This document shows, one piece after another, positions 1 through 61,140 of a stretch of 61,140 nucleotides of DNA. A program made the position numbers and the translations under genes. Origin of the DNA: Bacteroidota bacterium. GTDB taxonomy: Bacteria; Bacteroidota; Bacteroidia; B-17B0; Aurantibacillaceae. The stretch's first letter is position 1. Each line of letters starts with the position of its first letter. The notes under the pieces are model-generated. The model did no database searches. It was given only the letters and a program-made list of their open reading frames with translations, and was not told the origin of the DNA. Location: assembly GCA_013297775.1 (NCBI GenBank), contig JAAFIL010000022.1, forward strand, positions 1-61,140, in the 5' to 3' direction.

Positions 1-5
1 CTCAA

Positions 6-46
6 AAATTATACCCGTAGGCCTTGCTACGCCTATAATTTTTTCG
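6..46 (-). terminator. Stem-loop downstream of ytxJ, probable terminator
   Basis: An outer stem pairs AAAATTATA with TATAATTTT. An inner stem pairs CGTAG with CTACG around the loop GCCTTG, and two C/C mismatches separate the stems. Read on the minus strand it ends in a short T run, so it could terminate the lipoprotein-ytxJ transcript. The AU-rich outer stem is weak, and the hairpin could equally serve a gene to the left of the window. Confidence 0.4.
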
Positions 47-110
47 TCGCCTAAAAGAAAAATAATTCTGGTTCAACTTGTATCTTTTAGAACCGATATT
101 TGTATTAGGT

Positions 111-455
111 TCATCGTACGATTGCTTCTACAATTGCGTTACTGCGAATGCCATTGTGCGAATTGGTATAAATGCACTTTTCGTTTTTAATGATTAAAAC
201 TTGTGGGCTTTGGTGTTCGATGGAGTAGGAGGTGGCAAGTGCATCGGAAATAGATCGGTAGGTAATTAGATCTAAATAGTAAGTTGGAACCGTTTCATCC
301 TCTATCCAACTCGACTCTAGGCGATGGAGTGCCATGCTACTGATGCTGCAACGGGTGCTGTGCTTAAAAATTAAAACAGCCCGAACAGAAGGACTGTTCG
401 AGCGTTCAATGATTTCGAGAAGTTGCTTGGAGTCAGTTAATGGAATCCAATTCAT
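111..455 (-). CDS. ytxJ: YtxJ-type bacillithiol system redox protein
   Basis: A 114-residue thioredoxin-fold protein of the YtxJ family (monothiol bacilliredoxin). The family's mark is a single reactive cysteine in a HSTRC-x-IS motif, seen here as HSTRCSISSMA with Cys36. The family is thought to remove bacillithiol from mixed disulfides on cytoplasmic proteins. The rest fits the family: an N-terminal helix, the VLIFKHST strand before the cysteine, and a cis-Pro-like SPQVLII segment near residue 84. It lies 3 bp downstream of a tiny lipoprotein gene on the same strand, so the two are probably co-transcribed. The family call is good; the exact substrate is not known from sequence. Confidence 0.82.
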   Translation of the reverse strand: MNWIPLTDSKQLLEIIERSNSPSVRAVLIFKHSTRCSISSMALHRLESSWIEDETVPTYYLDLITYRSISDALATSYSIEHQSPQVLIIKNEKCIYTNSHNGIRSNAIVEAIVR

Positions 456-458
456 AGT

Positions 459-587
459 TTAAACCGATGCTTTGTTATTTTTTACACTTACTTTTGAGTA
501 AGCTGGACATTTTTCGTGACTTTTACAAGAAGTAACACCCATTGATACTAAAGCTAAAACGATTGAGGTTAAAATTAATTTTTTCAT
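459..587 (-). CDS. Small lipoprotein, 42 residues
   Basis: A short open frame starting at the ATG whose first base is 587 and ending in TAA. It has a lysine start (MKKL), a hydrophobic stretch and a lipobox ending VTSC with the lipidation cysteine at residue 21. A short polar tail with one more Cys (EKCPAYSKVS) follows. Start, signal and spacing to ytxJ (3 bp) make it look real despite its size. I do not recognise a family. The remaining cysteine makes a thiol or metal role conceivable, but that is a guess. Confidence 0.6.
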   Translation of the reverse strand: MKKLILTSIVLALVSMGVTSCKSHEKCPAYSKVSVKNNKASV

Positions 588-900
588 AATATATTATATA
601 CAAATGTAATCAGGATTTTTAACGTATAAAAATCTATAAAGTTACAAATACCTAGTTTTTTTAAACATTTTAGTTTAGTTTTTTAACAAATGAAACGAAA
701 AGACTTACCGCAATATATTTAGTTCACTCATTTAAAATAGTGTTTGGCTAAGTATAAGGGGTATTTTACTCATTTAGACTAAAAATAATGTAACTGATTA
801 TCAAATACTTAGTTATAAGAGTAACGTTATTTGAAATATTGGCGTAACCATTTCGTTGTTTTTAATTATAAAGGTATAATACGTTTTTAACGGCAGCGCT
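588..900. other. Non-coding gap, divergent promoter region
   Basis: This 313 bp AT-rich stretch lies between the divergent lipoprotein/ytxJ and sigma-factor genes. It holds no credible ORF and no strong hairpin. TACGTTTT at 880-887 resembles a Bacteroidota -7 box but is too close to the ATG at 901 to be convincing. Confidence 0.5.
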
Positions 901-1476
901 ATGACAGTTCAATCCTCTTACCACCATACCCCCAACCAATTGCAGGATGAGTTGCAATTAATTGAGGCGGCTAAAACAGACCCTGCTCGATTTGCGCCGT
1001 TGTATAATAAGTACTACAAGCAAATTTTTAATTACATCTATCAACGGATGGATTGTAAAGACACTGCGTTTGATGTTACCAGCAATGTATTTTTAAAAGC
1101 TATTAGTCATATCAACGGGTATCAATATAAGGGGGTGCCGTTTTCGAGTTGGTTATATCGCATTGCTCATAACGAGGTGATGCAATTGTTTCGCTCGCAA
1201 AAAAATAAACGTGCCGTAAACGCAGATATTGGGGATTTGCGAAATATATGTGAAGAAAACGAAGCCCCATTTTTTGAAGAATATATTCCGGCATTAAAAA
1301 AGATGATGATTAGTTTGGAAGAGGAGGAATTACAATTAATAGAAATGCGTTATTTTGAAAAACGTCCGTTTAAGGAGATTGCCGATATTTTAAATATTAC
1401 TGAAACCAATGCTAAAGTGCGTATGCACCGCATTATTGAAAAATTAAAAAAGCACATAATAAAATTAAAACTCTGA
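901..1476 (+). CDS. RNA polymerase sigma factor, ECF family (sigma-70)
   Basis: A 191-residue ECF sigma factor. Region 2 covers about residues 28-100, with YNKYYKQIFNYIYQR, the -10-recognition segment DVTSNVFLKA, and FSSWLYRIAHNEV. Region 4 covers about residues 135-185, with LIEMRYFEKRPFKEIA followed by a helix-turn-helix NITETNAKVRMHRIIEKLK. There is no region 3, as expected for ECF factors. It should direct RNA polymerase to a small regulon, usually under control of a membrane anti-sigma factor. The next gene begins 1 bp after the TGA and encodes a single-pass membrane protein with a cytoplasmic N-terminus, which makes it the natural candidate regulator. Product family is sure; signal and regulon are unknown. 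Confidence 0.92.
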   Translation: MTVQSSYHHTPNQLQDELQLIEAAKTDPARFAPLYNKYYKQIFNYIYQRMDCKDTAFDVTSNVFLKAISHINGYQYKGVPFSSWLYRIAHNEVMQLFRSQKNKRAVNADIGDLRNICEENEAPFFEEYIPALKKMMISLEEEELQLIEMRYFEKRPFKEIADILNITETNAKVRMHRIIEKLKKHIIKLKL

Positions 1477-1477
1477 A

Positions 1478-3253
1478 ATGGAACCGAAATTTATCTTAAA
1501 CCGAGAAAAGATTAGCGATGCAGACATTGAAAAGAATAAAAATTTCGATGAACTTTTAACCAAGTTTAAAAATCAAAGTATTCAAAAGGCGCGCAACGAT
1601 CGAAGTTGGTGGCGTAAGAAAAGCATACGCTACTCTGCCGCCATTTTAGGTGCAGTTGTGGTTTGCACGGTTACTTTATCTCAACTTTATCAATCAAATT
1701 CTAACTTAAAAAAAACGAATGCGTTAACTTCTACTTCAACAAACAAAAAAGAGTCTGCTAAACCGTTGGCAGATAAAAAACAAAGGTCGGTAACACCATT
1801 AAACCCGCATTGGGATGTGGCCTACTCGCGCTACAAGGTAAATGCGGGTAAAGGTGCCAGTTTGGTGCATGCAAGTCGGTCTAAAATTCAAGTACCTAAA
1901 AATGCTTTTGTAACGAAGGCAGGTCAAATTATTGAAGGCGAAGTAGAAATTTTGTACCGCGAAATTCATAAGGTAAGTGAGCAATTGATGAGCGGTATTC
2001 CAATGCAGTACGACTCTGCGGGTACTACTTACGATTTTGAAAGTGCGGGCATGTTTGATATTAAAGGCGAGAAAAATGGGGAGCCTGTGTTTTTAAGTTC
2101 GAAGGCTACTTTAACCGTTCAGTTAGCAAGTGAAAGAGAGGGAGCGCAGTTTAACCAATATTTGTGGGACAGTGTGGCCGGAAATTGGCGGTATTTACAA
2201 AAGGATATTTTAAACCCTTTAAAGCCCGAAACACACACGGCTCAACAAAGAGTGGCGGCATCTGCGCTTTCTAAGGCCGATGTTGAAAAGCAAGTTAACG
2301 AAGTTGAGGTGGAAGGTAAAAAGAAAATTGAACAGCAGTATGCGCAGCAAGTGGCTAAGTTGCCTGTCGTAAAACAACCCGTGAAGCCTCGTAAAATAAG
2401 TAATCGTCAAAACTTTACGTTAGAGGTTGATAAGAATGAATTTCCAGAGTTAAGTGGGTTTAATAATGTGATGTTTGAAGTGGGCGATGAGAATAAAAAC
2501 TATTCGGATAAATATACGGAGGTAACTTGGAACGATGTTCAGGTGAGTGATGGGCCACAAAAAGGAATTAATTATTTATTGAGTTTGCGCAAGGGGAATC
2601 AGTTGTTAGAGTTAATTGTTTACCCATGTTTAAATAATGTAGATTTTGAAAAGGCTAACTCGGCTTTTAAAGCGAAAATGGTTGATTATGAAAAAGCACT
2701 AGCAGAACGTAAAGCTAAAGAGGAAAAGTTGAGAGCTGACATGTTGGCGCGCCAGAAAGAATACGAGACTGAAATGAAGCGCAATAAGGAAGAGCGTTTA
2801 AAAAATTACATACGTGAAATGAAAGCAATGGAAGCGGCCAATGCCAATGAGGTAGCCAGTTTATCGGGTGCGGCTAAAGTGTTGCGGGTGTTCCAAATTA
2901 GTCAGTTTGGAACGTATAATAGTGATGGACCGCGTTTACGAACTGGTGATTATAAGCCAAGTGTTGCGTATCAACTCAATAGCAAGCCGTTTCAGCCCAA
3001 CCAAGTTTATGTAATGGATTATAAAGACCGTATGTTTTATTTGTATAGTTATAAAGAGGTTTCGGATTTAATTTTTAAGAAAGGGGTTCGGTATGCGGTG
3101 TGTGTGCCAGTTAATGGACAACTTTATGTGAAACAATTGTTTAACGATGACCCAGAGGTGATAGCCAAGAAATCAAAGTTGATGCTTGACTTGAAAGCGT
3201 TACCGAGTGATGTTGAAACGATAGAAGATGTAAAACGGTATTTTGAGATTTAG
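1478..3253 (+). CDS. Single-pass membrane protein, possible anti-sigma partner of the ECF factor
   Basis: 591 residues. The N-terminal 47 or so residues are charged and cytoplasmic (NFDELLTKFKNQS, then RSWWRKK). One membrane span follows at about 50-70. The rest is predicted to be periplasmic: a beta-rich domain at about 110-250 (IQVPKNAFVTKAGQIIEG, AGMFDIKGEKNG), a linker, a second domain at about 305-385, a long charged coiled coil at about 390-455 rich in Lys/Glu/Arg, and a C-terminal domain. It starts 1 bp after the sigma gene, so translation is probably coupled. I see no standard zinc anti-sigma (HxxxCxxC) motif. Anti-sigma function is therefore inferred only from topology and position. 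It could instead be a sigma-dependent envelope protein. Confidence 0.6.
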   Translation: MEPKFILNREKISDADIEKNKNFDELLTKFKNQSIQKARNDRSWWRKKSIRYSAAILGAVVVCTVTLSQLYQSNSNLKKTNALTSTSTNKKESAKPLADKKQRSVTPLNPHWDVAYSRYKVNAGKGASLVHASRSKIQVPKNAFVTKAGQIIEGEVEILYREIHKVSEQLMSGIPMQYDSAGTTYDFESAGMFDIKGEKNGEPVFLSSKATLTVQLASEREGAQFNQYLWDSVAGNWRYLQKDILNPLKPETHTAQQRVAASALSKADVEKQVNEVEVEGKKKIEQQYAQQVAKLPVVKQPVKPRKISNRQNFTLEVDKNEFPELSGFNNVMFEVGDENKNYSDKYTEVTWNDVQVSDGPQKGINYLLSLRKGNQLLELIVYPCLNNVDFEKANSAFKAKMVDYEKALAERKAKEEKLRADMLARQKEYETEMKRNKEERLKNYIREMKAMEAANANEVASLSGAAKVLRVFQISQFGTYNSDGPRLRTGDYKPSVAYQLNSKPFQPNQVYVMDYKDRMFYLYSYKEVSDLIFKKGVRYAVCVPVNGQLYVKQLFNDDPEVIAKKSKLMLDLKALPSDVETIEDVKRYFEI

Positions 3254-3490
3254 ATTTTTGATATCCGATGCTGTTGTAGGTTTTGGTGTTTAATTATTTT
3301 TTAATGTGCATTTGAATGTGTTCTCTATAAAAAAATCGTCAACCTTCAGAGATTGAACGATTGCAAGCAAGTAACAGTATTGTTTTTAAAAATTTTCTTT
3401 CTTGAAACTCTTTGTTAAACCTAGATTTTAAGAAATCGGACACTTTAGAATAAAATAGCTAACTCTGTAAAATGTTTAAAATCAAAATTT

Positions 3491-3747
3491 AAAAATGAGT
3501 TAGATGGAGATAAACCGTCGAAATCTATCACAAAACAAAACCTGCCACAGTGATTAGAAATGTTTTTATCTCGTCCTTGTTTAGCGAAGCGTAACGAGGA
3601 CGTTTTAGAACTGCGTTTGTAACGCAGATAAAGTGATAGCGTTGGCGTTACAAACGCCCATTTAGCACGTCCTCGTTTCCGCTAACGCTCAAACAAGGAC
3701 GAGGGGAAAGAGGAATTAAGAAACGCTTAAAAAATGAGTTAGATGGA
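3491..3747. repeat. 18-bp direct repeats flanking the palindromic element
   Basis: AAAAATGAGTTAGATGGA occurs exactly at 3491-3508 and again at 3730-3747, 239 bp apart and in the same orientation. The copies bracket the nested inverted repeat asymmetrically, 61 bp before it and 26 bp after. They are too long for chance in this much sequence. They may be the ends of an inserted or excised unit. Confidence 0.6.
3570..3703. repeat. Nested inverted-repeat element
   Basis: The outer arms are perfect: CTCGTCCTTGTTT at 3570-3582 against its complement at 3691-3703. Next inward, AACGAGGACGT (3593-3603) pairs with the complementary stretch near 3668-3678. At the centre, GCGTTTGTAACGC at 3613-3625 pairs perfectly with 3645-3657. 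As a whole the 134 bp folds into one long hairpin, much more GC-rich than its surroundings. It looks like a MITE-like or REP-like element rather than a terminator, because no T run follows. Confidence 0.65.
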
Positions 3748-3972
3748 ATCATGCAATAGGAATCGTAGTGGGAGGTGAAAGCCTAATAAAACAGGCACTT
3801 TTTCGAACTTGTCCTCAGGATGAAAGAGGTCTATTTACGGATAGTTAAAAAATTCCTCGCAGATTTTTGAACTATTTAGTTTGTACAAACGGTATTAATT
3901 TTCATAAGCCTCAAAGTTTCATTTATACACTAAGTAATGGTTTAACCTTACTGGGGGCACGGCCTCACTCTA

Positions 3973-5037
3973 CTAAAATTGAATGGCTAAACTTCCGGTT
4001 AGGTAATAATTTTCGGTGCGGTTACTAAAAAGTGGATCGGTGGCTTTGTACTGTTTAGCTTCTACTCTTAGTTGTAGGCCTTCGCTTATCAAATAATCTA
4101 AATTAATGCTGCTCCCCCAAACTTGAAAACCATTTTTAGTATTGCTTGCAATTTGGATTTGTTTTGCGTCGTTATAATACTCGGCTCTTACACCCAGTTT
4201 AAGTTGTTTCGTAAGACCCAAGCGCACGACGGCAAGTGGGGTGTACCAAACGCCATAATTGGTATCGTTGTATTTATCTTGTCCAATATCGAAGCCTAAA
4301 ATAAAGCCAATACGTTTGGTAGGTTCGGCTTGTACATAAAAATTATGAAATTGACGTATTGCATTTAGACTGTCGGGTTTAAGGCTTCCTAAAAAAGTAC
4401 TGTAATTCAGTATCCATTTTTCGGTGGGTTTATAATTGATTTGAAACCCTCCGGCGGGTAGTTGCGAGTAGGCGGGACGAGAAATACGCTGCCATCCATT
4501 TAAACCTAAAACAACCATATTTAATTTACCTGAGGGGCTTTGGTAACTGCATTTTATACCCGATTCAAAATAAGGCGAGTTTTCGGCGGCAATGCTTCGG
4601 GTTAAATTCCAACAATCTGAACTAATGGCACTTTCGAAGCCAATGTGTGAAGGAAAAATACCGGCTTCTAGCCAAATAGCTTGGGTATTAGATAGTTTTA
4701 CGCCAATGGAGGCTTCGTAAATAAATTGCGCCCAAGTAGGCTCTGCGCTGAGGTTATATTGTGGGTAATTTCCGGCCATTAACGAAGCATTGGCTCGAAC
4801 TTTATTTTTTTGATAAGCGGCGCGTGCCAGTATTAAGTTGGCGTTAACTTCGTTGTGGCGTTTATGGTTGTAAATAAATGAAGCCTTGTTATTTTGCTGA
4901 GGTTCTGAAACATCGTAGCTATAATATATTTCGGCATAACCACTAAAACGCCAGGGGCTTAACGTATCGTTTTGGGCATAGCTATTAACAATGTGGAGTA
5001 GTAAACCGAATATTAATAAAATAATTTGTTTTACCAT
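3973..5037 (-). CDS. Outer-membrane porin, BBP2/OmpL-like
   Basis: 354 residues with a signal peptide ending NSYAQ (residues 1-21). The mature start WRFSGYAEIYYSYDV is typical of the beta-barrel porin-2 family in Bacteroidota. Alternating amphipathic strands run through the whole length (for example IWLEAGIFPSHIGFESA and GFILGFDIGQDKY), and the protein ends in Phe (LAIQF) as outer-membrane barrels do. Expected role: diffusion of small solutes across the outer membrane; no substrate can be named. It is transcribed alone, converging on the sigma-factor operon and diverging from the 5337 gene. Family assignment rests on overall pattern rather than a catalytic motif. Confidence 0.75.
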   Translation of the reverse strand: MVKQIILLIFGLLLHIVNSYAQNDTLSPWRFSGYAEIYYSYDVSEPQQNNKASFIYNHKRHNEVNANLILARAAYQKNKVRANASLMAGNYPQYNLSAEPTWAQFIYEASIGVKLSNTQAIWLEAGIFPSHIGFESAISSDCWNLTRSIAAENSPYFESGIKCSYQSPSGKLNMVVLGLNGWQRISRPAYSQLPAGGFQINYKPTEKWILNYSTFLGSLKPDSLNAIRQFHNFYVQAEPTKRIGFILGFDIGQDKYNDTNYGVWYTPLAVVRLGLTKQLKLGVRAEYYNDAKQIQIASNTKNGFQVWGSSINLDYLISEGLQLRVEAKQYKATDPLFSNRTENYYLTGSLAIQF

Positions 5038-5282
5038 TTGCTGCTTATAAGAAAAATTAATTTTAAGTTCATGAGACTTTTTCCAAATTTACAAAAATAC
5101 AAAAGTAGTTTAGTTAATGAATGCGTGTTACACCAACTTATTCTTATGATACCATTTATCCTTGAGCTAGTTTGGAGTGCTTACCAGTTTAAATCCATTT
5201 TTAAATAGGTATTACTGTTAGATAAAATGCCGTTTCAACCTTAACTGAAACCGCTACACATCTTATAAAAATAGCTAGTTGC

Positions 5283-5314
5283 TTGTTTACATTTCAACTT
5301 TATGTGTAACTTTA
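5283..5314 (+). promoter_or_regulatory. Possible Bacteroidota-type promoter
   Basis: TTG at 5283-5285 and TAACTTTA at 5307-5314 resemble the -33 (TTTG) and -7 (TAnnTTTG) boxes used by the Bacteroidota primary sigma factor. Spacing is slightly long at 21 bp. It lies about 20 bp before the ATG at 5337. The match is imperfect in both boxes. Confidence 0.3.
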
Positions 5315-5336
5315 GAGCCATTATTTATTATTAGAG

Positions 5337-5738
5337 ATGAGAATTATTCCGTTGAGTACACTTTATTTTTTTATTTTAATTAGCTGCTCTACATGTCTTT
5401 TTTCTCAAGATGATTTTGTAGGAAAAATAACTTTCTCGAAAGCTCAACTTGTGAAGGTGTTAAATAAAAGTAAAGCTAAGTTAAGCGATTATAAAGTAGG
5501 CGATAGTGTTTGGATATATCGCGATACCACTACTTATACCAAAGCCAATGTAAATTTAGTTGGCGAGCACTGGCAAAAGATAGGGACAGGTTTAATTACG
5601 GCAGCGGCTTTAAACGAATTAGCTTTAAACATAGTGGAAGTAGATACTGGTAAAGAACGCTTAAAATCAAAATCTATTTATGCGGAGAGATTTTTTGTTT
5701 TAGGCAAAAAAGTAAAAGTTATTTTAAAAACGGATTAA
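5337..5738 (+). CDS. Exported protein of unknown function
   Basis: 133 residues. The N-terminus is a signal peptide (LSTLYFFILISCSTCLFSQ) cut near residue 24. The ISC at residues 15-17 could be read as a lipobox, but the SQ end suggests ordinary cleavage. The mature part is small, lysine-rich and mixed alpha/beta, with a VGDSVWIYRDTTTYTKANV segment that looks like a small barrel. No family is recognised. The dCMP deaminase start follows its stop by 1 bp, so they share a transcript, although no functional link is evident. Confidence 0.7.
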   Translation: MRIIPLSTLYFFILISCSTCLFSQDDFVGKITFSKAQLVKVLNKSKAKLSDYKVGDSVWIYRDTTTYTKANVNLVGEHWQKIGTGLITAAALNELALNIVEVDTGKERLKSKSIYAERFFVLGKKVKVILKTD

Positions 5739-5739
5739 C

Positions 5740-6216
5740 ATGCCAAACAAATTGCGCCCAAGCTTCGATGACATATACATGGATTTAGCAGCCACTTTAT
5801 CGCAGCGGTCGCATTGTGTTAAAGCACAAGTAGGTGCTGTGTTAACCAAAGATACCCGAATCATTTCATTGGGCTACAATGGTCCGCCAACTGGTACACA
5901 CAATTGTGACGAAGAGTGGCCCGAGCACGGTTGTCCGCGCGATAGCAAAGGCTCCTGTTCACTAGCACTCCATGCCGAGCAAAATGCTATTTTATATGCC
6001 GCTAAAAATCAGATGGCTTTAGAAGGTGCTACACTTTATGTTACCCTTTCGCCTTGCATTGCTTGCGCACGAGTTATTTTTACAACAGGTATAAAAAAGG
6101 TATTTTATAAAGCCAGTTACGCCGCCTTTAAAGGATTGCCAACCGATGAAGGGGTTGATTTTTTAAGAAAATTTGGTGTCGAAGTTATTAAATATGAGAA
6201 AGCAGAAACCCTTTAA
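5740..6216 (+). CDS. Deoxycytidylate (dCMP) deaminase
   Basis: 158 residues, normal for the family. It carries the zinc-dependent deaminase signature: HAE at 78-80 (zinc-binding His and catalytic Glu, in ALHAEQNAI) and PCIAC at 105-109 with the two zinc cysteines. The SLGYNGPPTGTHNCDEEW segment at 43-60 and a further Cys/His pair (EHGC) are typical of dCMP deaminases (ComEB-like), which bind a second zinc. The enzyme turns dCMP into dUMP in the cytoplasm, supplying thymidylate synthesis. It sits between two genes for exported proteins in a tight operon and overlaps the next gene by about 23 bp. Confidence 0.9.
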   Translation: MPNKLRPSFDDIYMDLAATLSQRSHCVKAQVGAVLTKDTRIISLGYNGPPTGTHNCDEEWPEHGCPRDSKGSCSLALHAEQNAILYAAKNQMALEGATLYVTLSPCIACARVIFTTGIKKVFYKASYAAFKGLPTDEGVDFLRKFGVEVIKYEKAETL

Positions 6217-6547
6217 AGTACTCCTTTATGGTTTTATAACTTTTCTTTTCTTGGTGAATGGTTTCACTGGCGTTTTAGCACAAACCGAAACTAGTGGAGC
6301 TGGACCTAAAAAACCATCTATTGCCAGCGAACGTAAAAAACGAAAAGCCATTCGGAAAGAAGCCAAAGAACAACGTAGTAAAGAACGAGCCGAACGCAAA
6401 GCGATTAAAGCCTATCACAAACGTTTACAAACCAAAACCGTACGCAAACGCATGAAACGCAACCGTGCCAAGGCACAGCGGGTAAACGAAAATAAACGAG
6501 AGTTCTTTTTAAAACGTTGGTTTACTCGAAAAACTAAGAAGGCTTAA
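6194..6547 (+). CDS. Small, very basic exported protein
   Basis: 117 residues when started at ATG 6194 (MRKQKPFKVLLYG), chosen because it puts the signal peptide (ending GVLAQ) at the N-terminus; an in-frame ATG at 6173 adds seven residues. After the signal the chain is almost all Lys/Arg/Glu/Ala helix (ERKKRKAIRKEAKEQRSKER) and ends REFFLKRWFTRKTKKA. The gene overlaps the dCMP deaminase by 23 bp, implying translational coupling. A highly charged exported helix could bind nucleic acid, lipopolysaccharide or peptidoglycan, but I do not recognise it. Confidence 0.65.
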   Translation: MRKQKPFKVLLYGFITFLFLVNGFTGVLAQTETSGAGPKKPSIASERKKRKAIRKEAKEQRSKERAERKAIKAYHKRLQTKTVRKRMKRNRAKAQRVNENKREFFLKRWFTRKTKKA

Positions 6548-6748
6548 CGTAAACCGACCACCAATTATTGTTTAAAACGAACCACTTATCAAGTTTTTAT
6601 TACCACATTTTTAAACCGACGTTTGAGTTACGTTAAAAGTTACTAATATTGTAAAACGAGAGTTATCTGTTTGTTAATGGACGTTAAATGAAAAAATAAC
6701 ATTAATATAACTTGATTATCAACATATTATGAATAAATTAAAAAAAGA

Positions 6749-6780
6749 TTTGTTTAATATAGCCTTACTTTCTATTTTTA
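6749..6780 (+). promoter_or_regulatory. Probable promoter of the TonB receptor operon
   Basis: TTTG at 6749-6752 and TATTTTTA at 6773-6780 are spaced by 20 bp, matching the Bacteroidota -33/-7 pattern (TTTG, 19-21 bp, TAnnTTTG) except for the last base. The predicted start of transcription is near 6787, giving a leader of about 33 nt before the ATG at 6820. Confidence 0.45.
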
Positions 6781-6819
6781 TGGCTTGTAAATAAGTAAAA
6801 ATTAAGCAATTTTAACAAT

Positions 6820-9800
6820 ATGCTAAAATATCTATACACCTCAGTTTTAATTACCTTCTTAGGTATTCTTTCAGTTAACGCGCAGAACGATAACGGTGCC
6901 ATTAAGGTAACATTAAAAGATAAACAGACCAATGAGACCATTCCATTTGCCAATGTGGTGGTTTATCAAAATGGTGTTCAAGTAGGTGTAGCTACCACCA
7001 ATATGGACGGCGAAGCAACTATTAAACCACTATCGCCAGGTAAGTACGATGTTAAAGGTGTTTATGTAGGTTATCAAGCCTCTGAAACAAAAGGGGTATT
7101 AGTGGGGGAGGGTAAAACTGTTCCTGTTACTATTTCTTTATCAAACGGAGAAGGTGTGCGCCTCGATGAAGTAGATGTAGTTACTTATGCAGTGCCTTTA
7201 ATTGACCCAGATACTAAAACGGGTCAAACGGTAACCCGCGAAGATTACCAAAACTTAGCCACTAAAGATATTAACTCGGTGGTTGCAACCACAGCGGGTG
7301 TTTACCAAGCCGACGAGGGCGGAGGATTAAACGTGCGTGGTGGTCGTGGACAAGCTACCACCTATTTTGTAGATGGTGTTAAAGTAATTGGTACGCCCAA
7401 TATTCCTCAACAAGGTATAGACCAAATCAACGTTATTTTAGGAGGATTACCAGCCAGTTATGGTGATGCCTCTTCGGGTGTTATTTCTATCTCTACGCGT
7501 GGTCCTCAATCTACTTATTTTGGTGGAGTAGAATTAATATCTTCACAATTAACCGATCCTTACGGTTATAACTCTTTAGGTTTCAGTTTAGGAGGGCCGC
7601 TTTACAATAAAAAAGATTCAACTGGTAACAAACGCACGGTACTTGGGTTCTTCTTATCGGGGCAAGGAACTTACCAAAAAGATCCAGATCCGTCGGCAGT
7701 GCCACTTTACAAAATAAAAGATTCGCGTTTAGATGAAATAAAGAAAACACCTTTACGCCCAACAGCCAACGGCTTAGGTTCTATTAACGAGTTAAATTAT
7801 GTTACAAAAGACGATTTAGAAGAGTTAAGAACTCGTCCGAACGCCTCTAGCCGCGGTATTACACTTAATGGTAAAATTGATTTTGCACCAACTTCTAAAA
7901 CAAATATCTCGTTAGGTGGTTTTTTAGAGTACGGAAACTCAAATCGTTTCGGAATGGGTAACATGCTATTTAACTCTAATAATAATGCGCAAGATTTAAG
8001 TACAACGTACCGGTTCAATATTGGCTTAACTCAAAAATTCGGAGACAATTCAGTTAGTAAAGATAAAAAACAAGCGTTGATTACTAGTCCGTTCTTCCGT
8101 TTTATTGCCAGCTTTGAACGCGAAAACTCAGTTTCGCAAAGTTCGGTTCACAAAACCAATTTTTTTAATTATGGATACATGGGTAAATTTGATCGTACTT
8201 TTTTAGAGCGTGATTTTTTATTCAATTACGAATTAAACAAGAAGTTTGCATTAGGAACCGACACCATTTGGGCTTATGAATATCAAAGTCGTTCCGAACT
8301 CATTCCTCGCTTTACGCCCTCTAGTTTAAATCCAGATGCAGCACGTTTAACTGATTTCTTATTGAACGATGTTGGTGCATTTGTTCCTTTCGATTTTATT
8401 TCGGCTGCTGGTGGCTTGCGTAACGGTGATCAACCTCAAGCTATTCACGGTTTGTATAACAGCTATGGTGCAACTTTTGGGGGGTATATTCGAACTTTGC
8501 GTACTTTAGCTCGTTTTGCTACTTCTTTTAATGCCGACATTAAAAATCATGCGCTGACTTTAGGGTTTGAATTTGACCAACGTACCTCTTCATTTTACCA
8601 AAATAATTCAGTAGGTTTATGGACTTTGATGCGTCAATTATCTGATAACCACTTACAAGGTTTAGATAAAGAAAACCCAATTTTAGTACCTGAGTTGTCG
8701 GGAAGCATTCCGTTTTATTTTTATGATAATAAATATTTAGAAGGAAATCAAAGCCGTTTTTCGGTTAAACTAAACGAAAAATTAGGTTTACCCAAAAACT
8801 CAACGCAACGTGTTAACATAGATGCTTTAGACCCAAGTACGTTTAGCATGGATATGTTTAGTGCTGTAGATTTGTTAGGAACAAACGATTTGAATAGAAG
8901 TGTAGAGTACCGTGGATTTACACATACAGGGAAACTCAATACCAAGAAAACAGACATCAATGATTTTTTAAATGCCAAAGATGATTTGGGTTATAGAACT
9001 CGTCCACAAGGAGCTTTTAATCCCATTTATATGGCTGGTTACATCATGGATAAGTTCGACTTCAAAGACATGAAGTTCAACGTTGGGGTGCGTGTGGATC
9101 GTTACGATGCCAATCAAAAAGTATTGAAAGATAAATTCATGTTGCACGAAGGGGCTAAGATTTCTGATTTAGCTTCGTTATATCCTAACCGAAAATTCGA
9201 ATTACCTGCCAACCTTTCTAAAGATGCACAAGTTTATATTGATGGAACTGACTTTAAGCAAATAGTTGGGTATCGCTTAGATGATCAATGGTACGATGCT
9301 AAAGGAACAGAAATATCGGATCCTAGTTTAATCAATTCATCAGAAGGTAAGCCTTTACCTTTATTCAAAGATAAAGAAAACTATACGCAGCCTATGTCGG
9401 CTGGAGGATTCACCAATTACAAAGCTGTAATAAACATTATGCCTCGGGTAGCATTCTCTTTCCCTATTTCGGATGTAGCTAACTTTTTTGCACACTACGA
9501 TGTGTTAACTGTTCGTCCAGAAGGAAATGCACTCAGTTTAATAGATTATTTCCAAGCTGCTAATTTAACAAGCGGGGTTATTGGTAATCCTAATTTACGT
9601 CCTCAACGTACGGTAGATTATGAATTAGGCTTTAGCCAAGTGTTAACTGAGCGTAAAAATGCAGCTTTAACTATCAATGCGTTTTACCGCGAGATGCGCG
9701 ATTTAGCTCAACAACGTGCTATTGTTGGGGCTTATCCTAAAACGTATATTACCTATGATAATTTCGATTTTGGAACAGTTAAAGGTTTAGCGTTTACGTT

Positions 9801-10509
9801 TGATTTACGCCGCTCGGGTGGGTCTCGAATTAACGCCAACTATACTTTACAGTTTGCCGAAGGGTCTGGTTCAAATGCTAATAGTGGTGCCAACTTAGCA
9901 AGTAGTGGTCAGCCTAATTTGCGTATTTTACAACCTTTAGATTATGACCAACGTCACACCATGACTCTCATCTACGATTACCGCTTTGGTTCAGGTAAAG
10001 ATTACAAAGGCCCTAAATACAAGCGTAAAAATGGAAACGACATGGAAATTTTAAAGAATGTAGGGTTTAACTTTAACTTACAATTAGGTTCAGGTACACC
10101 TTATACACGCCGTTCGTTCCCAGTAGCTTTTGGTAGCAATCAACGGGCTAACCTCGAAGGGCAAATCAATGGCAGCTACAAACCATGGAATATTCGTACC
10201 AGTTTACGTGTAGATAAAAACTTTGAATTAACTTGGGGTAAAAAAGATAGCGATAAGCGTAAATCAGCAAACTTAAATGTGTATTTGCAGGTGCTTAACC
10301 TTTTAAACCGTCGTAATGTATTAAATGTATATTCATTTACTGGAAATCCAGATGATGATGGGTATTTAGCTTCTGCCCAAGCGGCGCAAGCCATACAAAG
10401 TTTGCCTAGCCCTCGATCTTATCAAGATTTGTACGCTATTCGAATAAACTCTCCCGGTAATTACAGTAACCCCCGTGTAATAAGAATAGGTTTATTGTTT
10501 GACTTTTAA
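6820..10509 (+). CDS. TonB-dependent outer-membrane receptor with carboxypeptidase-like N-domain
   Basis: 1229 residues. Signal peptide 1-22 (ends SVNAQ). A carboxypeptidase-regulatory-like beta-sandwich follows at about 24-112 (TIPFANVVVYQNGVQVG, then the GYQ turn). The plug is at about 140-230 (GGGLNVRGGRGQATTYFVDG and YGDASSGVISI). A long beta-barrel runs to the C-terminal Phe (IGLLFDF). Such receptors use TonB/ExbBD energy at the outer membrane. No SusD partner follows. Instead, 2 bp downstream begins a 1483-residue secreted protein, then a PorV/PorQ-like protein. This receptor may therefore act in assembly or anchoring of the secreted partner rather than nutrient import. That role is inference; the domain call is firm. 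Confidence 0.88.
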   Translation: MLKYLYTSVLITFLGILSVNAQNDNGAIKVTLKDKQTNETIPFANVVVYQNGVQVGVATTNMDGEATIKPLSPGKYDVKGVYVGYQASETKGVLVGEGKTVPVTISLSNGEGVRLDEVDVVTYAVPLIDPDTKTGQTVTREDYQNLATKDINSVVATTAGVYQADEGGGLNVRGGRGQATTYFVDGVKVIGTPNIPQQGIDQINVILGGLPASYGDASSGVISISTRGPQSTYFGGVELISSQLTDPYGYNSLGFSLGGPLYNKKDSTGNKRTVLGFFLSGQGTYQKDPDPSAVPLYKIKDSRLDEIKKTPLRPTANGLGSINELNYVTKDDLEELRTRPNASSRGITLNGKIDFAPTSKTNISLGGFLEYGNSNRFGMGNMLFNSNNNAQDLSTTYRFNIGLTQKFGDNSVSKDKKQALITSPFFRFIASFERENSVSQSSVHKTNFFNYGYMGKFDRTFLERDFLFNYELNKKFALGTDTIWAYEYQSRSELIPRFTPSSLNPDAARLTDFLLNDVGAFVPFDFISAAGGLRNGDQPQAIHGLYNSYGATFGGYIRTLRTLARFATSFNADIKNHALTLGFEFDQRTSSFYQNNSVGLWTLMRQLSDNHLQGLDKENPILVPELSGSIPFYFYDNKYLEGNQSRFSVKLNEKLGLPKNSTQRVNIDALDPSTFSMDMFSAVDLLGTNDLNRSVEYRGFTHTGKLNTKKTDINDFLNAKDDLGYRTRPQGAFNPIYMAGYIMDKFDFKDMKFNVGVRVDRYDANQKVLKDKFMLHEGAKISDLASLYPNRKFELPANLSKDAQVYIDGTDFKQIVGYRLDDQWYDAKGTEISDPSLINSSEGKPLPLFKDKENYTQPMSAGGFTNYKAVINIMPRVAFSFPISDVANFFAHYDVLTVRPEGNALSLIDYFQAANLTSGVIGNPNLRPQRTVDYELGFSQVLTERKNAALTINAFYREMRDLAQQRAIVGAYPKTYITYDNFDFGTVKGLAFTFDLRRSGGSRINANYTLQFAEGSGSNANSGANLASSGQPNLRILQPLDYDQRHTMTLIYDYRFGSGKDYKGPKYKRKNGNDMEILKNVGFNFNLQLGSGTPYTRRSFPVAFGSNQRANLEGQINGSYKPWNIRTSLRVDKNFELTWGKKDSDKRKSANLNVYLQVLNLLNRRNVLNVYSFTGNPDDDGYLASAQAAQAIQSLPSPRSYQDLYAIRINSPGNYSNPRVIRIGLLFDF

Positions 10510-10511
10510 AA

Positions 10512-13500
10512 ATGAAGATTATGAAAATTAAAGTTGCACTACTATTTCTTTTAGCATTCAACATGTTGAATGCTAAAGAAAACTTTGGAAAAGAAAGAGG
10601 AGCTACCAGTGGTGGGTCTTCGAGCTCAAGTCCCGAAAAGCTTATGAACGATATTTGTGCCGATCCAATCAAAAGCCGTGAGTTTTGGATAAACAACGTG
10701 CGTATGATTGTATTTACAGGTGGCGATATGTGGTGGGATAGAGATGGAGGCGGAAACCCGTATTACATCATACCAGCAACTGCTAACAAAGCAGATGGAG
10801 CCTCATCTTTATTTGCAGGTGCCATTTGGTTAGCTGGTTTAGATGGAGGTGGACAGCTTAAAGTAGCCGCTATGACTTATCGTCAAAATGGAATTGATTT
10901 TTGGACTGGTCCTCTAAATAAAAATGATGCCAGTGTAACAGCTGAGGTTTGTCAACAGTGGGATCGTTTTTTCTACATTACCCGTAGAGAAGTAGATGAG
11001 TTTGTGGCAAGTGGCGGTACAAAAACAACAGCCAATATTTTAGATTGGCCAGGCAATGCCGATCCAACTAAAGGACAAGACCTTAAATTAGCACCTTTTG
11101 AAGATCTAAACGGAAACTCTACTTATGAACCAGAATCGGGAGAATACCCTGCTTACGATGTAAAAAACTTAGCTTTAAAAGACAACAATGGTTTTTGTAG
11201 TGCTAAACTTTACGGCGATGAAACCTTATTTTGGGTATTTAACGATAAGGGTGGTATTCACCGCGAATCGCAAGGTATTCCCATTGGTATCGAAGTGCGT
11301 GCACAAGCCTTTGGTTTTAGAACAAATGATGAAATCAATAACATGACCTTTTATAGTTACGAGATTTTCAACCGCTCTTCATTTTTAGTAAATCAAACCT
11401 ATTTTGCAGTTTGGAATGATGCAGATTTGGGAGGTTATACGGATGATTATGTAGGATGTGATGTTCAACGCGGCTTAGGCTTCATGTACAACGCAAATTC
11501 GACCGACCCAAGTGTTGGTGGTTCTCGTGGATACGGTGATTTTCCACCAGCAGTTGGTTGCGACTTTTTCCGTGGACCTTTAGCTGACGCATTCGACGGT
11601 ATTGACAATGATCAAGATGGGTTCGATGAAGCCATTGAAGCCATTGGTATGGCTAAGTTTTTGTATTACAATAATAATATTGGTAACTTTAATGTTAACA
11701 CGACTAACCCAAATATTGCTTCGCATTATTATGGTTACATGACTGGTTTTTGGAAAGATGGCAATCCATTTACACAAGGTGGTAACGCTTACGGTGGTTC
11801 TATACCTGTTAACTTTGTTTACGATGGAGATCCTGTTGCGGGTACAGGTTGGACAGAGCGTACCTCTGGTAACCTTCCAGGCGATCGTCGTTTCATTCAA
11901 TCGGCTGGTCCTTTCTCACTTAAACCAGGTGCTGTTAATTACATTACATTTGGTATGCCTTGGGCACAATCCTCTATTCGTTTTGGTAACTTAGCTTCTA
12001 TAACTTTATTAAGAATTGCCGATGATAAAGCGCAAGCCTTATTCAATAACTGTTTCAAAATATTAGATGGTCCAGAAGCACCAGATATGACTGTTCAAGA
12101 AATGGACAAAGAAGTTATTCTTTATTTAACCAACTCAGGAGCTTCGAATAACTTCAACAATAGCTTTGCAGATATTGATCCTACCATTTCATCTAACCCA
12201 ACTTATACCAACACAAGTTGCGGTACGTCAACTTCAACACTTAATAACCCAGATAGATTTTACCGTTTTGAAGGGTATAAAATTTACCAATTACGTGATG
12301 ATCGTGTGAACTCTGAAGATTTGTTCAACGAAACAAAAGCAAAATTAGTGATGCAGTGCGACATTAAGAACGATGTAGTACGTGTTGTTAATTATACATT
12401 TGATGGGCAAGTAAACGCTATTGTTCCAAAAGTAATGGTTGATGGTGAGAACAAAGGTTTACGTTCTACTGTTCGCTTAACTGATGATGCATTTGCTTCG
12501 GGAGACAACAAACGTTTAGTAAATAGTAAAACCTATTACTACATGTCTGTAGCTTATGCTTACAACAATTACATAACCTACAAACAAGATCAATCGCCAG
12601 AGTCTAATCCATGCGAAAACTATTTGGGTCAGAAAAAATTGTACTTAGAAGGTCGTAAAGTAAAACGTATTGCTGCTATTCCGCACATTACTGATATTGA
12701 AAAAGATGGAACAACTCCAGTAGCAACCTATGGGTATGGTCCTAAAGTTACACGTATCGAAGGGCAAGGAAATGGTGGAAATTTCTTAGACCTTACACCA
12801 GCTTCTGAAGCGGCTATCGTAGCCAATGGGTTTTTATCTAACGTAGAATATCAAAATAACGCTTCTCCTTTAGCTGTTAAAGTGGTTGATCCTTTACGCA
12901 TAACAGGTGCTGAATTTACATTCCGTTTCGTTGACCCTAAAACCAAACAAACTCCTGATAAAAAAGCGGCTTTACGTGGAATAATTGGGACAATAAGCCC
13001 TGACTCTGTATCATGGGAATTAAAGAACGTAACCACTGGTGATATTTACTACCCTAACATATCTTCTAGAGAGGTGAAAACAAATACAAATATTCCAACT
13101 CCAGCCGTTGTTCTAAAAACCATTAAAGTGGCTGATGAGTATTATATTGATGAATTAGGTTTATCTATTTCATTAAAGCAAGTGGCCGATCCAGCTGAAG
13201 TTTTAGGACGTAATACAGTATTTACTAATACGGTTAATACTTATGTAGAAGAAGGTGTTTCGCAAGAAGCGTTTTTAGGAGCTAGCTTAACTTTCGATAA
13301 CCCACAACAAAACTGGTTAACAGGTTTACGTGATGCCGATGGGACATCGCCTACTAACTGGATTTTAAGTGGTGGTACGAGTACAGATTTAGACAATGAA
13401 TCGGATGCGTTCTACTACAAAAAATCAGACGGAAAGAAAGTATTCTACGATCCTAAGAAAGTATTTAGTAATATCCTAAACGGTACTTGGGCACCTTACT

Positions 13501-14963
13501 CACTTTGCAGTTATAGCTTAAATGCAGGTGGTCGTCCTTTCTACGGACCAGGTTACCATAACATTCAACGTTTGTTAATGAATTTACCAGGCGAAGATAA
13601 TAACACAAAAGTATCTGAAGATTTTACCGACCTCAGAAAACTATCTAGTGTTGACGTTGTATTCACAAGCGATAAGTCAAAATGGACGCGTTGTCCAGTT
13701 CTCGAAATGCAAGAGCGTCGTTCATTGTCTAAAGATAATACAGCGTTTTTCCAGCCACGCCAAACGCCTTCGGTAGATAAAGCAGGTATTCCGTTAGGAG
13801 ATCCAGGTTGTAATACCAGCGAGGCTTCGATTACTGCAACTGTTGGTATGGGTTGGTTTCCGGGTTATGCTATTAACTTAGAAACAGGCGAACGTTTGAA
13901 CATGGCTTTTGGCGAAGATTCGTACCAAAAAGAAAATAATGGTGACGATATGATGTGGAATCCTACTTCAACAACAAGTATCAATACGCCGTTTCAGTTT
14001 GCTTTTGGTGGCAAACACTTTATCTATATTTTCGGCAACTCAAGCTCAGAAAAATTTGATGTACCAGTATTAGGAAACTTAACAAGTTATTACCCATCTA
14101 GTGTGGTTAATGTTCCTTTAGGTGCAGGCCGCTACGATAATGGTGCTCGCCTAATGAACTTATTCAATTCATTCTTTGGGTTGTTACAAAACGGAGAACT
14201 TATCCAAGGTGCACCAGCTAATGGCATCATGTCTTCTTTAATCCGCGATGTAATGTGGGTAAATATTCCTTTAACTCGTCCTGGGTTTGCATTTAAAAAC
14301 CCTAAAGATATTCCTACCACAGCTAAAGTGAAGATACGTGTTCAAAAGCCGTATCGTTATGGATACTCAACTTATTTCCGTGCGCCTTACAGCTACTCAG
14401 TTTCTACAAATGCGCAACCACAATACGCTAACGTAGGTAAACTTCCTTTATCAACGTTTTCTACCACAGCTTGGTTACCCGTAGATACTTCAACAACAGC
14501 GAGAAATAACAATTTCCCAATGTATAGTTTCAATACCAACGAAGTAGCGGCTCTCATTAAGCAAACTTCGGTTGCCAAAAATGCTTTAGATTTAATACGT
14601 GTAGTTCCAAATCCATATTACGGGGCTTCTAGCTACGAATCTAGTCGTATTGATAACCGCGTTAGAATTACGAACTTACCTAATAAGTGTAAAATCAAAA
14701 TCTTCACCATTAATGGAACACTAGTTAGAACCTTCAATCGCGATGTTACAGATACCGAAGATTTGTATCAAGCATCAACAAGTTCAAGTTCTGATATCAA
14801 AAAGGCACGCCGCATACCTTATGAAGATTGGGATTTGAAAAACCAGTCGGGTATTTCGGTAGCAAGTGGCTTATACATCATTCATATTGACGCCCCAGGA
14901 TTAGGTGAAAAAATAGTGAAATGGTTTGGTGTAATGCGTCCTTTAGATTTACAAGATTATTAA
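10512..14963 (+). CDS. Large secreted protein with T9SS-type C-terminal domain
   Basis: 1483 residues. The start is MKIMKIKVALLFLLAF with the signal peptide ending LNAKE; an in-frame ATG lies three codons in. The body is rich in Gly, Asn, Asp and aromatics, with Asp/Asn-rich loops that look calcium-binding (FEDLNGNSTYEPESGEY, FDGIDNDQDGFDEAIE). The last 110 or so residues match the type A sorting-domain pattern: VVPNPYYG, RVRITNLPNKCKIKIFTING, then WDLKNQSGISVASGLYIIHI and GEKIVKWFGV. It should be exported by Sec, crossed through the T9SS translocon and held at the surface. Function of the body is unknown. It lies between the receptor and PorV/PorQ genes in one operon. A perfect 28-bp palindrome lies in the signal-peptide codons. 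Confidence 0.78.
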   Translation: MKIMKIKVALLFLLAFNMLNAKENFGKERGATSGGSSSSSPEKLMNDICADPIKSREFWINNVRMIVFTGGDMWWDRDGGGNPYYIIPATANKADGASSLFAGAIWLAGLDGGGQLKVAAMTYRQNGIDFWTGPLNKNDASVTAEVCQQWDRFFYITRREVDEFVASGGTKTTANILDWPGNADPTKGQDLKLAPFEDLNGNSTYEPESGEYPAYDVKNLALKDNNGFCSAKLYGDETLFWVFNDKGGIHRESQGIPIGIEVRAQAFGFRTNDEINNMTFYSYEIFNRSSFLVNQTYFAVWNDADLGGYTDDYVGCDVQRGLGFMYNANSTDPSVGGSRGYGDFPPAVGCDFFRGPLADAFDGIDNDQDGFDEAIEAIGMAKFLYYNNNIGNFNVNTTNPNIASHYYGYMTGFWKDGNPFTQGGNAYGGSIPVNFVYDGDPVAGTGWTERTSGNLPGDRRFIQSAGPFSLKPGAVNYITFGMPWAQSSIRFGNLASITLLRIADDKAQALFNNCFKILDGPEAPDMTVQEMDKEVILYLTNSGASNNFNNSFADIDPTISSNPTYTNTSCGTSTSTLNNPDRFYRFEGYKIYQLRDDRVNSEDLFNETKAKLVMQCDIKNDVVRVVNYTFDGQVNAIVPKVMVDGENKGLRSTVRLTDDAFASGDNKRLVNSKTYYYMSVAYAYNNYITYKQDQSPESNPCENYLGQKKLYLEGRKVKRIAAIPHITDIEKDGTTPVATYGYGPKVTRIEGQGNGGNFLDLTPASEAAIVANGFLSNVEYQNNASPLAVKVVDPLRITGAEFTFRFVDPKTKQTPDKKAALRGIIGTISPDSVSWELKNVTTGDIYYPNISSREVKTNTNIPTPAVVLKTIKVADEYYIDELGLSISLKQVADPAEVLGRNTVFTNTVNTYVEEGVSQEAFLGASLTFDNPQQNWLTGLRDADGTSPTNWILSGGTSTDLDNESDAFYYKKSDGKKVFYDPKKVFSNILNGTWAPYSLCSYSLNAGGRPFYGPGYHNIQRLLMNLPGEDNNTKVSEDFTDLRKLSSVDVVFTSDKSKWTRCPVLEMQERRSLSKDNTAFFQPRQTPSVDKAGIPLGDPGCNTSEASITATVGMGWFPGYAINLETGERLNMAFGEDSYQKENNGDDMMWNPTSTTSINTPFQFAFGGKHFIYIFGNSSSEKFDVPVLGNLTSYYPSSVVNVPLGAGRYDNGARLMNLFNSFFGLLQNGELIQGAPANGIMSSLIRDVMWVNIPLTRPGFAFKNPKDIPTTAKVKIRVQKPYRYGYSTYFRAPYSYSVSTNAQPQYANVGKLPLSTFSTTAWLPVDTSTTARNNNFPMYSFNTNEVAALIKQTSVAKNALDLIRVVPNPYYGASSYESSRIDNRVRITNLPNKCKIKIFTINGTLVRTFNRDVTDTEDLYQASTSSSSDIKKARRIPYEDWDLKNQSGISVASGLYIIHIDAPGLGEKIVKWFGVMRPLDLQDY
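10550..10577. repeat. Perfect 28-bp palindrome inside the signal-peptide codons
   Basis: The sequence is fully self-complementary about its centre between 10563 and 10564; the middle reads CATTCAACATGTTGAATG. Past a one-base bulge the pairing goes on for about four more bases. It begins 38 nt after the ATG at 10512. In mRNA it would form a long stem early in the second gene of the operon; in DNA it could be a dimer-binding site. Confidence 0.75.
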
Positions 14964-14985
14964 TGCTTAAGTTCAGTTAGAAATC

Positions 14986-16053
14986 ATGAAAAAACATATA
15001 ATTTTATCATCCATTTTAGTATCGGGACTGTTACTTCCTGATGTAGCAAACGCTGGTAACCCAGAACGTGCAGGTCAGGCTGGTGCGGGTGTTCTATTAA
15101 TTAATCCGTATGCTCGTAACAGTGGCTGGGCAGGGTCTAACTCAGCAAAGGTAAGAGGGCTCGAAGCACAGTTCTTAAATATTGCAGGAACCGCATTTAC
15201 TCGGAAAACCGAAGTTCTATTTAACCGTACGGTTTGGTTACAGGGTACTCAAATTTATTTGAACACCATTGGTATTACCCAAGGTATTGGCGAAACTGGA
15301 ACGCTCGGCGTGGGTTTGGTGGCTCTTAATGCAGGAAGAATTGATATCACAACCGAAGACCAACCAGAAGGTGGATTAGGTACATTTAATCCTACATTTT
15401 ATAATTTGAGTTTTTCTTATGCTAAAATGTTCTCTGATAATATTTTTGGCGGTATTAACGTGAAACTCATTTCTGAACAAATTGCGAACGTTTCGGCTCG
15501 TGGTGTAGCTTTTGATGCGGGTATCCAATACCATACTGGAAAGTACGATCAAATTCACATTGGTATTGCGCTTAAAAATTGGGGACCTAAAATGCGTTAC
15601 CAAGGCGATGGTTTAGCTAAACAAGCAGCGGTGCGTTACCAAAGCGGTTACGATTTAACGGTATTGAGCCGTAGTAATGCTTTTGAATTACCAGCTTTAG
15701 TAAACATTGGTACAGCTTATGATTTTTATTTAACCAGAGATAGCACAGGTTTGAAAAAAACACACCGTGTTACCTTAGCGGCCAACTACACTTCTAATTC
15801 CTTTACCTACGATAACTATTTAGTAGGCTTAGAGTACGGGTGGAAAGAAATTTTGATGGTACGTGGTGGTTTGCAAATGGAGAAAAATATATTTACAGTA
15901 GATCGCGCTACAGTTTATACAGGTCCTACCTTAGGTGCAACCGTTGAATTGCCATTTAGCGAAAGTAAATCAACCGTAGGGTTTGATTATTCGTATCGCT
16001 TTACCAATCCATTTGGCGGCACCCACACCTTTGGTTTAAGGCTAAATTTATAG
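14986..16053 (+). CDS. PorV/PorQ-family outer-membrane protein
   Basis: 355 residues with a signal peptide ending VANAG near 24. The mature start AGQAGAGVLLINPYARNSGW, then QFLNIAGTAFTRKTEVLFN, follows the PorV/PorQ (UPF0164) pattern in which an N-terminal Gly/Ala-rich loop and a (W/L)NPA-like segment precede a 14-strand barrel. The chain is barrel-like throughout and ends FGLRLNL. PorV is the T9SS shuttle that takes cargo from the translocon to the attachment complex; PorQ-like paralogues are less understood. Encoded 22 bp after a T9SS cargo gene, this one is plausibly a dedicated partner of that cargo. It is unlikely to be the housekeeping PorV, because porU is not next to it. Confidence 0.75.
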   Translation: MKKHIILSSILVSGLLLPDVANAGNPERAGQAGAGVLLINPYARNSGWAGSNSAKVRGLEAQFLNIAGTAFTRKTEVLFNRTVWLQGTQIYLNTIGITQGIGETGTLGVGLVALNAGRIDITTEDQPEGGLGTFNPTFYNLSFSYAKMFSDNIFGGINVKLISEQIANVSARGVAFDAGIQYHTGKYDQIHIGIALKNWGPKMRYQGDGLAKQAAVRYQSGYDLTVLSRSNAFELPALVNIGTAYDFYLTRDSTGLKKTHRVTLAANYTSNSFTYDNYLVGLEYGWKEILMVRGGLQMEKNIFTVDRATVYTGPTLGATVELPFSESKSTVGFDYSYRFTNPFGGTHTFGLRLNL

Positions 16054-16093
16054 GAATTTAAGAATACAATTATTATTTTTACACTAATTTATT

Positions 16094-16126
16094 AGAATCC
16101 CGACTTGTCGGGATTCTTTGATTTTT
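16094..16126 (+). terminator. Rho-independent terminator
   Basis: AGAATCCCGAC at 16094-16104 pairs perfectly with GTCGGGATTCT at 16107-16117 (11 bp stem, TT between). T-rich TTGATTTTTAT follows. It closes the receptor-secreted protein-PorV/PorQ operon just before greA. Confidence 0.85.
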
Positions 16127-16140
16127 ATAGAACTTAAAAA

Positions 16141-16614
16141 ATGGCACAAGTTGGATATTACACCGAAGACGGTTTACAAAAGATGCGCGTTGAACTGAAT
16201 CAATTAGAAACCATTGAGCGCAAAAAATGCACGCAAGCAGTAGCAGAAGCCAGAGATAAAGGTGATTTAAGCGAAAATGCTGAGTACGATGCTGCGCGCG
16301 AAGCACAAGGATTGTTAGAAGTTAAAATTGCAAAGCTAAAAGAAGTGTTGGCCAATGCCCGCTTAGTTGACGAAACCCAACTAGACCTCAGTAAAGTGAG
16401 CATTTTGACTACTGTAAAAATTAAGAATACAAAAAATAATGCCACCATGCAATACACCTTAGTTGCCGAAAACGAAGCCGACCTAAAATCGGGTAAAATT
16501 TCGGTGGACTCGCCCATTGGAAAAGGACTCTTAGGAAAGCGAGTAGGCGATAAGGCAGATGTAACGGTTCCAGCGGGCGTGATAACATTTGAGGTAATGG
16601 AAATTAGCCTTTAG
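16141..16614 (+). CDS. greA: Transcription elongation factor GreA
   Basis: 157 residues, standard length. The N-terminal coiled coil carries the tip sequence ARDKGDLSENAEYDAAREAQ at 37-56. Its acidic residues (Asp42, Glu45) correspond to those that hold magnesium in the RNA polymerase active site. The C-terminal FKBP-like domain (about 82-157) ends with SPIGKGLLGKRVGDKADVTV. GreA enters the secondary channel of RNA polymerase and stimulates cleavage of backtracked RNA. The ATG at 16141 follows a strong terminator, so greA starts its own unit and is joined by the HIT gene 11 bp downstream, an order common in Bacteroidota. Confidence 0.96.
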   Translation: MAQVGYYTEDGLQKMRVELNQLETIERKKCTQAVAEARDKGDLSENAEYDAAREAQGLLEVKIAKLKEVLANARLVDETQLDLSKVSILTTVKIKNTKNNATMQYTLVAENEADLKSGKISVDSPIGKGLLGKRVGDKADVTVPAGVITFEVMEISL

Positions 16615-16625
16615 TTAAATAAAAA

Positions 16626-17018
16626 ATGGCTAGTATCTTTTCTAAAATCATTGCTGGAGAAATTCCTTCCTATAAAATTGCTGAAAACGAACACGCATTG
16701 GCTTTTTTAGATATTAACCCTTTAAAACATGGGCACACCTTAGTTGTACCAAAAGTAGAAACCGATCAATTTTTTGATGTGGAAGATAAAGGGCTTACGG
16801 AACTTATTTTATTCTCGAAAAAAATAGCCGTGGCCATAAAGAAGGCGTACCCTTGCAACCGTGTTAGTATGCAAGTTATAGGTCTCGAAGTGCCACACGC
16901 CCATGTTCACCTTATACCTATTAATACACTCGATGATTGTAATTTTTTCCGTCCTAAATTAAATTTGGATAAAGAAGCGTTTCTAAATATTGCCGAGAAA
17001 ATCAAACGTCATTTATAA
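16626..17018 (+). CDS. HIT-family (HINT-type) nucleotide hydrolase
   Basis: 130 residues. The histidine triad is HAHVHLIP at 91-98 (His91, His93, His95). The N-terminal segment FSKIIAGEIPSYKIAENE is the normal start of HINT branch proteins, and HGHTLVVPK at 35-43 is also conserved. The family cleaves phosphoramidate or related bonds on nucleotides such as AMP-lysine; the natural substrate is unclear. It lies 11 bp after greA in the same direction and converges on dusB with only 3 bp between stops. Confidence 0.92.
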   Translation: MASIFSKIIAGEIPSYKIAENEHALAFLDINPLKHGHTLVVPKVETDQFFDVEDKGLTELILFSKKIAVAIKKAYPCNRVSMQVIGLEVPHAHVHLIPINTLDDCNFFRPKLNLDKEAFLNIAEKIKRHL

Positions 17019-17021
17019 TTG

Positions 17022-18014
17022 TTAAGACGGTACTGTTTCAAAATTTTGTTCTAAACATTGTTCAAGCACCTCTAACAAATCGTTGAGTTTGCTATGTGTA
17101 ACCAGTTTTACACGTGTATCTTTAAAGTTAGGAATACCTTTAAAATAATTGGCGTAATGGTTGCGCATTTCTAAAACCCCTAATACTTCGCCTTTCCATT
17201 CTACCGATTTTAATAAATGCGTTTTGCACACTTCCACTCTATTGGCCATAGTAGGTTTGGGCAAATGCGTTCCTGTTTCAAAGAAATGTTTAATCTCATT
17301 AAAAATCCAAGGGTAGCCAATAGCGGCGCGTCCAATCATAATGCCATCTACGCCGTATTTATTTTTATAGGCGAGGGCGCGTTCAGGCGAGTCCACATCT
17401 CCATTTCCAAAAATAGGAATTTTGATGCGAGGATTATTTTTTACTGCTGCAATATATTCCCAATTGGCACTGCCTTTATACATTTGCGCACGCGTTCGGC
17501 CGTGTATGGTTAACGCGGCTATACCTGCATCTTGCAAGCGTTCGGCTACCTCCATAATATTAATCATGCTATCGTCCCAACCCAAGCGGGTTTTTACTGT
17601 TACAGGTTTAGAAGTACTTCTAATAACTGCTTTTGTAAGCCGTATCATTAAATCTACATCTTTTAAAACCCCAGCTCCTGCACCTTTACAAACTACTTTT
17701 TTTACTGGACATCCAAAATTAATATCAACTATATCTGGATTGGTAACATCTACTATTTTAGCCGAGAGTGCCATCGCCTCTTCATCGCCACCAAATAGTT
17801 GAATGCCAATAGGCCGCTCGTAGTCAAATATATCGAGTTTTTTGCGACTTTTAATGGCATCACGAATGAGGCCTTCGCTACTAATAAATTCGGTGTACAT
17901 TAAATCGGCACCGTATTGTTTACACACATAACGAAAAGGGGGATCGCTTACATCCTCCATGGGCGCTAACAACAAAGGGAAATCGGGTAACTTTATAGAA
18001 CCTATTGTGGGCAT
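17022..18014 (-). CDS. dusB: tRNA-dihydrouridine synthase, DusB type
   Basis: 330 residues. An FMN-dependent TIM barrel opens with LLLAPMEDVSDPPFRYVCKQ (14-33), which binds FMN. The catalytic cysteine is Cys102 in NFGCPVKKVVCKGAGAG. KTRLGWDD, IHGRTRAQMYKG and the FMN-phosphate loop FGNGDV/GIMIGRAAIGYPWIF are all present. It reduces specific uridines in tRNA to dihydrouridine using NADPH. A short helical domain follows the barrel (NRVEVCKTHL onward). It converges on the HIT gene and has no co-directional partner close by. Confidence 0.93.
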   Translation of the reverse strand: MPTIGSIKLPDFPLLLAPMEDVSDPPFRYVCKQYGADLMYTEFISSEGLIRDAIKSRKKLDIFDYERPIGIQLFGGDEEAMALSAKIVDVTNPDIVDINFGCPVKKVVCKGAGAGVLKDVDLMIRLTKAVIRSTSKPVTVKTRLGWDDSMINIMEVAERLQDAGIAALTIHGRTRAQMYKGSANWEYIAAVKNNPRIKIPIFGNGDVDSPERALAYKNKYGVDGIMIGRAAIGYPWIFNEIKHFFETGTHLPKPTMANRVEVCKTHLLKSVEWKGEVLGVLEMRNHYANYFKGIPNFKDTRVKLVTHSKLNDLLEVLEQCLEQNFETVPS

Positions 18015-18327
18015 GGTGCAAAGATAAGTTTTTTATGTGCGTTACACCACATAGTATTCATTGAGTGAATAAGATTTTTTAATGATTGAAATAATTGTTA
18101 TGAACGCGTACTGGAAGTAAATTTAAAGGACTTAAAAAGAGTATTAGAGATGTTTGGAATTGGTTAAAAGCTCAACAAATACATCCCTGCTCGAACTAAA
18201 GAAATATCATAAGGTATCTAGAGAAGCCAAAATAATTACCGAAAGTAGAAGTTTATGAAGCAAACTTATTTTTGAAAATAGTAAATAATAACAAACGCAA
18301 TGTTTAATACAAGTAAAAATTAAATAC
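18015..18327. other. Non-coding gap
   Basis: 313 bp between the divergent dusB and the gene at 18328. No intact gene. A short frame at about 18109-18198 (TGSKFKGLKKSIRDVWNWLK) resembles the end of a group II intron reverse transcriptase but is too short to call. The stretch otherwise looks like decayed or regulatory DNA. Confidence 0.4.
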
Positions 18328-19227
18328 ATGAAAAAAATTATCTCACTTATATTTATTTCTTTTTCATCATCCATTTGGGCGCAACCAAGTATTGACTATA
18401 CAGACTATACAGATTGGATGTTAACGATTGAGGCCTGTAACGCCCGCGAAAGTTTTGATAGCGCATTGGTAAAGTACGCTTATGTTTTTAACAAATACAA
18501 GCGTGTTTTTGCAGCCGATGCTTACAATGCTTGTCAAATTGCCGCATTAAAGAAACATAAATTTTTCCCTGATTTTTTTTATAAGTGTGCGCAGTCAGGT
18601 ATTAGTAAATCGCGTCTTTTGAGCAATGCGCTAATTAAGAATATCTTTATAACTGACTCAACCCAATTAAGCGCCCTCTACGCTAAAGGTAACAAAGCGT
18701 ATTTAAAACGCATTGACCTTAGCTTGCGGGAAGAGATGCTGAAAAGAAGTAGCAATGAACAAAAAAGCAAAGGGCAACCCAATTATGCAAGTGTTTGTAC
18801 AGATAATTTCAACAGAATTTTGGAGTTAACCAAGGCGGGAAAGTTTCCAGGTGAGTATTTAATAGGCCTTGATGAAGACATCGAAAACATCATTTTCCCG
18901 ACCCTGTGTCATTATCCGTATTCTTTTAAAATGCTACAACCTTACTTTGCCGAAGCATTAGTAAAAGGAAAAGTAACGCCCCTTTCGGTTCTTTACTTGT
19001 ATGGATTTAACCAAATGCGACGAAGCGTTTTATATACTTCAGCTATTCCCGTAGATACAACAAATTTTAAAATAGCCTACAACATTCCTTATGGTAAAGA
19101 GGTGTACGACTTTATAGAAGTTAATAAACAACGGGCAATAAAAAAAGTAGCCTCTATGGAGGTTCACAACGCTTTAAGAAATATACGTTCTAAGTATGGA
19201 TTAGATTATTTAATGGCTTACTATTAA
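18328..19227 (+). CDS. Exported protein of unknown function
   Basis: 299 residues. Signal peptide MKKIISLIFISFSSSIWAQ (1-19). The mature protein is mostly helical, starting with IDYTDYTDWMLTIEAC and helical-hairpin pairs (ALVKYAYVFNKYKRVFAADA) suggestive of TPR-like packing. It is rich in Tyr, Lys and Asn. No catalytic motif was seen. It stands alone on the plus strand between two minus-strand units. I do not recognise a family. Confidence 0.65.
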   Translation: MKKIISLIFISFSSSIWAQPSIDYTDYTDWMLTIEACNARESFDSALVKYAYVFNKYKRVFAADAYNACQIAALKKHKFFPDFFYKCAQSGISKSRLLSNALIKNIFITDSTQLSALYAKGNKAYLKRIDLSLREEMLKRSSNEQKSKGQPNYASVCTDNFNRILELTKAGKFPGEYLIGLDEDIENIIFPTLCHYPYSFKMLQPYFAEALVKGKVTPLSVLYLYGFNQMRRSVLYTSAIPVDTTNFKIAYNIPYGKEVYDFIEVNKQRAIKKVASMEVHNALRNIRSKYGLDYLMAYY

Positions 19228-19331
19228 TGCCAAATAATTTTAGTAAGGTACAATAGAAAATCTTGATTACCACTTTATGTTGTTAGGCTTCAGGAAATAA
19301 GAGATTACTTCTAGTTGAGTTTCTAGTTGAT

Positions 19332-20051
19332 TTATAATTTTAACATCCCATATTTTAAAATACACCAAATGGCTTTTACGCCATCTTTCCAATTAATTTT
19401 TTTACCTTCTTCGTAAGTGCGACCATAATACGAAATGCCTACTTCGTAAATACGAATATTTTTGATGCGGCTTATTTTGGCGGTTATTTCGGGTTCAAAG
19501 CCAAAGCGTTTTTCGCGCAATGGAATGGGTTTTATAAACTCTGCACGAAAAACTTTGTAGCAAGTTTCCATGTCGGTTAAATTCAAATTGGTAAATAGAT
19601 TACTAAGCCCAGTTAAAAATTTGTTGCCACGGGTGTGCCAATAAAATAAAATTCGATGCGGCCGCCCGCCCACAAAACGCGAGCCATACACCACATCGGC
19701 AAAGCCATCGGTAATGGGTTTAAGTAACAGGTTATACTCTGCAGGGTCGTATTCTAAATCGGCATCTTGAATTAATAGTATTTCGCCTGTTGCTTCTTTA
19801 ATGCCTCGGTGCAACGCGGCTCCTTTTCCCATGTTGTTGGGCTGCGAGTAAAATTGAATGGTTAAGTTGGCATGTTTGCGACGATAGGCTTCAACACGTT
19901 CAACAGTATCGTCGGTTGAGCAATCGTTTACAATAATAATTTCTTTTTGAAGATTGGCTAAAAGTTTAACATCTTTAATTTTATCTAAAATTAAATGAAT
20001 GGTTTTGCCCTCGTTAAAAGCTGGTATAATAATGGATACGGTTTTAAGCAC
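19332..20051 (-). CDS. Family 2 glycosyltransferase
   Basis: 239 residues, a single GT-A domain. [11 protein letters not shown] at 5-15 starts the nucleotide-binding fold, VNDCSTDDT follows at 41-49, and the metal-binding DAD motif is at 96-98 ([11 protein letters not shown]). [19 protein letters not shown] and [12 protein letters not shown] fit the dolichyl-phosphate-mannose synthase-like branch, which loads sugars onto polyprenyl phosphate. No membrane span was seen, so it would work at the inner face of the membrane. It lies 28 bp after the methylmalonyl-CoA mutase genes and may be read through from them; no metabolic link is evident. Confidence 0.88.
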
Positions 20052-20079
20052 GTTTTTTATTTAATAATTTGAGAATGGA

Positions 20080-22215
20080 TTATGCCTTTGCGCGTTCAAT
20101 TAATTTTTCTAAAATAGTTTGTGCCGATTTGGAGATAACAGTTCCAGGACCAAATACACCGGCCACACCCACTTGGTATAAAAAATCATAATCTTGTTGC
20201 GGAATAACGCCTCCTGCAACCACCATAATATCGCCACGTTCGTATTGTTTTAAAGCGGCTATCACTTGTGGTACCAATGTTTTATGCCCTGCTGCCAAAC
20301 TGCTTACGCCCAAAATATGTACATCGTTTTCAACGGCTTGTTTAGCGGCTTCGGCTGGTGTTTGAAAAAGCGGACCAATGTCCACATCAAAACCCATGTC
20401 GGCAAAACTAGTGGCAATTACTTTTGCACCTCGGTCGTGTCCATCTTGTCCCATTTTGGCAATCATAATACGTGGGCGACGTCCATCGAGTGCCGCAAAG
20501 GCATCGGCCAATTCACGTGCTTTTAAAAAATCAGCATCCATACTTATTTCTTTACTATATACACCAGCAATCGAACGTATGTGGGCTTTATAGCGTCCAT
20601 ACACTTTTTCTAAAGCCATCGAAATTTCGCCTAAGGTGCAACGTACACGCGCGGCTTCAATGGATAAAGCTAATAAATTACCTTTACCTGTTTGTGCCGC
20701 TTGGGTTAAAGCGTTTAAGGCTTGTTCAACGGCCATGGCATTTCGATTGGCTTTTAGAGTGGTTAAACGTTCCACTTGTTGTTGCCGTACTTTGGTGTTA
20801 TCCACTTCTAAAATATCAATGCTCGTGGCCTCGTTCACTTTAAAATTATTAACGCCAACAATAATATCTTTACCGCTATCAATACGTGCTTGTTTGCGGG
20901 CGGCGGCTTCTTCAATGCGCATTTTAGGCACGCCTGTTTCTATGGCTTTGGCCATGCCACCAAGTTCTTCTACTTCTTGAATGAGTACCCAAGCTTTTTC
21001 GGCAATGGCTTGGGTGAGTTGTTCAACGTGGTAACTGCCTCCCCAGGGATCTACCACTTTTGTAATATCGGTTTCGTATTGCAAATACAATTGAGTGTTG
21101 CGGGCAATGCGGGCACTAAAATCGGTTGGCAAAGCAATGGCCTCGTCTAAGGCATTGGTGTGCAAACTTTGTGTATGCCCCATAACTGCGGCTAGGGCTT
21201 CGATGGTGGTGCGTGCTACATTGTTAAAGGGGTCTTGCTCGGTGAGGCTCCAACCGCTGGTTTGACAGTGCGTGCGCAATGCTAACGATTTATTATTTTT
21301 GGGTTCAAAGGTCTTAACTAACTTAGCCCAAAGTAAACGTGCGGCGCGCATTTTGGCAATTTCCATAAAATGATTCATGCCTATGGCCCAAAAGAACGAT
21401 AGGCGTGGCGCAAAGGCATCAATATCAATACCTGCTTTAATACCCGTTCTTAAATATTCGAGTCCGTCGGCTAGGGTATAAGCCAACTCAATGTCGGCGG
21501 TTGCTCCAGCCTCTTGCATGTGATAGCCACTAATAGAAATGGAATTAAACTTGGGCATCTGTTGCGAGGTAAACTCAAAAATATCGGCAATAATTTTCAT
21601 GCTAGGAGCGGGTGGATAGATGTAAGTATTCCGCACCATAAATTCTTTTAAAATATCGTTTTGAATGGTTCCTGTTAATTGGTTTAAAGCTACGCCTTGC
21701 TCTTCGGCGGCAACAATGTAAAATGCCAAAATGGGCAATACGGCTCCATTCATGGTCATGGATACGCTCATTTCATTTAAAGGAATGTCTTCAAATAAAA
21801 TTTTCATATCTAAAATGCTATCAATGGCCACACCTGCTTTACCCACATCGCCTTCCACGCGTTCGTTGTCGCTATCGTAACCGCGGTGGGTTGCCAAATC
21901 GAATGCAACAGATAAGCCTTTTTGCCCAGCTGCTAAATTTCGGCGGTAAAACGCATTACTTTCTTCGGCGGTACTAAACCCTGCATATTGCCGAACTGTC
22001 CATGGGCTTTTTACATACATACTGCTGTATGGTCCACGTAAATAAGGTGCAATGCCCGCCGTGAAACCTGTATGGTTCAAGGTTTCGAGGATGGAGTTAT
22101 CGTAATTAGATTTTATTTCAATTTGTTCGGGACTTGTAAAGGTGCTGGCGTTATCGTTGGCGTTTACACGAACCGTTTGCTGATAATGAATGGTATCAAA
22201 TAGTTTACGAGTCAT
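20080..22215 (-). CDS. mutB: Methylmalonyl-CoA mutase, large (catalytic, B12-binding) subunit
   Basis: 711 residues. The N-terminal substrate-binding TIM barrel (about 50-550) includes [20 protein letters not shown]-like residues at about 67-86, [17 protein letters not shown] and [16 protein letters not shown]. The C-terminal cobalamin domain (about 575-711) has the DxHxxG cofactor motif in [15 protein letters not shown]. The enzyme interconverts methylmalonyl-CoA and succinyl-CoA with adenosylcobalamin, for propionate metabolism. The small-subunit gene lies just upstream, 3 bp apart, so the two are co-translated as a heterodimer. Length is normal and no key residue appears lost. Confidence 0.96.
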
Positions 22216-22218
22216 ACA

Positions 22219-23538
22219 TTAATGGGCTAAAAACTGTTGAACAATGGGTGAATACGGCGTAGAAGCAGAAACAGATGATTTAAGTGGGGGCACTTCGGGT
22301 TCGGGTGTTGTTTGAAATTTATTGACACCCACCATTATTTTAGACTGTGAAGCAAAGGCGTGTTGCTGTGCGCTGCAATCGGCATTGATGCGAGCTTGTA
22401 ATTTACCCTCGGTAAAACTTTTGATATAGCCTCCTTCGGCTTCGATGGCTTTAAAGCAAGCCCAAGCTCTTTCGCCTAAAGCCTCGGTTAATGTTTCGAT
22501 GTAGTAAGAGCCTGTGCTTACATCGGCGAACTGATCAAAATAGCTTTCGCTTTTTAAAATTAATTGTTGGTTGCGCGCAATACGTCGTGCGAAATCGGTA
22601 TCTACTTCAAAGCCATTATTGAAAGGCAATGTACACAAGCTATTGCAACCGCCTAATATTGCACTCATGCTTTCGGTGGTGGTGCGTAACAAATTTGTAT
22701 TCACATCTTTTGCGCTTTTATTAAACAAACCTGTTTGTGTATGTAGGTGAAGGGTTGCACTTGCGTTATATTGTTGCAACAGCAGTTGAACCAATTGCCG
22801 CGCCACTTTTAACTTGGCTAGTTCTGTAAAAAAACTACTACCAATGGCTAAAGAGAGATGAATAAGCGAAGGAATTTTTTCGTTTTGTGAAGTTAAATAG
22901 TACAAGTATTCGTTGAGGTGTGCCAAGCTAATGCCTAATTGCGTAGCCGCATAAGCACCCGCTTCGAAGTATAAAATACCGTTTACGTTCAAATACGGGC
23001 GGTTTAATTGTGTTTGTAAATCGTGTTCGGGCGAGTGGTGCCACTCGCCATACTTAGCTAAGAGGTGTAGCGGATCGAGTGTAACAAAACATTTTTGTAA
23101 ACCATCGTAAGGATTGGCTTTGCCATCGTAATTGCTTACATCGTTTAAAAGGTGTATGGCATCGTTTGAGATGTTAAACTGTGTATAAACATGCTCAACG
23201 GAAATATTTTGAAGTAAACGTTGGGTATTTATTTTTTGGTGAATGGTGAAACATAAGGCACTTGCTCCTGCGGCTAATGCGCGTAGGGCTGTGGCATTGG
23301 CTTCGACTTCAGCTTCGTTGGTAACAGCAATGTGTTCGCACACGTCCCAATTGCTGTGTGCAAAGGTAGGATGGGCTTGGTGCTTAAGTTGCTCGGCGGT
23401 ATAAAAAGGTTCAATGGTAAATCCATTTTCGTTGTGCCACATTAACGTTTCAAAGGGTTCGCCTTTTAAATCTTTTAAAACCTGCTGCTGCCATTGCTGG
23501 TAGTTAGCCGGTGAAAACTCGGAGAAAAGCTGCTGCAT
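22219..23538 (-). CDS. mutA: Methylmalonyl-CoA mutase, small subunit
   Basis: 439 residues. It is homologous to the barrel of the large subunit but without catalytic capacity. Matching segments include NYQQWQQQVLKDLKGEPFE at the start, MWHNENGFTIEPFYT, the TTTESMSAILGGCNSL region and DVSTGSYYIETLTEALGERA. The chain stops after the barrel (VGVNKFQTTPEPEVPPLKSS) and has no C-terminal cobalamin-like domain, so it is shorter than small subunits that keep a degenerate one. It pairs with the 711-residue subunit 3 bp downstream. The start at 23538 fits the conserved N-terminus. Confidence 0.9.
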   Translation of the reverse strand: MQQLFSEFSPANYQQWQQQVLKDLKGEPFETLMWHNENGFTIEPFYTAEQLKHQAHPTFAHSNWDVCEHIAVTNEAEVEANATALRALAAGASALCFTIHQKINTQRLLQNISVEHVYTQFNISNDAIHLLNDVSNYDGKANPYDGLQKCFVTLDPLHLLAKYGEWHHSPEHDLQTQLNRPYLNVNGILYFEAGAYAATQLGISLAHLNEYLYYLTSQNEKIPSLIHLSLAIGSSFFTELAKLKVARQLVQLLLQQYNASATLHLHTQTGLFNKSAKDVNTNLLRTTTESMSAILGGCNSLCTLPFNNGFEVDTDFARRIARNQQLILKSESYFDQFADVSTGSYYIETLTEALGERAWACFKAIEAEGGYIKSFTEGKLQARINADCSAQQHAFASQSKIMVGVNKFQTTPEPEVPPLKSSVSASTPYSPIVQQFLAH

Positions 23539-24049
23539 AAACGCTCATTTTAATAGTGAGGAAAGTTAAGGATTAAATACGAAATGGAAAGGGGTTTTCA
23601 GGCGAGTTTAATTTTTAAGTAAGGGATTTGTTTAATACGCCAACCATATAGTTTGGTTTAATTTATCATTCTGTTTCATAGGTACTTCCTCAAAAAAAAT
23701 GTTTAAGTTAAACCGTAAATACAGCGTATCGGGTTAAGTTAGTTGGTGCGTTGATCTATGATTTAATTTAGTTAATGGTTCTGATAAGAGCAGCTTACTA
23801 GATTACAGTAATAGGATTCATGTACTTATAAATTCATTCATTTCTATTGTGGTAAACTCTATGACTTGGCTACTTAGTCTATTTGTACAACTCATTACAG
23901 TTGCAATTTTTGTTCTAATAAAAATACTTTTTCGCGATAAGATAACTATTTATTAAACTAAATGGTACTTTCTAAAATAGGTAGAAATACCCGTTTTAGC
24001 GTTGGTATTTTTCGACTATATTTACTATGTATTTATAAAATTACTAACA
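23539..24049. other. Non-coding gap between divergent units
   Basis: 511 bp between mutA (minus) and a small exported protein (plus). No ORF with a plausible signal or family was found, and I saw no strong hairpin. It must contain the mutAB promoter (not identified) and the promoter at 23994-24024 for the plus-strand pair. Confidence 0.5.
23994..24024 (+). promoter_or_regulatory. Probable promoter of the 24050 gene
   Basis: TTTT at 23994-23997 and TATATTTA at 24017-24024, 19 bp apart, resemble the Bacteroidota -33/-7 boxes with one mismatch each. Transcription would start near 24031. That lies after the upstream ATG at 24002, which supports 24050 as the true start of the next gene. Confidence 0.4.
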
Positions 24050-24301
24050 ATGAGAAAAAATGTATTATTGGCCAGTTTGTTGTTTGCTTTTGGTTTAAGT
24101 GCACGCCAAGAGCCACAAGCGAAAAGTCAAGCTAAAACTTCAGTAAAAAAGGAAGTAAGCGAAACGACTTCACAAAAAATTAAACAATTAGAAAAGAAGA
24201 TTGCGATTAATGAAACAGATCCTTCTTATCCAAAAGAGGTTTTACTTAAAGAAAAAGAAACGCTTGCGCAATTAAAATCAAAAACAGTTAAATCGAACTA
24301 A
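24050..24301 (+). CDS. Small exported coiled-coil protein
   Basis: 83 residues from ATG 24050 (MRKNVLLASLLFAFGLSARQ). This start puts the signal peptide first; an in-frame ATG at 24002 would add 16 hydrophobic residues and sits upstream of the predicted transcription start. After the signal comes a Gln/Lys-rich linker and an amphipathic helix (TTSQKIKQLEKKIAINE, KEVLLKEKETLAQLKSK). No family is recognised. It is 12 bp from the T9SS protein gene and probably co-transcribed. Confidence 0.6.
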   Translation: MRKNVLLASLLFAFGLSARQEPQAKSQAKTSVKKEVSETTSQKIKQLEKKIAINETDPSYPKEVLLKEKETLAQLKSKTVKSN

Positions 24302-24313
24302 ACCTTAAAACCT

Positions 24314-26284
24314 ATGAAAAAACAAATTACTTTTTATTTAACGAGTTGTTTACTTTTTATAAGTATAGCAGCTTACTCACAACCTCTGGGATGGGGGTTT
24401 ATTAGAAGCATTACGGTAAGTAACAGCGCTACTGTAGCCGCAGTTAATTACCAATTAAAATTAATTGTTAATACACAAACTATTATTACCGCCAATCAAA
24501 TGCAAGCTACGGGCAACGATATTCGCTTTGGTAAAAACTGTACGGGTACTACCCTTTATAATTATTGGCTTGAAAGTGGGATTAACACCCCTACTACTAC
24601 AATATGGGTAAAGATAGATACCATTCCAGCTAATGGAACACGTACCTTTTTTATGTACCATGGCAATAGCACCGTAACGGCGGTTAGTTCTATACCAAAC
24701 GTATTTAGTGGGCCTAACTCTTCGACCGATAGCGTGGCTAGTGGAAGTTCAGGCGGTGCCGTTAATTCGCAAAGGGGTTTTCGATTTACGCCAACTGAAG
24801 ATTTATTAGTAACACACTTTGGCAAACGCGAGCCTAACGGTACACCCCGTACTGTAACCTTATTTGATTTTACTACCCAAGCCATTGTTGCTCAAGGAAC
24901 AGTAACTGGTGCAGCGGCTCAATATAATTACAATCCATTAAACGCTCCAATATGGATGGCAGGTGGCACACAGTATATTTTATCGCTGTATCAAGGGCCA
25001 ACAGATGGGTATTATTTTGGAACCTCTTCGCAAATTGGTCAACACATGACTTATGGCGATATGCGTTATTGCAACAGTTGTGCGGCTAATACATTTCCTA
25101 CAAGTATTTTAACGAATTTTCATTACGGTTATCCTGACTTGTGGTATTTTACGCGTAATAACATTAGCCCCGCACCAACCTATACCTTTAATAACACGGC
25201 TTTCCCTGTTATAACAGTTAATAGTGGTAATATTTGCATAGGCCAAAGTTTCACGATGGTGCCTTCGGGTGCAAGTACTTATACATTTAGCAATGGTAAT
25301 GCGGTAGTTAGTCCTTCGGTTACATCTAGTTATTCGGTAACTGGAACTAATTCGCTGGGTTGTGTGTCGAGTGCAGCGGCGGTGGCTACAGTTACGGTAA
25401 ATGCTATTCCAGTTGTTACAGTTAATAGTGGTAATATTTGTACAGGTCAAAGTTTCACAATGGTACCCTCAGGCGCAAGCACTTATACATTTAGCAATGG
25501 TAATGCGGTGGTTAGTCCTTCCGTTACAACGAGTTATTCGGTAACGGGAACCAATTCGCTGGGTTGTGTGTCGAGTGCAGCGGCAGTGGCTTCGGTTACG
25601 GTAAATGCTAATCCTGTTATAACTGTAAATAGTGGTAGTATTTGTGCGGGACAGAATTTTACGATTGTTCCATCGGGTGCACTCAGTTATTCTTACAGTA
25701 ATGGTAGCAATGTATTGCTAAGTTTAACAAGCAATACTGTTGTTAGTGTAATAGGTAGTAATAGTTTGGGGTGTACCTCTTCGGCAGTCAACTCTAGTGT
25801 AACGGTTGTTGCATTACCCAATGTAACGGTAAGTTCTAGTGCCAGTTTAATTTGTGCGGGTAATAGTGTATCTATCACAGCGGCAGGTGCTACAACGTAT
25901 TCGTGGAGTAATAGTTTCACCACAACAGGTATTGTTGTGAGTCCGAGTGTTACCACAACGTATTCGGTTATCGGAACCAGTGCAGGTTGTTCTAAAATGG
26001 TCACTTTCACACAAAATGTAAGTCCTTGTTTAGGATTAACTGGCGTTGCGGTTAACCAATCGGCAATGAGTTTATTTCCTAATCCAAACAAAGGTATTTT
26101 TACACTCGAATTGGTTCAGGCATCCAAAGTGAAGGTTACTAATTTGTTAGGTGAGGTTCAACAGCAATTAGACTTAGAAGCTGGTTCTAACATTATTAAT
26201 TTAAGCCATTTGGCTAATGGTATTTATTTTATTGAAGCTGTTCAGAACGGAAGTAAACAAACTGTTCGTGTGGTGAAAGAATAA
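24314..26284 (+). CDS. T9SS type A surface protein with DUF2341-like and Ig-like modules
   Basis: 656 residues. Signal peptide ends AAYSQ near 22. Residues 25-130 look like a DUF2341 carbohydrate/lectin-like domain (GWGFIRSITVSNSATV, NDIRFGKNCTGTTLYNYW, WVKIDTIPANGTRTFFMYHG). A beta-rich domain follows at about 140-290. Then come four Ig-like modules of about 68 residues at about 297-575, each with ICxGQ and later LGCxSS cysteines. The end (SLFPNPNKGIFTLE, LLGEVQQQLD, LANGIYFIEAVQNG, VRVVKE) is a clear type A sorting domain. The product should be secreted by T9SS and anchored at the surface, perhaps binding a polysaccharide. A terminator follows. Confidence 0.82.
   Translation: MKKQITFYLTSCLLFISIAAYSQPLGWGFIRSITVSNSATVAAVNYQLKLIVNTQTIITANQMQATGNDIRFGKNCTGTTLYNYWLESGINTPTTTIWVKIDTIPANGTRTFFMYHGNSTVTAVSSIPNVFSGPNSSTDSVASGSSGGAVNSQRGFRFTPTEDLLVTHFGKREPNGTPRTVTLFDFTTQAIVAQGTVTGAAAQYNYNPLNAPIWMAGGTQYILSLYQGPTDGYYFGTSSQIGQHMTYGDMRYCNSCAANTFPTSILTNFHYGYPDLWYFTRNNISPAPTYTFNNTAFPVITVNSGNICIGQSFTMVPSGASTYTFSNGNAVVSPSVTSSYSVTGTNSLGCVSSAAAVATVTVNAIPVVTVNSGNICTGQSFTMVPSGASTYTFSNGNAVVSPSVTTSYSVTGTNSLGCVSSAAAVASVTVNANPVITVNSGSICAGQNFTIVPSGALSYSYSNGSNVLLSLTSNTVVSVIGSNSLGCTSSAVNSSVTVVALPNVTVSSSASLICAGNSVSITAAGATTYSWSNSFTTTGIVVSPSVTTTYSVIGTSAGCSKMVTFTQNVSPCLGLTGVAVNQSAMSLFPNPNKGIFTLELVQASKVKVTNLLGEVQQQLDLEAGSNIINLSHLANGIYFIEAVQNGSKQTVRVVKE
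25217..25828 (+). repeat. Tandem 204-bp repeats coding Ig-like modules
   Basis: Repeat units begin at 25217, 25421 and 25625, exactly 204 bp (68 codons) apart. The first two are nearly identical in DNA, the third more diverged. They encode consecutive cysteine-paired Ig-like modules of the 24314 protein and point to recent duplication. Confidence 0.8.
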
Positions 26285-26304
26285 AACTATTCCAATCCTT
26301 TTTT

Positions 26305-26339
26305 AAAGCGGTTCTTGATAGAGCCGCTTTTTTTGTTTT
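26305..26339 (+). terminator. Rho-independent terminator
   Basis: AAAGCGGTTC at 26305-26314 pairs with GAGCCGCTTT at 26321-26330 (one G-U pair), loop TTGATA, followed by a T run. It ends the type A protein unit. Confidence 0.85.
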
Positions 26340-26376
26340 GAGGAATCGTAGTTTCGACTATTTACATCAACTTGAT

Positions 26377-27161
26377 TTACGGCTTATCTGGGTTATGCTT
26401 TTTTTTATTAATAACTAAACCTAAAGAAAAGAATAATCCTGTACCGTTACCAACAATTGTAGCTCTATCATAAAGTTGACCATTAGAAATTGTTTGTGTA
26501 TTAATTTGATTAATACTATTAAACCCATAATTATAAGATAGGTTAAAGTGTAATATGGCTCTGTTTTTAAAAATATTATAATCCATACTTAATCCACTTA
26601 CAGCTCCCAAACTGAACGTATTTTTCTTGATTATGGTATCAACCAATAAAGTTTTATTTATTACATACCCAAGAGGGTCTTCAATAGATTCTGAATTGGT
26701 CTTTCCCCAAACCCCAGTATTTACTTGTAAATTAATACTTGGTCCAGTAAGAAATTTTATTTTTAATTTTCGATTTTGATAAAAATTATAGCCATACAAT
26801 AGCGAAAATTTAGTGTAACCAGATTTTGAACCTGTGTGATCACTTGTAGAGTATGCCCCATTGTATGTTGATGAAAAATATTTAGACTCGTACTTATACC
26901 TGTAGTTAGTCATTAAAACGTTTGCATAAATGTAATGCTTACAGCCGCTATCAAGATTTCTATAATACGATAAGCTTAAAAAAGTACTTCGTGAAGCTAC
27001 TCCCTTAGTTTTACCGTACAAGCTATTGGTTTGATTAAAATTATTACTTGTCCAAGTGAAATAGCTATGTTTTTATCTTCAGGATTTTTATTGAAGTTAT
27101 TTTGGGCATTGAGTGAAGCCTGAATTAAAATAAGAGATACAATTAAATTTTTTTTTATCAT
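26377..27161 (-). pseudogene. Outer-membrane barrel-like protein, disrupted by a frameshift
   Basis: Two overlapping minus-strand frames join into one protein. The 5' part starts at 27161 (MIKKNLIVSLILIQASLNAQ, a signal peptide) and runs to KNPEDKN, after which it goes out of frame. The correct continuation in the other frame is SYFTWTSNNFNQTNSLYGKT, leading into the 214-residue body. One missing A in the AAAAA run (T run at 27070-27074) explains the shift; with six A the reading is EDKKHSYFTW. The body is strand-rich and aromatic, ending FFSLGLVINKKK, like a small outer-membrane barrel. Either the gene is broken or a base was lost in sequencing. Codon use (AGA, ATA, AAT) differs from flanking genes. 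Confidence 0.65.
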
Positions 27162-27272
27162 TATGATTGTGGAAATTATTATAATAAAATTAATAAAAAC
27201 TGTTTGTGTAATATTCAACAAACTATGTTAAGTATTACACAAACAGACTCTAGTAAGTTATGTACCTTAATA

Positions 27273-28139
27273 TTACTCGATTTGAACGTTTAAAAGTTGT
27301 GACCAAACATTACCCGTTCTTGCCCTTCCTGAGGCTGTTAATTTTTTAGACTCTACTTTTCTTACCAATCCTCCATAAATAGATAGATGATTTCCAACTC
27401 CACTACTATTATTTTGTACTTTTAATGGCGGGCAAATATTCCCTATAAAAAAACAGTTACCACCAACTATTTGCCCACACAATCCACTATTAATTTCATT
27501 TGCGGAATTTCTAAACCATACGCCAGAAGTTCTCCTAAAATTTTCGGTTTCTGAGTCAACATCAGCCCCAATAGGTCCGTAATTCCATACCCATATTTTA
27601 ACTTTTACTCTTCTGTTAGATGCGTAATTATTAGTTTTATTTTTTTGTTGCCAGCCGATACAACTTAAACTTGAACTTTGACTTTGTATGGTTGAACTAC
27701 CCGATTTCATATTTAGCACGTTACCATTCGTAGAGTACAAGAACACGCTATCTAAATTCGTCGAGGTATTTTTACTCGAGAGCAACGGAGAATATTTATT
27801 AAAATTTCCATCTTCAACTTTGTAGTAATCACCATTTGGTCTAAAATAAAAAATAATGCTGCCTATTTTTACTGCACCCTCAGAGTTTAAAACAGTTCTA
27901 AACCCTATACCAGGCATATAAGAGTCATCTGGGTCTGACGAAGGATCTGCATCAGGTGTGTTTAACCAATTATTCCTAAGAGTTTCAATTTTCATTCGCA
28001 AAGAAATAAAGCCTCTAAAGTTGTTCTCGAAGCATTTTGAAGGAGCATAGAAATCAACGGAGTCAATATGTGCTGAGTGTTTAGACTTAATATCATCTAT
28101 TGAGTTTTGTGCACTTTGCATATCTGGAAAATGAAGCAT
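27273..28139 (-). CDS. Uncharacterised exported protein, 5' end frame-disrupted
   Basis: 288 residues from the first ATG, but the frame stays open upstream to about 28211 (residues such as ENNARQTNVCPNINGATLQN), so the true start is probably further up. Just upstream, another frame encodes a lipoprotein signal (listed at 28205), and single-base shifts would join them into a lipoprotein of about 340 residues. The body is Ser/Asn-rich with MPGIGFRTVLNSEGAVKIGS and several cysteines. No catalytic motif was seen and I do not recognise a family. AT-rich codon use suggests acquired DNA. Confidence 0.5.
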   Translation of the reverse strand: MLHFPDMQSAQNSIDDIKSKHSAHIDSVDFYAPSKCFENNFRGFISLRMKIETLRNNWLNTPDADPSSDPDDSYMPGIGFRTVLNSEGAVKIGSIIFYFRPNGDYYKVEDGNFNKYSPLLSSKNTSTNLDSVFLYSTNGNVLNMKSGSSTIQSQSSSLSCIGWQQKNKTNNYASNRRVKVKIWVWNYGPIGADVDSETENFRRTSGVWFRNSANEINSGLCGQIVGGNCFFIGNICPPLKVQNNSSGVGNHLSIYGGLVRKVESKKLTASGRARTGNVWSQLLNVQIE

Positions 28140-28204
28140 TCCGTTTTGAAGGGTTGCTCCATTAATATTTGGACATACATTTGTTTGCCGAGCGTTATTT
28201 TCCG

Positions 28205-28317
28205 TTAATACCTAGATTTGCTAGAAGATGTTGGTTGAGGACTTGAGTTTTTGGTTTTGTTACACGAAACTAAGATTACGATTGAAACACTTAGGATCAT
28301 TAATTTTGTTATTTCAT
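28205..28317 (-). pseudogene. Detached lipoprotein signal of the 27273 gene
   Basis: From ATG at 28300 the frame reads MILSVSIVILVSCNKTKNSS and stops at 28205-28207. It has a clear lipobox (LVSC, Cys13). One base added after the ATG at 28317 would extend it to a standard MKITKLMILSV start. One base added at the AGG before the stop would carry it into the frame of the 27273 gene. Both look like single-base losses in homopolymers. Confidence 0.5.
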
Positions 28318-28524
28318 AATTTCGACTGTTACTACAACAGAAAAGTTTTTAAGTTATTTTAATAGTTATTGAGATGCGAAATTACTTAACAAGCCCTATT
28401 GTAAACGAAATAAAACAGTTAAATTTATTTCCTATTAAGAATGTTGTTTTTCTTTAAACGAATATCTACTTACTTAAATGGAATATTTTTACATTTATTA
28501 AGAATAATTCTAATTTCCTCAGCT

Positions 28525-28872
28525 ATGGATAAAGGATTTAAAATAAGAATGCTCCGCGAAAAAAAAGGAATTTCGCAAAAAGAAGTTGCTTTAAAACTTA
28601 GTATTAATCAAAGTACTTACTGTAAAATGGAAGCCTGCGAAGAAAAAATCAGTATAGAAAACTGTGAAAAAATTGCAAAAGCAATTGGTGTTTTAATATC
28701 AGATATTTTGGATTTTGAAAGTAAATATAACTTTATAGAAAAAAAGAATAACGATCTAATTACTGAACTAAAAAATGAATGTGAATTATTGTTGGTTGAA
28801 GTAGCAGAATTAAAAATAGATAATAGGATATTAATACGTTTACTTGATAAATACAAAAAATTAATACCGTAA
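28525..28872 (+). CDS. XRE-family HTH transcriptional regulator
   Basis: 115 residues from ATG 28525 (MDKGFKIRMLREKKGISQ); upstream in-frame codons back to 28441 encode a hydrophobic stretch unlikely to belong. The helix-turn-helix covers residues 5-60: KIRMLREKKGISQKEVALKL, INQSTYCKMEACEEKISIEN. A leucine-rich coiled coil at about 70-112 probably dimerises it. It lies divergent from the broken lipoprotein gene and may once have regulated it. AT-rich codon use matches these neighbours and not the flanking core genes. Confidence 0.82.
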   Translation: MDKGFKIRMLREKKGISQKEVALKLSINQSTYCKMEACEEKISIENCEKIAKAIGVLISDILDFESKYNFIEKKNNDLITELKNECELLLVEVAELKIDNRILIRLLDKYKKLIP

Positions 28873-28983
28873 GTTTAATCCTCACACTTTTTAGACTTAG
28901 TAGTGGTTATGCCGAGCAAGTTAAATCTAATTGGATTAAAATATAACGAGTCGAGGTATAAAACCCAATTACCGTTAATGTAT

Positions 28984-29014
28984 TTTGTAGTTTCTGTATT
29001 AAATTGTAATTTAA
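28984..29014 (+). promoter_or_regulatory. Possible promoter before the DUF58 operon
   Basis: TTTG at 28984-28987 and TAATTTAA at 29007-29014 are 19 bp apart. Box -7 has two mismatches. Transcription would start almost at the ATG (29024), giving a near-leaderless mRNA, so the call is weak. Confidence 0.25.
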
Positions 29015-29023
29015 AACCTTGTG

Positions 29024-30394
29024 ATGACTGGTTTATATAAAGTAATTAGGCTACTTAAAACGCTAAGTTATTATTTACCAATTACGGTTTACTTTTTGTT
29101 GTTTATAGCCATTATAGTGCCAGGGTATTTAAAGTTAAAAGCCATTGCCGAAATGCCCGACTCGGCCTATACCGCTGTGTACGCCATCTTATTAAACGTA
29201 ACACTTTGGTTTGGATGCAGCATGGTTTGTTTGGCATTGTTAAGTGTTGGTGTGTCGTACGGATTTATTAAGTGGCAACAACGTCGAGGGCTATTGCAAA
29301 TAAAACTAGAGGCATTTAAAAAATCAGAAAGCATTCAACAGAAGTTACACCTCCGCTTGCAGCCTGCCTTAGCACCACTTATGGGTTTTATAAAATTGCG
29401 GGTACGCTACGATTTAAAAGCCTATTCGCCTAAGTTTTCGCCTTCGCCATTAAACGAAAAAGGCTCATTTACTACTTGGCAAGGTGCATTTGTTTGGCAT
29501 TTACCCGAAATACGCGAGTACCATGTGGATAGAGTAGTGCTGTATTGCGAAGATTTTTTTCATTTCTTTTCGTTGGCATTAACCCTAAAAACAGCCATTC
29601 GTTTTCACATTTATCCACAAACACAAACTACGCCTGCATTTAAAGCTGCACCTCGAAAAACCGAAGAAACCGATGTGCGCATTGACGAATTAAAACGAGT
29701 AGAAGGCGAGTGGCTCAACTATAAAAATTTTGAAACCAGCGATGATGTGCGCCGTATTGTTTGGAAAATTTACGCCAAAAATAAAGAACTGGTCGTGCGT
29801 ACGCCCGAGGTCTTAGATCCTTACGCCTCTCATATTTATTTTTACCCTTCCTTTTATAGTTTTATGAATGTGAGTGGGATAACCAAAATTGAAAAACCGT
29901 TTTTGAACGCTTATAAAAATGCGTGTTGGTCGGTGTATCAACAATTGCAAAAAAAAGGATTTGAGTTAACGTATATACCCGATCAAACCTTGCCACCGTT
30001 TAATACCAACGACGCTAACGAACGCGTGCCGTTTATGATTGCTGGAAGCCACTGGCAGCAAGAGGCAGCGCTTAACGATTTTATAAAACCGGGTTATGCC
30101 TCGGTGGTATTGCTCTCTTCTCTTAACGACGCACAAGAAGTAGAACAATGGATAGCGCGTTATGGAAACGATATTTCGTTTTTATTTATTCCACTAAGTC
30201 AAGTAAGCACCAGTGCCTTGTGGAAAACTTGGCTCAAATGGATTTTTTTGCAAGGCGATGTAAGCGAAAACGAACAAAGCAATACTTTATGGAAAGTATC
30301 GCCTTTGCGTTTAAAACTAGAGGCGAACGAGAAAAAAATAATTGAACTTTTAAAACAATCGGAGCGCAGTATGGCGTTGCAAATGTCAGTATGA
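29024..30394 (+). CDS. DUF58-domain membrane protein
   Basis: About 456 residues (a GTG at 29021 precedes the ATG). Two membrane spans at about 17-37 and 57-82 are followed by a large domain. The DUF58 signature is at about 230-270: EGEWLNYKNFETSDDVRRI then VWKIYAKNKELVVRTPE. DUF58 proteins are nearly always encoded with MoxR ATPases and are thought to be vWA-like partners in chaperone-type assembly of envelope enzymes. The stop overlaps the transglutaminase start by 4 bp (ATGA), so the two are coupled. Confidence 0.85.
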   Translation: MTGLYKVIRLLKTLSYYLPITVYFLLFIAIIVPGYLKLKAIAEMPDSAYTAVYAILLNVTLWFGCSMVCLALLSVGVSYGFIKWQQRRGLLQIKLEAFKKSESIQQKLHLRLQPALAPLMGFIKLRVRYDLKAYSPKFSPSPLNEKGSFTTWQGAFVWHLPEIREYHVDRVVLYCEDFFHFFSLALTLKTAIRFHIYPQTQTTPAFKAAPRKTEETDVRIDELKRVEGEWLNYKNFETSDDVRRIVWKIYAKNKELVVRTPEVLDPYASHIYFYPSFYSFMNVSGITKIEKPFLNAYKNACWSVYQQLQKKGFELTYIPDQTLPPFNTNDANERVPFMIAGSHWQQEAALNDFIKPGYASVVLLSSLNDAQEVEQWIARYGNDISFLFIPLSQVSTSALWKTWLKWIFLQGDVSENEQSNTLWKVSPLRLKLEANEKKIIELLKQSERSMALQMSV

Positions 30395-33018
30395 AATTAG
30401 GAAAACACTACAGCTTCAAAAAAGTAATGATGCAATTGCTACTGCTTGTTTTACCAGCGGCAGTGTTGGCGTGTTTCTTTTTAAAGCGGGTAAATGCCTA
30501 TTATGCTATTTTAGGAAACGATTGGATAAGCCAAGCCATTTATTTTACAATAGGGTGTTCACTAGCTGTTATAACATTTCGCTATCGGTTTCGGTTTTTG
30601 CCCATTAGTTTGGGTTTAGCCATTGTATTAAGTTTCATTTATCAACTGGTGCAACGCCTACAAATAGGCGAGTTCGATAGTTTTTATGCCGCCATTACCT
30701 TTTACATTTTTAGTATTTTATTTTTGATAGGTTGGTTAGCTGGCTATGGATTTAGCCGCTCTCGAAATGTAAGCATCATTTGGAGCACCTTGTTGTTGTT
30801 GTTGGAAATTGCATTGGTAAGTCGCACCAGCGATATAACCGTAAGCGCACTTATTAGTGGCATAGTACCTATTTTAATTTATAGTTTTTACAGCATTTAC
30901 ACCGCCGAATTAATTAGGAACACTAACGAAAATGAAACCCAGTTTACCTTTTTTATTGGTAAACGATTGGTGAGCTTTGCCTTACTTATTTTTATTTTAC
31001 TCATTGGTTTACTAAGTTATTTCAAAAGCGATTTTCAAGCGGTAGAGAAAGCCTGGGGAGGCGCAAAAGGACAAACGAACCAAGACCAAAATGGAAATAA
31101 TGGCGAGTCTATGACTCAAAAAAATAAAGAGGGTGGCCTACAAAACAAAGATCAAACGCGTTTAAGCGGAAGTTTAAATAAAGATAAGCAATTGGTGTTT
31201 GTAGCCAAACTCGACCACTTTTTTGAATCTACTAAAATTCCAAATCCACTTTATTTTACCTCGCATTATTTTACCCGTTTCGATACCTTAACACAAACGT
31301 TTGAGGTAGATGAAAATTTACCACACAACGATTTATTTAAGCCCGATCCTTCAAAAATTCCGCTTTATTTTAAAGAGAGCGATACCAACATTATAAGCCA
31401 ATCGTTGGCAACACGCGATCGAAAAGTAATTGCCGCCGATGTGTATAAGGTAGGTTTAGCACCCGAAAGTTTTGTAGCCCCATCCACCGCCTTTTATTGC
31501 CAACCCATTTCGGTACCCGAAGAGTACAAGAATTTATACCGCAGTGCTTATACTACTAAAATGTGGGTTAGCGATTTAAACAGTGCTTATTTTATTTATA
31601 ATCCAGCAGGCAATACAGAGCTTGAAAAATTTCAGGAATTACGTTTTGCAAAGTTAAGAGCCATTGAACAAATTAAATCGCCCGATAAACCGTTTGAAAC
31701 GTATTACACCTATATGCCCGCAAATGCCGAATACAAGCGCATCACAGCCTTGGCGCAAAAAATTACGCAAAATGCAGCAGCCCCCATTGATAAAATTATT
31801 GCCATTCGCGATTATTTTTTAAGCAAAGATGAGTTTAACCAACCACTCTTTAAGTATTCTGATAATCCTGGTATTCCGGGCATTCCGAGTGCCAGTAAAT
31901 TAAATTATTTTTTGTTTGAAAACCGAAAAGGATATTGCGCGTATTATGCGGGTGCTACCTTATTTATGTTGCGTTCATTGGGTATCCCTTCTCGTTTGGC
32001 TGCCGGATTTTTAGCAACCGATCGCAGTAGTAAAAACCCAGGTTGGTATTGGTTTTATGCCGACCAGGCCCATGCGTGGGTACAAGTTTATTTTCAAGGA
32101 TATGGTTGGATAGATTTTGATACTACCGTACCCGATGTAAATACCCAACAAGCACCACAACCCGATGGAACACCTCCTACAGATGTGCCTGCCACCTATT
32201 TAGTTGTAGAAGGTCAAGTTAATGCTATTGACACTTTGAGAAAACGAATTGTACTGCAAACTAAAAGAATGCTCTATCACGATACAGAGTTTGTAGCTAG
32301 TCAAGAACGTGAGTTGAATTTAGATGTGTCGTTAGCCCGTTTATTAAACGATACTGGTAACATAGGCTTAAGTGCAATAAAAGCGGGAATGCGCCTTACA
32401 GCCGTATCTCGTGCCGAAGTATTGAAAACACTTTTTACGCAAGCTGGCGATAATTTTGAAACGTTGGTAAAACGTTTGCCCAATCCCATCCCAATAGATG
32501 AGTTAAAGTTGCAAACAAAAACCGAAGAGAAGAAGGCAAAAGAAAAAGAAAAAAAGACAGAAGAGACTCCATTTAACTGGTTTCGATTTTTATACTTAAC
32601 GTTAGGCGTTTTGGTGGGTTTAACACTAATTATTTTTCTCTTACCATTTTTAATAGGTTGGGTCTTGCATCTTAAAGCTAAGTCCACAAAGGGTTCTATC
32701 GCTCAACAAGCCTTTGCCAAACACCGTGCTTTAATTTATTATTTGAATCAAATGGGGTATGCCGCTAATAGCAACGGCCCACACGCTTATGCCAAAAATA
32801 TAGATGAACGCTTTCAAACACAACTTGCACCGTTTATGGCCATTTATCAGAAATTAAAATACAGCACACAAGGTTTAACCGAAGCCGAACAAGGTGTAGT
32901 AACCACTTTTTACACCACTAATTTAAAACAGTTAAAAAAACAATTGCGATGGAAGCATCAATTGTTATCGTATTTAACGATTAACCGCACTTTTCAATTT
33001 TTTAGTAAACCCAAATAA
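30391..33018 (+). CDS. Membrane-bound transglutaminase-like protein (TgpA type)
   Basis: 875 residues. About six membrane spans lie in 10-220 and one near 730-755. The periplasmic part between them holds a transglutaminase core. The catalytic Cys is in KGYCAYYAGATLFMLRSLGI (about 516), His in DQAHAWVQVYF (about 560) and Asp in GWIDFDTT (about 575). A short cytoplasmic helical tail follows the last span. The family cross-links or cleaves peptides at the envelope, and its exact substrate is unknown. It overlaps the DUF58 gene by 4 bp and precedes the MoxR gene by 4 bp, a classical grouping. Confidence 0.88.
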   Translation: MKLGKHYSFKKVMMQLLLLVLPAAVLACFFLKRVNAYYAILGNDWISQAIYFTIGCSLAVITFRYRFRFLPISLGLAIVLSFIYQLVQRLQIGEFDSFYAAITFYIFSILFLIGWLAGYGFSRSRNVSIIWSTLLLLLEIALVSRTSDITVSALISGIVPILIYSFYSIYTAELIRNTNENETQFTFFIGKRLVSFALLIFILLIGLLSYFKSDFQAVEKAWGGAKGQTNQDQNGNNGESMTQKNKEGGLQNKDQTRLSGSLNKDKQLVFVAKLDHFFESTKIPNPLYFTSHYFTRFDTLTQTFEVDENLPHNDLFKPDPSKIPLYFKESDTNIISQSLATRDRKVIAADVYKVGLAPESFVAPSTAFYCQPISVPEEYKNLYRSAYTTKMWVSDLNSAYFIYNPAGNTELEKFQELRFAKLRAIEQIKSPDKPFETYYTYMPANAEYKRITALAQKITQNAAAPIDKIIAIRDYFLSKDEFNQPLFKYSDNPGIPGIPSASKLNYFLFENRKGYCAYYAGATLFMLRSLGIPSRLAAGFLATDRSSKNPGWYWFYADQAHAWVQVYFQGYGWIDFDTTVPDVNTQQAPQPDGTPPTDVPATYLVVEGQVNAIDTLRKRIVLQTKRMLYHDTEFVASQERELNLDVSLARLLNDTGNIGLSAIKAGMRLTAVSRAEVLKTLFTQAGDNFETLVKRLPNPIPIDELKLQTKTEEKKAKEKEKKTEETPFNWFRFLYLTLGVLVGLTLIIFLLPFLIGWVLHLKAKSTKGSIAQQAFAKHRALIYYLNQMGYAANSNGPHAYAKNIDERFQTQLAPFMAIYQKLKYSTQGLTEAEQGVVTTFYTTNLKQLKKQLRWKHQLLSYLTINRTFQFFSKPK

Positions 33019-33022
33019 CGTT

Positions 33023-34027
33023 ATGGAAGATACATTGCAAACCGAACAGGCATTACACCTCATTCAAAAATTAACGGATAATATAGAAACCGTTATTAAA
33101 GGCAAACGCGAGCAAATAAAATTTGTGCTTACGGCGTTGTTGGCCAAAGGACACGTATTAATAGAAGATAATCCTGGAACGGGCAAAACCGTTATGGCTA
33201 AAACTTTAGCGCAAAGTATTTCGGGCAGTGGCAGCAGCGATGCGCAGTTTAAACGCATCCAATTTACGCCCGATTTATTACCCATGGATTTAATTGGCTC
33301 GCATATTTTTGATGATGCTAAAAAAGATTTTGTATTTAAGAAAGGACCTTTGTTTTGTCATTTCTTGTTGGCTGATGAAATTAACCGCGCCTCACCCAAA
33401 GTACAGTCGGCTTTGTTAGAGTGTATGGCCGAAAACCAAATCACCATTGGCGAAACCACTTATCCACTTGAGCAATTATTTTTTACCATCGCTACTCAAA
33501 ATCCGATAGAAACCGAAGGCACTTATCCACTACCAACGGCTCAGTTAGATCGGTTCTTTATCAAAATTTATTTTGGATATGTAGATGAGCAAACTGAATT
33601 AGACATCTATAAAGATTACTTAGGTATTCAAACCAATTTGAATCAAATAAAGCAAGTATTGAGTTTGAGCGATGTTTTACACCTTCAGCATCAAACCGAA
33701 AAAGTATATATACACGATGCGTTAATTGTGGCGGTGCGTAACATCATCCGTGCAACCCGCTCGCATCCCGAAATTAGTTTGGGTGCTTCAACCCGAAGTG
33801 GCATTACGTTTTTGAAATGTTTAAAAGCGTTTGCTTTGGTAAATGGGCGGTTTTATGTTACCGAAGATGATCTAGCCCGCTTGAGTTCTGCGGTGTTAGA
33901 CCATCGCTTAATTTATCGCAGCAAAGAAGGAAAGCAAAAAGCACTCGGACAAATTATTGCCGTTGAACTCGACCGATTACGCCGTTTAAACATTCAAACT
34001 ACAGCAACAGCAAGCCCAGCCTCTTGA
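33023..34027 (+). CDS. MoxR-type AAA+ ATPase
   Basis: 334 residues. Walker A is DNPGTGKTVMAKT at 49-61 and Walker B is FLLADEINRASP at 114-125. Sensor 1 is in ATQNPIETEGTYPLPTAQLD and the Arg finger region follows (DRFFIK). The C-terminal lid extends from about 215. MoxR ATPases act as cytoplasmic chaperones that mature membrane or periplasmic complexes, usually with a DUF58/vWA partner. Here both that partner and a transglutaminase are immediately upstream, and a TPR protein follows by 16 bp. Confidence 0.95.
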   Translation: MEDTLQTEQALHLIQKLTDNIETVIKGKREQIKFVLTALLAKGHVLIEDNPGTGKTVMAKTLAQSISGSGSSDAQFKRIQFTPDLLPMDLIGSHIFDDAKKDFVFKKGPLFCHFLLADEINRASPKVQSALLECMAENQITIGETTYPLEQLFFTIATQNPIETEGTYPLPTAQLDRFFIKIYFGYVDEQTELDIYKDYLGIQTNLNQIKQVLSLSDVLHLQHQTEKVYIHDALIVAVRNIIRATRSHPEISLGASTRSGITFLKCLKAFALVNGRFYVTEDDLARLSSAVLDHRLIYRSKEGKQKALGQIIAVELDRLRRLNIQTTATASPAS

Positions 34028-34043
34028 AAACCTCAACTAACCC

Positions 34044-36089
34044 ATGAAAAAAGTAAATAGTATCGGTTTTATTTTTAGTCTTTTGCTGGTGCTTCATTTC
34101 GGTGGGCAGGCGCAAACTAATACAGCGGCGCGCTACGAAATAGATGCAAAGCGCATTGGCGTGAACTCAAGCGATAACGACATGTTGCCGCGCAGCCGCG
34201 AGTTTATTAGACTAGATAGCACTTATTATGTAGGATGGTTGTTAGAGGGCTTGTATAAATACGATCGTAGCGGCGATTACTTAGGATATAAACAAGCCAT
34301 TGTTCCGTTACGCAAGGCCCTCCAATTAATGGAGAAAGATTATGGCAACACATTGAAAAATTTATTTTCAACGCCTAACTTTTTTTTGACGAACGTGCAA
34401 CGCTTCGATGATTTTTACCAAATAGCTAGTACCCTTATTCAAAGTTATAACAGCATCGAAATGCCCGACTCGACCATGGCTTTGTTAGATAAAATAGAAG
34501 GCTATCAGTTTCAACGCGATTTTTTTGGGATAGATTGCGACCGTTGTTGGCTCTACCATCGCAATCGGTTTTATACTTCGGCACAACATTCCTTTTTAAA
34601 AAATAGTATTGATGAAAATGTAGATTTAGCTTTAAATGCGTGTTATAAACAAATTGAACGAATCCAGAAAAATAAAATAAGTAACGACCGTTGGTATGGG
34701 CCTTATCAAAGCGAAGAAGATTTGTTAACGGTGTATCATTACCTCGCCATTATGCACAATTACAAACAACAGTACGATAGCGCACAATACTATTATCAAT
34801 TTTTAATTAATGGTGGACGCGTATCGTGGAGTAATTATGCCAACACGCAACACGAAGTAGGATTGTTTTCAGGCGCCATGGATAATTACCGTAAGCCGCA
34901 GCCCCGCCGAAAATTTGCCTTGGTAGAAGCCGATTATTATATGCCTACCTTATTAATTTATGGTGGCAATACAAAAGTTGCGATTAGTAGCACGCAACAA
35001 AAAATTAATGAAGTAGGCTCTACCCCTGGTTTTGGTTGGTATAATATTGCTTTGGCTCGTTCTTATCTTTACGACGGGCAGTTAGATAGCAGTGAGTTCC
35101 ATTTAGATAAAGCGTTTCAATTTAAAGAGTTGCACATTAACACAACGCTTACCCAATCACAGTACGAGTTTACAATTAATTTATTGCGGGTACAATTGAT
35201 AGATAAAAAAATAGCGCGTTTAAAATTTTTTAATAGTGGGTGGTGGTATCATCCTGGTAGCCTCTACGACTGGTATTTATTAAAGATGGAAAAAGCCATG
35301 TTAGAGTATGCGTTGGTAAATGCTTTGGCCAATAATCCGGAGCGCAACCGCTTGGTTTATGATTTATTTTGTGCCGAGGCCACTGTAAGTTTTGATGAAA
35401 GCACTTATTTATTAAAAGATTTTTGTTTGCCCTTTTTTAAGCAGAAGTATATTAATTATGCGGATAATGATAAACGTTTGCGTTTGAATCGTTATTTTAA
35501 ATTACTAGTAGCGCGGTTTACTTTAGATGACGGTGATGAAGAAGAAGCAAAAGCATTAGCTCAAAATTTATTGCAAGAGACATTATTACCAAGTGATAAC
35601 GAAGAAGATTACAACCGCATTGATAGAGACTATGAAAAATTATATGCGTATCGGTTATTAGAAGTATTGGCGCGTTGCGAAGAGGACAGCGAGAAAAAGC
35701 TAACCTTAGCAAAAAAATGTTTTGAGGCATTTCCGCAGCTGGTGCCTTACTCGGGCATTGTTTGTCAAATGCAGTTGGAATGGGTGGGCAGTAGTAACGA
35801 TGTGGTGATGCAAACGGTGAAAGAAGAGGTTAAGGCGTGTAATGTAGAATGGGTCGAAAGTGCTGATGTACCTAAAGCACAAGTGATGGTAGAGAAAAAA
35901 GGGGATACTTACCGCTTGGTCATAAACGTTTGGAATCATGCGGGTAAAAGTGTGTTAAGTAATTCGGAATTGTTATTCAAGAAACCCGAGGGTGTGGGCA
36001 AGGAGTTGGCTTTGCGATTGTTTGGTAAAGGCGGTGCTGTTCAGTTTGAGCCTGAGCCAAAAACAAAGCCAACTGTGGCTAAGTTTTAG
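34044..36089 (+). CDS. Exported TPR-like protein of the MoxR operon
   Basis: 681 residues, signal peptide ending GGQAQ near 23. The chain is almost all helical, with TPR-like pairs (LGYKQAIVPLRKALQLMEKD, YHYLAIMHNYKQQYDSAQYY, LARSYLYDGQLDSSEFHLDK). Several Trp/Tyr-rich segments (DRCWLYHRNRFYT) stand out. The last 130 residues form a small beta domain (VMVEKKGDTYRLVINVWNHA). It would lie in the periplasm next to the transglutaminase. It starts 16 bp after moxR, so belongs to that operon, and it may be a scaffold or the substrate receptor. I do not know a named family. Confidence 0.7.
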   Translation: MKKVNSIGFIFSLLLVLHFGGQAQTNTAARYEIDAKRIGVNSSDNDMLPRSREFIRLDSTYYVGWLLEGLYKYDRSGDYLGYKQAIVPLRKALQLMEKDYGNTLKNLFSTPNFFLTNVQRFDDFYQIASTLIQSYNSIEMPDSTMALLDKIEGYQFQRDFFGIDCDRCWLYHRNRFYTSAQHSFLKNSIDENVDLALNACYKQIERIQKNKISNDRWYGPYQSEEDLLTVYHYLAIMHNYKQQYDSAQYYYQFLINGGRVSWSNYANTQHEVGLFSGAMDNYRKPQPRRKFALVEADYYMPTLLIYGGNTKVAISSTQQKINEVGSTPGFGWYNIALARSYLYDGQLDSSEFHLDKAFQFKELHINTTLTQSQYEFTINLLRVQLIDKKIARLKFFNSGWWYHPGSLYDWYLLKMEKAMLEYALVNALANNPERNRLVYDLFCAEATVSFDESTYLLKDFCLPFFKQKYINYADNDKRLRLNRYFKLLVARFTLDDGDEEEAKALAQNLLQETLLPSDNEEDYNRIDRDYEKLYAYRLLEVLARCEEDSEKKLTLAKKCFEAFPQLVPYSGIVCQMQLEWVGSSNDVVMQTVKEEVKACNVEWVESADVPKAQVMVEKKGDTYRLVINVWNHAGKSVLSNSELLFKKPEGVGKELALRLFGKGGAVQFEPEPKTKPTVAKF

Positions 36090-36114
36090 AAGTATTGGAT
36101 ACGTTTTTATTGAT

Positions 36115-36654
36115 ATGAATACTACAACAATTAATAGCGATTCGGTTTGTGTTTACATGCGAACTAAAGTAAAGATTTCAGCATCGTTTAAAAAGTTTTT
36201 AAAAATAGTTGGTTTTAGTTTTACATTGGGTTTGCTGATTATTAGTATTGAATCTGATAATCCGGGTTTATATCAGTTTGGTATAATATTAACTTTGGCT
36301 GCACTTGTTTTAATATTACCCATTACTCGAACTTTATTGTGGAATTTATTTGGAGAAGAATACCTATCATTTAGTAGTAAGTCGGTGGTGCAACAGTTAA
36401 ATTACGGGATTGTTATTTTGCCCTCCGAAACGTATTTATTTAATGGGCGTTTAAATTATAAGTTTGAAAACATGCGTATAGTGAATGATACAGAGGAAGT
36501 TCAAATTCACTTTTTTAGTTACGATGAAATGGATCAGCCTGTTTATTTATTTGAAACAAAAGCTTATTTGTCTGTGGCGTTAGCAGAGTCGTTGATAAGG
36601 GAGTTGCAAAAAAAATTTGATTACACACTTGAAGTATCAACGGGATTTTTATAA
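36115..36654 (+). CDS. Small membrane protein
   Basis: 179 residues from ATG 36115 (MNTTTINSDSVCVYM), chosen because the frame upstream overlaps the TPR gene and lacks sense. Two adjacent membrane spans at about 29-47 and 53-73 (FSFTLGLLIISIES, FGIILTLAALVLILPIT) are followed by a cytoplasmic beta-rich domain (LSFSSKSVVQQLNYGIVILP). That arrangement resembles bacterial PH-like membrane proteins but is not proof. It is 25 bp after the MoxR-operon TPR gene. Confidence 0.6.
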   Translation: MNTTTINSDSVCVYMRTKVKISASFKKFLKIVGFSFTLGLLIISIESDNPGLYQFGIILTLAALVLILPITRTLLWNLFGEEYLSFSSKSVVQQLNYGIVILPSETYLFNGRLNYKFENMRIVNDTEEVQIHFFSYDEMDQPVYLFETKAYLSVALAESLIRELQKKFDYTLEVSTGFL

Positions 36655-36823
36655 ATCCATTGACGTATTTCTTTTATACTTCCATTTCAATGTGAAATCT
36701 TTAGAATTGAAATTAGTATTAACTAACATATTAAATAGTTGAACACTATACTTTTTGGTGCTAAATAATAAGGTGTAGAGTTGTTTATCTAAACTATTTA
36801 CTTTCTTAAAACTCGGTATAAAA

Positions 36824-38398
36824 TTACTTTCGGTCTAAAATATAATTTTTATTTTTTTCTAATTCTATGCGGCCTATGTCGCTAATACTTAATTCTTCTT
36901 TGCGTGTAGCAGCACCTGCGGCATTAATAATTAAGTTATAATTACCTGCGGGCAAACTAATCACATACTTGCCGTTTTTACGATGTGGCACAAAGGTATA
37001 TTCATCGCCATTTTGTTTGTTTACTGCAATAATACTACATACCAATTCTTTGGGTTGTGATTTACTGAGGGTATCGCCTAAAAAAACTTTACCAGTAATG
37101 ATGCGACTAATTTGTTCGTTTTCGTTAAAGCGTACACGATAAATATCTAAATCGCCGATACCGTTTGGACGAAATGCGCTAATATAGGCCACGCGGTTAT
37201 CGGGTGTTACGCTGATGCTGCGGTCATTATCGGAGCTGTTAATAGGGTATCCTAAATTTTCGGGTTTACTAAACGTATTGGCTTCGCTGTTGAAAGTGGT
37301 TTTAAACAAATCGTAGCCACCCATGCTGTTATGCCCTTCCGAAGAGAAGTAAAGGGTTTTGCCATCGGCTGCTAGAAAAGGAAAATCTTCATTTAAAGGG
37401 GTGTTAATCGTTTCTGGAAGTTTATAAGGCGAGGCCCATTTTCCGTTTGGTAATTTTCGGCACATATAAATATCTCCTTTGGCGGTAACGCTTTCGCGCC
37501 GTGCAAAAAATAAAATGTTGCCTTCTTCGTTTAAGGCACCTGTGGTTTCAATTTCTTTATTAATCCCTTCATCGAGGGCTTTACCTTTTGTAAAATCGCT
37601 GCCTTCTTTTTTATAAGAGATGTATAAATCTCCAAATTTATCAATGTGATCGAGGTAAATCATCATTTCGCTTCCGTCGGGTTTAAGCCCCACCACTTGT
37701 TCGTCGAGTGCTGTATTAATTAATCGCCCAGCGTTTACCGATTTAGTCCATTTACCATTTTCGAGTTTGCTAAAATATATATCGCTGCTGTGGTAGCCAT
37801 CTATTTCGACCTTTTTGCCGCCCATGTTATCTTTACGGCGCGAGGTAAATGCTAAAAACGTTTCGTCTCCCGATACAAAGGGATAGTAATCGGGTTCGTC
37901 GCTATTGACTTCTTTGCCCAAATTGGTGAACGTAACATTAACTGGATTTTCGATTAATTTTTTGGCATTTTTTACATAGCCCAATTGAATATCTATATCT
38001 CCTGTTTTTTTAGTTAATGTTTTATATTTCTTAAACGACTCTTCGGCGGCATCTAGTTTATTAATTAATAAGTTGGCCCGGCCCAATTGAAACCAAATGT
38101 CTTCATCGCATTTAGGGTCTTTGCTTAACTCTTCTAATAATTTAACGGCTTCGTTGCGGTTGATGTAGGTGTTGATGTAACAAACCGCCAGTTTGTATTT
38201 AATTTTTTTATTATCGGGTTCCCATTTTAAGAGTTCTTTATAAATGGGATAAGCAAATAAAAAATTATTGTGATCGTAATGCTCATTAGCCACATCTATA
38301 TCTACTTTTTTAGAAGGTTTGGTTGAAGAGGATTGCGCATTTAATTGGAGCGATACCAAGCACGCCATCACGAAAAAAATATAGTAGTTCTTTTTCAT
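36824..38398 (-). CDS. Exported TPR/PD40 propeller protein
   Basis: 524 residues from ATG 38398 (MKKNYYIFFVMACLVSLQLN), chosen so that the signal peptide (ends LNAQ) is first. TPR helices lie at about 35-135 (YDHNNFLFAYPIYKELLKWE), then a WD40-like PD40 beta-propeller at about 150-420 with repeated DETFLAFTSRR, GKTLYFSSEGHNSMGGYDLF and SDIYFSK blades. A final carboxypeptidase-regulatory-like domain follows (VFLGDTLSKSQPKELV to the end). The layout is the same as the 53073 protein but without the OmpA domain, so it probably sits in the periplasm without binding peptidoglycan. It is the last gene of the mutL-rhomboid unit, 42 bp after the second rhomboid gene. Confidence 0.8.
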   Translation of the reverse strand: MKKNYYIFFVMACLVSLQLNAQSSSTKPSKKVDIDVANEHYDHNNFLFAYPIYKELLKWEPDNKKIKYKLAVCYINTYINRNEAVKLLEELSKDPKCDEDIWFQLGRANLLINKLDAAEESFKKYKTLTKKTGDIDIQLGYVKNAKKLIENPVNVTFTNLGKEVNSDEPDYYPFVSGDETFLAFTSRRKDNMGGKKVEIDGYHSSDIYFSKLENGKWTKSVNAGRLINTALDEQVVGLKPDGSEMMIYLDHIDKFGDLYISYKKEGSDFTKGKALDEGINKEIETTGALNEEGNILFFARRESVTAKGDIYMCRKLPNGKWASPYKLPETINTPLNEDFPFLAADGKTLYFSSEGHNSMGGYDLFKTTFNSEANTFSKPENLGYPINSSDNDRSISVTPDNRVAYISAFRPNGIGDLDIYRVRFNENEQISRIITGKVFLGDTLSKSQPKELVCSIIAVNKQNGDEYTFVPHRKNGKYVISLPAGNYNLIINAAGAATRKEELSISDIGRIELEKNKNYILDRK

Positions 38399-38440
38399 TT
38401 TAATAATTGAACAATTTAAGGAAAAAAACACGAAGTATAA

Positions 38441-39265
38441 TTATTTTTTCTGCGAAGCTTTAAACAAAGTTTCTTTCTCTTTTTTGGTTAAACTATCGTA
38501 ACCGCTTTTCGAGATTTTATCTAAAAGTTCGTTTAGTTCTTCCTCTTCACTTATTTTTTTAGTATTGTAAGAGTCATCTACCGTTTGATAACTCACAATT
38601 TTTAGCTTCGATTTTTTGCGAGTTAAAAATGTAAAATTAAATAACTCTTTGCCATTGCGAAGATTTAAACCATAAACTAAACCAAACGCTGCCCCGCCAA
38701 TGTGCGATACTTTTCCACCGGTATTAACCGCCAAATCGAGAATGGTACTTAATACAAAAACAAAAAATGCAAAATATTTATACCGCATTTGGATGATACC
38801 AAATAAATAAACTGGATAGTTAGGGGCATAGGCTGCAATAACCATTACCAAACCCATTACAGCGGCCGAAGCACCTATTAAGATACTAGCTGTAAATACT
38901 GGCTGAAAAAACATACCCAATAAAACGAGCAAAACGCCACCGCACAGGCCCGACATCACATAAATGTAAAGCAAAGTTCGCTCGCCCATAATTTGGTAAA
39001 AAAGTTGAGCGGTAAAGTAGAATAGAAGCATGTTAAAAAAGATATGTCCTAAATTGGCATGTGAAAACATATAGGTAAAAAGTGTCCAAAATTTGAACAG
39101 GAACCCGAATCCACCAATTGGTAGCCCAAAGTAAGGTAACAAATTAAGATGCGATAAACTACCAACCACGTTTATTACCAAAAAAATAGCAATATTAACA
39201 ACAATGATTTTAGTCATCATGTCTTTTGAAGCGAGATTAGTTTTTAAAGATTGCCAAGTATTCAT
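38441..39265 (-). CDS. Rhomboid-family intramembrane serine protease
   Basis: 274 residues from ATG 39265 (MNTWQSLKTNLASKDMM); an upstream ATG at 39316 overlaps the preceding rhomboid gene. Six spans are expected. The catalytic serine lies in LIGASAAVMGLV (GxSx) and the histidine in VSHIGGAAFGLVYG; the HANLGHIFFNMLLFYF loop/helix is typical. A charged cytoplasmic tail of about 65 residues (KKSKLKIVSYQ onward) ends the protein. It cleaves membrane proteins within the bilayer; targets are unknown. It is the second of two adjacent rhomboid genes, 5 bp apart. Confidence 0.9.
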   Translation of the reverse strand: MNTWQSLKTNLASKDMMTKIIVVNIAIFLVINVVGSLSHLNLLPYFGLPIGGFGFLFKFWTLFTYMFSHANLGHIFFNMLLFYFTAQLFYQIMGERTLLYIYVMSGLCGGVLLVLLGMFFQPVFTASILIGASAAVMGLVMVIAAYAPNYPVYLFGIIQMRYKYFAFFVFVLSTILDLAVNTGGKVSHIGGAAFGLVYGLNLRNGKELFNFTFLTRKKSKLKIVSYQTVDDSYNTKKISEEEELNELLDKISKSGYDSLTKKEKETLFKASQKK

Positions 39266-39270
39266 AACGT

Positions 39271-40008
39271 TTAATAAAAATGAGTTCTGTTTTTTCGCCA
39301 AATAAGCACGATGCAAACCCCTACTAACAAACCACCCAAATGGGCAAAGTGCGCCACATTATCGCCCGGATTGTTTTGAAAGGCGAGTACCAAATCGAAT
39401 AAGCCATAACCAATTACCAACCATTTAGCTTTGATAGGCACCACAAAATAAATGTAGAGTAAGCGGTTGGGATACATTAAGCCAAATGCGCCTAACATGC
39501 CCATTAACGAACCCGATGCGCCAACGGTAACCGAGCCGTTTAACACAGCGTATTTTTGATCCATATAAGCAGCCCTTTCTTCAACACTTAATATATTGGT
39601 AGGGTCGTTTAGAAAATTGTTGATAGTATTTAAATAGTTGACTAATTCGATATGCACGGTAATGTATTGCACAATGGCAGCACCTAATCCTGTTAAAATA
39701 AAAAAGATGAGAAAACGTTTACTGCCCCAAGCCTCTTCGAGTACTTGACCAAAGAGGTAAACCCCAATCATGTTAAAGAAAATATGCATAAAGTCGCCAT
39801 GCATAAAAATATAAGTAACAAATTGATAGGGTCTAAAATTAGGCGCTAAGTAATCGTGTAACCCAAGTATAGCCGTTAAATTTATTTGTAGAGTCGATGC
39901 CAATAAGAATTTAGCAGCAAATAAGATAAAACTAATGATGATAATATTTTTAGTAACTGGCGGCATGTGCGAAAGCCCGCCAGGACGATAGGGCTGATTA
40001 AAATTCAT
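39271..40008 (-). CDS. Rhomboid-family intramembrane serine protease
   Basis: 245 residues. Active-site serine in TVGASGSLMGMLGAFG (GxSG) and histidine in VAHFAHLGGLLVG, with FMHGDFMHIFFNMIGVYLFG in an early span, all as in GlpG-type rhomboids. The loop between spans two and three is longer than usual (VHIELVNYLNTINNFLNDPT). It is encoded 3 bp after mutL and 5 bp before a second rhomboid gene, an order I believe is common in Bacteroidota. Nothing suggests that the two enzymes differ in function. Confidence 0.92.
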   Translation of the reverse strand: MNFNQPYRPGGLSHMPPVTKNIIIISFILFAAKFLLASTLQINLTAILGLHDYLAPNFRPYQFVTYIFMHGDFMHIFFNMIGVYLFGQVLEEAWGSKRFLIFFILTGLGAAIVQYITVHIELVNYLNTINNFLNDPTNILSVEERAAYMDQKYAVLNGSVTVGASGSLMGMLGAFGLMYPNRLLYIYFVVPIKAKWLVIGYGLFDLVLAFQNNPGDNVAHFAHLGGLLVGVCIVLIWRKNRTHFY

Positions 40009-40011
40009 GCG

Positions 40012-41844
40012 TTAGCGTTTAAAAAATTTTTCCATTTGTTCTTTTTCCAGTTCCATAATAATGACCTTGCCATTGGCGGTGTAAAGCGGATTCTCGCAAT
40101 TCATTACCGCCGCTACAAGGCTTTGCATTTCGGGTTCGGTTAATGTTTTTCCATATTTAATGCTAGTGCTTTTGGCCAACGAGCGGCATAAATTATCTTG
40201 CGCATCTAGCTTGGTATCAATAATATTTAATTTATACGTTTCTAAAATACCTTCAATAGTTTGTTGACTGTTTACTTCAATCATATCGGCTGGTGCGCCA
40301 TTTACCACAATATTATTTTTTCCAAACAGTTCCACATCAAATCCTAATAACTTAAAGCCATCTAATAGTTTTTCCATTAATAAAAAATCATTTGTATTTA
40401 ATTCAACATGTTCAGGAAACAAAAGTTGTTGTGAAGCCAACTTTTTTTGTACGCTTGCTTGCAAATACTGTTCGTACAAAACCCTTTCGTGTGCGCGTTG
40501 TTGGTCAATAACTAACAAACCATTTTCGGCATAAGTAACAATGTATTTGTTTAAGAATTGAAACACGGCATACATTTTTGTTTCTTGCTTTAAGGCTTGA
40601 ATTTCGGGTAAGGGCGCGGTTTCTACTTGTGCTTCGTCTTCTTTTTTAAACCCATCAAACAAACGTTCCCAATTTTTTTGATTGCTTTGTTGCAAGAGGG
40701 AATCTTGGGATTTGTAAGAAGCCGTGCCCGATCCGCTCGAAAACGGATTGTAATTGGTATTCACCTGAATAGAAGGTTGTACTGGAATTTTGGTAGATGG
40801 AAAATAAGTATCTGTAAATCCTGCTTCGTTATTGAACTCGATGCTAGGACCAGCACCAGCTTTGCCCAAAGCCCGTTTAATGGTGCTTAGTAGCAAGGCA
40901 TATAAACTACGTTCGTTGGTAAATTTAATTTCAGTTTTAGTAGGATGAATATTAATGTCAATCGTTTTAGGATCTAACTCTAAAAATAAATAATAAGCAG
41001 GATGCGCGTCGTTACTCATTAACTCTCGATACGCTTCGTAAATACTATGGTTGAGGTAAGCATTCTTGATAAACCGATTATTAACAAAAAGGTATTGACT
41101 CCCTCTTTTTTTCTTAGCTACCTCGGGCTTGCCCACATAGCCTTTCACATTTAAGATGGGTGTGTTTTCGTTAACAGGCACCAACTTACTTGATAAGCTA
41201 TTACCAAATAAAGCTGTGACCCGTTGAATTAAAGCACCTGCGGGCAAGTTAAACAACTCGTTGCCATTGCTATGTAGCCAAAATGCAATAGTTGGATGTG
41301 GAAGTGCAACCCGTTCAAACTCATCAATAATATGTTTCAATTCGATGCTATCGTCTTTTAAAAAATTGCGCCGTGCTGGAATGTTGAAGAATAAATTTTT
41401 AACACTAAAACTGCTACCAACAGGGCATTGGCACTCTTCCGTTTCGGTAAATTTACCAGCCTCTACGGCTATTAACTGCCCCACTAAATCGTTGGCTTGC
41501 CGAGTTTTTAGTTCAACTTGAGCAATAGCTGCAATGCTGGCTAATGCCTCGCCACGAAACCCCTTTGTTGTTAGGTTAAATAAATCGTCGGCAATTTTTA
41601 GTTTACTGGTGGCATGACGTTCAAAACACAACTTAGCATCGGCAGCACTCATGCCCGTTCCATTATCTATAACTTGAATAAGGGTGCGTCCTGCATCTTT
41701 AATAATCAGTTTAATTTGCGTGGCTCCCGCGTCAATAGCGTTTTCTAACAATTCTTTTACCACACTGGCTGGCCTTTGAACAACTTCACCTGCTGCAATT
41801 TGATTGGCTACACTTTCTGACAATAAGGCTATTCTATTACTCAT
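40012..41844 (-). CDS. mutL: DNA mismatch repair protein MutL
   Basis: 610 residues. The GHKL ATPase N-terminus has RPASVVKELLENAIDAGA, the DNGTGM loop and TKGFRGEALASIAAI. The MutL transducer domain follows (about 210-330, INIHPTKTEIKFTNERSLY). A Ser/Asn/Gln-rich linker leads to the C-terminal dimerisation domain (from about 420). The endonuclease-site motif there reads DQQRAHERVLYE instead of DQHAAHERxxYE. MutL couples mismatch recognition by MutS to strand removal. The first gene of a four-gene minus-strand unit, it is divergent from the 42098 gene. Confidence 0.97.
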   Translation of the reverse strand: MSNRIALLSESVANQIAAGEVVQRPASVVKELLENAIDAGATQIKLIIKDAGRTLIQVIDNGTGMSAADAKLCFERHATSKLKIADDLFNLTTKGFRGEALASIAAIAQVELKTRQANDLVGQLIAVEAGKFTETEECQCPVGSSFSVKNLFFNIPARRNFLKDDSIELKHIIDEFERVALPHPTIAFWLHSNGNELFNLPAGALIQRVTALFGNSLSSKLVPVNENTPILNVKGYVGKPEVAKKKRGSQYLFVNNRFIKNAYLNHSIYEAYRELMSNDAHPAYYLFLELDPKTIDINIHPTKTEIKFTNERSLYALLLSTIKRALGKAGAGPSIEFNNEAGFTDTYFPSTKIPVQPSIQVNTNYNPFSSGSGTASYKSQDSLLQQSNQKNWERLFDGFKKEDEAQVETAPLPEIQALKQETKMYAVFQFLNKYIVTYAENGLLVIDQQRAHERVLYEQYLQASVQKKLASQQLLFPEHVELNTNDFLLMEKLLDGFKLLGFDVELFGKNNIVVNGAPADMIEVNSQQTIEGILETYKLNIIDTKLDAQDNLCRSLAKSTSIKYGKTLTEPEMQSLVAAVMNCENPLYTANGKVIIMELEKEQMEKFFKR

Positions 41845-42097
41845 AACTCTGCATTACAAATGTAGTAAAATACAGTTTTAACTCCGCTTAATTAGTTAAG
41901 CCACCTTAAAAATGAGTGAATATTAAAACTTTAACCTTTTTTATTCGTTTAAGATAGTTATTAACAAAGTATATTAGTTTTTAACAGTTTTAATTATTTG
42001 AAAACCATTTAGTTAAGTTTTATTGAATTTCACAAGCTGTTTTTTAATAACTATGTTGAAAAATAATGTATAATATTGAATAATATTTCAAAAAAGT

Positions 42098-42565
42098 ATG
42101 AGAAAATTTTTATTGCTAATCATTATTTGCGTTTGTTGTTTTTTTACAGTTAAAGCGCAAACCTCCGAGCAGACCAAAAACTTCATTAATAAATCACCCA
42201 TTTCGATTTGGAAGGCACAAAAAGAGTTAGCTTATCGAAAAGTAGCGCAGTACTCAACCGATTTGAAAGCGGCTTACCAAAATCAGTTATACGCCATTGA
42301 GTTATATAAGCAAGGTCAATTCAAAGATGCCTTGGCTTATAGTTATGCTGCTCGCGAAACGGCCACGGGCATTTTAGGCAAAATAGGTGTAAAAACGCCG
42401 AAAGAAACTTTGATAGAGTCGTTTGAAACTGATTTTTTCAAAATAGATAAAAACTTTAAACCAAGTCCTAAATTAAACGCTACACAGTTAACGCAACTTA
42501 ATAGTTGTGATGTGTTAGACAGACAGCAAACCAATTCTTTACCTCTTCAAATTTTAAATCAGTAG
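42098..42565 (+). CDS. Small exported protein upstream of the adhesin
   Basis: 155 residues. Signal peptide ends TVKAQ near 21. The mature part is mainly helical (ELAYRKVAQYSTDLKAAYQN, YAIELYKQGQFKDALAYSYA), resembling one TPR-like hairpin. No known family. It starts the unit that holds the giant adhesin, which begins 1 bp after its stop, so it is probably co-expressed with the adhesin and PorP/SprF and might be an accessory factor. Confidence 0.7.
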   Translation: MRKFLLLIIICVCCFFTVKAQTSEQTKNFINKSPISIWKAQKELAYRKVAQYSTDLKAAYQNQLYAIELYKQGQFKDALAYSYAARETATGILGKIGVKTPKETLIESFETDFFKIDKNFKPSPKLNATQLTQLNSCDVLDRQQTNSLPLQILNQ

Positions 42566-42566
42566 T

Positions 42567-45500
42567 ATGAAATTAATTATACGTTATCATTTAATCATCC
42601 TCCTTAGTTTGGGTGCTTCATTTTTGGGACGCTCACAAACCTGTTTAACCATCAACGCAGGAACAAACACAACCACTTGTCAAGGAAGTTGTGCCAATTT
42701 GAATGCTGTTATTTCGCAATCGGTGAGGGCAACTACAGTGTATTCTGTTTCGTCTGTTGCGAACGCCCCACTGCCTTATACAGGTGGTACAAATGCGTTT
42801 GCATTCGGAACAGATGATATTTGGAGTCAACCCATTAATATTGGGTTTAACTTTTGTTACTTTGGTACAAATTTTAATCAATGTTTAGTAGGTTCTAACG
42901 GGCAACTTACCTTTAGTACCGCTTTGGCGGGTTCAGGCAACAATTTTAACGTAACAACTGCTTTACCCAATTTGGTAGATCTTCCGGGGAACACTATTTG
43001 CGGTGGTTTTCGCGATATTGATCCTTCGCAAGGTGGATTTATTAGAACTTATACAACGGGTGTAGCGCCGTGCCGTCGGTTTGTGGCATATTGGTTGGCT
43101 GTTCCTCATTTTGGTAACGGCTGTTCAGCTATACCTTCAACTACCTTTCAAATTGTGTTGAACGAAACTACCAACGATGTACAAATATTTATTGATAACC
43201 AAACCGCATGTACGGTAAACAGTGCTGGAGCTGCTATCGTAGGGATTCAAAATGCCAACGGTACAGTTGGAAACGCAGCACCTGGGCGTAATTTTCCTGG
43301 AGCTTGGACAGCCATCAATGAAGGTTGGTTGTTTAGACCCAATGGGGCTTCGGCAACCAGCATCACCTGGAATGGGCCTTCGGGTATTGTAGGCACTGGT
43401 TTAACCGCCACGGTTTGTCCGACGGTAAATACAACCTACACCGCTGCAATGGTCGTAACGCAATGTAATGGTGCTACCAATACGGTTACGAGTACGGTTC
43501 AAGTAGCCGTAAGCCCTACACCTAACATAGTTGCTAGTTCTAACACCACTAATATTTGTCCCAATACCTCAGTAAGCCTTAATGCAACTGGGGCATTAAC
43601 TTACACTTGGAATCCGGGTAACCTTGTCGGTTCATCTCCTGTTGTAACACCTGGGTCAACTACTACTTACACGGTTATTGGTACAGGGGTAGGTTCGTGT
43701 ACCAGTTCGGCATTGGTTACAGTTACAGTTATTCCCTCTCCAACTTTAATTATTAGCAATTTATCGCCAAGTATTTGTGCTGGCGGCAGTTCAACACTTA
43801 GTGCAACTGGCGGTGTAAGTTACACCTGGCAACCCATAGGAGTTAATGCATCTTCAGTTGTAGTAAATCCGCTCACTTCTACTACATATACCTTATTGGG
43901 TTCTAATGCGTCGGGTTGCACATCGAGTGTAACAACTAATGTTGCAGTTTTTGCTTTACCCTTAGTTTCTATAAGTGCAGTACCTAATCCTTTATGTGCG
44001 GGTTCAACTGCTACACTAACGGCATCAGGGGCTACTAATTATACGTGGAGTACAGGTGCTACTATCCCAAGCATCGTTGTTAATCCAACTGTTACTACTA
44101 CGTTTTCGGTTATAGGAAGCGCAGTTAGTGGTTGCACGGCTTCAGCAATAACAACCGTTACAGTTATTCCTTTGTTTCCAGTTGTTATTAACCCATCGAG
44201 TTCTACGGTATGCCCCAACACTTCGGTTAATTTATTTGCATCGGCGGCGGCCATCAGTTATACGTGGTTACCCGTTAATGTATTCACACCAACGGTATCC
44301 GTTTCACCTTCGGTTACTACCGTTTATACCGTTATTGCTTCTAACGGAATCTGTTCAAACACGGCAACGGCAACAGTTGTAACTTTAGCTGCACCTGTTT
44401 TAAATCCTGTTGCATCTCCTACGGCTGTATGTGTTGGAAATTCTTCGACACTTAGTGCAAGTGGTGCCTTAACTTATACTTGGTTGCCTGGAGGAGTTAA
44501 TACGCCTTCATTTACGGCAACACCTCCAGTTACTACCGTATTTTCGGTTTCGGGAACAAATGGTTTAGGTTGTGTTAGTACACAAACGTTAGCCCTTACG
44601 GTTAATCCCATTCCAACGATTTCAACATTAGGTACCTCAACGGCTATATGTGCTGGAAGCAACGGAACACTCAATGCAACTGGGGCAACCAGTTACACTT
44701 GGAGTCCGGGTAACATTACTTTTTCAACTGCAATAGTTAGTCCTACTGTTACAACTACTTATACCGTTGTTGGTGCAACTAGTGGTTGTACGAATACGCA
44801 AACGGCTACCATGTTAGTTAATCCAACGCCAACGGTAATTGCCTCAACAAGTTCAAACTCTATTTGTATTGGTCAAACCGCCACCTTATCTGCAACTGGC
44901 GCAATTTCTTTTACTTGGAATCCAGGGAATTTAATAGGCTCCTCCGTTAATGTTAGTCCAGTTACTTCAACCATATATACCGTTACAGGTGTTAATGGTA
45001 GCAACTGTACAAGTACGAGAACCATTGCCATTACAGTAAATCCTTTACCAACACTTGTAGCATCGGCTACACCAACAGCCATTTGTAATGCAGGAACAGT
45101 TACCTTAACCGCAACTGGTGCCAATACTTACACTTGGAATCCTGGAAATCTTAACGGGTCGGTAGTTACACCCACCTTAAACACCACTACCGTTTATACA
45201 GTTACGGGTAGCAGTTTAAGTGGTTGCACAAACTCGGCCATTGTTACGGTTTCGGTTAATACCCTTTCGCCCATTGCAATTGTGGCTACACCAACAGCTA
45301 TTTGTAGTGGTGCTTCGGCTACTTTAAGCGCAAGTGGACCAAGTAGCTTTACTTGGACACCAGGCAATTTGACAACTGCTGCCATCGTTGTAAACCCAAC
45401 TGTAAGTACTACTTATACAGCCACATCTACAAGTGGCGCATGTACCAGTGCGCAAACATTAAATCTTGTTGTTAATCCTTTACCAGTTTTAACAGCCACT

Positions 45501-48500
45501 TCTAACCCTATTTTTATTTGCAGCGGTAACACAGCTACCTTAACAGCAACAGGTGCCTCAACCTATACATGGAATCCCGGTAATTTAACGGGTTCAAGTG
45601 TTGTTGTATCGCCAGCGGCCTCTTCCATATTTACTGTTACAGGAACAAGTGCCTTAGGTTGTACGTCAACTCGAACACTCATATTAAATGTTATTCCAAC
45701 ACCAACATTAACAGTAAATGCTTCACCATCTAGTGTATGCTTGGGTAACACAACAACGTTAACAGCCAGTGGTGCTGCCACGTATGTATGGAATCCAATT
45801 AGCGTATTTAGTGCTACTGCTTTTGCAACACCTTTAGCAAACACTGTTTATACGGTGAATGGTTCAAATGGTGTTTGTGTTTCCACCCGCACCATATTAG
45901 TTACGGTTAATCCTTTACCAATTATTACTCCTGCGGCAACACCAAGTGCTATCTGTAGCGGTAATAGTGCAACTTTAAGTGCAACAGGTGGCGTTACTTA
46001 TACGTGGACACCTGGTAATTTTAATGGCAGTTCTGTGGTTGTAAGCCCAACTATATCTACTGTATTTACTGTAACCTCAACCAACTCTCTTGGCTGCAAT
46101 GGAACAGCCACCGTCGCTTTAAATGTAAATCCTAATCCAACTATTTTTATTGCCGCTTCTCCATCTAACATTTGTTTGGGTGGGTCGGCTACGTTAACAG
46201 CATCAGGTGCTGCAAATTATACGTGGAGTCCAATTCCCGCTCTAGGTCCAGTAGTGGTGTTAAACCCTACGGTTACCACTAATTATACAGTTCTTGGTAG
46301 TACAGGGGCTTGTAGTTCAACGCAAACGGTAACTGTTGTGGTTAATCCGTTGCCAATCCTTACGGTTAGTACCTCATCAGCTGCCATTTGCGCAGGAAGT
46401 CCAGCAACACTTACGGCTTCGGGGGCTTCTACCTATACTTGGAATCCAGGAAATTTAATAGGCGCATCGGTTGTGGTAACTCCAACCAGCAGCACGGTTT
46501 ATACTGTTAACGCTACAAGTGCTTTAGGTTGTAATGCCACACGTACCATAGCATTATTTGTTGCTCCAACGCCAATTATTAATCCAATTGCAACGCCAGC
46601 ACTCATTTGTAGTGGTAGCAGTGCAACGTTAAGTGCTACTGGTGCTGCGTCTTATACTTGGAATCCGGGTAACTTAACAGGTTCTTCGGTTACCGTTAGC
46701 CCATTAGTTTCTACCACCTACACGGTTAATGGAACCAACTTGTTTGGATGTGTTGGTACGCGAACCGTAGCTTTAAATGTAACACCAACGCCAACGGTGT
46801 TAGCCTCTGCTTCGGCTATTTCTATTTGTTCGGGGGCAAGTACCACACTAACCGCTACTGGGGCTAATAATTACACATGGACCCCAGGTAACATTACATC
46901 TTCTGTGGCTGTAGTTTCGCCAACGGTTACAACTACTTTTACCGTTACAGGCAATGCAGGTATCTGTTCAGATGTTGATACCATTACTATTTTTGTTAAT
47001 CCTACGCCTATTTTAAATTTGAGTGCTTCATCAACTACTATCTGTTCAGGAGATGTTTCAACATTAATAGCATCGGGCGCCACGTCTTATACTTGGAACC
47101 CCGGTAACTTAAATGGAACGACAATAGTGGTTAGTCCAACAGTTACAACTACTTATTCTGTTACAGGATCTAATTTTTCTGGCTGTAATTCAAACGGAAC
47201 CATTACCATTGTCGTTAATCCATTACCAGTTATTATTGCTTTTCCGAGTCCAGCCGCTATTTGTTCAGGCAACAGTGCTACATTAATTGCATCGGGCGGC
47301 ACAACTTATACTTGGACACCAGGTAACTTGAATGGTGCTATCGTTAGTGTTACGCCAGTTGCCACCACCATATTTACTGTTACCTCAAACAATGCTTTAG
47401 GATGTACAGGAACGGCAACGGTGAGTGTATTAGTATCACCAACACCAATCATTAATGTTTCTACTTCACAAAATCCTATTTGTATAGGCAACAGTGCAAC
47501 CTTAACTGCAACTGGTGCTACTTCGTTTACTTGGAATCCTGGTGCAATAACAACGCCTACTGCCGTTGTTACCCCAACTACTTTTACGACCTATACAGTT
47601 ACTGGTACTATTGGTAGTTGTACGTCAACTACGTTTGTGCCAGTATTTGTGCTTCCTTTGCCAAACATTACGGCTACTGCTGCTCCTGATACAATTTGTT
47701 CGGGCGCACTAACAACTTTATCGGCCAATGGTGCTTTAACTTATACTTGGCTACCGGGTTCGTTAAACGGCGCAGTAGTTAATACTATACCTGCGGCTTC
47801 TACACAGTTTACTGTAAGTGGAACCGATGCTTCGGGTTGTGTAGGTACACAAACAGTTGATGTGGTTGTTAATCCACTTCCCGTTGTTACCATTGCAGCT
47901 ACACCGGGTAATAGTATTTGTGCGGGCAATTCGGTAACCCTGTCGGCAAGTGGTGCTAACAGTTATACTTGGGTTCCATCCAATGTAAATACTTCTTCCA
48001 TAGTAGAAACGCCTTTATCAACGCAAACGTTCACCGTTTTTGGCGAAACATCGGGTTGTGCTGTTAGTTCAATCATAACGATTACGGTAGTGCCTTCACC
48101 AACGCTTACCATAACTCCTTCGGCCTCTACTGTTTGTGCAGGCAATAGTGTAATCTTAACCGCAACTGGTGCTACTTCGTTTACTTGGAATCCTGGTGCA
48201 ATTACAACACCTACTGCTGTTGTTACTCCAACTGCTTTTACGACCTATACAGTTACTGGTGATGTTGGCGGTTGCACGTCAACCACGCTTGTGCCAGTAT
48301 CTGTATCTCCTTTACCAAACATTACGGCTACTGCTGTTCCCGATACAATTTGTTCGGGCGCATTAACAACTTTATCGGCTAACGGTGCTTTAACTTATAC
48401 TTGGCTACCTGGTTCGTTAAATGGTTCGGTAGTTAATACTATACTTACAGCTTCTACACAGTTTACCGTAAGTGGAACCGATGCTTCGGGTTGTGTAGGT

Positions 48501-51500
48501 ACACAAATAGTTGATGTGGTTGTTAATCCACTTCCCGTTGTTACCATTGCAGCTATACCGGGTAATAGTATTTGTGCGGGTAATTCGGTAACCTTGTCGG
48601 CAAGTGGTGCCAACAGTTATACATGGGTTCCATCCAATGTCAACACCTCTTCCATAGTAGAAACGCCTTTATCAACGCAAACGTTCACCGTTTTTGGCGA
48701 AACATCGGGTTGTGCTGTTAGTTCAATCCTCACGATTACGGTAGTGCCTTTACCAACGCTTACTATAACTCCTTCGGCTTCTACTGTTTGTGCAGGAAAT
48801 CAAGTAACCTTAACTGCTACTGGTGCTAACACCTACACGTGGTTGCCTGCTTCGGTAAATGGTTCGGTATTTATAGATGCACCGCTTGTTTCAACAACAT
48901 ACACTTTATTTGGAGAAAGCAATGGATGCTCTAACAATTCATCGGCAACAATTGTCGTAGATACAAATCCTACAGTTACAGCTTCTGCTTCTTCTAACAC
49001 CATTTGTAGTGGTGGAAGTGTTACGCTTTCGGCTATTGGGGCTAATACTTATACTTGGAATCCAGGTAACTTAACAGGTACTTCAATAACAGTTAACCCA
49101 ACCACAACCACAACTTATAGTTTACAAGGTCAAAATGGAAATGGTTGTTTAAGTAATATTAATCTTTTAACAGTAACAGTAACACCTGCACCTAGCATTG
49201 GCATTGCAGCATCGGCTCTTGGTATATGCGCGGGTAGTACCGTTAGCTTAACCGCATTGGGTGCTACTAATTATACTTGGTTGCCAAGTAACGCCAATGG
49301 TACTATAGAAATTGTGTCACCTACTACTACTACTTCTTATACTTTATTAGGAGATAATGGTGGTTGCGTTGGTCAAAGTGCTGTAACAGTTACGGTTTCG
49401 CCAGCGGTTACTATTGCTGCCAGTAACTCTGCGGGGGCTGGTTTATGCGCCAGTTCGACAGTTACTTTGAGTGCTAACGGTGCTACTTCTTACACTTGGT
49501 CTCCGGGTAACTTATCGGGTAGTTCAGTAACAGTTACTCCAACTGTAACTACAACTTACACGGTGGTAGGCGATAATGGAGCGGGTTGCACAGGTACTGC
49601 GGTTACTACCGTTTCTGTTTTAACAGCACCTTCTTTAACAATATCTTCACCTGCCTTTACTATTTGCGCAAATGGTTCAACAACATTAAATGCGAGTGGT
49701 GCTAATACTTATACATGGGTTCCTTTCGGAATTACACCTCCGTCCATATCTGTTTCGCCAACTGTAACTACTACTTACACGTTATTAGGTTCTGATGGTG
49801 TTTGCACCGCTTCAACAACTGTGATTGTGTTTGTAGATGCGTCTCCATCTTTAACAGTTGCGGCTAGTCCAACTCTCATTTGTGGTGCTGGTTCATCTAC
49901 ATTAAACGTTAGTGGTGCGTTAAGCTACACATGGCAGCCAGTTAATGTAATAGGTTCGAGTGTGGTAGTTACACCAACTTCTACAACTATTTATACAGTA
50001 ACAGGAGCAAATGCTAACGGTTGTTTAGACTCAACTACACTATTAATTACCGTAGGAACTGCGCCAAGCGTAACAGCACTCAATAATGGGCCTATTAATT
50101 GTACATTAACATCGGTTACGCTAAGTGCAAATGTGATAGCCTCTAACGTCGCCTTTATTTGGAATGGTCCAGGTACTTATACTTCGGCCTTACAAAATCC
50201 TTCGGGCATTAGTGTGCCAGGCGATTATACAGTAACTGCCATAGATGTATTAAGTGGTTGTTCAACTACTGCTGTAACAACGGTTACTACCGATCCTTCG
50301 GTACCACAATTAACGGTAACGCCTAGTGGTAGTTTATCGTGTGTTAACACAACGGTATCTATTTTAGCGGTAACTAACGCTACCAACGCATCGTACAGTT
50401 GGACAGGTCCTTCGTCGTTTACCGCTTCGGCAGCAACCATTACAGTTAGCGCAGGTGGTGTGTATTCGCTTACGGTTGTCAATTTAGATAGTAATTGTCC
50501 GGCTTCAACGGTTGTAACAGTAAGCGGCAATACGGTTTTAGCCGTAACAGCTACTATTATACCAGCTACTTGTTCGGGTACAATTACTAATAACGATGGC
50601 TCTATTTTCTTAGGTGGTTATGGCATAAGTGATCGCTTCGATTTAGTTCCTGGTCCAAGTTATACTGGCACGGCTGTTTATGCAACGGCGAGTGTTATTG
50701 CAGCGAGTGGACTTATTACGAGTACATTGGTTAACCCCATTGCACCTGTTCCTTACACGGTTAGAGTGTTTGATGTAAACGGTTGTACTATTGATATAAC
50801 CTTAACCTTAACACCAACCTCATGTCAAACCGTTTCGCCAAATAGCGATTTTGGATTAGCCAAAGCGGTAAGTACAGCCTCGTTGCAAACCATTGATGGC
50901 TCTTACAATGTAACTTATACGGTAGTGGCTCAAAACGCATCGTTAGGTGTATTAAGTAATGTAACTTTAGTAGAAGCATTAGCAAATACTTTCCCAGCAC
51001 CTACTACGTTTAGTATAATTAGTGCACCAGTTGTTACCAACACCAATAGCGGCTTGGTTATTAATCCATTGTTTGATGGTGTAACGCAAGCAGCACTTAC
51101 CTTGCCAACGAGCATCATGGCTCCACGAGCAAGCGATACCATTGTGTTTCAAGTAAACATTATTCCAAATGGAGCGTTTGGACCATTTAATAATAGCATA
51201 TTAGGTACAGTTATTTCGGGTACAAATGTTTTGAGTGATATTTCGCAAACGGGTTTAATACCTGATCCTAACTCTGATCTTAACTTTGCAGATAACAATC
51301 AACCAACGGTATTGTTACTCGATCCATTCCGTTTCTTTGGTATAACGAAAGAGGGAAGTGTGAGTAAAAAATTAAGCGATAACACCTACGATGTTACTTA
51401 TACCATTACAGTTCATAATCGTGGAAACGATACCTTGCGTAATGTGTTGGTAAAAGATAGCTTGTTCAATAATACCGTGAAACTACCAGCGAGTTATGTA

Positions 51501-52097
51501 TTAAGAAATGGACCTATCACTTCGGGAATGTTGATTGCGAATCCAGCGTACAATGGCAATTCGGATATTAATTTAATTGTACCTGCATCGAGTAAAATAG
51601 CACCACTTACTACAGAGCGAATCATCTTTACGATTAATATAGTAACTGATACTGTAACCATTTATCGCAACAGAGCCATAGGCAATGCTTTAGGAAGTGG
51701 TAATGTAGCCGTATCTGACACCTCGAATAATGGCAATAACCCAGATACAAACAACAACGGTATTTGGAATGAAGCGGTAGATAACGTTCCAACCGTGTTA
51801 ATCATTAAAACAGATGCGTTTTTTATACCTGATGTGTTTACACCCGATGGTGATGGTAAAAACGATTTCTTTGTGATTAAAGGTTTAAATGGGAATGTGG
51901 ACAATGCACTAATGGTGTTTAACCGTTGGGGTAGTAAGGTGTACGAAAAAACCAGTTACGATAACACGTGGGATGGTATTCCGAATGTGAGTGGAACATT
52001 TGGATCACAAAAATTACCACCAGGTACTTATTACTATATCTTCGAAACGAAGGATGGTTCTAAACCAATTACTGGATTTATAGTGATACAGTATTAA
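42567..52097 (+). CDS. Giant Ig-repeat adhesin-like protein, T9SS type B sorting domain
   Basis: 3176 residues. Signal peptide ends GRSQ near 25. Residues about 50-265 form a beta-rich domain (PINIGFNFCYFGTNFNQCLV, GGFRDIDPSQGG). From about 320 to 2500 come 30 Ig-like modules of about 72 residues, consensus ICSGxSxTLTATGAxTYTWN then VSPTxTTTYTVTG and a GC motif; two divergent Ig modules follow. Two DUF11-like domains lie near 2770-2990 (SYNVTYTVVAQNAS, TYDVTYTITVHNRGNDTLRN). The end (FIPDVFTPDGDGKNDFFVI, VFNRWGSKVYEK, LPPGTYYYIF) is the gliding-motility-associated type B sorting domain. It should be surface-exposed, SprB-like, acting in adhesion or gliding. PorP/SprF follows directly. Confidence 0.88.
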   Translation: MKLIIRYHLIILLSLGASFLGRSQTCLTINAGTNTTTCQGSCANLNAVISQSVRATTVYSVSSVANAPLPYTGGTNAFAFGTDDIWSQPINIGFNFCYFGTNFNQCLVGSNGQLTFSTALAGSGNNFNVTTALPNLVDLPGNTICGGFRDIDPSQGGFIRTYTTGVAPCRRFVAYWLAVPHFGNGCSAIPSTTFQIVLNETTNDVQIFIDNQTACTVNSAGAAIVGIQNANGTVGNAAPGRNFPGAWTAINEGWLFRPNGASATSITWNGPSGIVGTGLTATVCPTVNTTYTAAMVVTQCNGATNTVTSTVQVAVSPTPNIVASSNTTNICPNTSVSLNATGALTYTWNPGNLVGSSPVVTPGSTTTYTVIGTGVGSCTSSALVTVTVIPSPTLIISNLSPSICAGGSSTLSATGGVSYTWQPIGVNASSVVVNPLTSTTYTLLGSNASGCTSSVTTNVAVFALPLVSISAVPNPLCAGSTATLTASGATNYTWSTGATIPSIVVNPTVTTTFSVIGSAVSGCTASAITTVTVIPLFPVVINPSSSTVCPNTSVNLFASAAAISYTWLPVNVFTPTVSVSPSVTTVYTVIASNGICSNTATATVVTLAAPVLNPVASPTAVCVGNSSTLSASGALTYTWLPGGVNTPSFTATPPVTTVFSVSGTNGLGCVSTQTLALTVNPIPTISTLGTSTAICAGSNGTLNATGATSYTWSPGNITFSTAIVSPTVTTTYTVVGATSGCTNTQTATMLVNPTPTVIASTSSNSICIGQTATLSATGAISFTWNPGNLIGSSVNVSPVTSTIYTVTGVNGSNCTSTRTIAITVNPLPTLVASATPTAICNAGTVTLTATGANTYTWNPGNLNGSVVTPTLNTTTVYTVTGSSLSGCTNSAIVTVSVNTLSPIAIVATPTAICSGASATLSASGPSSFTWTPGNLTTAAIVVNPTVSTTYTATSTSGACTSAQTLNLVVNPLPVLTATSNPIFICSGNTATLTATGASTYTWNPGNLTGSSVVVSPAASSIFTVTGTSALGCTSTRTLILNVIPTPTLTVNASPSSVCLGNTTTLTASGAATYVWNPISVFSATAFATPLANTVYTVNGSNGVCVSTRTILVTVNPLPIITPAATPSAICSGNSATLSATGGVTYTWTPGNFNGSSVVVSPTISTVFTVTSTNSLGCNGTATVALNVNPNPTIFIAASPSNICLGGSATLTASGAANYTWSPIPALGPVVVLNPTVTTNYTVLGSTGACSSTQTVTVVVNPLPILTVSTSSAAICAGSPATLTASGASTYTWNPGNLIGASVVVTPTSSTVYTVNATSALGCNATRTIALFVAPTPIINPIATPALICSGSSATLSATGAASYTWNPGNLTGSSVTVSPLVSTTYTVNGTNLFGCVGTRTVALNVTPTPTVLASASAISICSGASTTLTATGANNYTWTPGNITSSVAVVSPTVTTTFTVTGNAGICSDVDTITIFVNPTPILNLSASSTTICSGDVSTLIASGATSYTWNPGNLNGTTIVVSPTVTTTYSVTGSNFSGCNSNGTITIVVNPLPVIIAFPSPAAICSGNSATLIASGGTTYTWTPGNLNGAIVSVTPVATTIFTVTSNNALGCTGTATVSVLVSPTPIINVSTSQNPICIGNSATLTATGATSFTWNPGAITTPTAVVTPTTFTTYTVTGTIGSCTSTTFVPVFVLPLPNITATAAPDTICSGALTTLSANGALTYTWLPGSLNGAVVNTIPAASTQFTVSGTDASGCVGTQTVDVVVNPLPVVTIAATPGNSICAGNSVTLSASGANSYTWVPSNVNTSSIVETPLSTQTFTVFGETSGCAVSSIITITVVPSPTLTITPSASTVCAGNSVILTATGATSFTWNPGAITTPTAVVTPTAFTTYTVTGDVGGCTSTTLVPVSVSPLPNITATAVPDTICSGALTTLSANGALTYTWLPGSLNGSVVNTILTASTQFTVSGTDASGCVGTQIVDVVVNPLPVVTIAAIPGNSICAGNSVTLSASGANSYTWVPSNVNTSSIVETPLSTQTFTVFGETSGCAVSSILTITVVPLPTLTITPSASTVCAGNQVTLTATGANTYTWLPASVNGSVFIDAPLVSTTYTLFGESNGCSNNSSATIVVDTNPTVTASASSNTICSGGSVTLSAIGANTYTWNPGNLTGTSITVNPTTTTTYSLQGQNGNGCLSNINLLTVTVTPAPSIGIAASALGICAGSTVSLTALGATNYTWLPSNANGTIEIVSPTTTTSYTLLGDNGGCVGQSAVTVTVSPAVTIAASNSAGAGLCASSTVTLSANGATSYTWSPGNLSGSSVTVTPTVTTTYTVVGDNGAGCTGTAVTTVSVLTAPSLTISSPAFTICANGSTTLNASGANTYTWVPFGITPPSISVSPTVTTTYTLLGSDGVCTASTTVIVFVDASPSLTVAASPTLICGAGSSTLNVSGALSYTWQPVNVIGSSVVVTPTSTTIYTVTGANANGCLDSTTLLITVGTAPSVTALNNGPINCTLTSVTLSANVIASNVAFIWNGPGTYTSALQNPSGISVPGDYTVTAIDVLSGCSTTAVTTVTTDPSVPQLTVTPSGSLSCVNTTVSILAVTNATNASYSWTGPSSFTASAATITVSAGGVYSLTVVNLDSNCPASTVVTVSGNTVLAVTATIIPATCSGTITNNDGSIFLGGYGISDRFDLVPGPSYTGTAVYATASVIAASGLITSTLVNPIAPVPYTVRVFDVNGCTIDITLTLTPTSCQTVSPNSDFGLAKAVSTASLQTIDGSYNVTYTVVAQNASLGVLSNVTLVEALANTFPAPTTFSIISAPVVTNTNSGLVINPLFDGVTQAALTLPTSIMAPRASDTIVFQVNIIPNGAFGPFNNSILGTVISGTNVLSDISQTGLIPDPNSDLNFADNNQPTVLLLDPFRFFGITKEGSVSKKLSDNTYDVTYTITVHNRGNDTLRNVLVKDSLFNNTVKLPASYVLRNGPITSGMLIANPAYNGNSDINLIVPASSKIAPLTTERIIFTINIVTDTVTIYRNRAIGNALGSGNVAVSDTSNNGNNPDTNNNGIWNEAVDNVPTVLIIKTDAFFIPDVFTPDGDGKNDFFVIKGLNGNVDNALMVFNRWGSKVYEKTSYDNTWDGIPNVSGTFGSQKLPPGTYYYIFETKDGSKPITGFIVIQY
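43530..50060 (+). repeat. 30 tandem Ig-like modules in the adhesin gene
   Basis: Thirty consecutive modules of about 216-225 bp each, all with a cysteine in the first strand (ICxG) and a second one in a GCxxT/S motif. Each module therefore has its own likely disulfide. DNA identity between neighbours varies. The reverse strand also stays open over much of it, giving many spurious ORFs. Confidence 0.85.
47512..48800 (+). repeat. 654-bp tandem duplication within the adhesin
   Basis: The stretch beginning near 47512 (GATSFTWNPGAITTP) recurs near 48166 with a constant offset of 654 bp (218 codons, three modules). For example, AACATTACGGCTACTGCTG starts at 47664 and again at 48318. The copies differ at only scattered positions, so this is the most recent duplication in the gene. 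Confidence 0.8.
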
Positions 52098-53068
52098 TGA
52101 ATGAAAAAATTAAAGCGATGAAAAAAAATAAATTAACCGTTTACCTGTGTTTGTTAGCTTTGCTAATACTAAATGGAGGTGTTGTTAAAGCACAATACGA
52201 TGCTATGTTTAGCCAGTATATGTTTAACGAAATGTTTATTAATCCAGCGTATGCGGGTAGCAAAGAAGCCATGAGTGCAACGGTTTTGCACCGCCAACAA
52301 TGGCTTAACTTCCCTGGGCGACCTGTAACCACAAGCTTTTCGTTGCATGGACCTTTAATGGGACAAAAAATGGGCTTGGGTTTAAGTGTATTAAACGAAA
52401 AAATAGGCGTATTAAATCGTAATTTAATTTATGCAAATTATGCGTACCGAATTAAAACATCAGACAAGGGACGCTTGGCTTTTGGGTTAATGGCTGGTAT
52501 TCATAACCAAGTGAATCGTTTTGCCGATTTAAAAACAACCGATGCAGGCGACGTTCAAGTTTCACAAAACTCGCCAAGCACCATTGCCCCTAATTTTGGC
52601 AGTGGCATTTATTATAACACCGATAAATTTTATGCTGGCTTTTCTATTCCACGTATGGTAGATGACCGTGTAACTTTTGATGCAGTTGGTAATCCTATCG
52701 AAAACATTAAAGTGGACTTTACACGTTTCCATTATTATTTTACTTTAGGCTATGTATTTACGCTTGGCGAATCGTTAAAGCTAAAACCACAAGCTATGGT
52801 AAAAGCTGTTCAAAATGCACCGATACAATACGACATCAATGCTAATTTTTTAATTGCTAACCGCATTTGGGCTGGGTTAGGGTATCGCAGTAACAGCAGC
52901 GCAATTGGTTTATTGGGTGCGCAAATCACCCCTCAATTAATGGCTTCTTACTCTTACGATTATGGCTTAAATGCTATCCAAAAATATTCGCAAGGATCGC
53001 ACGAACTAGCCATTAGTTATTTATTTGCCTACAAAGGCCGTCGCGTTATTAGTCCACGTTATTTTTAA
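52097..53068 (+). CDS. PorP/SprF-family outer-membrane protein
   Basis: 323 residues; the ATG at 52097 shares one base with the adhesin stop, and a second in-frame ATG at 52118 (MKKNKLTVYLCLLALLILNG) fits a signal peptide better. Signal ends VVKAQ. The start of the mature part, YDAMFSQYMFNEMFINPAYA then HRQQWLNFPGRP, is the PorP/SprF hallmark. GLGLSVLNEKIG and LAFGLMAGIHNQVN are also typical, and the rest is a beta-barrel. SprF-like proteins are needed for secretion or attachment of type B cargo, so this is the expected partner of the 3176-residue protein. The next gene follows within 5 bp. Confidence 0.92.
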   Translation: MNEKIKAMKKNKLTVYLCLLALLILNGGVVKAQYDAMFSQYMFNEMFINPAYAGSKEAMSATVLHRQQWLNFPGRPVTTSFSLHGPLMGQKMGLGLSVLNEKIGVLNRNLIYANYAYRIKTSDKGRLAFGLMAGIHNQVNRFADLKTTDAGDVQVSQNSPSTIAPNFGSGIYYNTDKFYAGFSIPRMVDDRVTFDAVGNPIENIKVDFTRFHYYFTLGYVFTLGESLKLKPQAMVKAVQNAPIQYDINANFLIANRIWAGLGYRSNSSAIGLLGAQITPQLMASYSYDYGLNAIQKYSQGSHELAISYLFAYKGRRVISPRYF

Positions 53069-53072
53069 TGAT

Positions 53073-55271
53073 ATGAAACGAATGTATTTTTATACCGCCA
53101 TATTTACCTTAGTTGCGGGTGTTAGTTTTTCTCAAACGAAGGTATTAGAAAAAGCCAATAAGTATTTTGGTTCTCAGGCCTACGCCGAAGCCATTCCACT
53201 TTACGAAAAGGCCATTCGTAAAGACAGTAGCAATAAACTCATCTTATCGAATTTGGGCGATTGTTACCGTTATACCAAAAACACAAAAGGGCAATTGATG
53301 TGTTATAACCGTTTGATACGATCAGGGAAAGCTGAGTCTATTCATAAATTATACATGGGGCAAGCCTTGATGGAGAATAACGAGTACGAACGCGCTAAAA
53401 CGTTTATGGACGATTATGCTTCTGATGCCCGTGGTAAAACCATTTCAAAAGGGCTGATAGATGTTAAACGGTTCTCTAAAAATGAAGATGCCTATAAATT
53501 AGAGAAAGAAGAATTTAATTCGGATGAAAATGATTTTGCAGCAGTAAGTTATCGCGATAATAATGTGGTGTTTGCTTCAACTCGCCGCAAAACAAAATGG
53601 ATTAGTAGAGAACATGCGTGGACCAATAATCAATATTTGAATTTGTATGTTACTCGAAAAAATCCGACAGGTACTTACATTCCACCGCAGTTATTTATGA
53701 AAGATTTACAATCGAAATTTAACGATGGTCCGGTTTGTTTTAGTAAAGACTATTCAACGGTTTATGTAACCCGAAATGGTTCGAAGAGCAATGCCCGTGC
53801 CAAAGATGGAACGTATAAATTACGTTTATTAGAAGCTAAACTAAGCGCTAACGGTTTTGAGCGCGTAACTGAGTTTCCTTATAATGGCACAGAATATAAC
53901 TGTGCGCATCCAGCTATTTCGGCCGATGGTAATACATTATACTTTGCATCGGATAGAATGGGTGGTGTTGGAGGCATGGACATTTGGATGTGTAAAAAAG
54001 AAGGCGAAGGGAAATGGGGAGCTCCCGAAAATTTAGGTGAAAAAGTAAACACGGCAGGCAACGAATTATTTCCGTTTATAACTGAAAATGATGTCTTGTA
54101 TTTTTCATCGAATGGGCAAGAGGGTTTGGGTGGATTAGATATTTATGAAACCAAATTAAAAGATGGTAAAGCCACTCGCGTTTACAATATGGGAACGCCT
54201 ATCAATAGTAAAGATGATGATTTTGCTTATACCTTAAGTGCCGATGAAAAATCGGGGTATTTAAGTTCGAACCGCGATAAAGGTCAATTAAACGACGATG
54301 TGTATGGAGTTTCGATTTTGCGTGTGGTGAAACGTGGCAAGGGAGTGAAGGTAATTACAAAAGACAAAGCAAGTGGGCAAATTATACCTTATGCTGCATT
54401 GTTAGTGAATGGACAGGCGTTTACTACCAACGATAAAGGCGAATACGAAACGGTAATTGAAGAAGATACAAAGTATGTGTTGGCGGCCTCGAAAGATAAG
54501 TACACCGATTTAAAAGATTCGGTTACAACTTTAAGTTCGCCTGAAGATGATTTTTCGAAAGAATTGTTGCTAGAGAAAATTCCGAATTTTACTTTGTTAG
54601 CTTTTGTTACCGATGCTAAAACCAACAAAGCCATTGAAGGGGTAAAAGTTACCATTAAAGATTTATTTGCTAATAAACCGTTTGATACTTACACCACGCC
54701 TACTAGTGGAGAGTATAAAAAACCATTGTTAGGTAAAAAAATGGGTGATAAATTAATTTATGAAATTAAGTTAGAGAAAGAAGGGTATTTAACTAAGATG
54801 GTGAACTTTACACAAGATTTAACCAAGGAAGGGGATGTGTTAATGAACAATTCTATTTCGTTAACTTTAGGGAAAGTGGAAGTGGGCATGGATTTAGCGA
54901 AGATAATAGATATTAAACCCATTTATTTTGATTTAGGTAAAGCTAACATTCGTAAAGATGCAGCGTTAGAGTTAGATAAGATTGTGGCCGTTATGAAGCA
55001 ATACCCCAACATGGTGGTAGAGTTAGGTTCGCATACCGATTGCCGAAGTAGTGCGGCTTCTAATTTAAAACTATCCGATAAGCGTGCAAAAGCAAGTGCT
55101 GCATATATTGTATCGAAAGGGGTAGAGAAGATTCGCATTTATGGCAAAGGCTACGGCGAAACTAAATTATTAAATGGTTGTGCCTGCGAGGGCGCAGTGA
55201 AGCCAACGTGTAGCGAGGACGAGCATCAAAAAAATCGTCGCACTGAGTTTATTATTGTGAAGCTAAAATAA
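53073..55271 (+). CDS. TPR/PD40/OmpA envelope protein (PorE-like)
   Basis: 732 residues from ATG 53073 (MKRMYFYTAIFTLVAGVSFS); the longer frame from 53025 overlaps the PorP/SprF gene. TPR at about 22-130 (AYAEAIPLYEKAIRKD), then a PD40 propeller at about 150-420 (ADGNTLYFASDRMGGVGGMD, LYFSSNGQEGLGGLDIYETK). Two carboxypeptidase-regulatory-like domains follow at about 440-600, and an OmpA-like peptidoglycan-binding domain lies at about 610-732 (IYFDLGKANIRKDAALELDK, VELGSHTDCRSS, LSDKRAKASAAYIV, KNRRTEFIIV). It should link the outer membrane complex to peptidoglycan. It completes the adhesin-SprF-OmpA set. Confidence 0.9.
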   Translation: MKRMYFYTAIFTLVAGVSFSQTKVLEKANKYFGSQAYAEAIPLYEKAIRKDSSNKLILSNLGDCYRYTKNTKGQLMCYNRLIRSGKAESIHKLYMGQALMENNEYERAKTFMDDYASDARGKTISKGLIDVKRFSKNEDAYKLEKEEFNSDENDFAAVSYRDNNVVFASTRRKTKWISREHAWTNNQYLNLYVTRKNPTGTYIPPQLFMKDLQSKFNDGPVCFSKDYSTVYVTRNGSKSNARAKDGTYKLRLLEAKLSANGFERVTEFPYNGTEYNCAHPAISADGNTLYFASDRMGGVGGMDIWMCKKEGEGKWGAPENLGEKVNTAGNELFPFITENDVLYFSSNGQEGLGGLDIYETKLKDGKATRVYNMGTPINSKDDDFAYTLSADEKSGYLSSNRDKGQLNDDVYGVSILRVVKRGKGVKVITKDKASGQIIPYAALLVNGQAFTTNDKGEYETVIEEDTKYVLAASKDKYTDLKDSVTTLSSPEDDFSKELLLEKIPNFTLLAFVTDAKTNKAIEGVKVTIKDLFANKPFDTYTTPTSGEYKKPLLGKKMGDKLIYEIKLEKEGYLTKMVNFTQDLTKEGDVLMNNSISLTLGKVEVGMDLAKIIDIKPIYFDLGKANIRKDAALELDKIVAVMKQYPNMVVELGSHTDCRSSAASNLKLSDKRAKASAAYIVSKGVEKIRIYGKGYGETKLLNGCACEGAVKPTCSEDEHQKNRRTEFIIVKLK

Positions 55272-55860
55272 GTACTGCTTTTTTTGATTACCAACTGTAG
55301 CTTTTTACTAAAATAAATTTACTTGCGGTATGGCGTCGCCTATCCATGCGGCGGTTGATGTAATTGTGTTTTATTTTTCCTAAAATTTATTGCATAATAC
55401 CAATTTTGTTTTAGCACATTTCTTCTTTGGGAAGTTTGATGACTAGAGTGTTTTGTCGTTAATATAAAAATTGTAACTTTTGAGTTTTACACAGGCTTTA
55501 GTATAGTGCTAAATAATTCCATTTGTATATACTAAATAGCCTAATTGCTAACGTTTTTTTAATGCTAGTTTTTTTAGAAATTTACGTGGTGTAAGTTCCA
55601 CTTACAAAAAACAATTAGGCTGTACGAGGTACTATAAATTTTTATTATTACATTTGAAAAACTAGTTATCTTCATTTAATTGAAGTAGTAAAGTTTAACC
55701 AAAAGTGTAAAAAATAACTAAAAAAAATAATGGGTATAAAACGCCAAAGCTGCCACAATTTAGCGAATGGATGTTGTGTAGGTGCTGTAGAATGGCGGGG
55801 GATATAGTAGTTGGCGGTAACTGTAAGATAAAAACCAATAAACAAAAATAAAGACAGAGT
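55272..55860. other. 589-bp non-coding region, left edge of the accessory array
   Basis: No ORF. It contains a perfect 10-bp inverted repeat, AGCCTAATTG at 55538-55547 and CAATTAGGCT at 55612-55621. Inside that is a small hairpin GTAAGT/ACTTAC. CAAAGCTGCCA at 55745-55755 resembles the GTTAGCTGCCA box that ends later spacers; its last 8 bases are identical. The first array gene follows at 55861. Confidence 0.5.
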
Positions 55861-56442
55861 ATGAAATCAATCTTCAAATTAATCCTTGTCAGTATCATAT
55901 TGACAAGCTGTAAGTCTTGGGACGCAAGCAAAATAACTGTAAAGAAAGAACCATTGACACCAAAGCTGTTGACTTTAGAACGCAAAATTGAAGATGTTGC
56001 GAATTCAGTCGTTGCGACGAATCCAGATGAGATGAAAATTTTCACAAAAGAGGTTGAAGAAAATTTAATTGATCCATATGGAGATAAATACGGCTATATT
56101 ATAATGAAACAAAACATTATTAAAATGAAACCTGGCATTTTTATTCCTAATGCCATCTTGTTATTTATACCGACTATTCTTGGTTTGCCTTGTACAATTA
56201 CAAAATATACAATTGAAGTTGAAATAAGAATTACTGATTTTCAAAATAAACTTATCGGAAAATATACTGCAATAGGCAAAGCAAAAAATATTTGTGCAAT
56301 GTATTATGGCTATTCATTAATGAATGTAGTACGCAAGACTTATGCTGACGCAATTAATGACGCTTTTAATCAAATTAGACCTCAAATTTTAGCGGACATA
56401 AACAGACTTAATGAGAAACTTAAATCGAGTAAAACAAATTAA
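55861..56442 (+). CDS. Lipoprotein of unknown function (array gene 1)
   Basis: 193 residues. The start MKSIFKLILVSIILTSCKSW carries a lipobox LTSC (Cys17). A hydrophobic segment at about 95-115 (PNAILLFIPTILGLPCTITK) could dip into the membrane. The C-terminal third is helical (AINDAFNQIRPQILADINRL). No family is known. It is the first of five unrelated plus-strand genes separated by repeated spacers. Codon choice is more AT-rich than in the preceding OmpA gene. Confidence 0.65.
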   Translation: MKSIFKLILVSIILTSCKSWDASKITVKKEPLTPKLLTLERKIEDVANSVVATNPDEMKIFTKEVEENLIDPYGDKYGYIIMKQNIIKMKPGIFIPNAILLFIPTILGLPCTITKYTIEVEIRITDFQNKLIGKYTAIGKAKNICAMYYGYSLMNVVRKTYADAINDAFNQIRPQILADINRLNEKLKSSKTN

Positions 56443-56616
56443 ACAGCAGCCGCTAACAACACCTACTAGCCATTGGACTGAATCGGTCATCGTTCGCGCG
56501 CAATTAAAGCGGTAGACAATTTATTTGCGGCTCACTAATTAAGTAAGTGTCTTTAAACAAACGTTTTTGGTTATAGACAGTTAATGCTCCGAAAGCCCAA
56601 CAGCCATTAGCCCCCA
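56442..56616 (+). other. attC-like intergenic spacer S1
   Basis: It begins with AACAGCAGC at 56442-56450 and GCTAAC at 56452-56457, and ends with ATTAGCCCCCA at 56606-56616 (8 of 11 bases of GTTAGCTGCCA). Internal arms pair imperfectly: TTGGACTGAATCGG on the left with CCGAAAGCCCAA on the right. No gene fits inside. It matches the S4 spacer at the left box. Confidence 0.4.
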
Positions 56617-56646
56617 CCCCATTATGCCCAATGCTGACAGACAGCT

Positions 56647-57153
56647 ATGAAAAAAATCATACTGACAGAAATAGCTATTTTTATAGTAACCGCGGGACTC
56701 TCTGTTCTACTTTATCAAATTTTTTACGGCATTGACCTTGGTTGTAAAAATTATTTCGATATGTTATTATTCCAAATAAGACGATTTTATTTGATTTATG
56801 AAATTATTAAACTTTTTTTTATTCCAATTTATTTATCATTTAATCTTATCCGATTAGTTTATTTTAAGTTTCAAAAAATTTATATTTTTATTGAAGTTGT
56901 TATATCAACTTTAGGTTTAATAACCTTTTTCTTTTTACACTATTTGACATTGTGTTCTGACGGATTAAGCTCTGCTAAAGATGGTTGGACAATTTATCCT
57001 CCACTAGTATCAATTCCTAAATTAAATGAACTTGAACTTCTTAAACTTCAGGAGGCCAAAAACGATCAATTACTTATTATTTGTGGTTTTTTTATTTTTA
57101 TAATTATTCTGACGCTATTTACAGTTAGACAGAATAAGAAGCACAGGGCATGA
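56647..57153 (+). CDS. Small multi-pass membrane protein (array gene 2)
   Basis: 168 residues with four hydrophobic spans at about 5-23, 45-70, 80-100 and 143-160. Before the last span is DGWTIYPPLVSIPK, which resembles the GWTxYPPLS segment of heme-copper oxidase subunit I. The metal-binding histidines of those enzymes are absent and the protein is far too short, so it is not an oxidase subunit. No family can be named. AT-rich, and flanked by repeat-like spacers on both sides. Confidence 0.65.
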   Translation: MKKIILTEIAIFIVTAGLSVLLYQIFYGIDLGCKNYFDMLLFQIRRFYLIYEIIKLFFIPIYLSFNLIRLVYFKFQKIYIFIEVVISTLGLITFFFLHYLTLCSDGLSSAKDGWTIYPPLVSIPKLNELELLKLQEAKNDQLLIICGFFIFIIILTLFTVRQNKKHRA

Positions 57154-57156
57154 CTC

Positions 57157-57328
57157 CATGCAAGCGGCTGGATAACAAGGGCTTCGACCTATATTATTGC
57201 CCACTTCGTGAACGTTTTTTATTTTGCCTCTGCTAAAAAACATGTATCTTCGTTCATAAGTTTGGTGTAAGTTGACTGTTGAATTTTCAAAATGCCGCTT
57301 GCACCAGCTTGTAAACCGTTAGCTGCCA
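57157..57328 (+). other. attC-like intergenic spacer S2
   Basis: TGCAAGCGGC at 57159-57168 pairs perfectly with GCCGCTTGCA at 57294-57303 about 125 bp away. The spacer ends with GTTAGCTGCCA at 57318-57328, 23 bp before the next ATG. AGTTTGGT and TTTTCAAA boxes lie inside. It is homologous to spacer S3 along its whole length. No gene fits in it. Confidence 0.5.
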
Positions 57329-57351
57329 TTATATAAATAGACTTATCAAAT

Positions 57352-58058
57352 ATGACAAAACAGACTCCTTTAAGTATTATTACATTTTTTATAATAGCAT
57401 TTGGGCTGACTTTTGCTTTTAGTAAACTGACAACGATTCCTTTTTACTCGGTTGATATCAAAGATATTCTTTGTGGTTTTGGGCCTTTAATTAGCGCAAT
57501 AATTTGCTATAAACTTTTTGCAACACCAACAACATTTTCGATGGGTGGTACTCAACCTGCAAAAACTTGGTTAATAGTTTTATTTCAACTATAATTTTCA
57601 TTTTGACAAACTCAAAAAGCAGTTTTGGCTCCAACTTTCTTTTTTTATCAACACAGCTTGTTTATTGTTTTGGAGAAGAGTTTGGTTGGCGACACTATTT
57701 GTAAAGTGCTACTAACCAAACAAATAAATGGCTTCAACCAATCATCATAGGACTTGTTTGGTTTGGCTGGCATTTTTCTTGGTTACAGGAGCCTTTAAAA
57801 GCAATGTTGGGACAGAATTTTAACGCACCATTGCCATTAGGAATATTTATTGGTATAATTTCCTTGTCTTTGTTCTCGATGTTTTTGGGTTGGACAATTC
57901 AAAAAACAAACTCAATTATCTTTCCTACATTAATTCATTTTTCAATAAAATCAAATTCAATAACGCTATTAGCGACAATAATTCTAATTGTCGTTGCGAT
58001 ACTTACTTGGGACAAAATAAAAATTGGTAAAACAATTAGTAAGAATAACGTCAGCTAA
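57352..58058 (+). pseudogene. CPBP-family intramembrane protease, broken (array gene 3)
   Basis: The first frame (57352-57594) gives two or three spans and stops soon after WLIVLFQL. One extra T in the run at 57578-57581 would restore IVFISTIIFILTNS and lead to the CPBP catalytic motif GEEFGWRHYL (EExxxR). A stop TAA at 57702-57704 follows, where CAA (Gln) would fit. The frame then resumes with FGWHFSW (FxxxH motif) and further spans to 58058. So one frameshift and one nonsense change break a protein of about 235 residues. CPBP proteases process membrane or prenylated proteins. The stop TAA overlaps the GCTAAC of the next spacer. Confidence 0.75.
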
Positions 58059-58243
58059 CACCAAGCAAGCGCAAGCGGCGGGACAACAAAGGCTTCGGTT
58101 TACATTATTGTCCCGATAGATCAGAATAGTTTTTTATTTTACCTCCGCTAAAAAAATATATCTTCGTACGGAAGTTTGGTTCAGTCAGACAGATGAATTT
58201 TCAAAACGCTGCCTGCGACTGCTTAGAAAACTTCAGGTACCAT
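58053..58243 (+). other. attC-like intergenic spacer S3
   Basis: It begins AGCTAACACC at 58053, overlapping the stop of the CPBP gene. Arms at 58065-58079 and 58208-58222 are complementary at about 12 of 15 positions. The right end (CTTCAGGTACCA) is a diverged form of the GTTAGCTGCCA box. Most of it is the homologue of S2. Confidence 0.45.
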
Positions 58244-58260
58244 CTTAGTAAGACAAATCA

Positions 58261-59010
58261 ATGTCAGAAGCAAGACGAAATAGACGACAAGAAAAGCGAA
58301 GTAGAGTCAGACTCTCCAAATTAACCTTTCATAAACTGGAATGGTTAGAATATATTACAATAGGGCTTGGACTTTGGTTTTTAATTTACCCAAAGCCTTA
58401 CAATATTCTTTTTACAACTCTTTTATGTATGCCACTACTCGGGCTTTTGCTCAATGGTTTAACAGGCAGACCAAGTATTGCAAGTCTTGTTGAAATTTCA
58501 AAAGATGATGACGGTAGCGACAAATATGACGTTGCTGACTTTATTGACCTGGCAGCTTGGATAATACTGATCAGAGTTTTAATTGACTATGAATTTGAAA
58601 GTTTTTATAGTATGATAATTCCCGGGATAATAGCATTTGTGATTATGCTTATTATCCTGTTTGTAACACATAAGTTAATAGACAACTCTACTAAAAGCAA
58701 AAGCTGGATATATCTATCTTTAATTTTCAATGTTTTCATTTACAGTTTTGCGGGAACATACGGTGCAAATTGTGTTTACGACACATCTGAGCCGATAGTT
58801 TATAATGCAGAAGTGGTGGACAAACGAATTAGAAAAAGTAGTAAAGGAAGGGAAACATATTATCTAAAGGTTGCACCTTGGGGACATCATTACGACAAAG
58901 AAGAAATTTCAGTAGCAAGTAGTCAATATGACGAAATCCAAATTGGACAGACCGTAAAAATTGATCTTAAAAAAGGACTTTTTAATATACCTTGGCATTA
59001 CATTGAATGA
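58261..59010 (+). CDS. Multi-pass membrane protein with C-terminal soluble domain (array gene 4)
   Basis: 249 residues. A very basic start (SEARRNRRQEKRSRVRLSK) is followed by about five spans between 30 and 170 (YITIGLGLWFLIYP, FIDLAAWIILIRVLI, IIPGIIAFVIMLIILFV). The end is a small beta-rich domain (YNAEVVDKRIRKSSKGRETY, IQIGQTVKIDLKKGLFNIPW) like the SH3/OB-type tails of DUF3592-like proteins. Function unknown. It lies between spacers S3 and S4. Confidence 0.65.
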   Translation: MSEARRNRRQEKRSRVRLSKLTFHKLEWLEYITIGLGLWFLIYPKPYNILFTTLLCMPLLGLLLNGLTGRPSIASLVEISKDDDGSDKYDVADFIDLAAWIILIRVLIDYEFESFYSMIIPGIIAFVIMLIILFVTHKLIDNSTKSKSWIYLSLIFNVFIYSFAGTYGANCVYDTSEPIVYNAEVVDKRIRKSSKGRETYYLKVAPWGHHYDKEEISVASSQYDEIQIGQTVKIDLKKGLFNIPWHYIE

Positions 59011-59291
59011 CAATAACGAAAGAAAAAATAGATTATAACAGCAGCTACCCAAAGGGTGGTGTCTCTTGTTTCAAAGACAGTTTGGTGGTTAATCAAACAT
59101 TGATTTTTTCAAATTAAGTTTTGTGGTGAAAAGCCCGCACATCGGTTAGCTGCCAACTGTAATGCGCCACGACGACCTCTTCGAGACAAAATTACGTAGC
59201 TTAAAGTTATTATATTTAGACATTTCGACACGACCAATCGACTTGCCCAATGACAAAAAAATCGTATTATTACATTAACAAATTTTACTAA
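59011..59291 (+). other. attC-like intergenic spacer S4 and leader of the DUF262 gene
   Basis: It holds AACAGCAGC at 59037-59045 (same box as S1) and GTTAGCTGCCA at 59145-59155 (same as S2). GCAGCTA at 59041-59047 pairs perfectly with TAGCTGC at 59147-59153, with two further C-G pairs inside. AGTTTGGTG and TTTTTTCAAA occur in the middle as in S2 and S3. The remaining 136 bp up to the ATG at 59292 are AT-rich and probably contain the promoter. Confidence 0.5.
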
Positions 59292-60998
59292 ATGGCAACA
59301 TTACTTCTGAATACAGGTACAGCTTCATACAATGAATTAATTTCAAATGGTCGAACTTTTCATGTACCCCCTTACCAAAGAGACTATTCTTGGGAAAAAG
59401 AATATTGGGAAGACTTATGGATGGATATACTTGATTTACCAAAAGAAAAATACCATTACATGGGGTATTTAGTTTTCCAAGAAGACAGTTCCAAAACTAA
59501 AACTTCATTCATCATTGACGGACAACAAAGATTTACCACATTAAGTATTTTGTGTCTTTCCGCAATAAGACTGTTAAAAGAATGGGCCGATATCGGAATT
59601 GATAAAGAGAATAATGAAACTCGTATTGTAAAGCTTACAGAAAAATTTCTTGGAAATTTTTCTACTTCTAAACTGACTATTACTCCAAAATTAATTCTTA
59701 ATAAAAATAATGATGACTTTTACAAAAGTTATTTACTAAGCCATAGAAAACCGCCAGCCATTGGCAAGTTAAAACCTTCTCAGAAAAGACTGTGGGGCGC
59801 ATACGAGTATTTTTATCAAGTGCTAAAAGTAAAAGTTACTACTAAATCAGGAATAGAACTTGCAACTTTAATTGATGATGAAATTTCCAATGCGTTAATA
59901 TTTACAACGATTAATGTTAGTGACGATTTGAATGCGTATAAAGTTTTTGAAACGCTTAATGCGCGGGGAGTTAAATTATCACCATCCGATTTATTGAAAA
60001 ACTATTTGTTTTCAAAGGCATTCGAATCAGGCAGTGCTGAATTAGAAGAGACAGAGCGGAGGTGGCAAAACATAAATGACTTCTTAGGGAAATCGGACTT
60101 ACCAACCTTTCTCAGACATTATTGGAATTCGAGGTACGAACTTGTAAGAATCTCGAATTTATATCGAGCTATAAAAATTACAATTCAAATTCCTAAACAC
60201 GTTTTTGATTTACTTAATGAATTAGAGCAATTGGCTCCAGTATATTCAGCCTTTGAAAACCCAGCTGACCAAATGTGGAATAGAGAACAGCGATCGTTTA
60301 TACGTTCAATGAACCTTTTTGGAGTTTCAACTTGGTATTCTTTAATGCTTGTTGCAAAACAGAAATTTAGTGAAGAAGAGTTTACAAAACTTTTACATGA
60401 ATTAAACGTGATTACATTTCGATACAATGTTATTTCAGGTTTACATACGAATGAAATTGAAGTTTCGTTTAATAAATTATCAATTAAAATATTTTCTGGA
60501 GAAATTACTAAAGCGTCTCAGGCATCAGAAAATTTAAAACCAATTTATGTGGCTGACGACAGTTTTGCACAAGCATTTTCGACAAAACTTCTTAGTACTA
60601 AAAGAAACAAAAACCTTGTTAAGTACATTTTAGTTGAACTTGAAAATTCAATTGCTGGGACAGATAATCAGTACGAAGATGCTACATCTACAATAGAACA
60701 TATTCTTCCTGAAAATCCTTCTTCCGAATGGGAAACTTCTTTTCCTTCTGACGAGCAAGAAGAGTATATTTATTTAATAGGTAACTACACTTTACTTGAA
60801 AACACATTAAACAAAAAAGCAAGTGATAAACTTTTCGCTGAAAAATCATCTTTGTATAAATCATCAGCTTATAAAATGAGTAAAGATGAATTAAATTACA
60901 CTGAGTGGACGCCCGTAATTCTTAGAAAACATCAGGATAAAATGGCCAAATGGGCTTGTAGTGTCTGGAAAAGCCATTTCATTCAAAACAAATCCTGA
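59292..60998 (+). CDS. DUF262/DUF1524 protein (GmrSD-like), array gene 5
   Basis: 568 residues. DUF262 at about 10-240: VPPYQRDYSWEKEYWEDLWM, the nucleotide-binding FIIDGQQRFTTLSILCL, and FETLNARGVKLSPSDLLKNY. The C-terminal DUF1524 HNH-like domain (about 440-568) has ATSTIEHILPENPSSEWE and IGNYTLLENTLNKKASDK. The same two domains form the GmrSD type IV restriction enzymes that cut modified DNA, and relatives act in anti-phage defence. Here both domains are in one chain. Target and modification are unknown. An insertion sequence begins about 15 bp after the stop. Confidence 0.88.
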   Translation: MATLLLNTGTASYNELISNGRTFHVPPYQRDYSWEKEYWEDLWMDILDLPKEKYHYMGYLVFQEDSSKTKTSFIIDGQQRFTTLSILCLSAIRLLKEWADIGIDKENNETRIVKLTEKFLGNFSTSKLTITPKLILNKNNDDFYKSYLLSHRKPPAIGKLKPSQKRLWGAYEYFYQVLKVKVTTKSGIELATLIDDEISNALIFTTINVSDDLNAYKVFETLNARGVKLSPSDLLKNYLFSKAFESGSAELEETERRWQNINDFLGKSDLPTFLRHYWNSRYELVRISNLYRAIKITIQIPKHVFDLLNELEQLAPVYSAFENPADQMWNREQRSFIRSMNLFGVSTWYSLMLVAKQKFSEEEFTKLLHELNVITFRYNVISGLHTNEIEVSFNKLSIKIFSGEITKASQASENLKPIYVADDSFAQAFSTKLLSTKRNKNLVKYILVELENSIAGTDNQYEDATSTIEHILPENPSSEWETSFPSDEQEEYIYLIGNYTLLENTLNKKASDKLFAEKSSLYKSSAYKMSKDELNYTEWTPVILRKHQDKMAKWACSVWKSHFIQNKS

Positions 60999-61013
60999 CC
61001 TACATTTAAATAA

Positions 61014-61140
61014 TGTCTCGTCCTAAAATAGGTTGACACATAAAAGTCAACTAAAATGATAACAGAAAACTTAAAAGAGAGTATTATTGCCGAAAAATTA
61101 ACTACAAAGATTACCTACCGTGCATTAGGATTGAAGTATA
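61014..61140 (+). mobile_element. Left end of an insertion sequence (partial)
   Basis: TGTCTCGTCCTAAAATAGG starts at 61014 and looks like a terminal inverted repeat. A transposase-like ORF begins 42 bp inside it. The element runs off the window, so the right end, target duplication and family cannot be checked. Confidence 0.5.
61056..61140 (+). CDS. Transposase OrfA-like protein, N-terminal part
   Basis: The first 28 codons of an ORF that continues beyond the window: MITENLKESIIAEK then TTKITYRALGLKY. The second half looks like the first helices of the helix-turn-helix found in IS3-type OrfA proteins (YRALGLKYxV). The short length makes the family a guess. Confidence 0.45.
   Translation, partial: MITENLKESIIAEKLTTKITYRALGLKY

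Follow-up and report, generated by a model that had tools for sequence, protein, structure and literature searches.

A conserved cassette of TonB-dependent receptor, large T9SS-type protein and PorV-family barrel: a possible relative of SusCD in Bacteroidota

What might a TonB-dependent receptor, a large surface protein and a PorV/PorQ-family outer-membrane barrel do together? The genes for all three are contiguous, and in that order, on the forward strand of the window, by which we mean the whole 61,140-nucleotide stretch of DNA analysed. The receptor gene (6820..10509; 1229 aa) is separated by 2 bp from the large protein gene (10512..14963; 1483 aa, defined by its open reading frame and a family alignment). 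The barrel gene (14986..16053; 355 aa) begins after a further 22 bp. A hairpin scan placed a terminator-like structure at 16094..16117, on the same strand, 3' of the barrel gene and before greA. Its 10 pairs are the most among the 15 hairpins between positions 5000 and 18000; that total is not above chance expectation (10.9 in shuffled sequences, sd 3.6). The first-pass annotation, which described closely spaced genes ending in one terminator, was confirmed, and its gene positions were accurate to the base. Two forward-strand genes identified by Pfam and synteny come next, greA (16141..16614) and a HIT-family gene (16626..17018). Both are conserved neighbours in the class, and greA was not counted as a component.

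Products of the three genes

The receptor matched the Pfam models for the plug (PF07715; 32.5 bits, cut-off 23.9) and for the CarboxypepD_reg domain (PF13620; 42.3 bits, cut-off 32.3). In the plug region, profile matches in the PDB were the colicin I receptor, PirA and further ferric-enterobactin receptors. The SusC/RagA model TIGR04056 gave no match to the window receptor at E values up to 1, and was absent from the families matched by 19 receptor members at E 0.001. Similarly, neither the large protein nor any of 20 homologues matched a SusD model. Membership of SusCD was therefore rejected, and the absence of a SusCD pair, claimed earlier, extends to the genome: all 29 SusC candidates were scored and none exceeded the cut-off.

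The large product had been called a T9SS protein. By sequence, no T9SS domain exceeded its NCBIfam or Pfam cut-off. The Type A CTD model TIGR04183 (cut-off 23 bits) gave no match to the window's large protein at E up to 1; 15 of 21 family members were matched at E 0.1, the best at 3.1e-5. The Type B CTD model TIGR04131 matched neither the large protein nor its family members. An identity with PorZ was discarded: model NF052228 scored 25.5 bits against a cut-off of 260, over the CTD portion only, and the genome has a separate PorZ. When the large protein was searched by profile against solved structures, nothing matched at E values of 1 or below.

The predicted fold lent the name better support. 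For the C-terminal domain (about residues 1354–1483; 14571..14960), the top PDB match by Foldseek was PorZ (5m11; E 2.3e-5), and residues 1354–1475 aligned on the PorZ CTD with a VIA-align Z of 9.7 (2.6 Å over 89 residues). PorU (6za2) came next by VIA-align (Z 8.1) and fourth by Foldseek (E 1.5e-2). Generic Ig-like domains scored near PorU (Z 7.6), and the match to the mirolase CTD (Z 6.7) is weak if taken alone. By VIA-align, the large protein has the C-terminal Ig-like CTD fold of Type A cargo. Its family ends with the consensus KWFGVMRPxDLxSF, and a lipobox-like pattern occurs in just 3 of 123 large proteins. Assignment of the modelled domain as a T9SS CTD is supported, weakly by the PorZ and TIGR04183 profiles across the family and better by fold. 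We consider T9SS export of the large protein very likely. The T9SS channel SprA was present in 59 of 60 genomes, and scored 2407.5 bits in the genome that holds the window.

The resemblance to PorZ bears on the fate of the exported protein. PorZ and PorU keep an uncleaved CTD and are barrel-bound, as PorQ:PorZ and PorV:PorU, according to passages of PMC10202324 and PMC5562754. Type A cargo carried by PorV ends up released or LPS-linked, as described in parts of PMC10994853 and PMC10202324, and the large protein could share that end. The trio would then be an uptake unit with its barrel as a shuttle only; after CTD cleavage the large protein would be a free scavenger for the receptor, whether released or LPS-linked. 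We think this improbable, since the CTD is closest to the uncleaved PorZ domain, the window's large protein has no Type A match at E up to 1, and a private barrel would be superfluous.

The N-terminal domain (about residues 49–517; 10656..12062) was modelled as a super-beta-sandwich with a mean pLDDT of 88. It resembles the N-terminal part of GH65/94/116-type enzymes (VIA-align Z 18.1, 3.2 Å, 252 residues, 11% identity). The alignment to these carbohydrate-active enzymes stops short of the catalytic domain, and a carbohydrate-enzyme-like fold by itself shows no binding. The same genome encodes two short proteins in which this N-terminal domain is combined with a Type A CTD of the usual kind (48 and 42 bits, cut-off 23). 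For residues of about 731–1340, no fold stood among the matches listed, which were filled by CTD matches.

The barrel matched the PorV_fam model NF033709 with 147.4 bits (cut-off 90). The model also matched 22 of 22 family members, and for the window's barrel the PorV structure 6h3i was matched by profile with an E value of 6.6e-17. Closer identities were each rejected. The barrel is not PorV (NF033710; 55.8 bits, cut-off 250), PorQ (NF033711; 62.3 bits, cut-off 220) or PorV2 (NF052325; 34.8 bits, cut-off 325). The genome encodes its PorV (460 bits) and PorQ (311.6 bits) elsewhere, and these, like PorZ, lie apart from the cassette. A Type B/PorP pairing was also set aside, TIGR03519 being weak in 1 of 22 barrels and TIGR04131 missing from the large protein. 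The BamG score was weak, in 1 of 22 barrel members. In a tree of 62 of the 123 cassette barrels and 18 others, hand-picked for spread, the cassette barrels cluster together with a base support of 0.75.

Conservation and multiplication of the cassette

The trio was adjacent, with its order kept, in 47 of 60 genomes, our own included. In the remainder it was split over contigs (7 genomes), fragmentary or incomplete (3) or absent (3). All three genes are encoded in 21 of the 24 families of the class, with a single adjacent copy per genome wherever the trio could be placed. For a wider survey, we scored a cassette as complete if receptor, large protein and barrel occurred in order. We set thresholds of 100 bits for the receptor profile, 60 for the barrel and 30 for the large protein or CTD; partners had to lie within 800 bp on the same strand. 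Complete cassettes were found for 134 of 180 distinct large-protein genes (183 rows, three genes being listed twice because three loci of the class set recur as identical DNA among the named loci). In a separate measurement of gene gaps, each open reading frame was started at its first methionine. In 40 regions, mostly from other classes, the figure was 35 of 41. Among the 80 named loci it was 62 of 84; these loci rank highest out of at least 587, so are biased to close relatives, and were assigned to the window's class by titles, some reading only Bacteroidetes. In these named loci, 12 of the 84 large proteins stood without either partner and without a contig edge nearby. Since lone large proteins occur, a strict one-to-one pairing with the barrel is hardly tenable. 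The concern that homologues might commonly occur apart was not borne out for the trio as a whole, but lone paralogues of the large protein do exist.

Within the class, greA-HIT lies downstream of the cassette in 62 of 67 loci, and this fixed position looks like vertical inheritance. Could adjacency be mere inertia in a slowly rearranging region? That greA-HIT itself stays adjacent within the class would fit. However, other classes have the same gene order in different neighbourhoods, with greA beside the cassette in 0 of 42 cases, and several paralogous copies can occur in one genome; we give inertia almost no credence. The trio as a conserved unit, proposed at first reading, is upheld by its order inside and outside the class. 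That it is a functional unit is very likely, and conservation likewise argues well for the suggestion of a dedicated set of cargo, own PorV/PorQ-family barrel and TonB receptor.

Outside the class, the cassettes multiply. Three genomes carried 9 (G088), 11 (G072) and 4 (G141) complete cassettes; 4 of 28 cassette-type loci in them were variants, in which the large-protein gene was not central or the receptor was farther away. Compared between three genomes, paralogous cassettes diverged in step: receptor with large protein, r 0.92; receptor with barrel, 0.88; large protein with barrel, 0.82; CTD with barrel, 0.71. No permutation among 5000 equalled these values for any of the four pairs. The 123 cassettes of the co-divergence set are all distinct, those with a gene cut by the locus end having been left out. 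As a comparison of sequences, this shows joint inheritance rather than contact.

The co-divergence also bears on whether the receptor belongs to the complex. The large protein and barrel might form an adhesin or glycan-binding surface unit, with the receptor co-regulated yet outside the complex, in parallel to a Type B operon of the same window. We regard this as most unlikely. The receptor comes first in all complete cassettes (134 of 180 genes), an order built into the definition of the count, and its divergence follows that of the large protein best.

Neither G072 nor G141 had a SusC above the cut-off among the 29 candidates scored in each, out of 47 in G072 and 33 in G141. We also considered mutual exclusion of cassette and SusC, and rejected it. 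Across 109 genomes, our own included, 32 had both the large protein and SusC, 22 the large protein only, 27 SusC only and 28 neither, which is a slightly positive association; this tally is limited to the first six candidates of each genome, and the 54 genomes with a large protein include some with CTD-only matches. Cassettes do not replace SusCD.

A proposed role

We propose that the trio would assemble into a single outer-membrane surface complex. At the translocon, a PorV-family barrel of its own would take over the large protein in place of the general shuttle PorV. The large protein would retain its CTD and remain barrel-bound, by analogy with PorZ–PorQ and PorU–PorV, so that the barrel may be shuttle and permanent anchor in one. 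We hold a dedicated barrel as anchor of the large protein to be likely. Placed above the TonB receptor, the anchored protein might bind or present a substrate for the receptor to import with TonB energy, and this substrate may be a glycan or glycoconjugate. By analogy, this is the job of SusD over SusC, with a T9SS-exported lid replacing the lipoprotein. Import by receptor and lid is, in our judgement, an even bet. The same even balance applies to the reading as a whole, a SusCD-like receptor with a T9SS-exported lid anchored by its own PorV-family barrel in one surface complex. A further class of TonB receptor plus lid, parallel to SusCD across Bacteroidota, in which a T9SS lid with retained CTD bypasses PorV and has a cognate barrel as carrier and holder, is a more tentative extension, with odds slightly against it.

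The main competitor is a housekeeping surface complex with no import. The barrel-held large protein would be structural or act in envelope biogenesis, and the TonB receptor would provide energy or a scaffold, much as Oar is reported to do in protease secretion and PorF in T9SS secretion. The single copy per class genome, fixed 5' of greA-HIT in most loci, also fits such a complex. There are precedents in passages of the literature: co-purification with PorV is described for CHU_1606, a TonB receptor of Cytophaga hutchinsonii, PorF (PG0534) is required for normal gingipain secretion (PMC8564354), and Oar is needed for secretion of PopC (PMC6434023). Conversely, diverged multicopy cassettes occur in other classes. 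Furthermore, no trio turned up in G043, G050 and G057, which do bear a T9SS, so T9SS itself does not need it. We judge the housekeeping reading unlikely, though it is the strongest of the rivals. The earlier view of a surface complex "rather than general nutrient uptake" is not supported in its second half: multiplied, diverged cassettes and the carbohydrate-enzyme-like N-terminal fold look more like an uptake family.

If such a further class exists, a single shuttle would not serve every Type-A-like CTD, and the PorV family would have branched out into many private anchors. This would explain what many PorV/PorQ-family proteins outside PorV, PorQ and PorV2 are for, and would point to a route of import in cassette-rich lineages in which no SusC turned up. 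According to passages of PMC12618676, PorV recognises all Type A CTDs, while each Type B cargo relies on a private PorP/SprF shuttle whose gene is often adjacent; the private-shuttle principle would extend from Type B to the other CTD class.

Comparison with known systems

Searches of the open PMC literature, subscription papers and preprints being outside their scope, found no description of the cassette. PorF (PG0534) and CHU_1606 are also TonB-type receptors tied to T9SS, but the passages of PMC8564354 that concern them name no cassette with either. In BamG:BamH of the Bacteroidota BAM, the extracellular loops of a FadL-type barrel carry a surface protein, as set out in parts of PMC12578637 and PMC12611786. 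However, the surface protein BamH is a lipoprotein and its barrel BamG binds to BamA, whereas the cassette barrel belongs to PorV_fam.

The window itself holds, at 42567–55271, an operon of Type B cargo, PorP/SprF and a PorE-like protein. Like the cassette, it combines a cargo, a private shuttle encoded directly 3' and a third envelope partner. It differs in having a Type B CTD and PorP/SprF, where the cassette has a Type-A-like CTD, a PorV-family barrel and a TonB receptor. PorQ:PorZ and PorV:PorU of the T9SS attachment complex provide the closest folds to the cassette CTD, and the same arrangement as is proposed for the cassette, a CTD-retaining protein held on the surface by a PorV-family barrel. 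Conversely, the cassette adds a TonB receptor, in a genome with its own PorV, PorQ and PorZ.

SusC has an N-terminal carboxypeptidase-regulatory-like domain and a co-encoded large surface partner, with several paralogous sets per genome. The cassette is like SusCD (RagAB) in all these respects: its TonB receptor has such a domain, its large surface partner is co-encoded and paralogous sets occur. It differs in that the receptor is not SusC, the partner is a T9SS-type CTD protein and not a SusD lipoprotein, and a PorV-family barrel is added. Its preservation as a unit over much of the phylum, with many copies in some members, suggests that the cassette is an unnamed relative of SusCD nutrient-import systems.

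Organisation and conservation of the trio

The first-pass annotation placed three genes in one operon, and this arrangement is borne out. Forward-strand ORFs encode a TonB receptor (6820-10509), a large protein of 1483 residues (10512-14963) and a PorV/PorQ-family barrel (14986-16053). The intergenic gaps are 2 and 22 bp, and a single 10-pair terminator-like hairpin (16094-16117) follows the trio, upstream of greA. Pfam identifies the first product as a TonB receptor with a carboxypeptidase-regulatory-like domain, and the third scores 147 bits as a PorV/PorQ-family protein (cut-off 90). For the large protein, Pfam gave nothing at E up to 1, and sequence alone yielded only a sub-threshold PorZ match, over the C-terminus. 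Elsewhere in the window (901-3253), one base separates a Sigma-70-family factor from the 591-aa protein that follows it, for which Pfam gave no match. A MoxR-type AAA ATPase (33023-34027) lies amid block 29021-36089; its large neighbours (457, 875 and 681 aa) matched no NCBIfam model at E 0.01.

We searched 60 genomes, including the window's own, with each trio protein (37 genomes from one genus, 23 from other families). In 47 of them (30 of 37 within the genus, 17 of 23 outside) the three genes lie side by side in a constant order, with a gene cut by the contig end in a few. The trio is kept as a unit, and DNA of the fetched loci bears out order and strand. Seven genomes carried the pieces on separate contigs, as expected from contig breaks (G002, G010, G012, G020, G048, G049 and G052). 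Three more (G011, G023 and G031) were fragmented or incomplete, with a large-protein piece alone, the receptor alone, or nothing. Neither barrel nor receptor was found at the thresholds used in G043, G050 and G057, despite all three encoding the T9SS channel SprA; G043 gave a partial large-protein match. G054, G058 and G059 additionally carry a lone large-protein paralogue, which might use the barrel of the complete cassette in the same genome.

Among 80 named loci, a complete cassette surrounded 62 of 84 large-protein genes. Nearly all of these loci are MAG records titled Bacteroidia, Bacteroidetes, Bacteroidales, Flavobacteriales, Cryomorphaceae, Crocinitomicaceae, Schleiferiaceae, Sphingobacteriaceae and similar. 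Twelve genes had neither partner and no contig edge; the remaining 10 had one partner or lay at a contig edge. Median gaps were 27 and 29 bp across 123 complete cassettes. Large-protein paralogues with the cassette C-terminal domain (CTD), and without their own receptor or barrel, occur at L087, L088, L089 and other lone loci. Locus L095 has three ~840-aa genes in a row (4792-12318), all in the same orientation; every one matches some part of the large protein and lacks the cassette CTD.

Next to the cassette, the window carries greA and a HIT-family gene (16141-17018, forward strand). Both follow the cassette, in that order and on the same strand, in 62 of the 67 class-relative and named loci with room downstream; greA follows in 63. 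Every genus locus tested (29/29) also has greA. Trio, greA and HIT gene form a very stable five-gene neighbourhood. Given the 62 loci, the cassette copy of the window's class appears to be a landmark fixed in place and inherited vertically. Beside cassettes of other classes, greA was found in 0 of 42 loci. In a further group of eight, it adjoined the cassette in class members L196 and L197 only. Hence, a frozen region alone does not explain adjacency of the trio.

Multiplication and co-divergence of cassettes

The large protein had a match in 54 of 109 phylum genomes sampled (own included; six candidates scored per genome). Many of the 54 belong to other classes and have long candidate lists. 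In 40 fetched regions, mostly from other classes, 35 of 41 large-protein genes lay in complete cassettes. From three other-class genomes we took barrel matches with E no higher than 1e-5 and read the surrounding regions. G088 has 14 barrel genes (nine in complete cassettes, two in variants), G072 has 16 (11 and one) and G141 has eight (four and one); the rest are lone. In variants L250, L266 and L276, the barrel directly follows the receptor and a CTD gene lies some kilobases upstream; in the fourth, L255, the receptor is 1.6 kb upstream. Of the ten lone barrels, three are PorV that exceed the cut-off for that family (L254, L270, L279), one is PorQ (L272) and three are PorV2-like proteins below the PorV2 cut-off (L257, L271, L278). 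The other three, one per genome (L256:7718-8719, L269:859-1836, L277:770-1753), form their own PorV-family clade (support 1.0); by score or tree they belong with neither PorV, PorQ, PorV2 nor the cassette type.

Cassettes were compared solely between these three genomes, so that species divergence was held constant. Receptor distances correlated at 0.92 with those of the large protein and at 0.88 with those of the barrel. Barrel distances correlated at 0.82 with those of the large protein and at 0.71 with those of the CTD. In 5000 within-genome permutations, no correlation came as high as any of the four. The nearest foreign cassette was identical for all three genes in 29 of 48 comparisons, six directions summed, and differed in 19. 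This sequence comparison shows that the trio genes are inherited as a block, which fits physical contact but is no proof of it.

Identity of the barrel, receptor and large protein

The window barrel missed the equivalog cut-offs for PorV, PorQ and PorV2 by wide margins. Its genome separately encodes PorV (C94, 460 bits), PorQ (C56, 312 bits) and PorZ (C118, 513 bits). In a tree of 80 sequences, rooted on the clade of six PorV (support 0.999), PorQ (0.995) and PorV2 (1.0) each formed a separate clade. Cassette barrels and three variants clustered with modest support (0.75), and the window barrel fell within a clade of class orthologues (1.0).

The trio had been set apart from SusCD, the uptake system of TonB receptor and lipoprotein lid. 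The window receptor had no SusC match. No SusC exceeded the cut-off in its genome, or in 33 of 37 genus genomes (11 candidates scored each). Large-protein relatives without SusC over the cut-off also occur in G152 (all 17 candidates scored) and in G072, G141, G149, G122 and G118 (29 each). In G050 and G057, SusC are numerous and the trio is absent. Cassette and SusC are not mutually exclusive across the sampled genomes of the phylum.

Residues 40-725 of the large protein, modelled from 48 sequences (mean pLDDT 88), resemble the N-terminal super-beta-sandwich of GH65/94/116-type enzymes. Dextran dextrinase 9ju0 aligned over 252 residues at 3.2 A and 11% identity (VIA-align Z 18.1); the 50 listed entries had Z 14-18, and Foldseek gave E 9.5e-5. 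In such enzymes the catalytic (alpha/alpha)6 barrel comes after the sandwich. The aligned ranges are the first part of the enzyme chains and, thus, a hydrolase is not indicated. Our guess from the fold is that this domain binds carbohydrate. Two ~590-aa proteins on other contigs of the genome (L090:7752-9518, L091:4195-5967) match the N-terminal domain. Each has an ordinary Type A sorting domain at its C-terminus (48 and 42 bits, cut-off 23). Hence, the special CTD belongs with the cassette rather than with the N-terminal domain.

The model of residues 715-1483 (mean pLDDT 77) ends in an Ig-like domain that, among PDB entries, matches PorZ best (E 2.3e-5 in Foldseek; Z 9.7, 89 residues, 25% identity). 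PorU ranked second in VIA-align (Z 8.1) and fourth in Foldseek (E 1.5e-2), followed by unrelated Ig-like domains at Z 7.6 and lower. The NucA CTD from a T9SS complex (Foldseek rank 10) and mirolase CTD (Z 6.7) were also among the matches listed. At the sequence level, weak matches to PorZ came from 16 of the 21 family members (best E 2.3e-8) and to the Type A sorting domain from 15 (best E 3.1e-5). Passages of PMC10202324, PMC5562754 and PMC11285876 describe PorZ held by PorQ, and PorU by PorV, both retaining their CTDs. The last gives 96 and 108 residues for uncleaved CTDs versus 67-88 for cleaved ones, and the hairpin behind most of that difference as functionally not relevant. The window CTD has ~120 residues from the VPNPYY motif (1365) to the end, partly via an insertion seen in its genus. 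The family consensus end is KWFGVMRPxDLxSF.

Proposed role and comparison with Type B operons

The trio probably acts in import. The large protein would be exported via the T9SS and passed to its private cassette barrel, with its CTD retained, not removed. Positioned over the receptor, it would use its surface domains to supply TonB-dependent import with a substrate. The chief alternative gives the trio an envelope role, in which the receptor would act as an energised helper; Oar (PMC6434023) and PorF/CHU_1606 (PMC8564354) are precedents. The first-pass reading of the trio as a dedicated surface complex rather than a general nutrient-uptake system is supported in part. The unit itself and the fold of two domains stand, and the mechanism beyond them is our inference from relatives.

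The open-access papers searched held no description of the cassette. A second forward-strand run in the window (42567-55271) encodes a 3176-aa Type B cargo (TIGR04131, 45.9 bits, cut-off 35), a 323-aa PorP/SprF barrel (282.9 bits, cut-off 90.55) and a 748-aa OmpA protein resembling PorE and CHU_0125, below both cut-offs. It matches the arrangement that PMC12618676 describes for Type B cargo, in which the cargo is accompanied by a private shuttle and a third partner (anchor). Like Type B operons, the trio follows this logic. Unlike them, it combines a Type-A-like CTD with a PorV-family barrel, and its third partner is a TonB receptor. The cassette joins two known kinds in a new variant.
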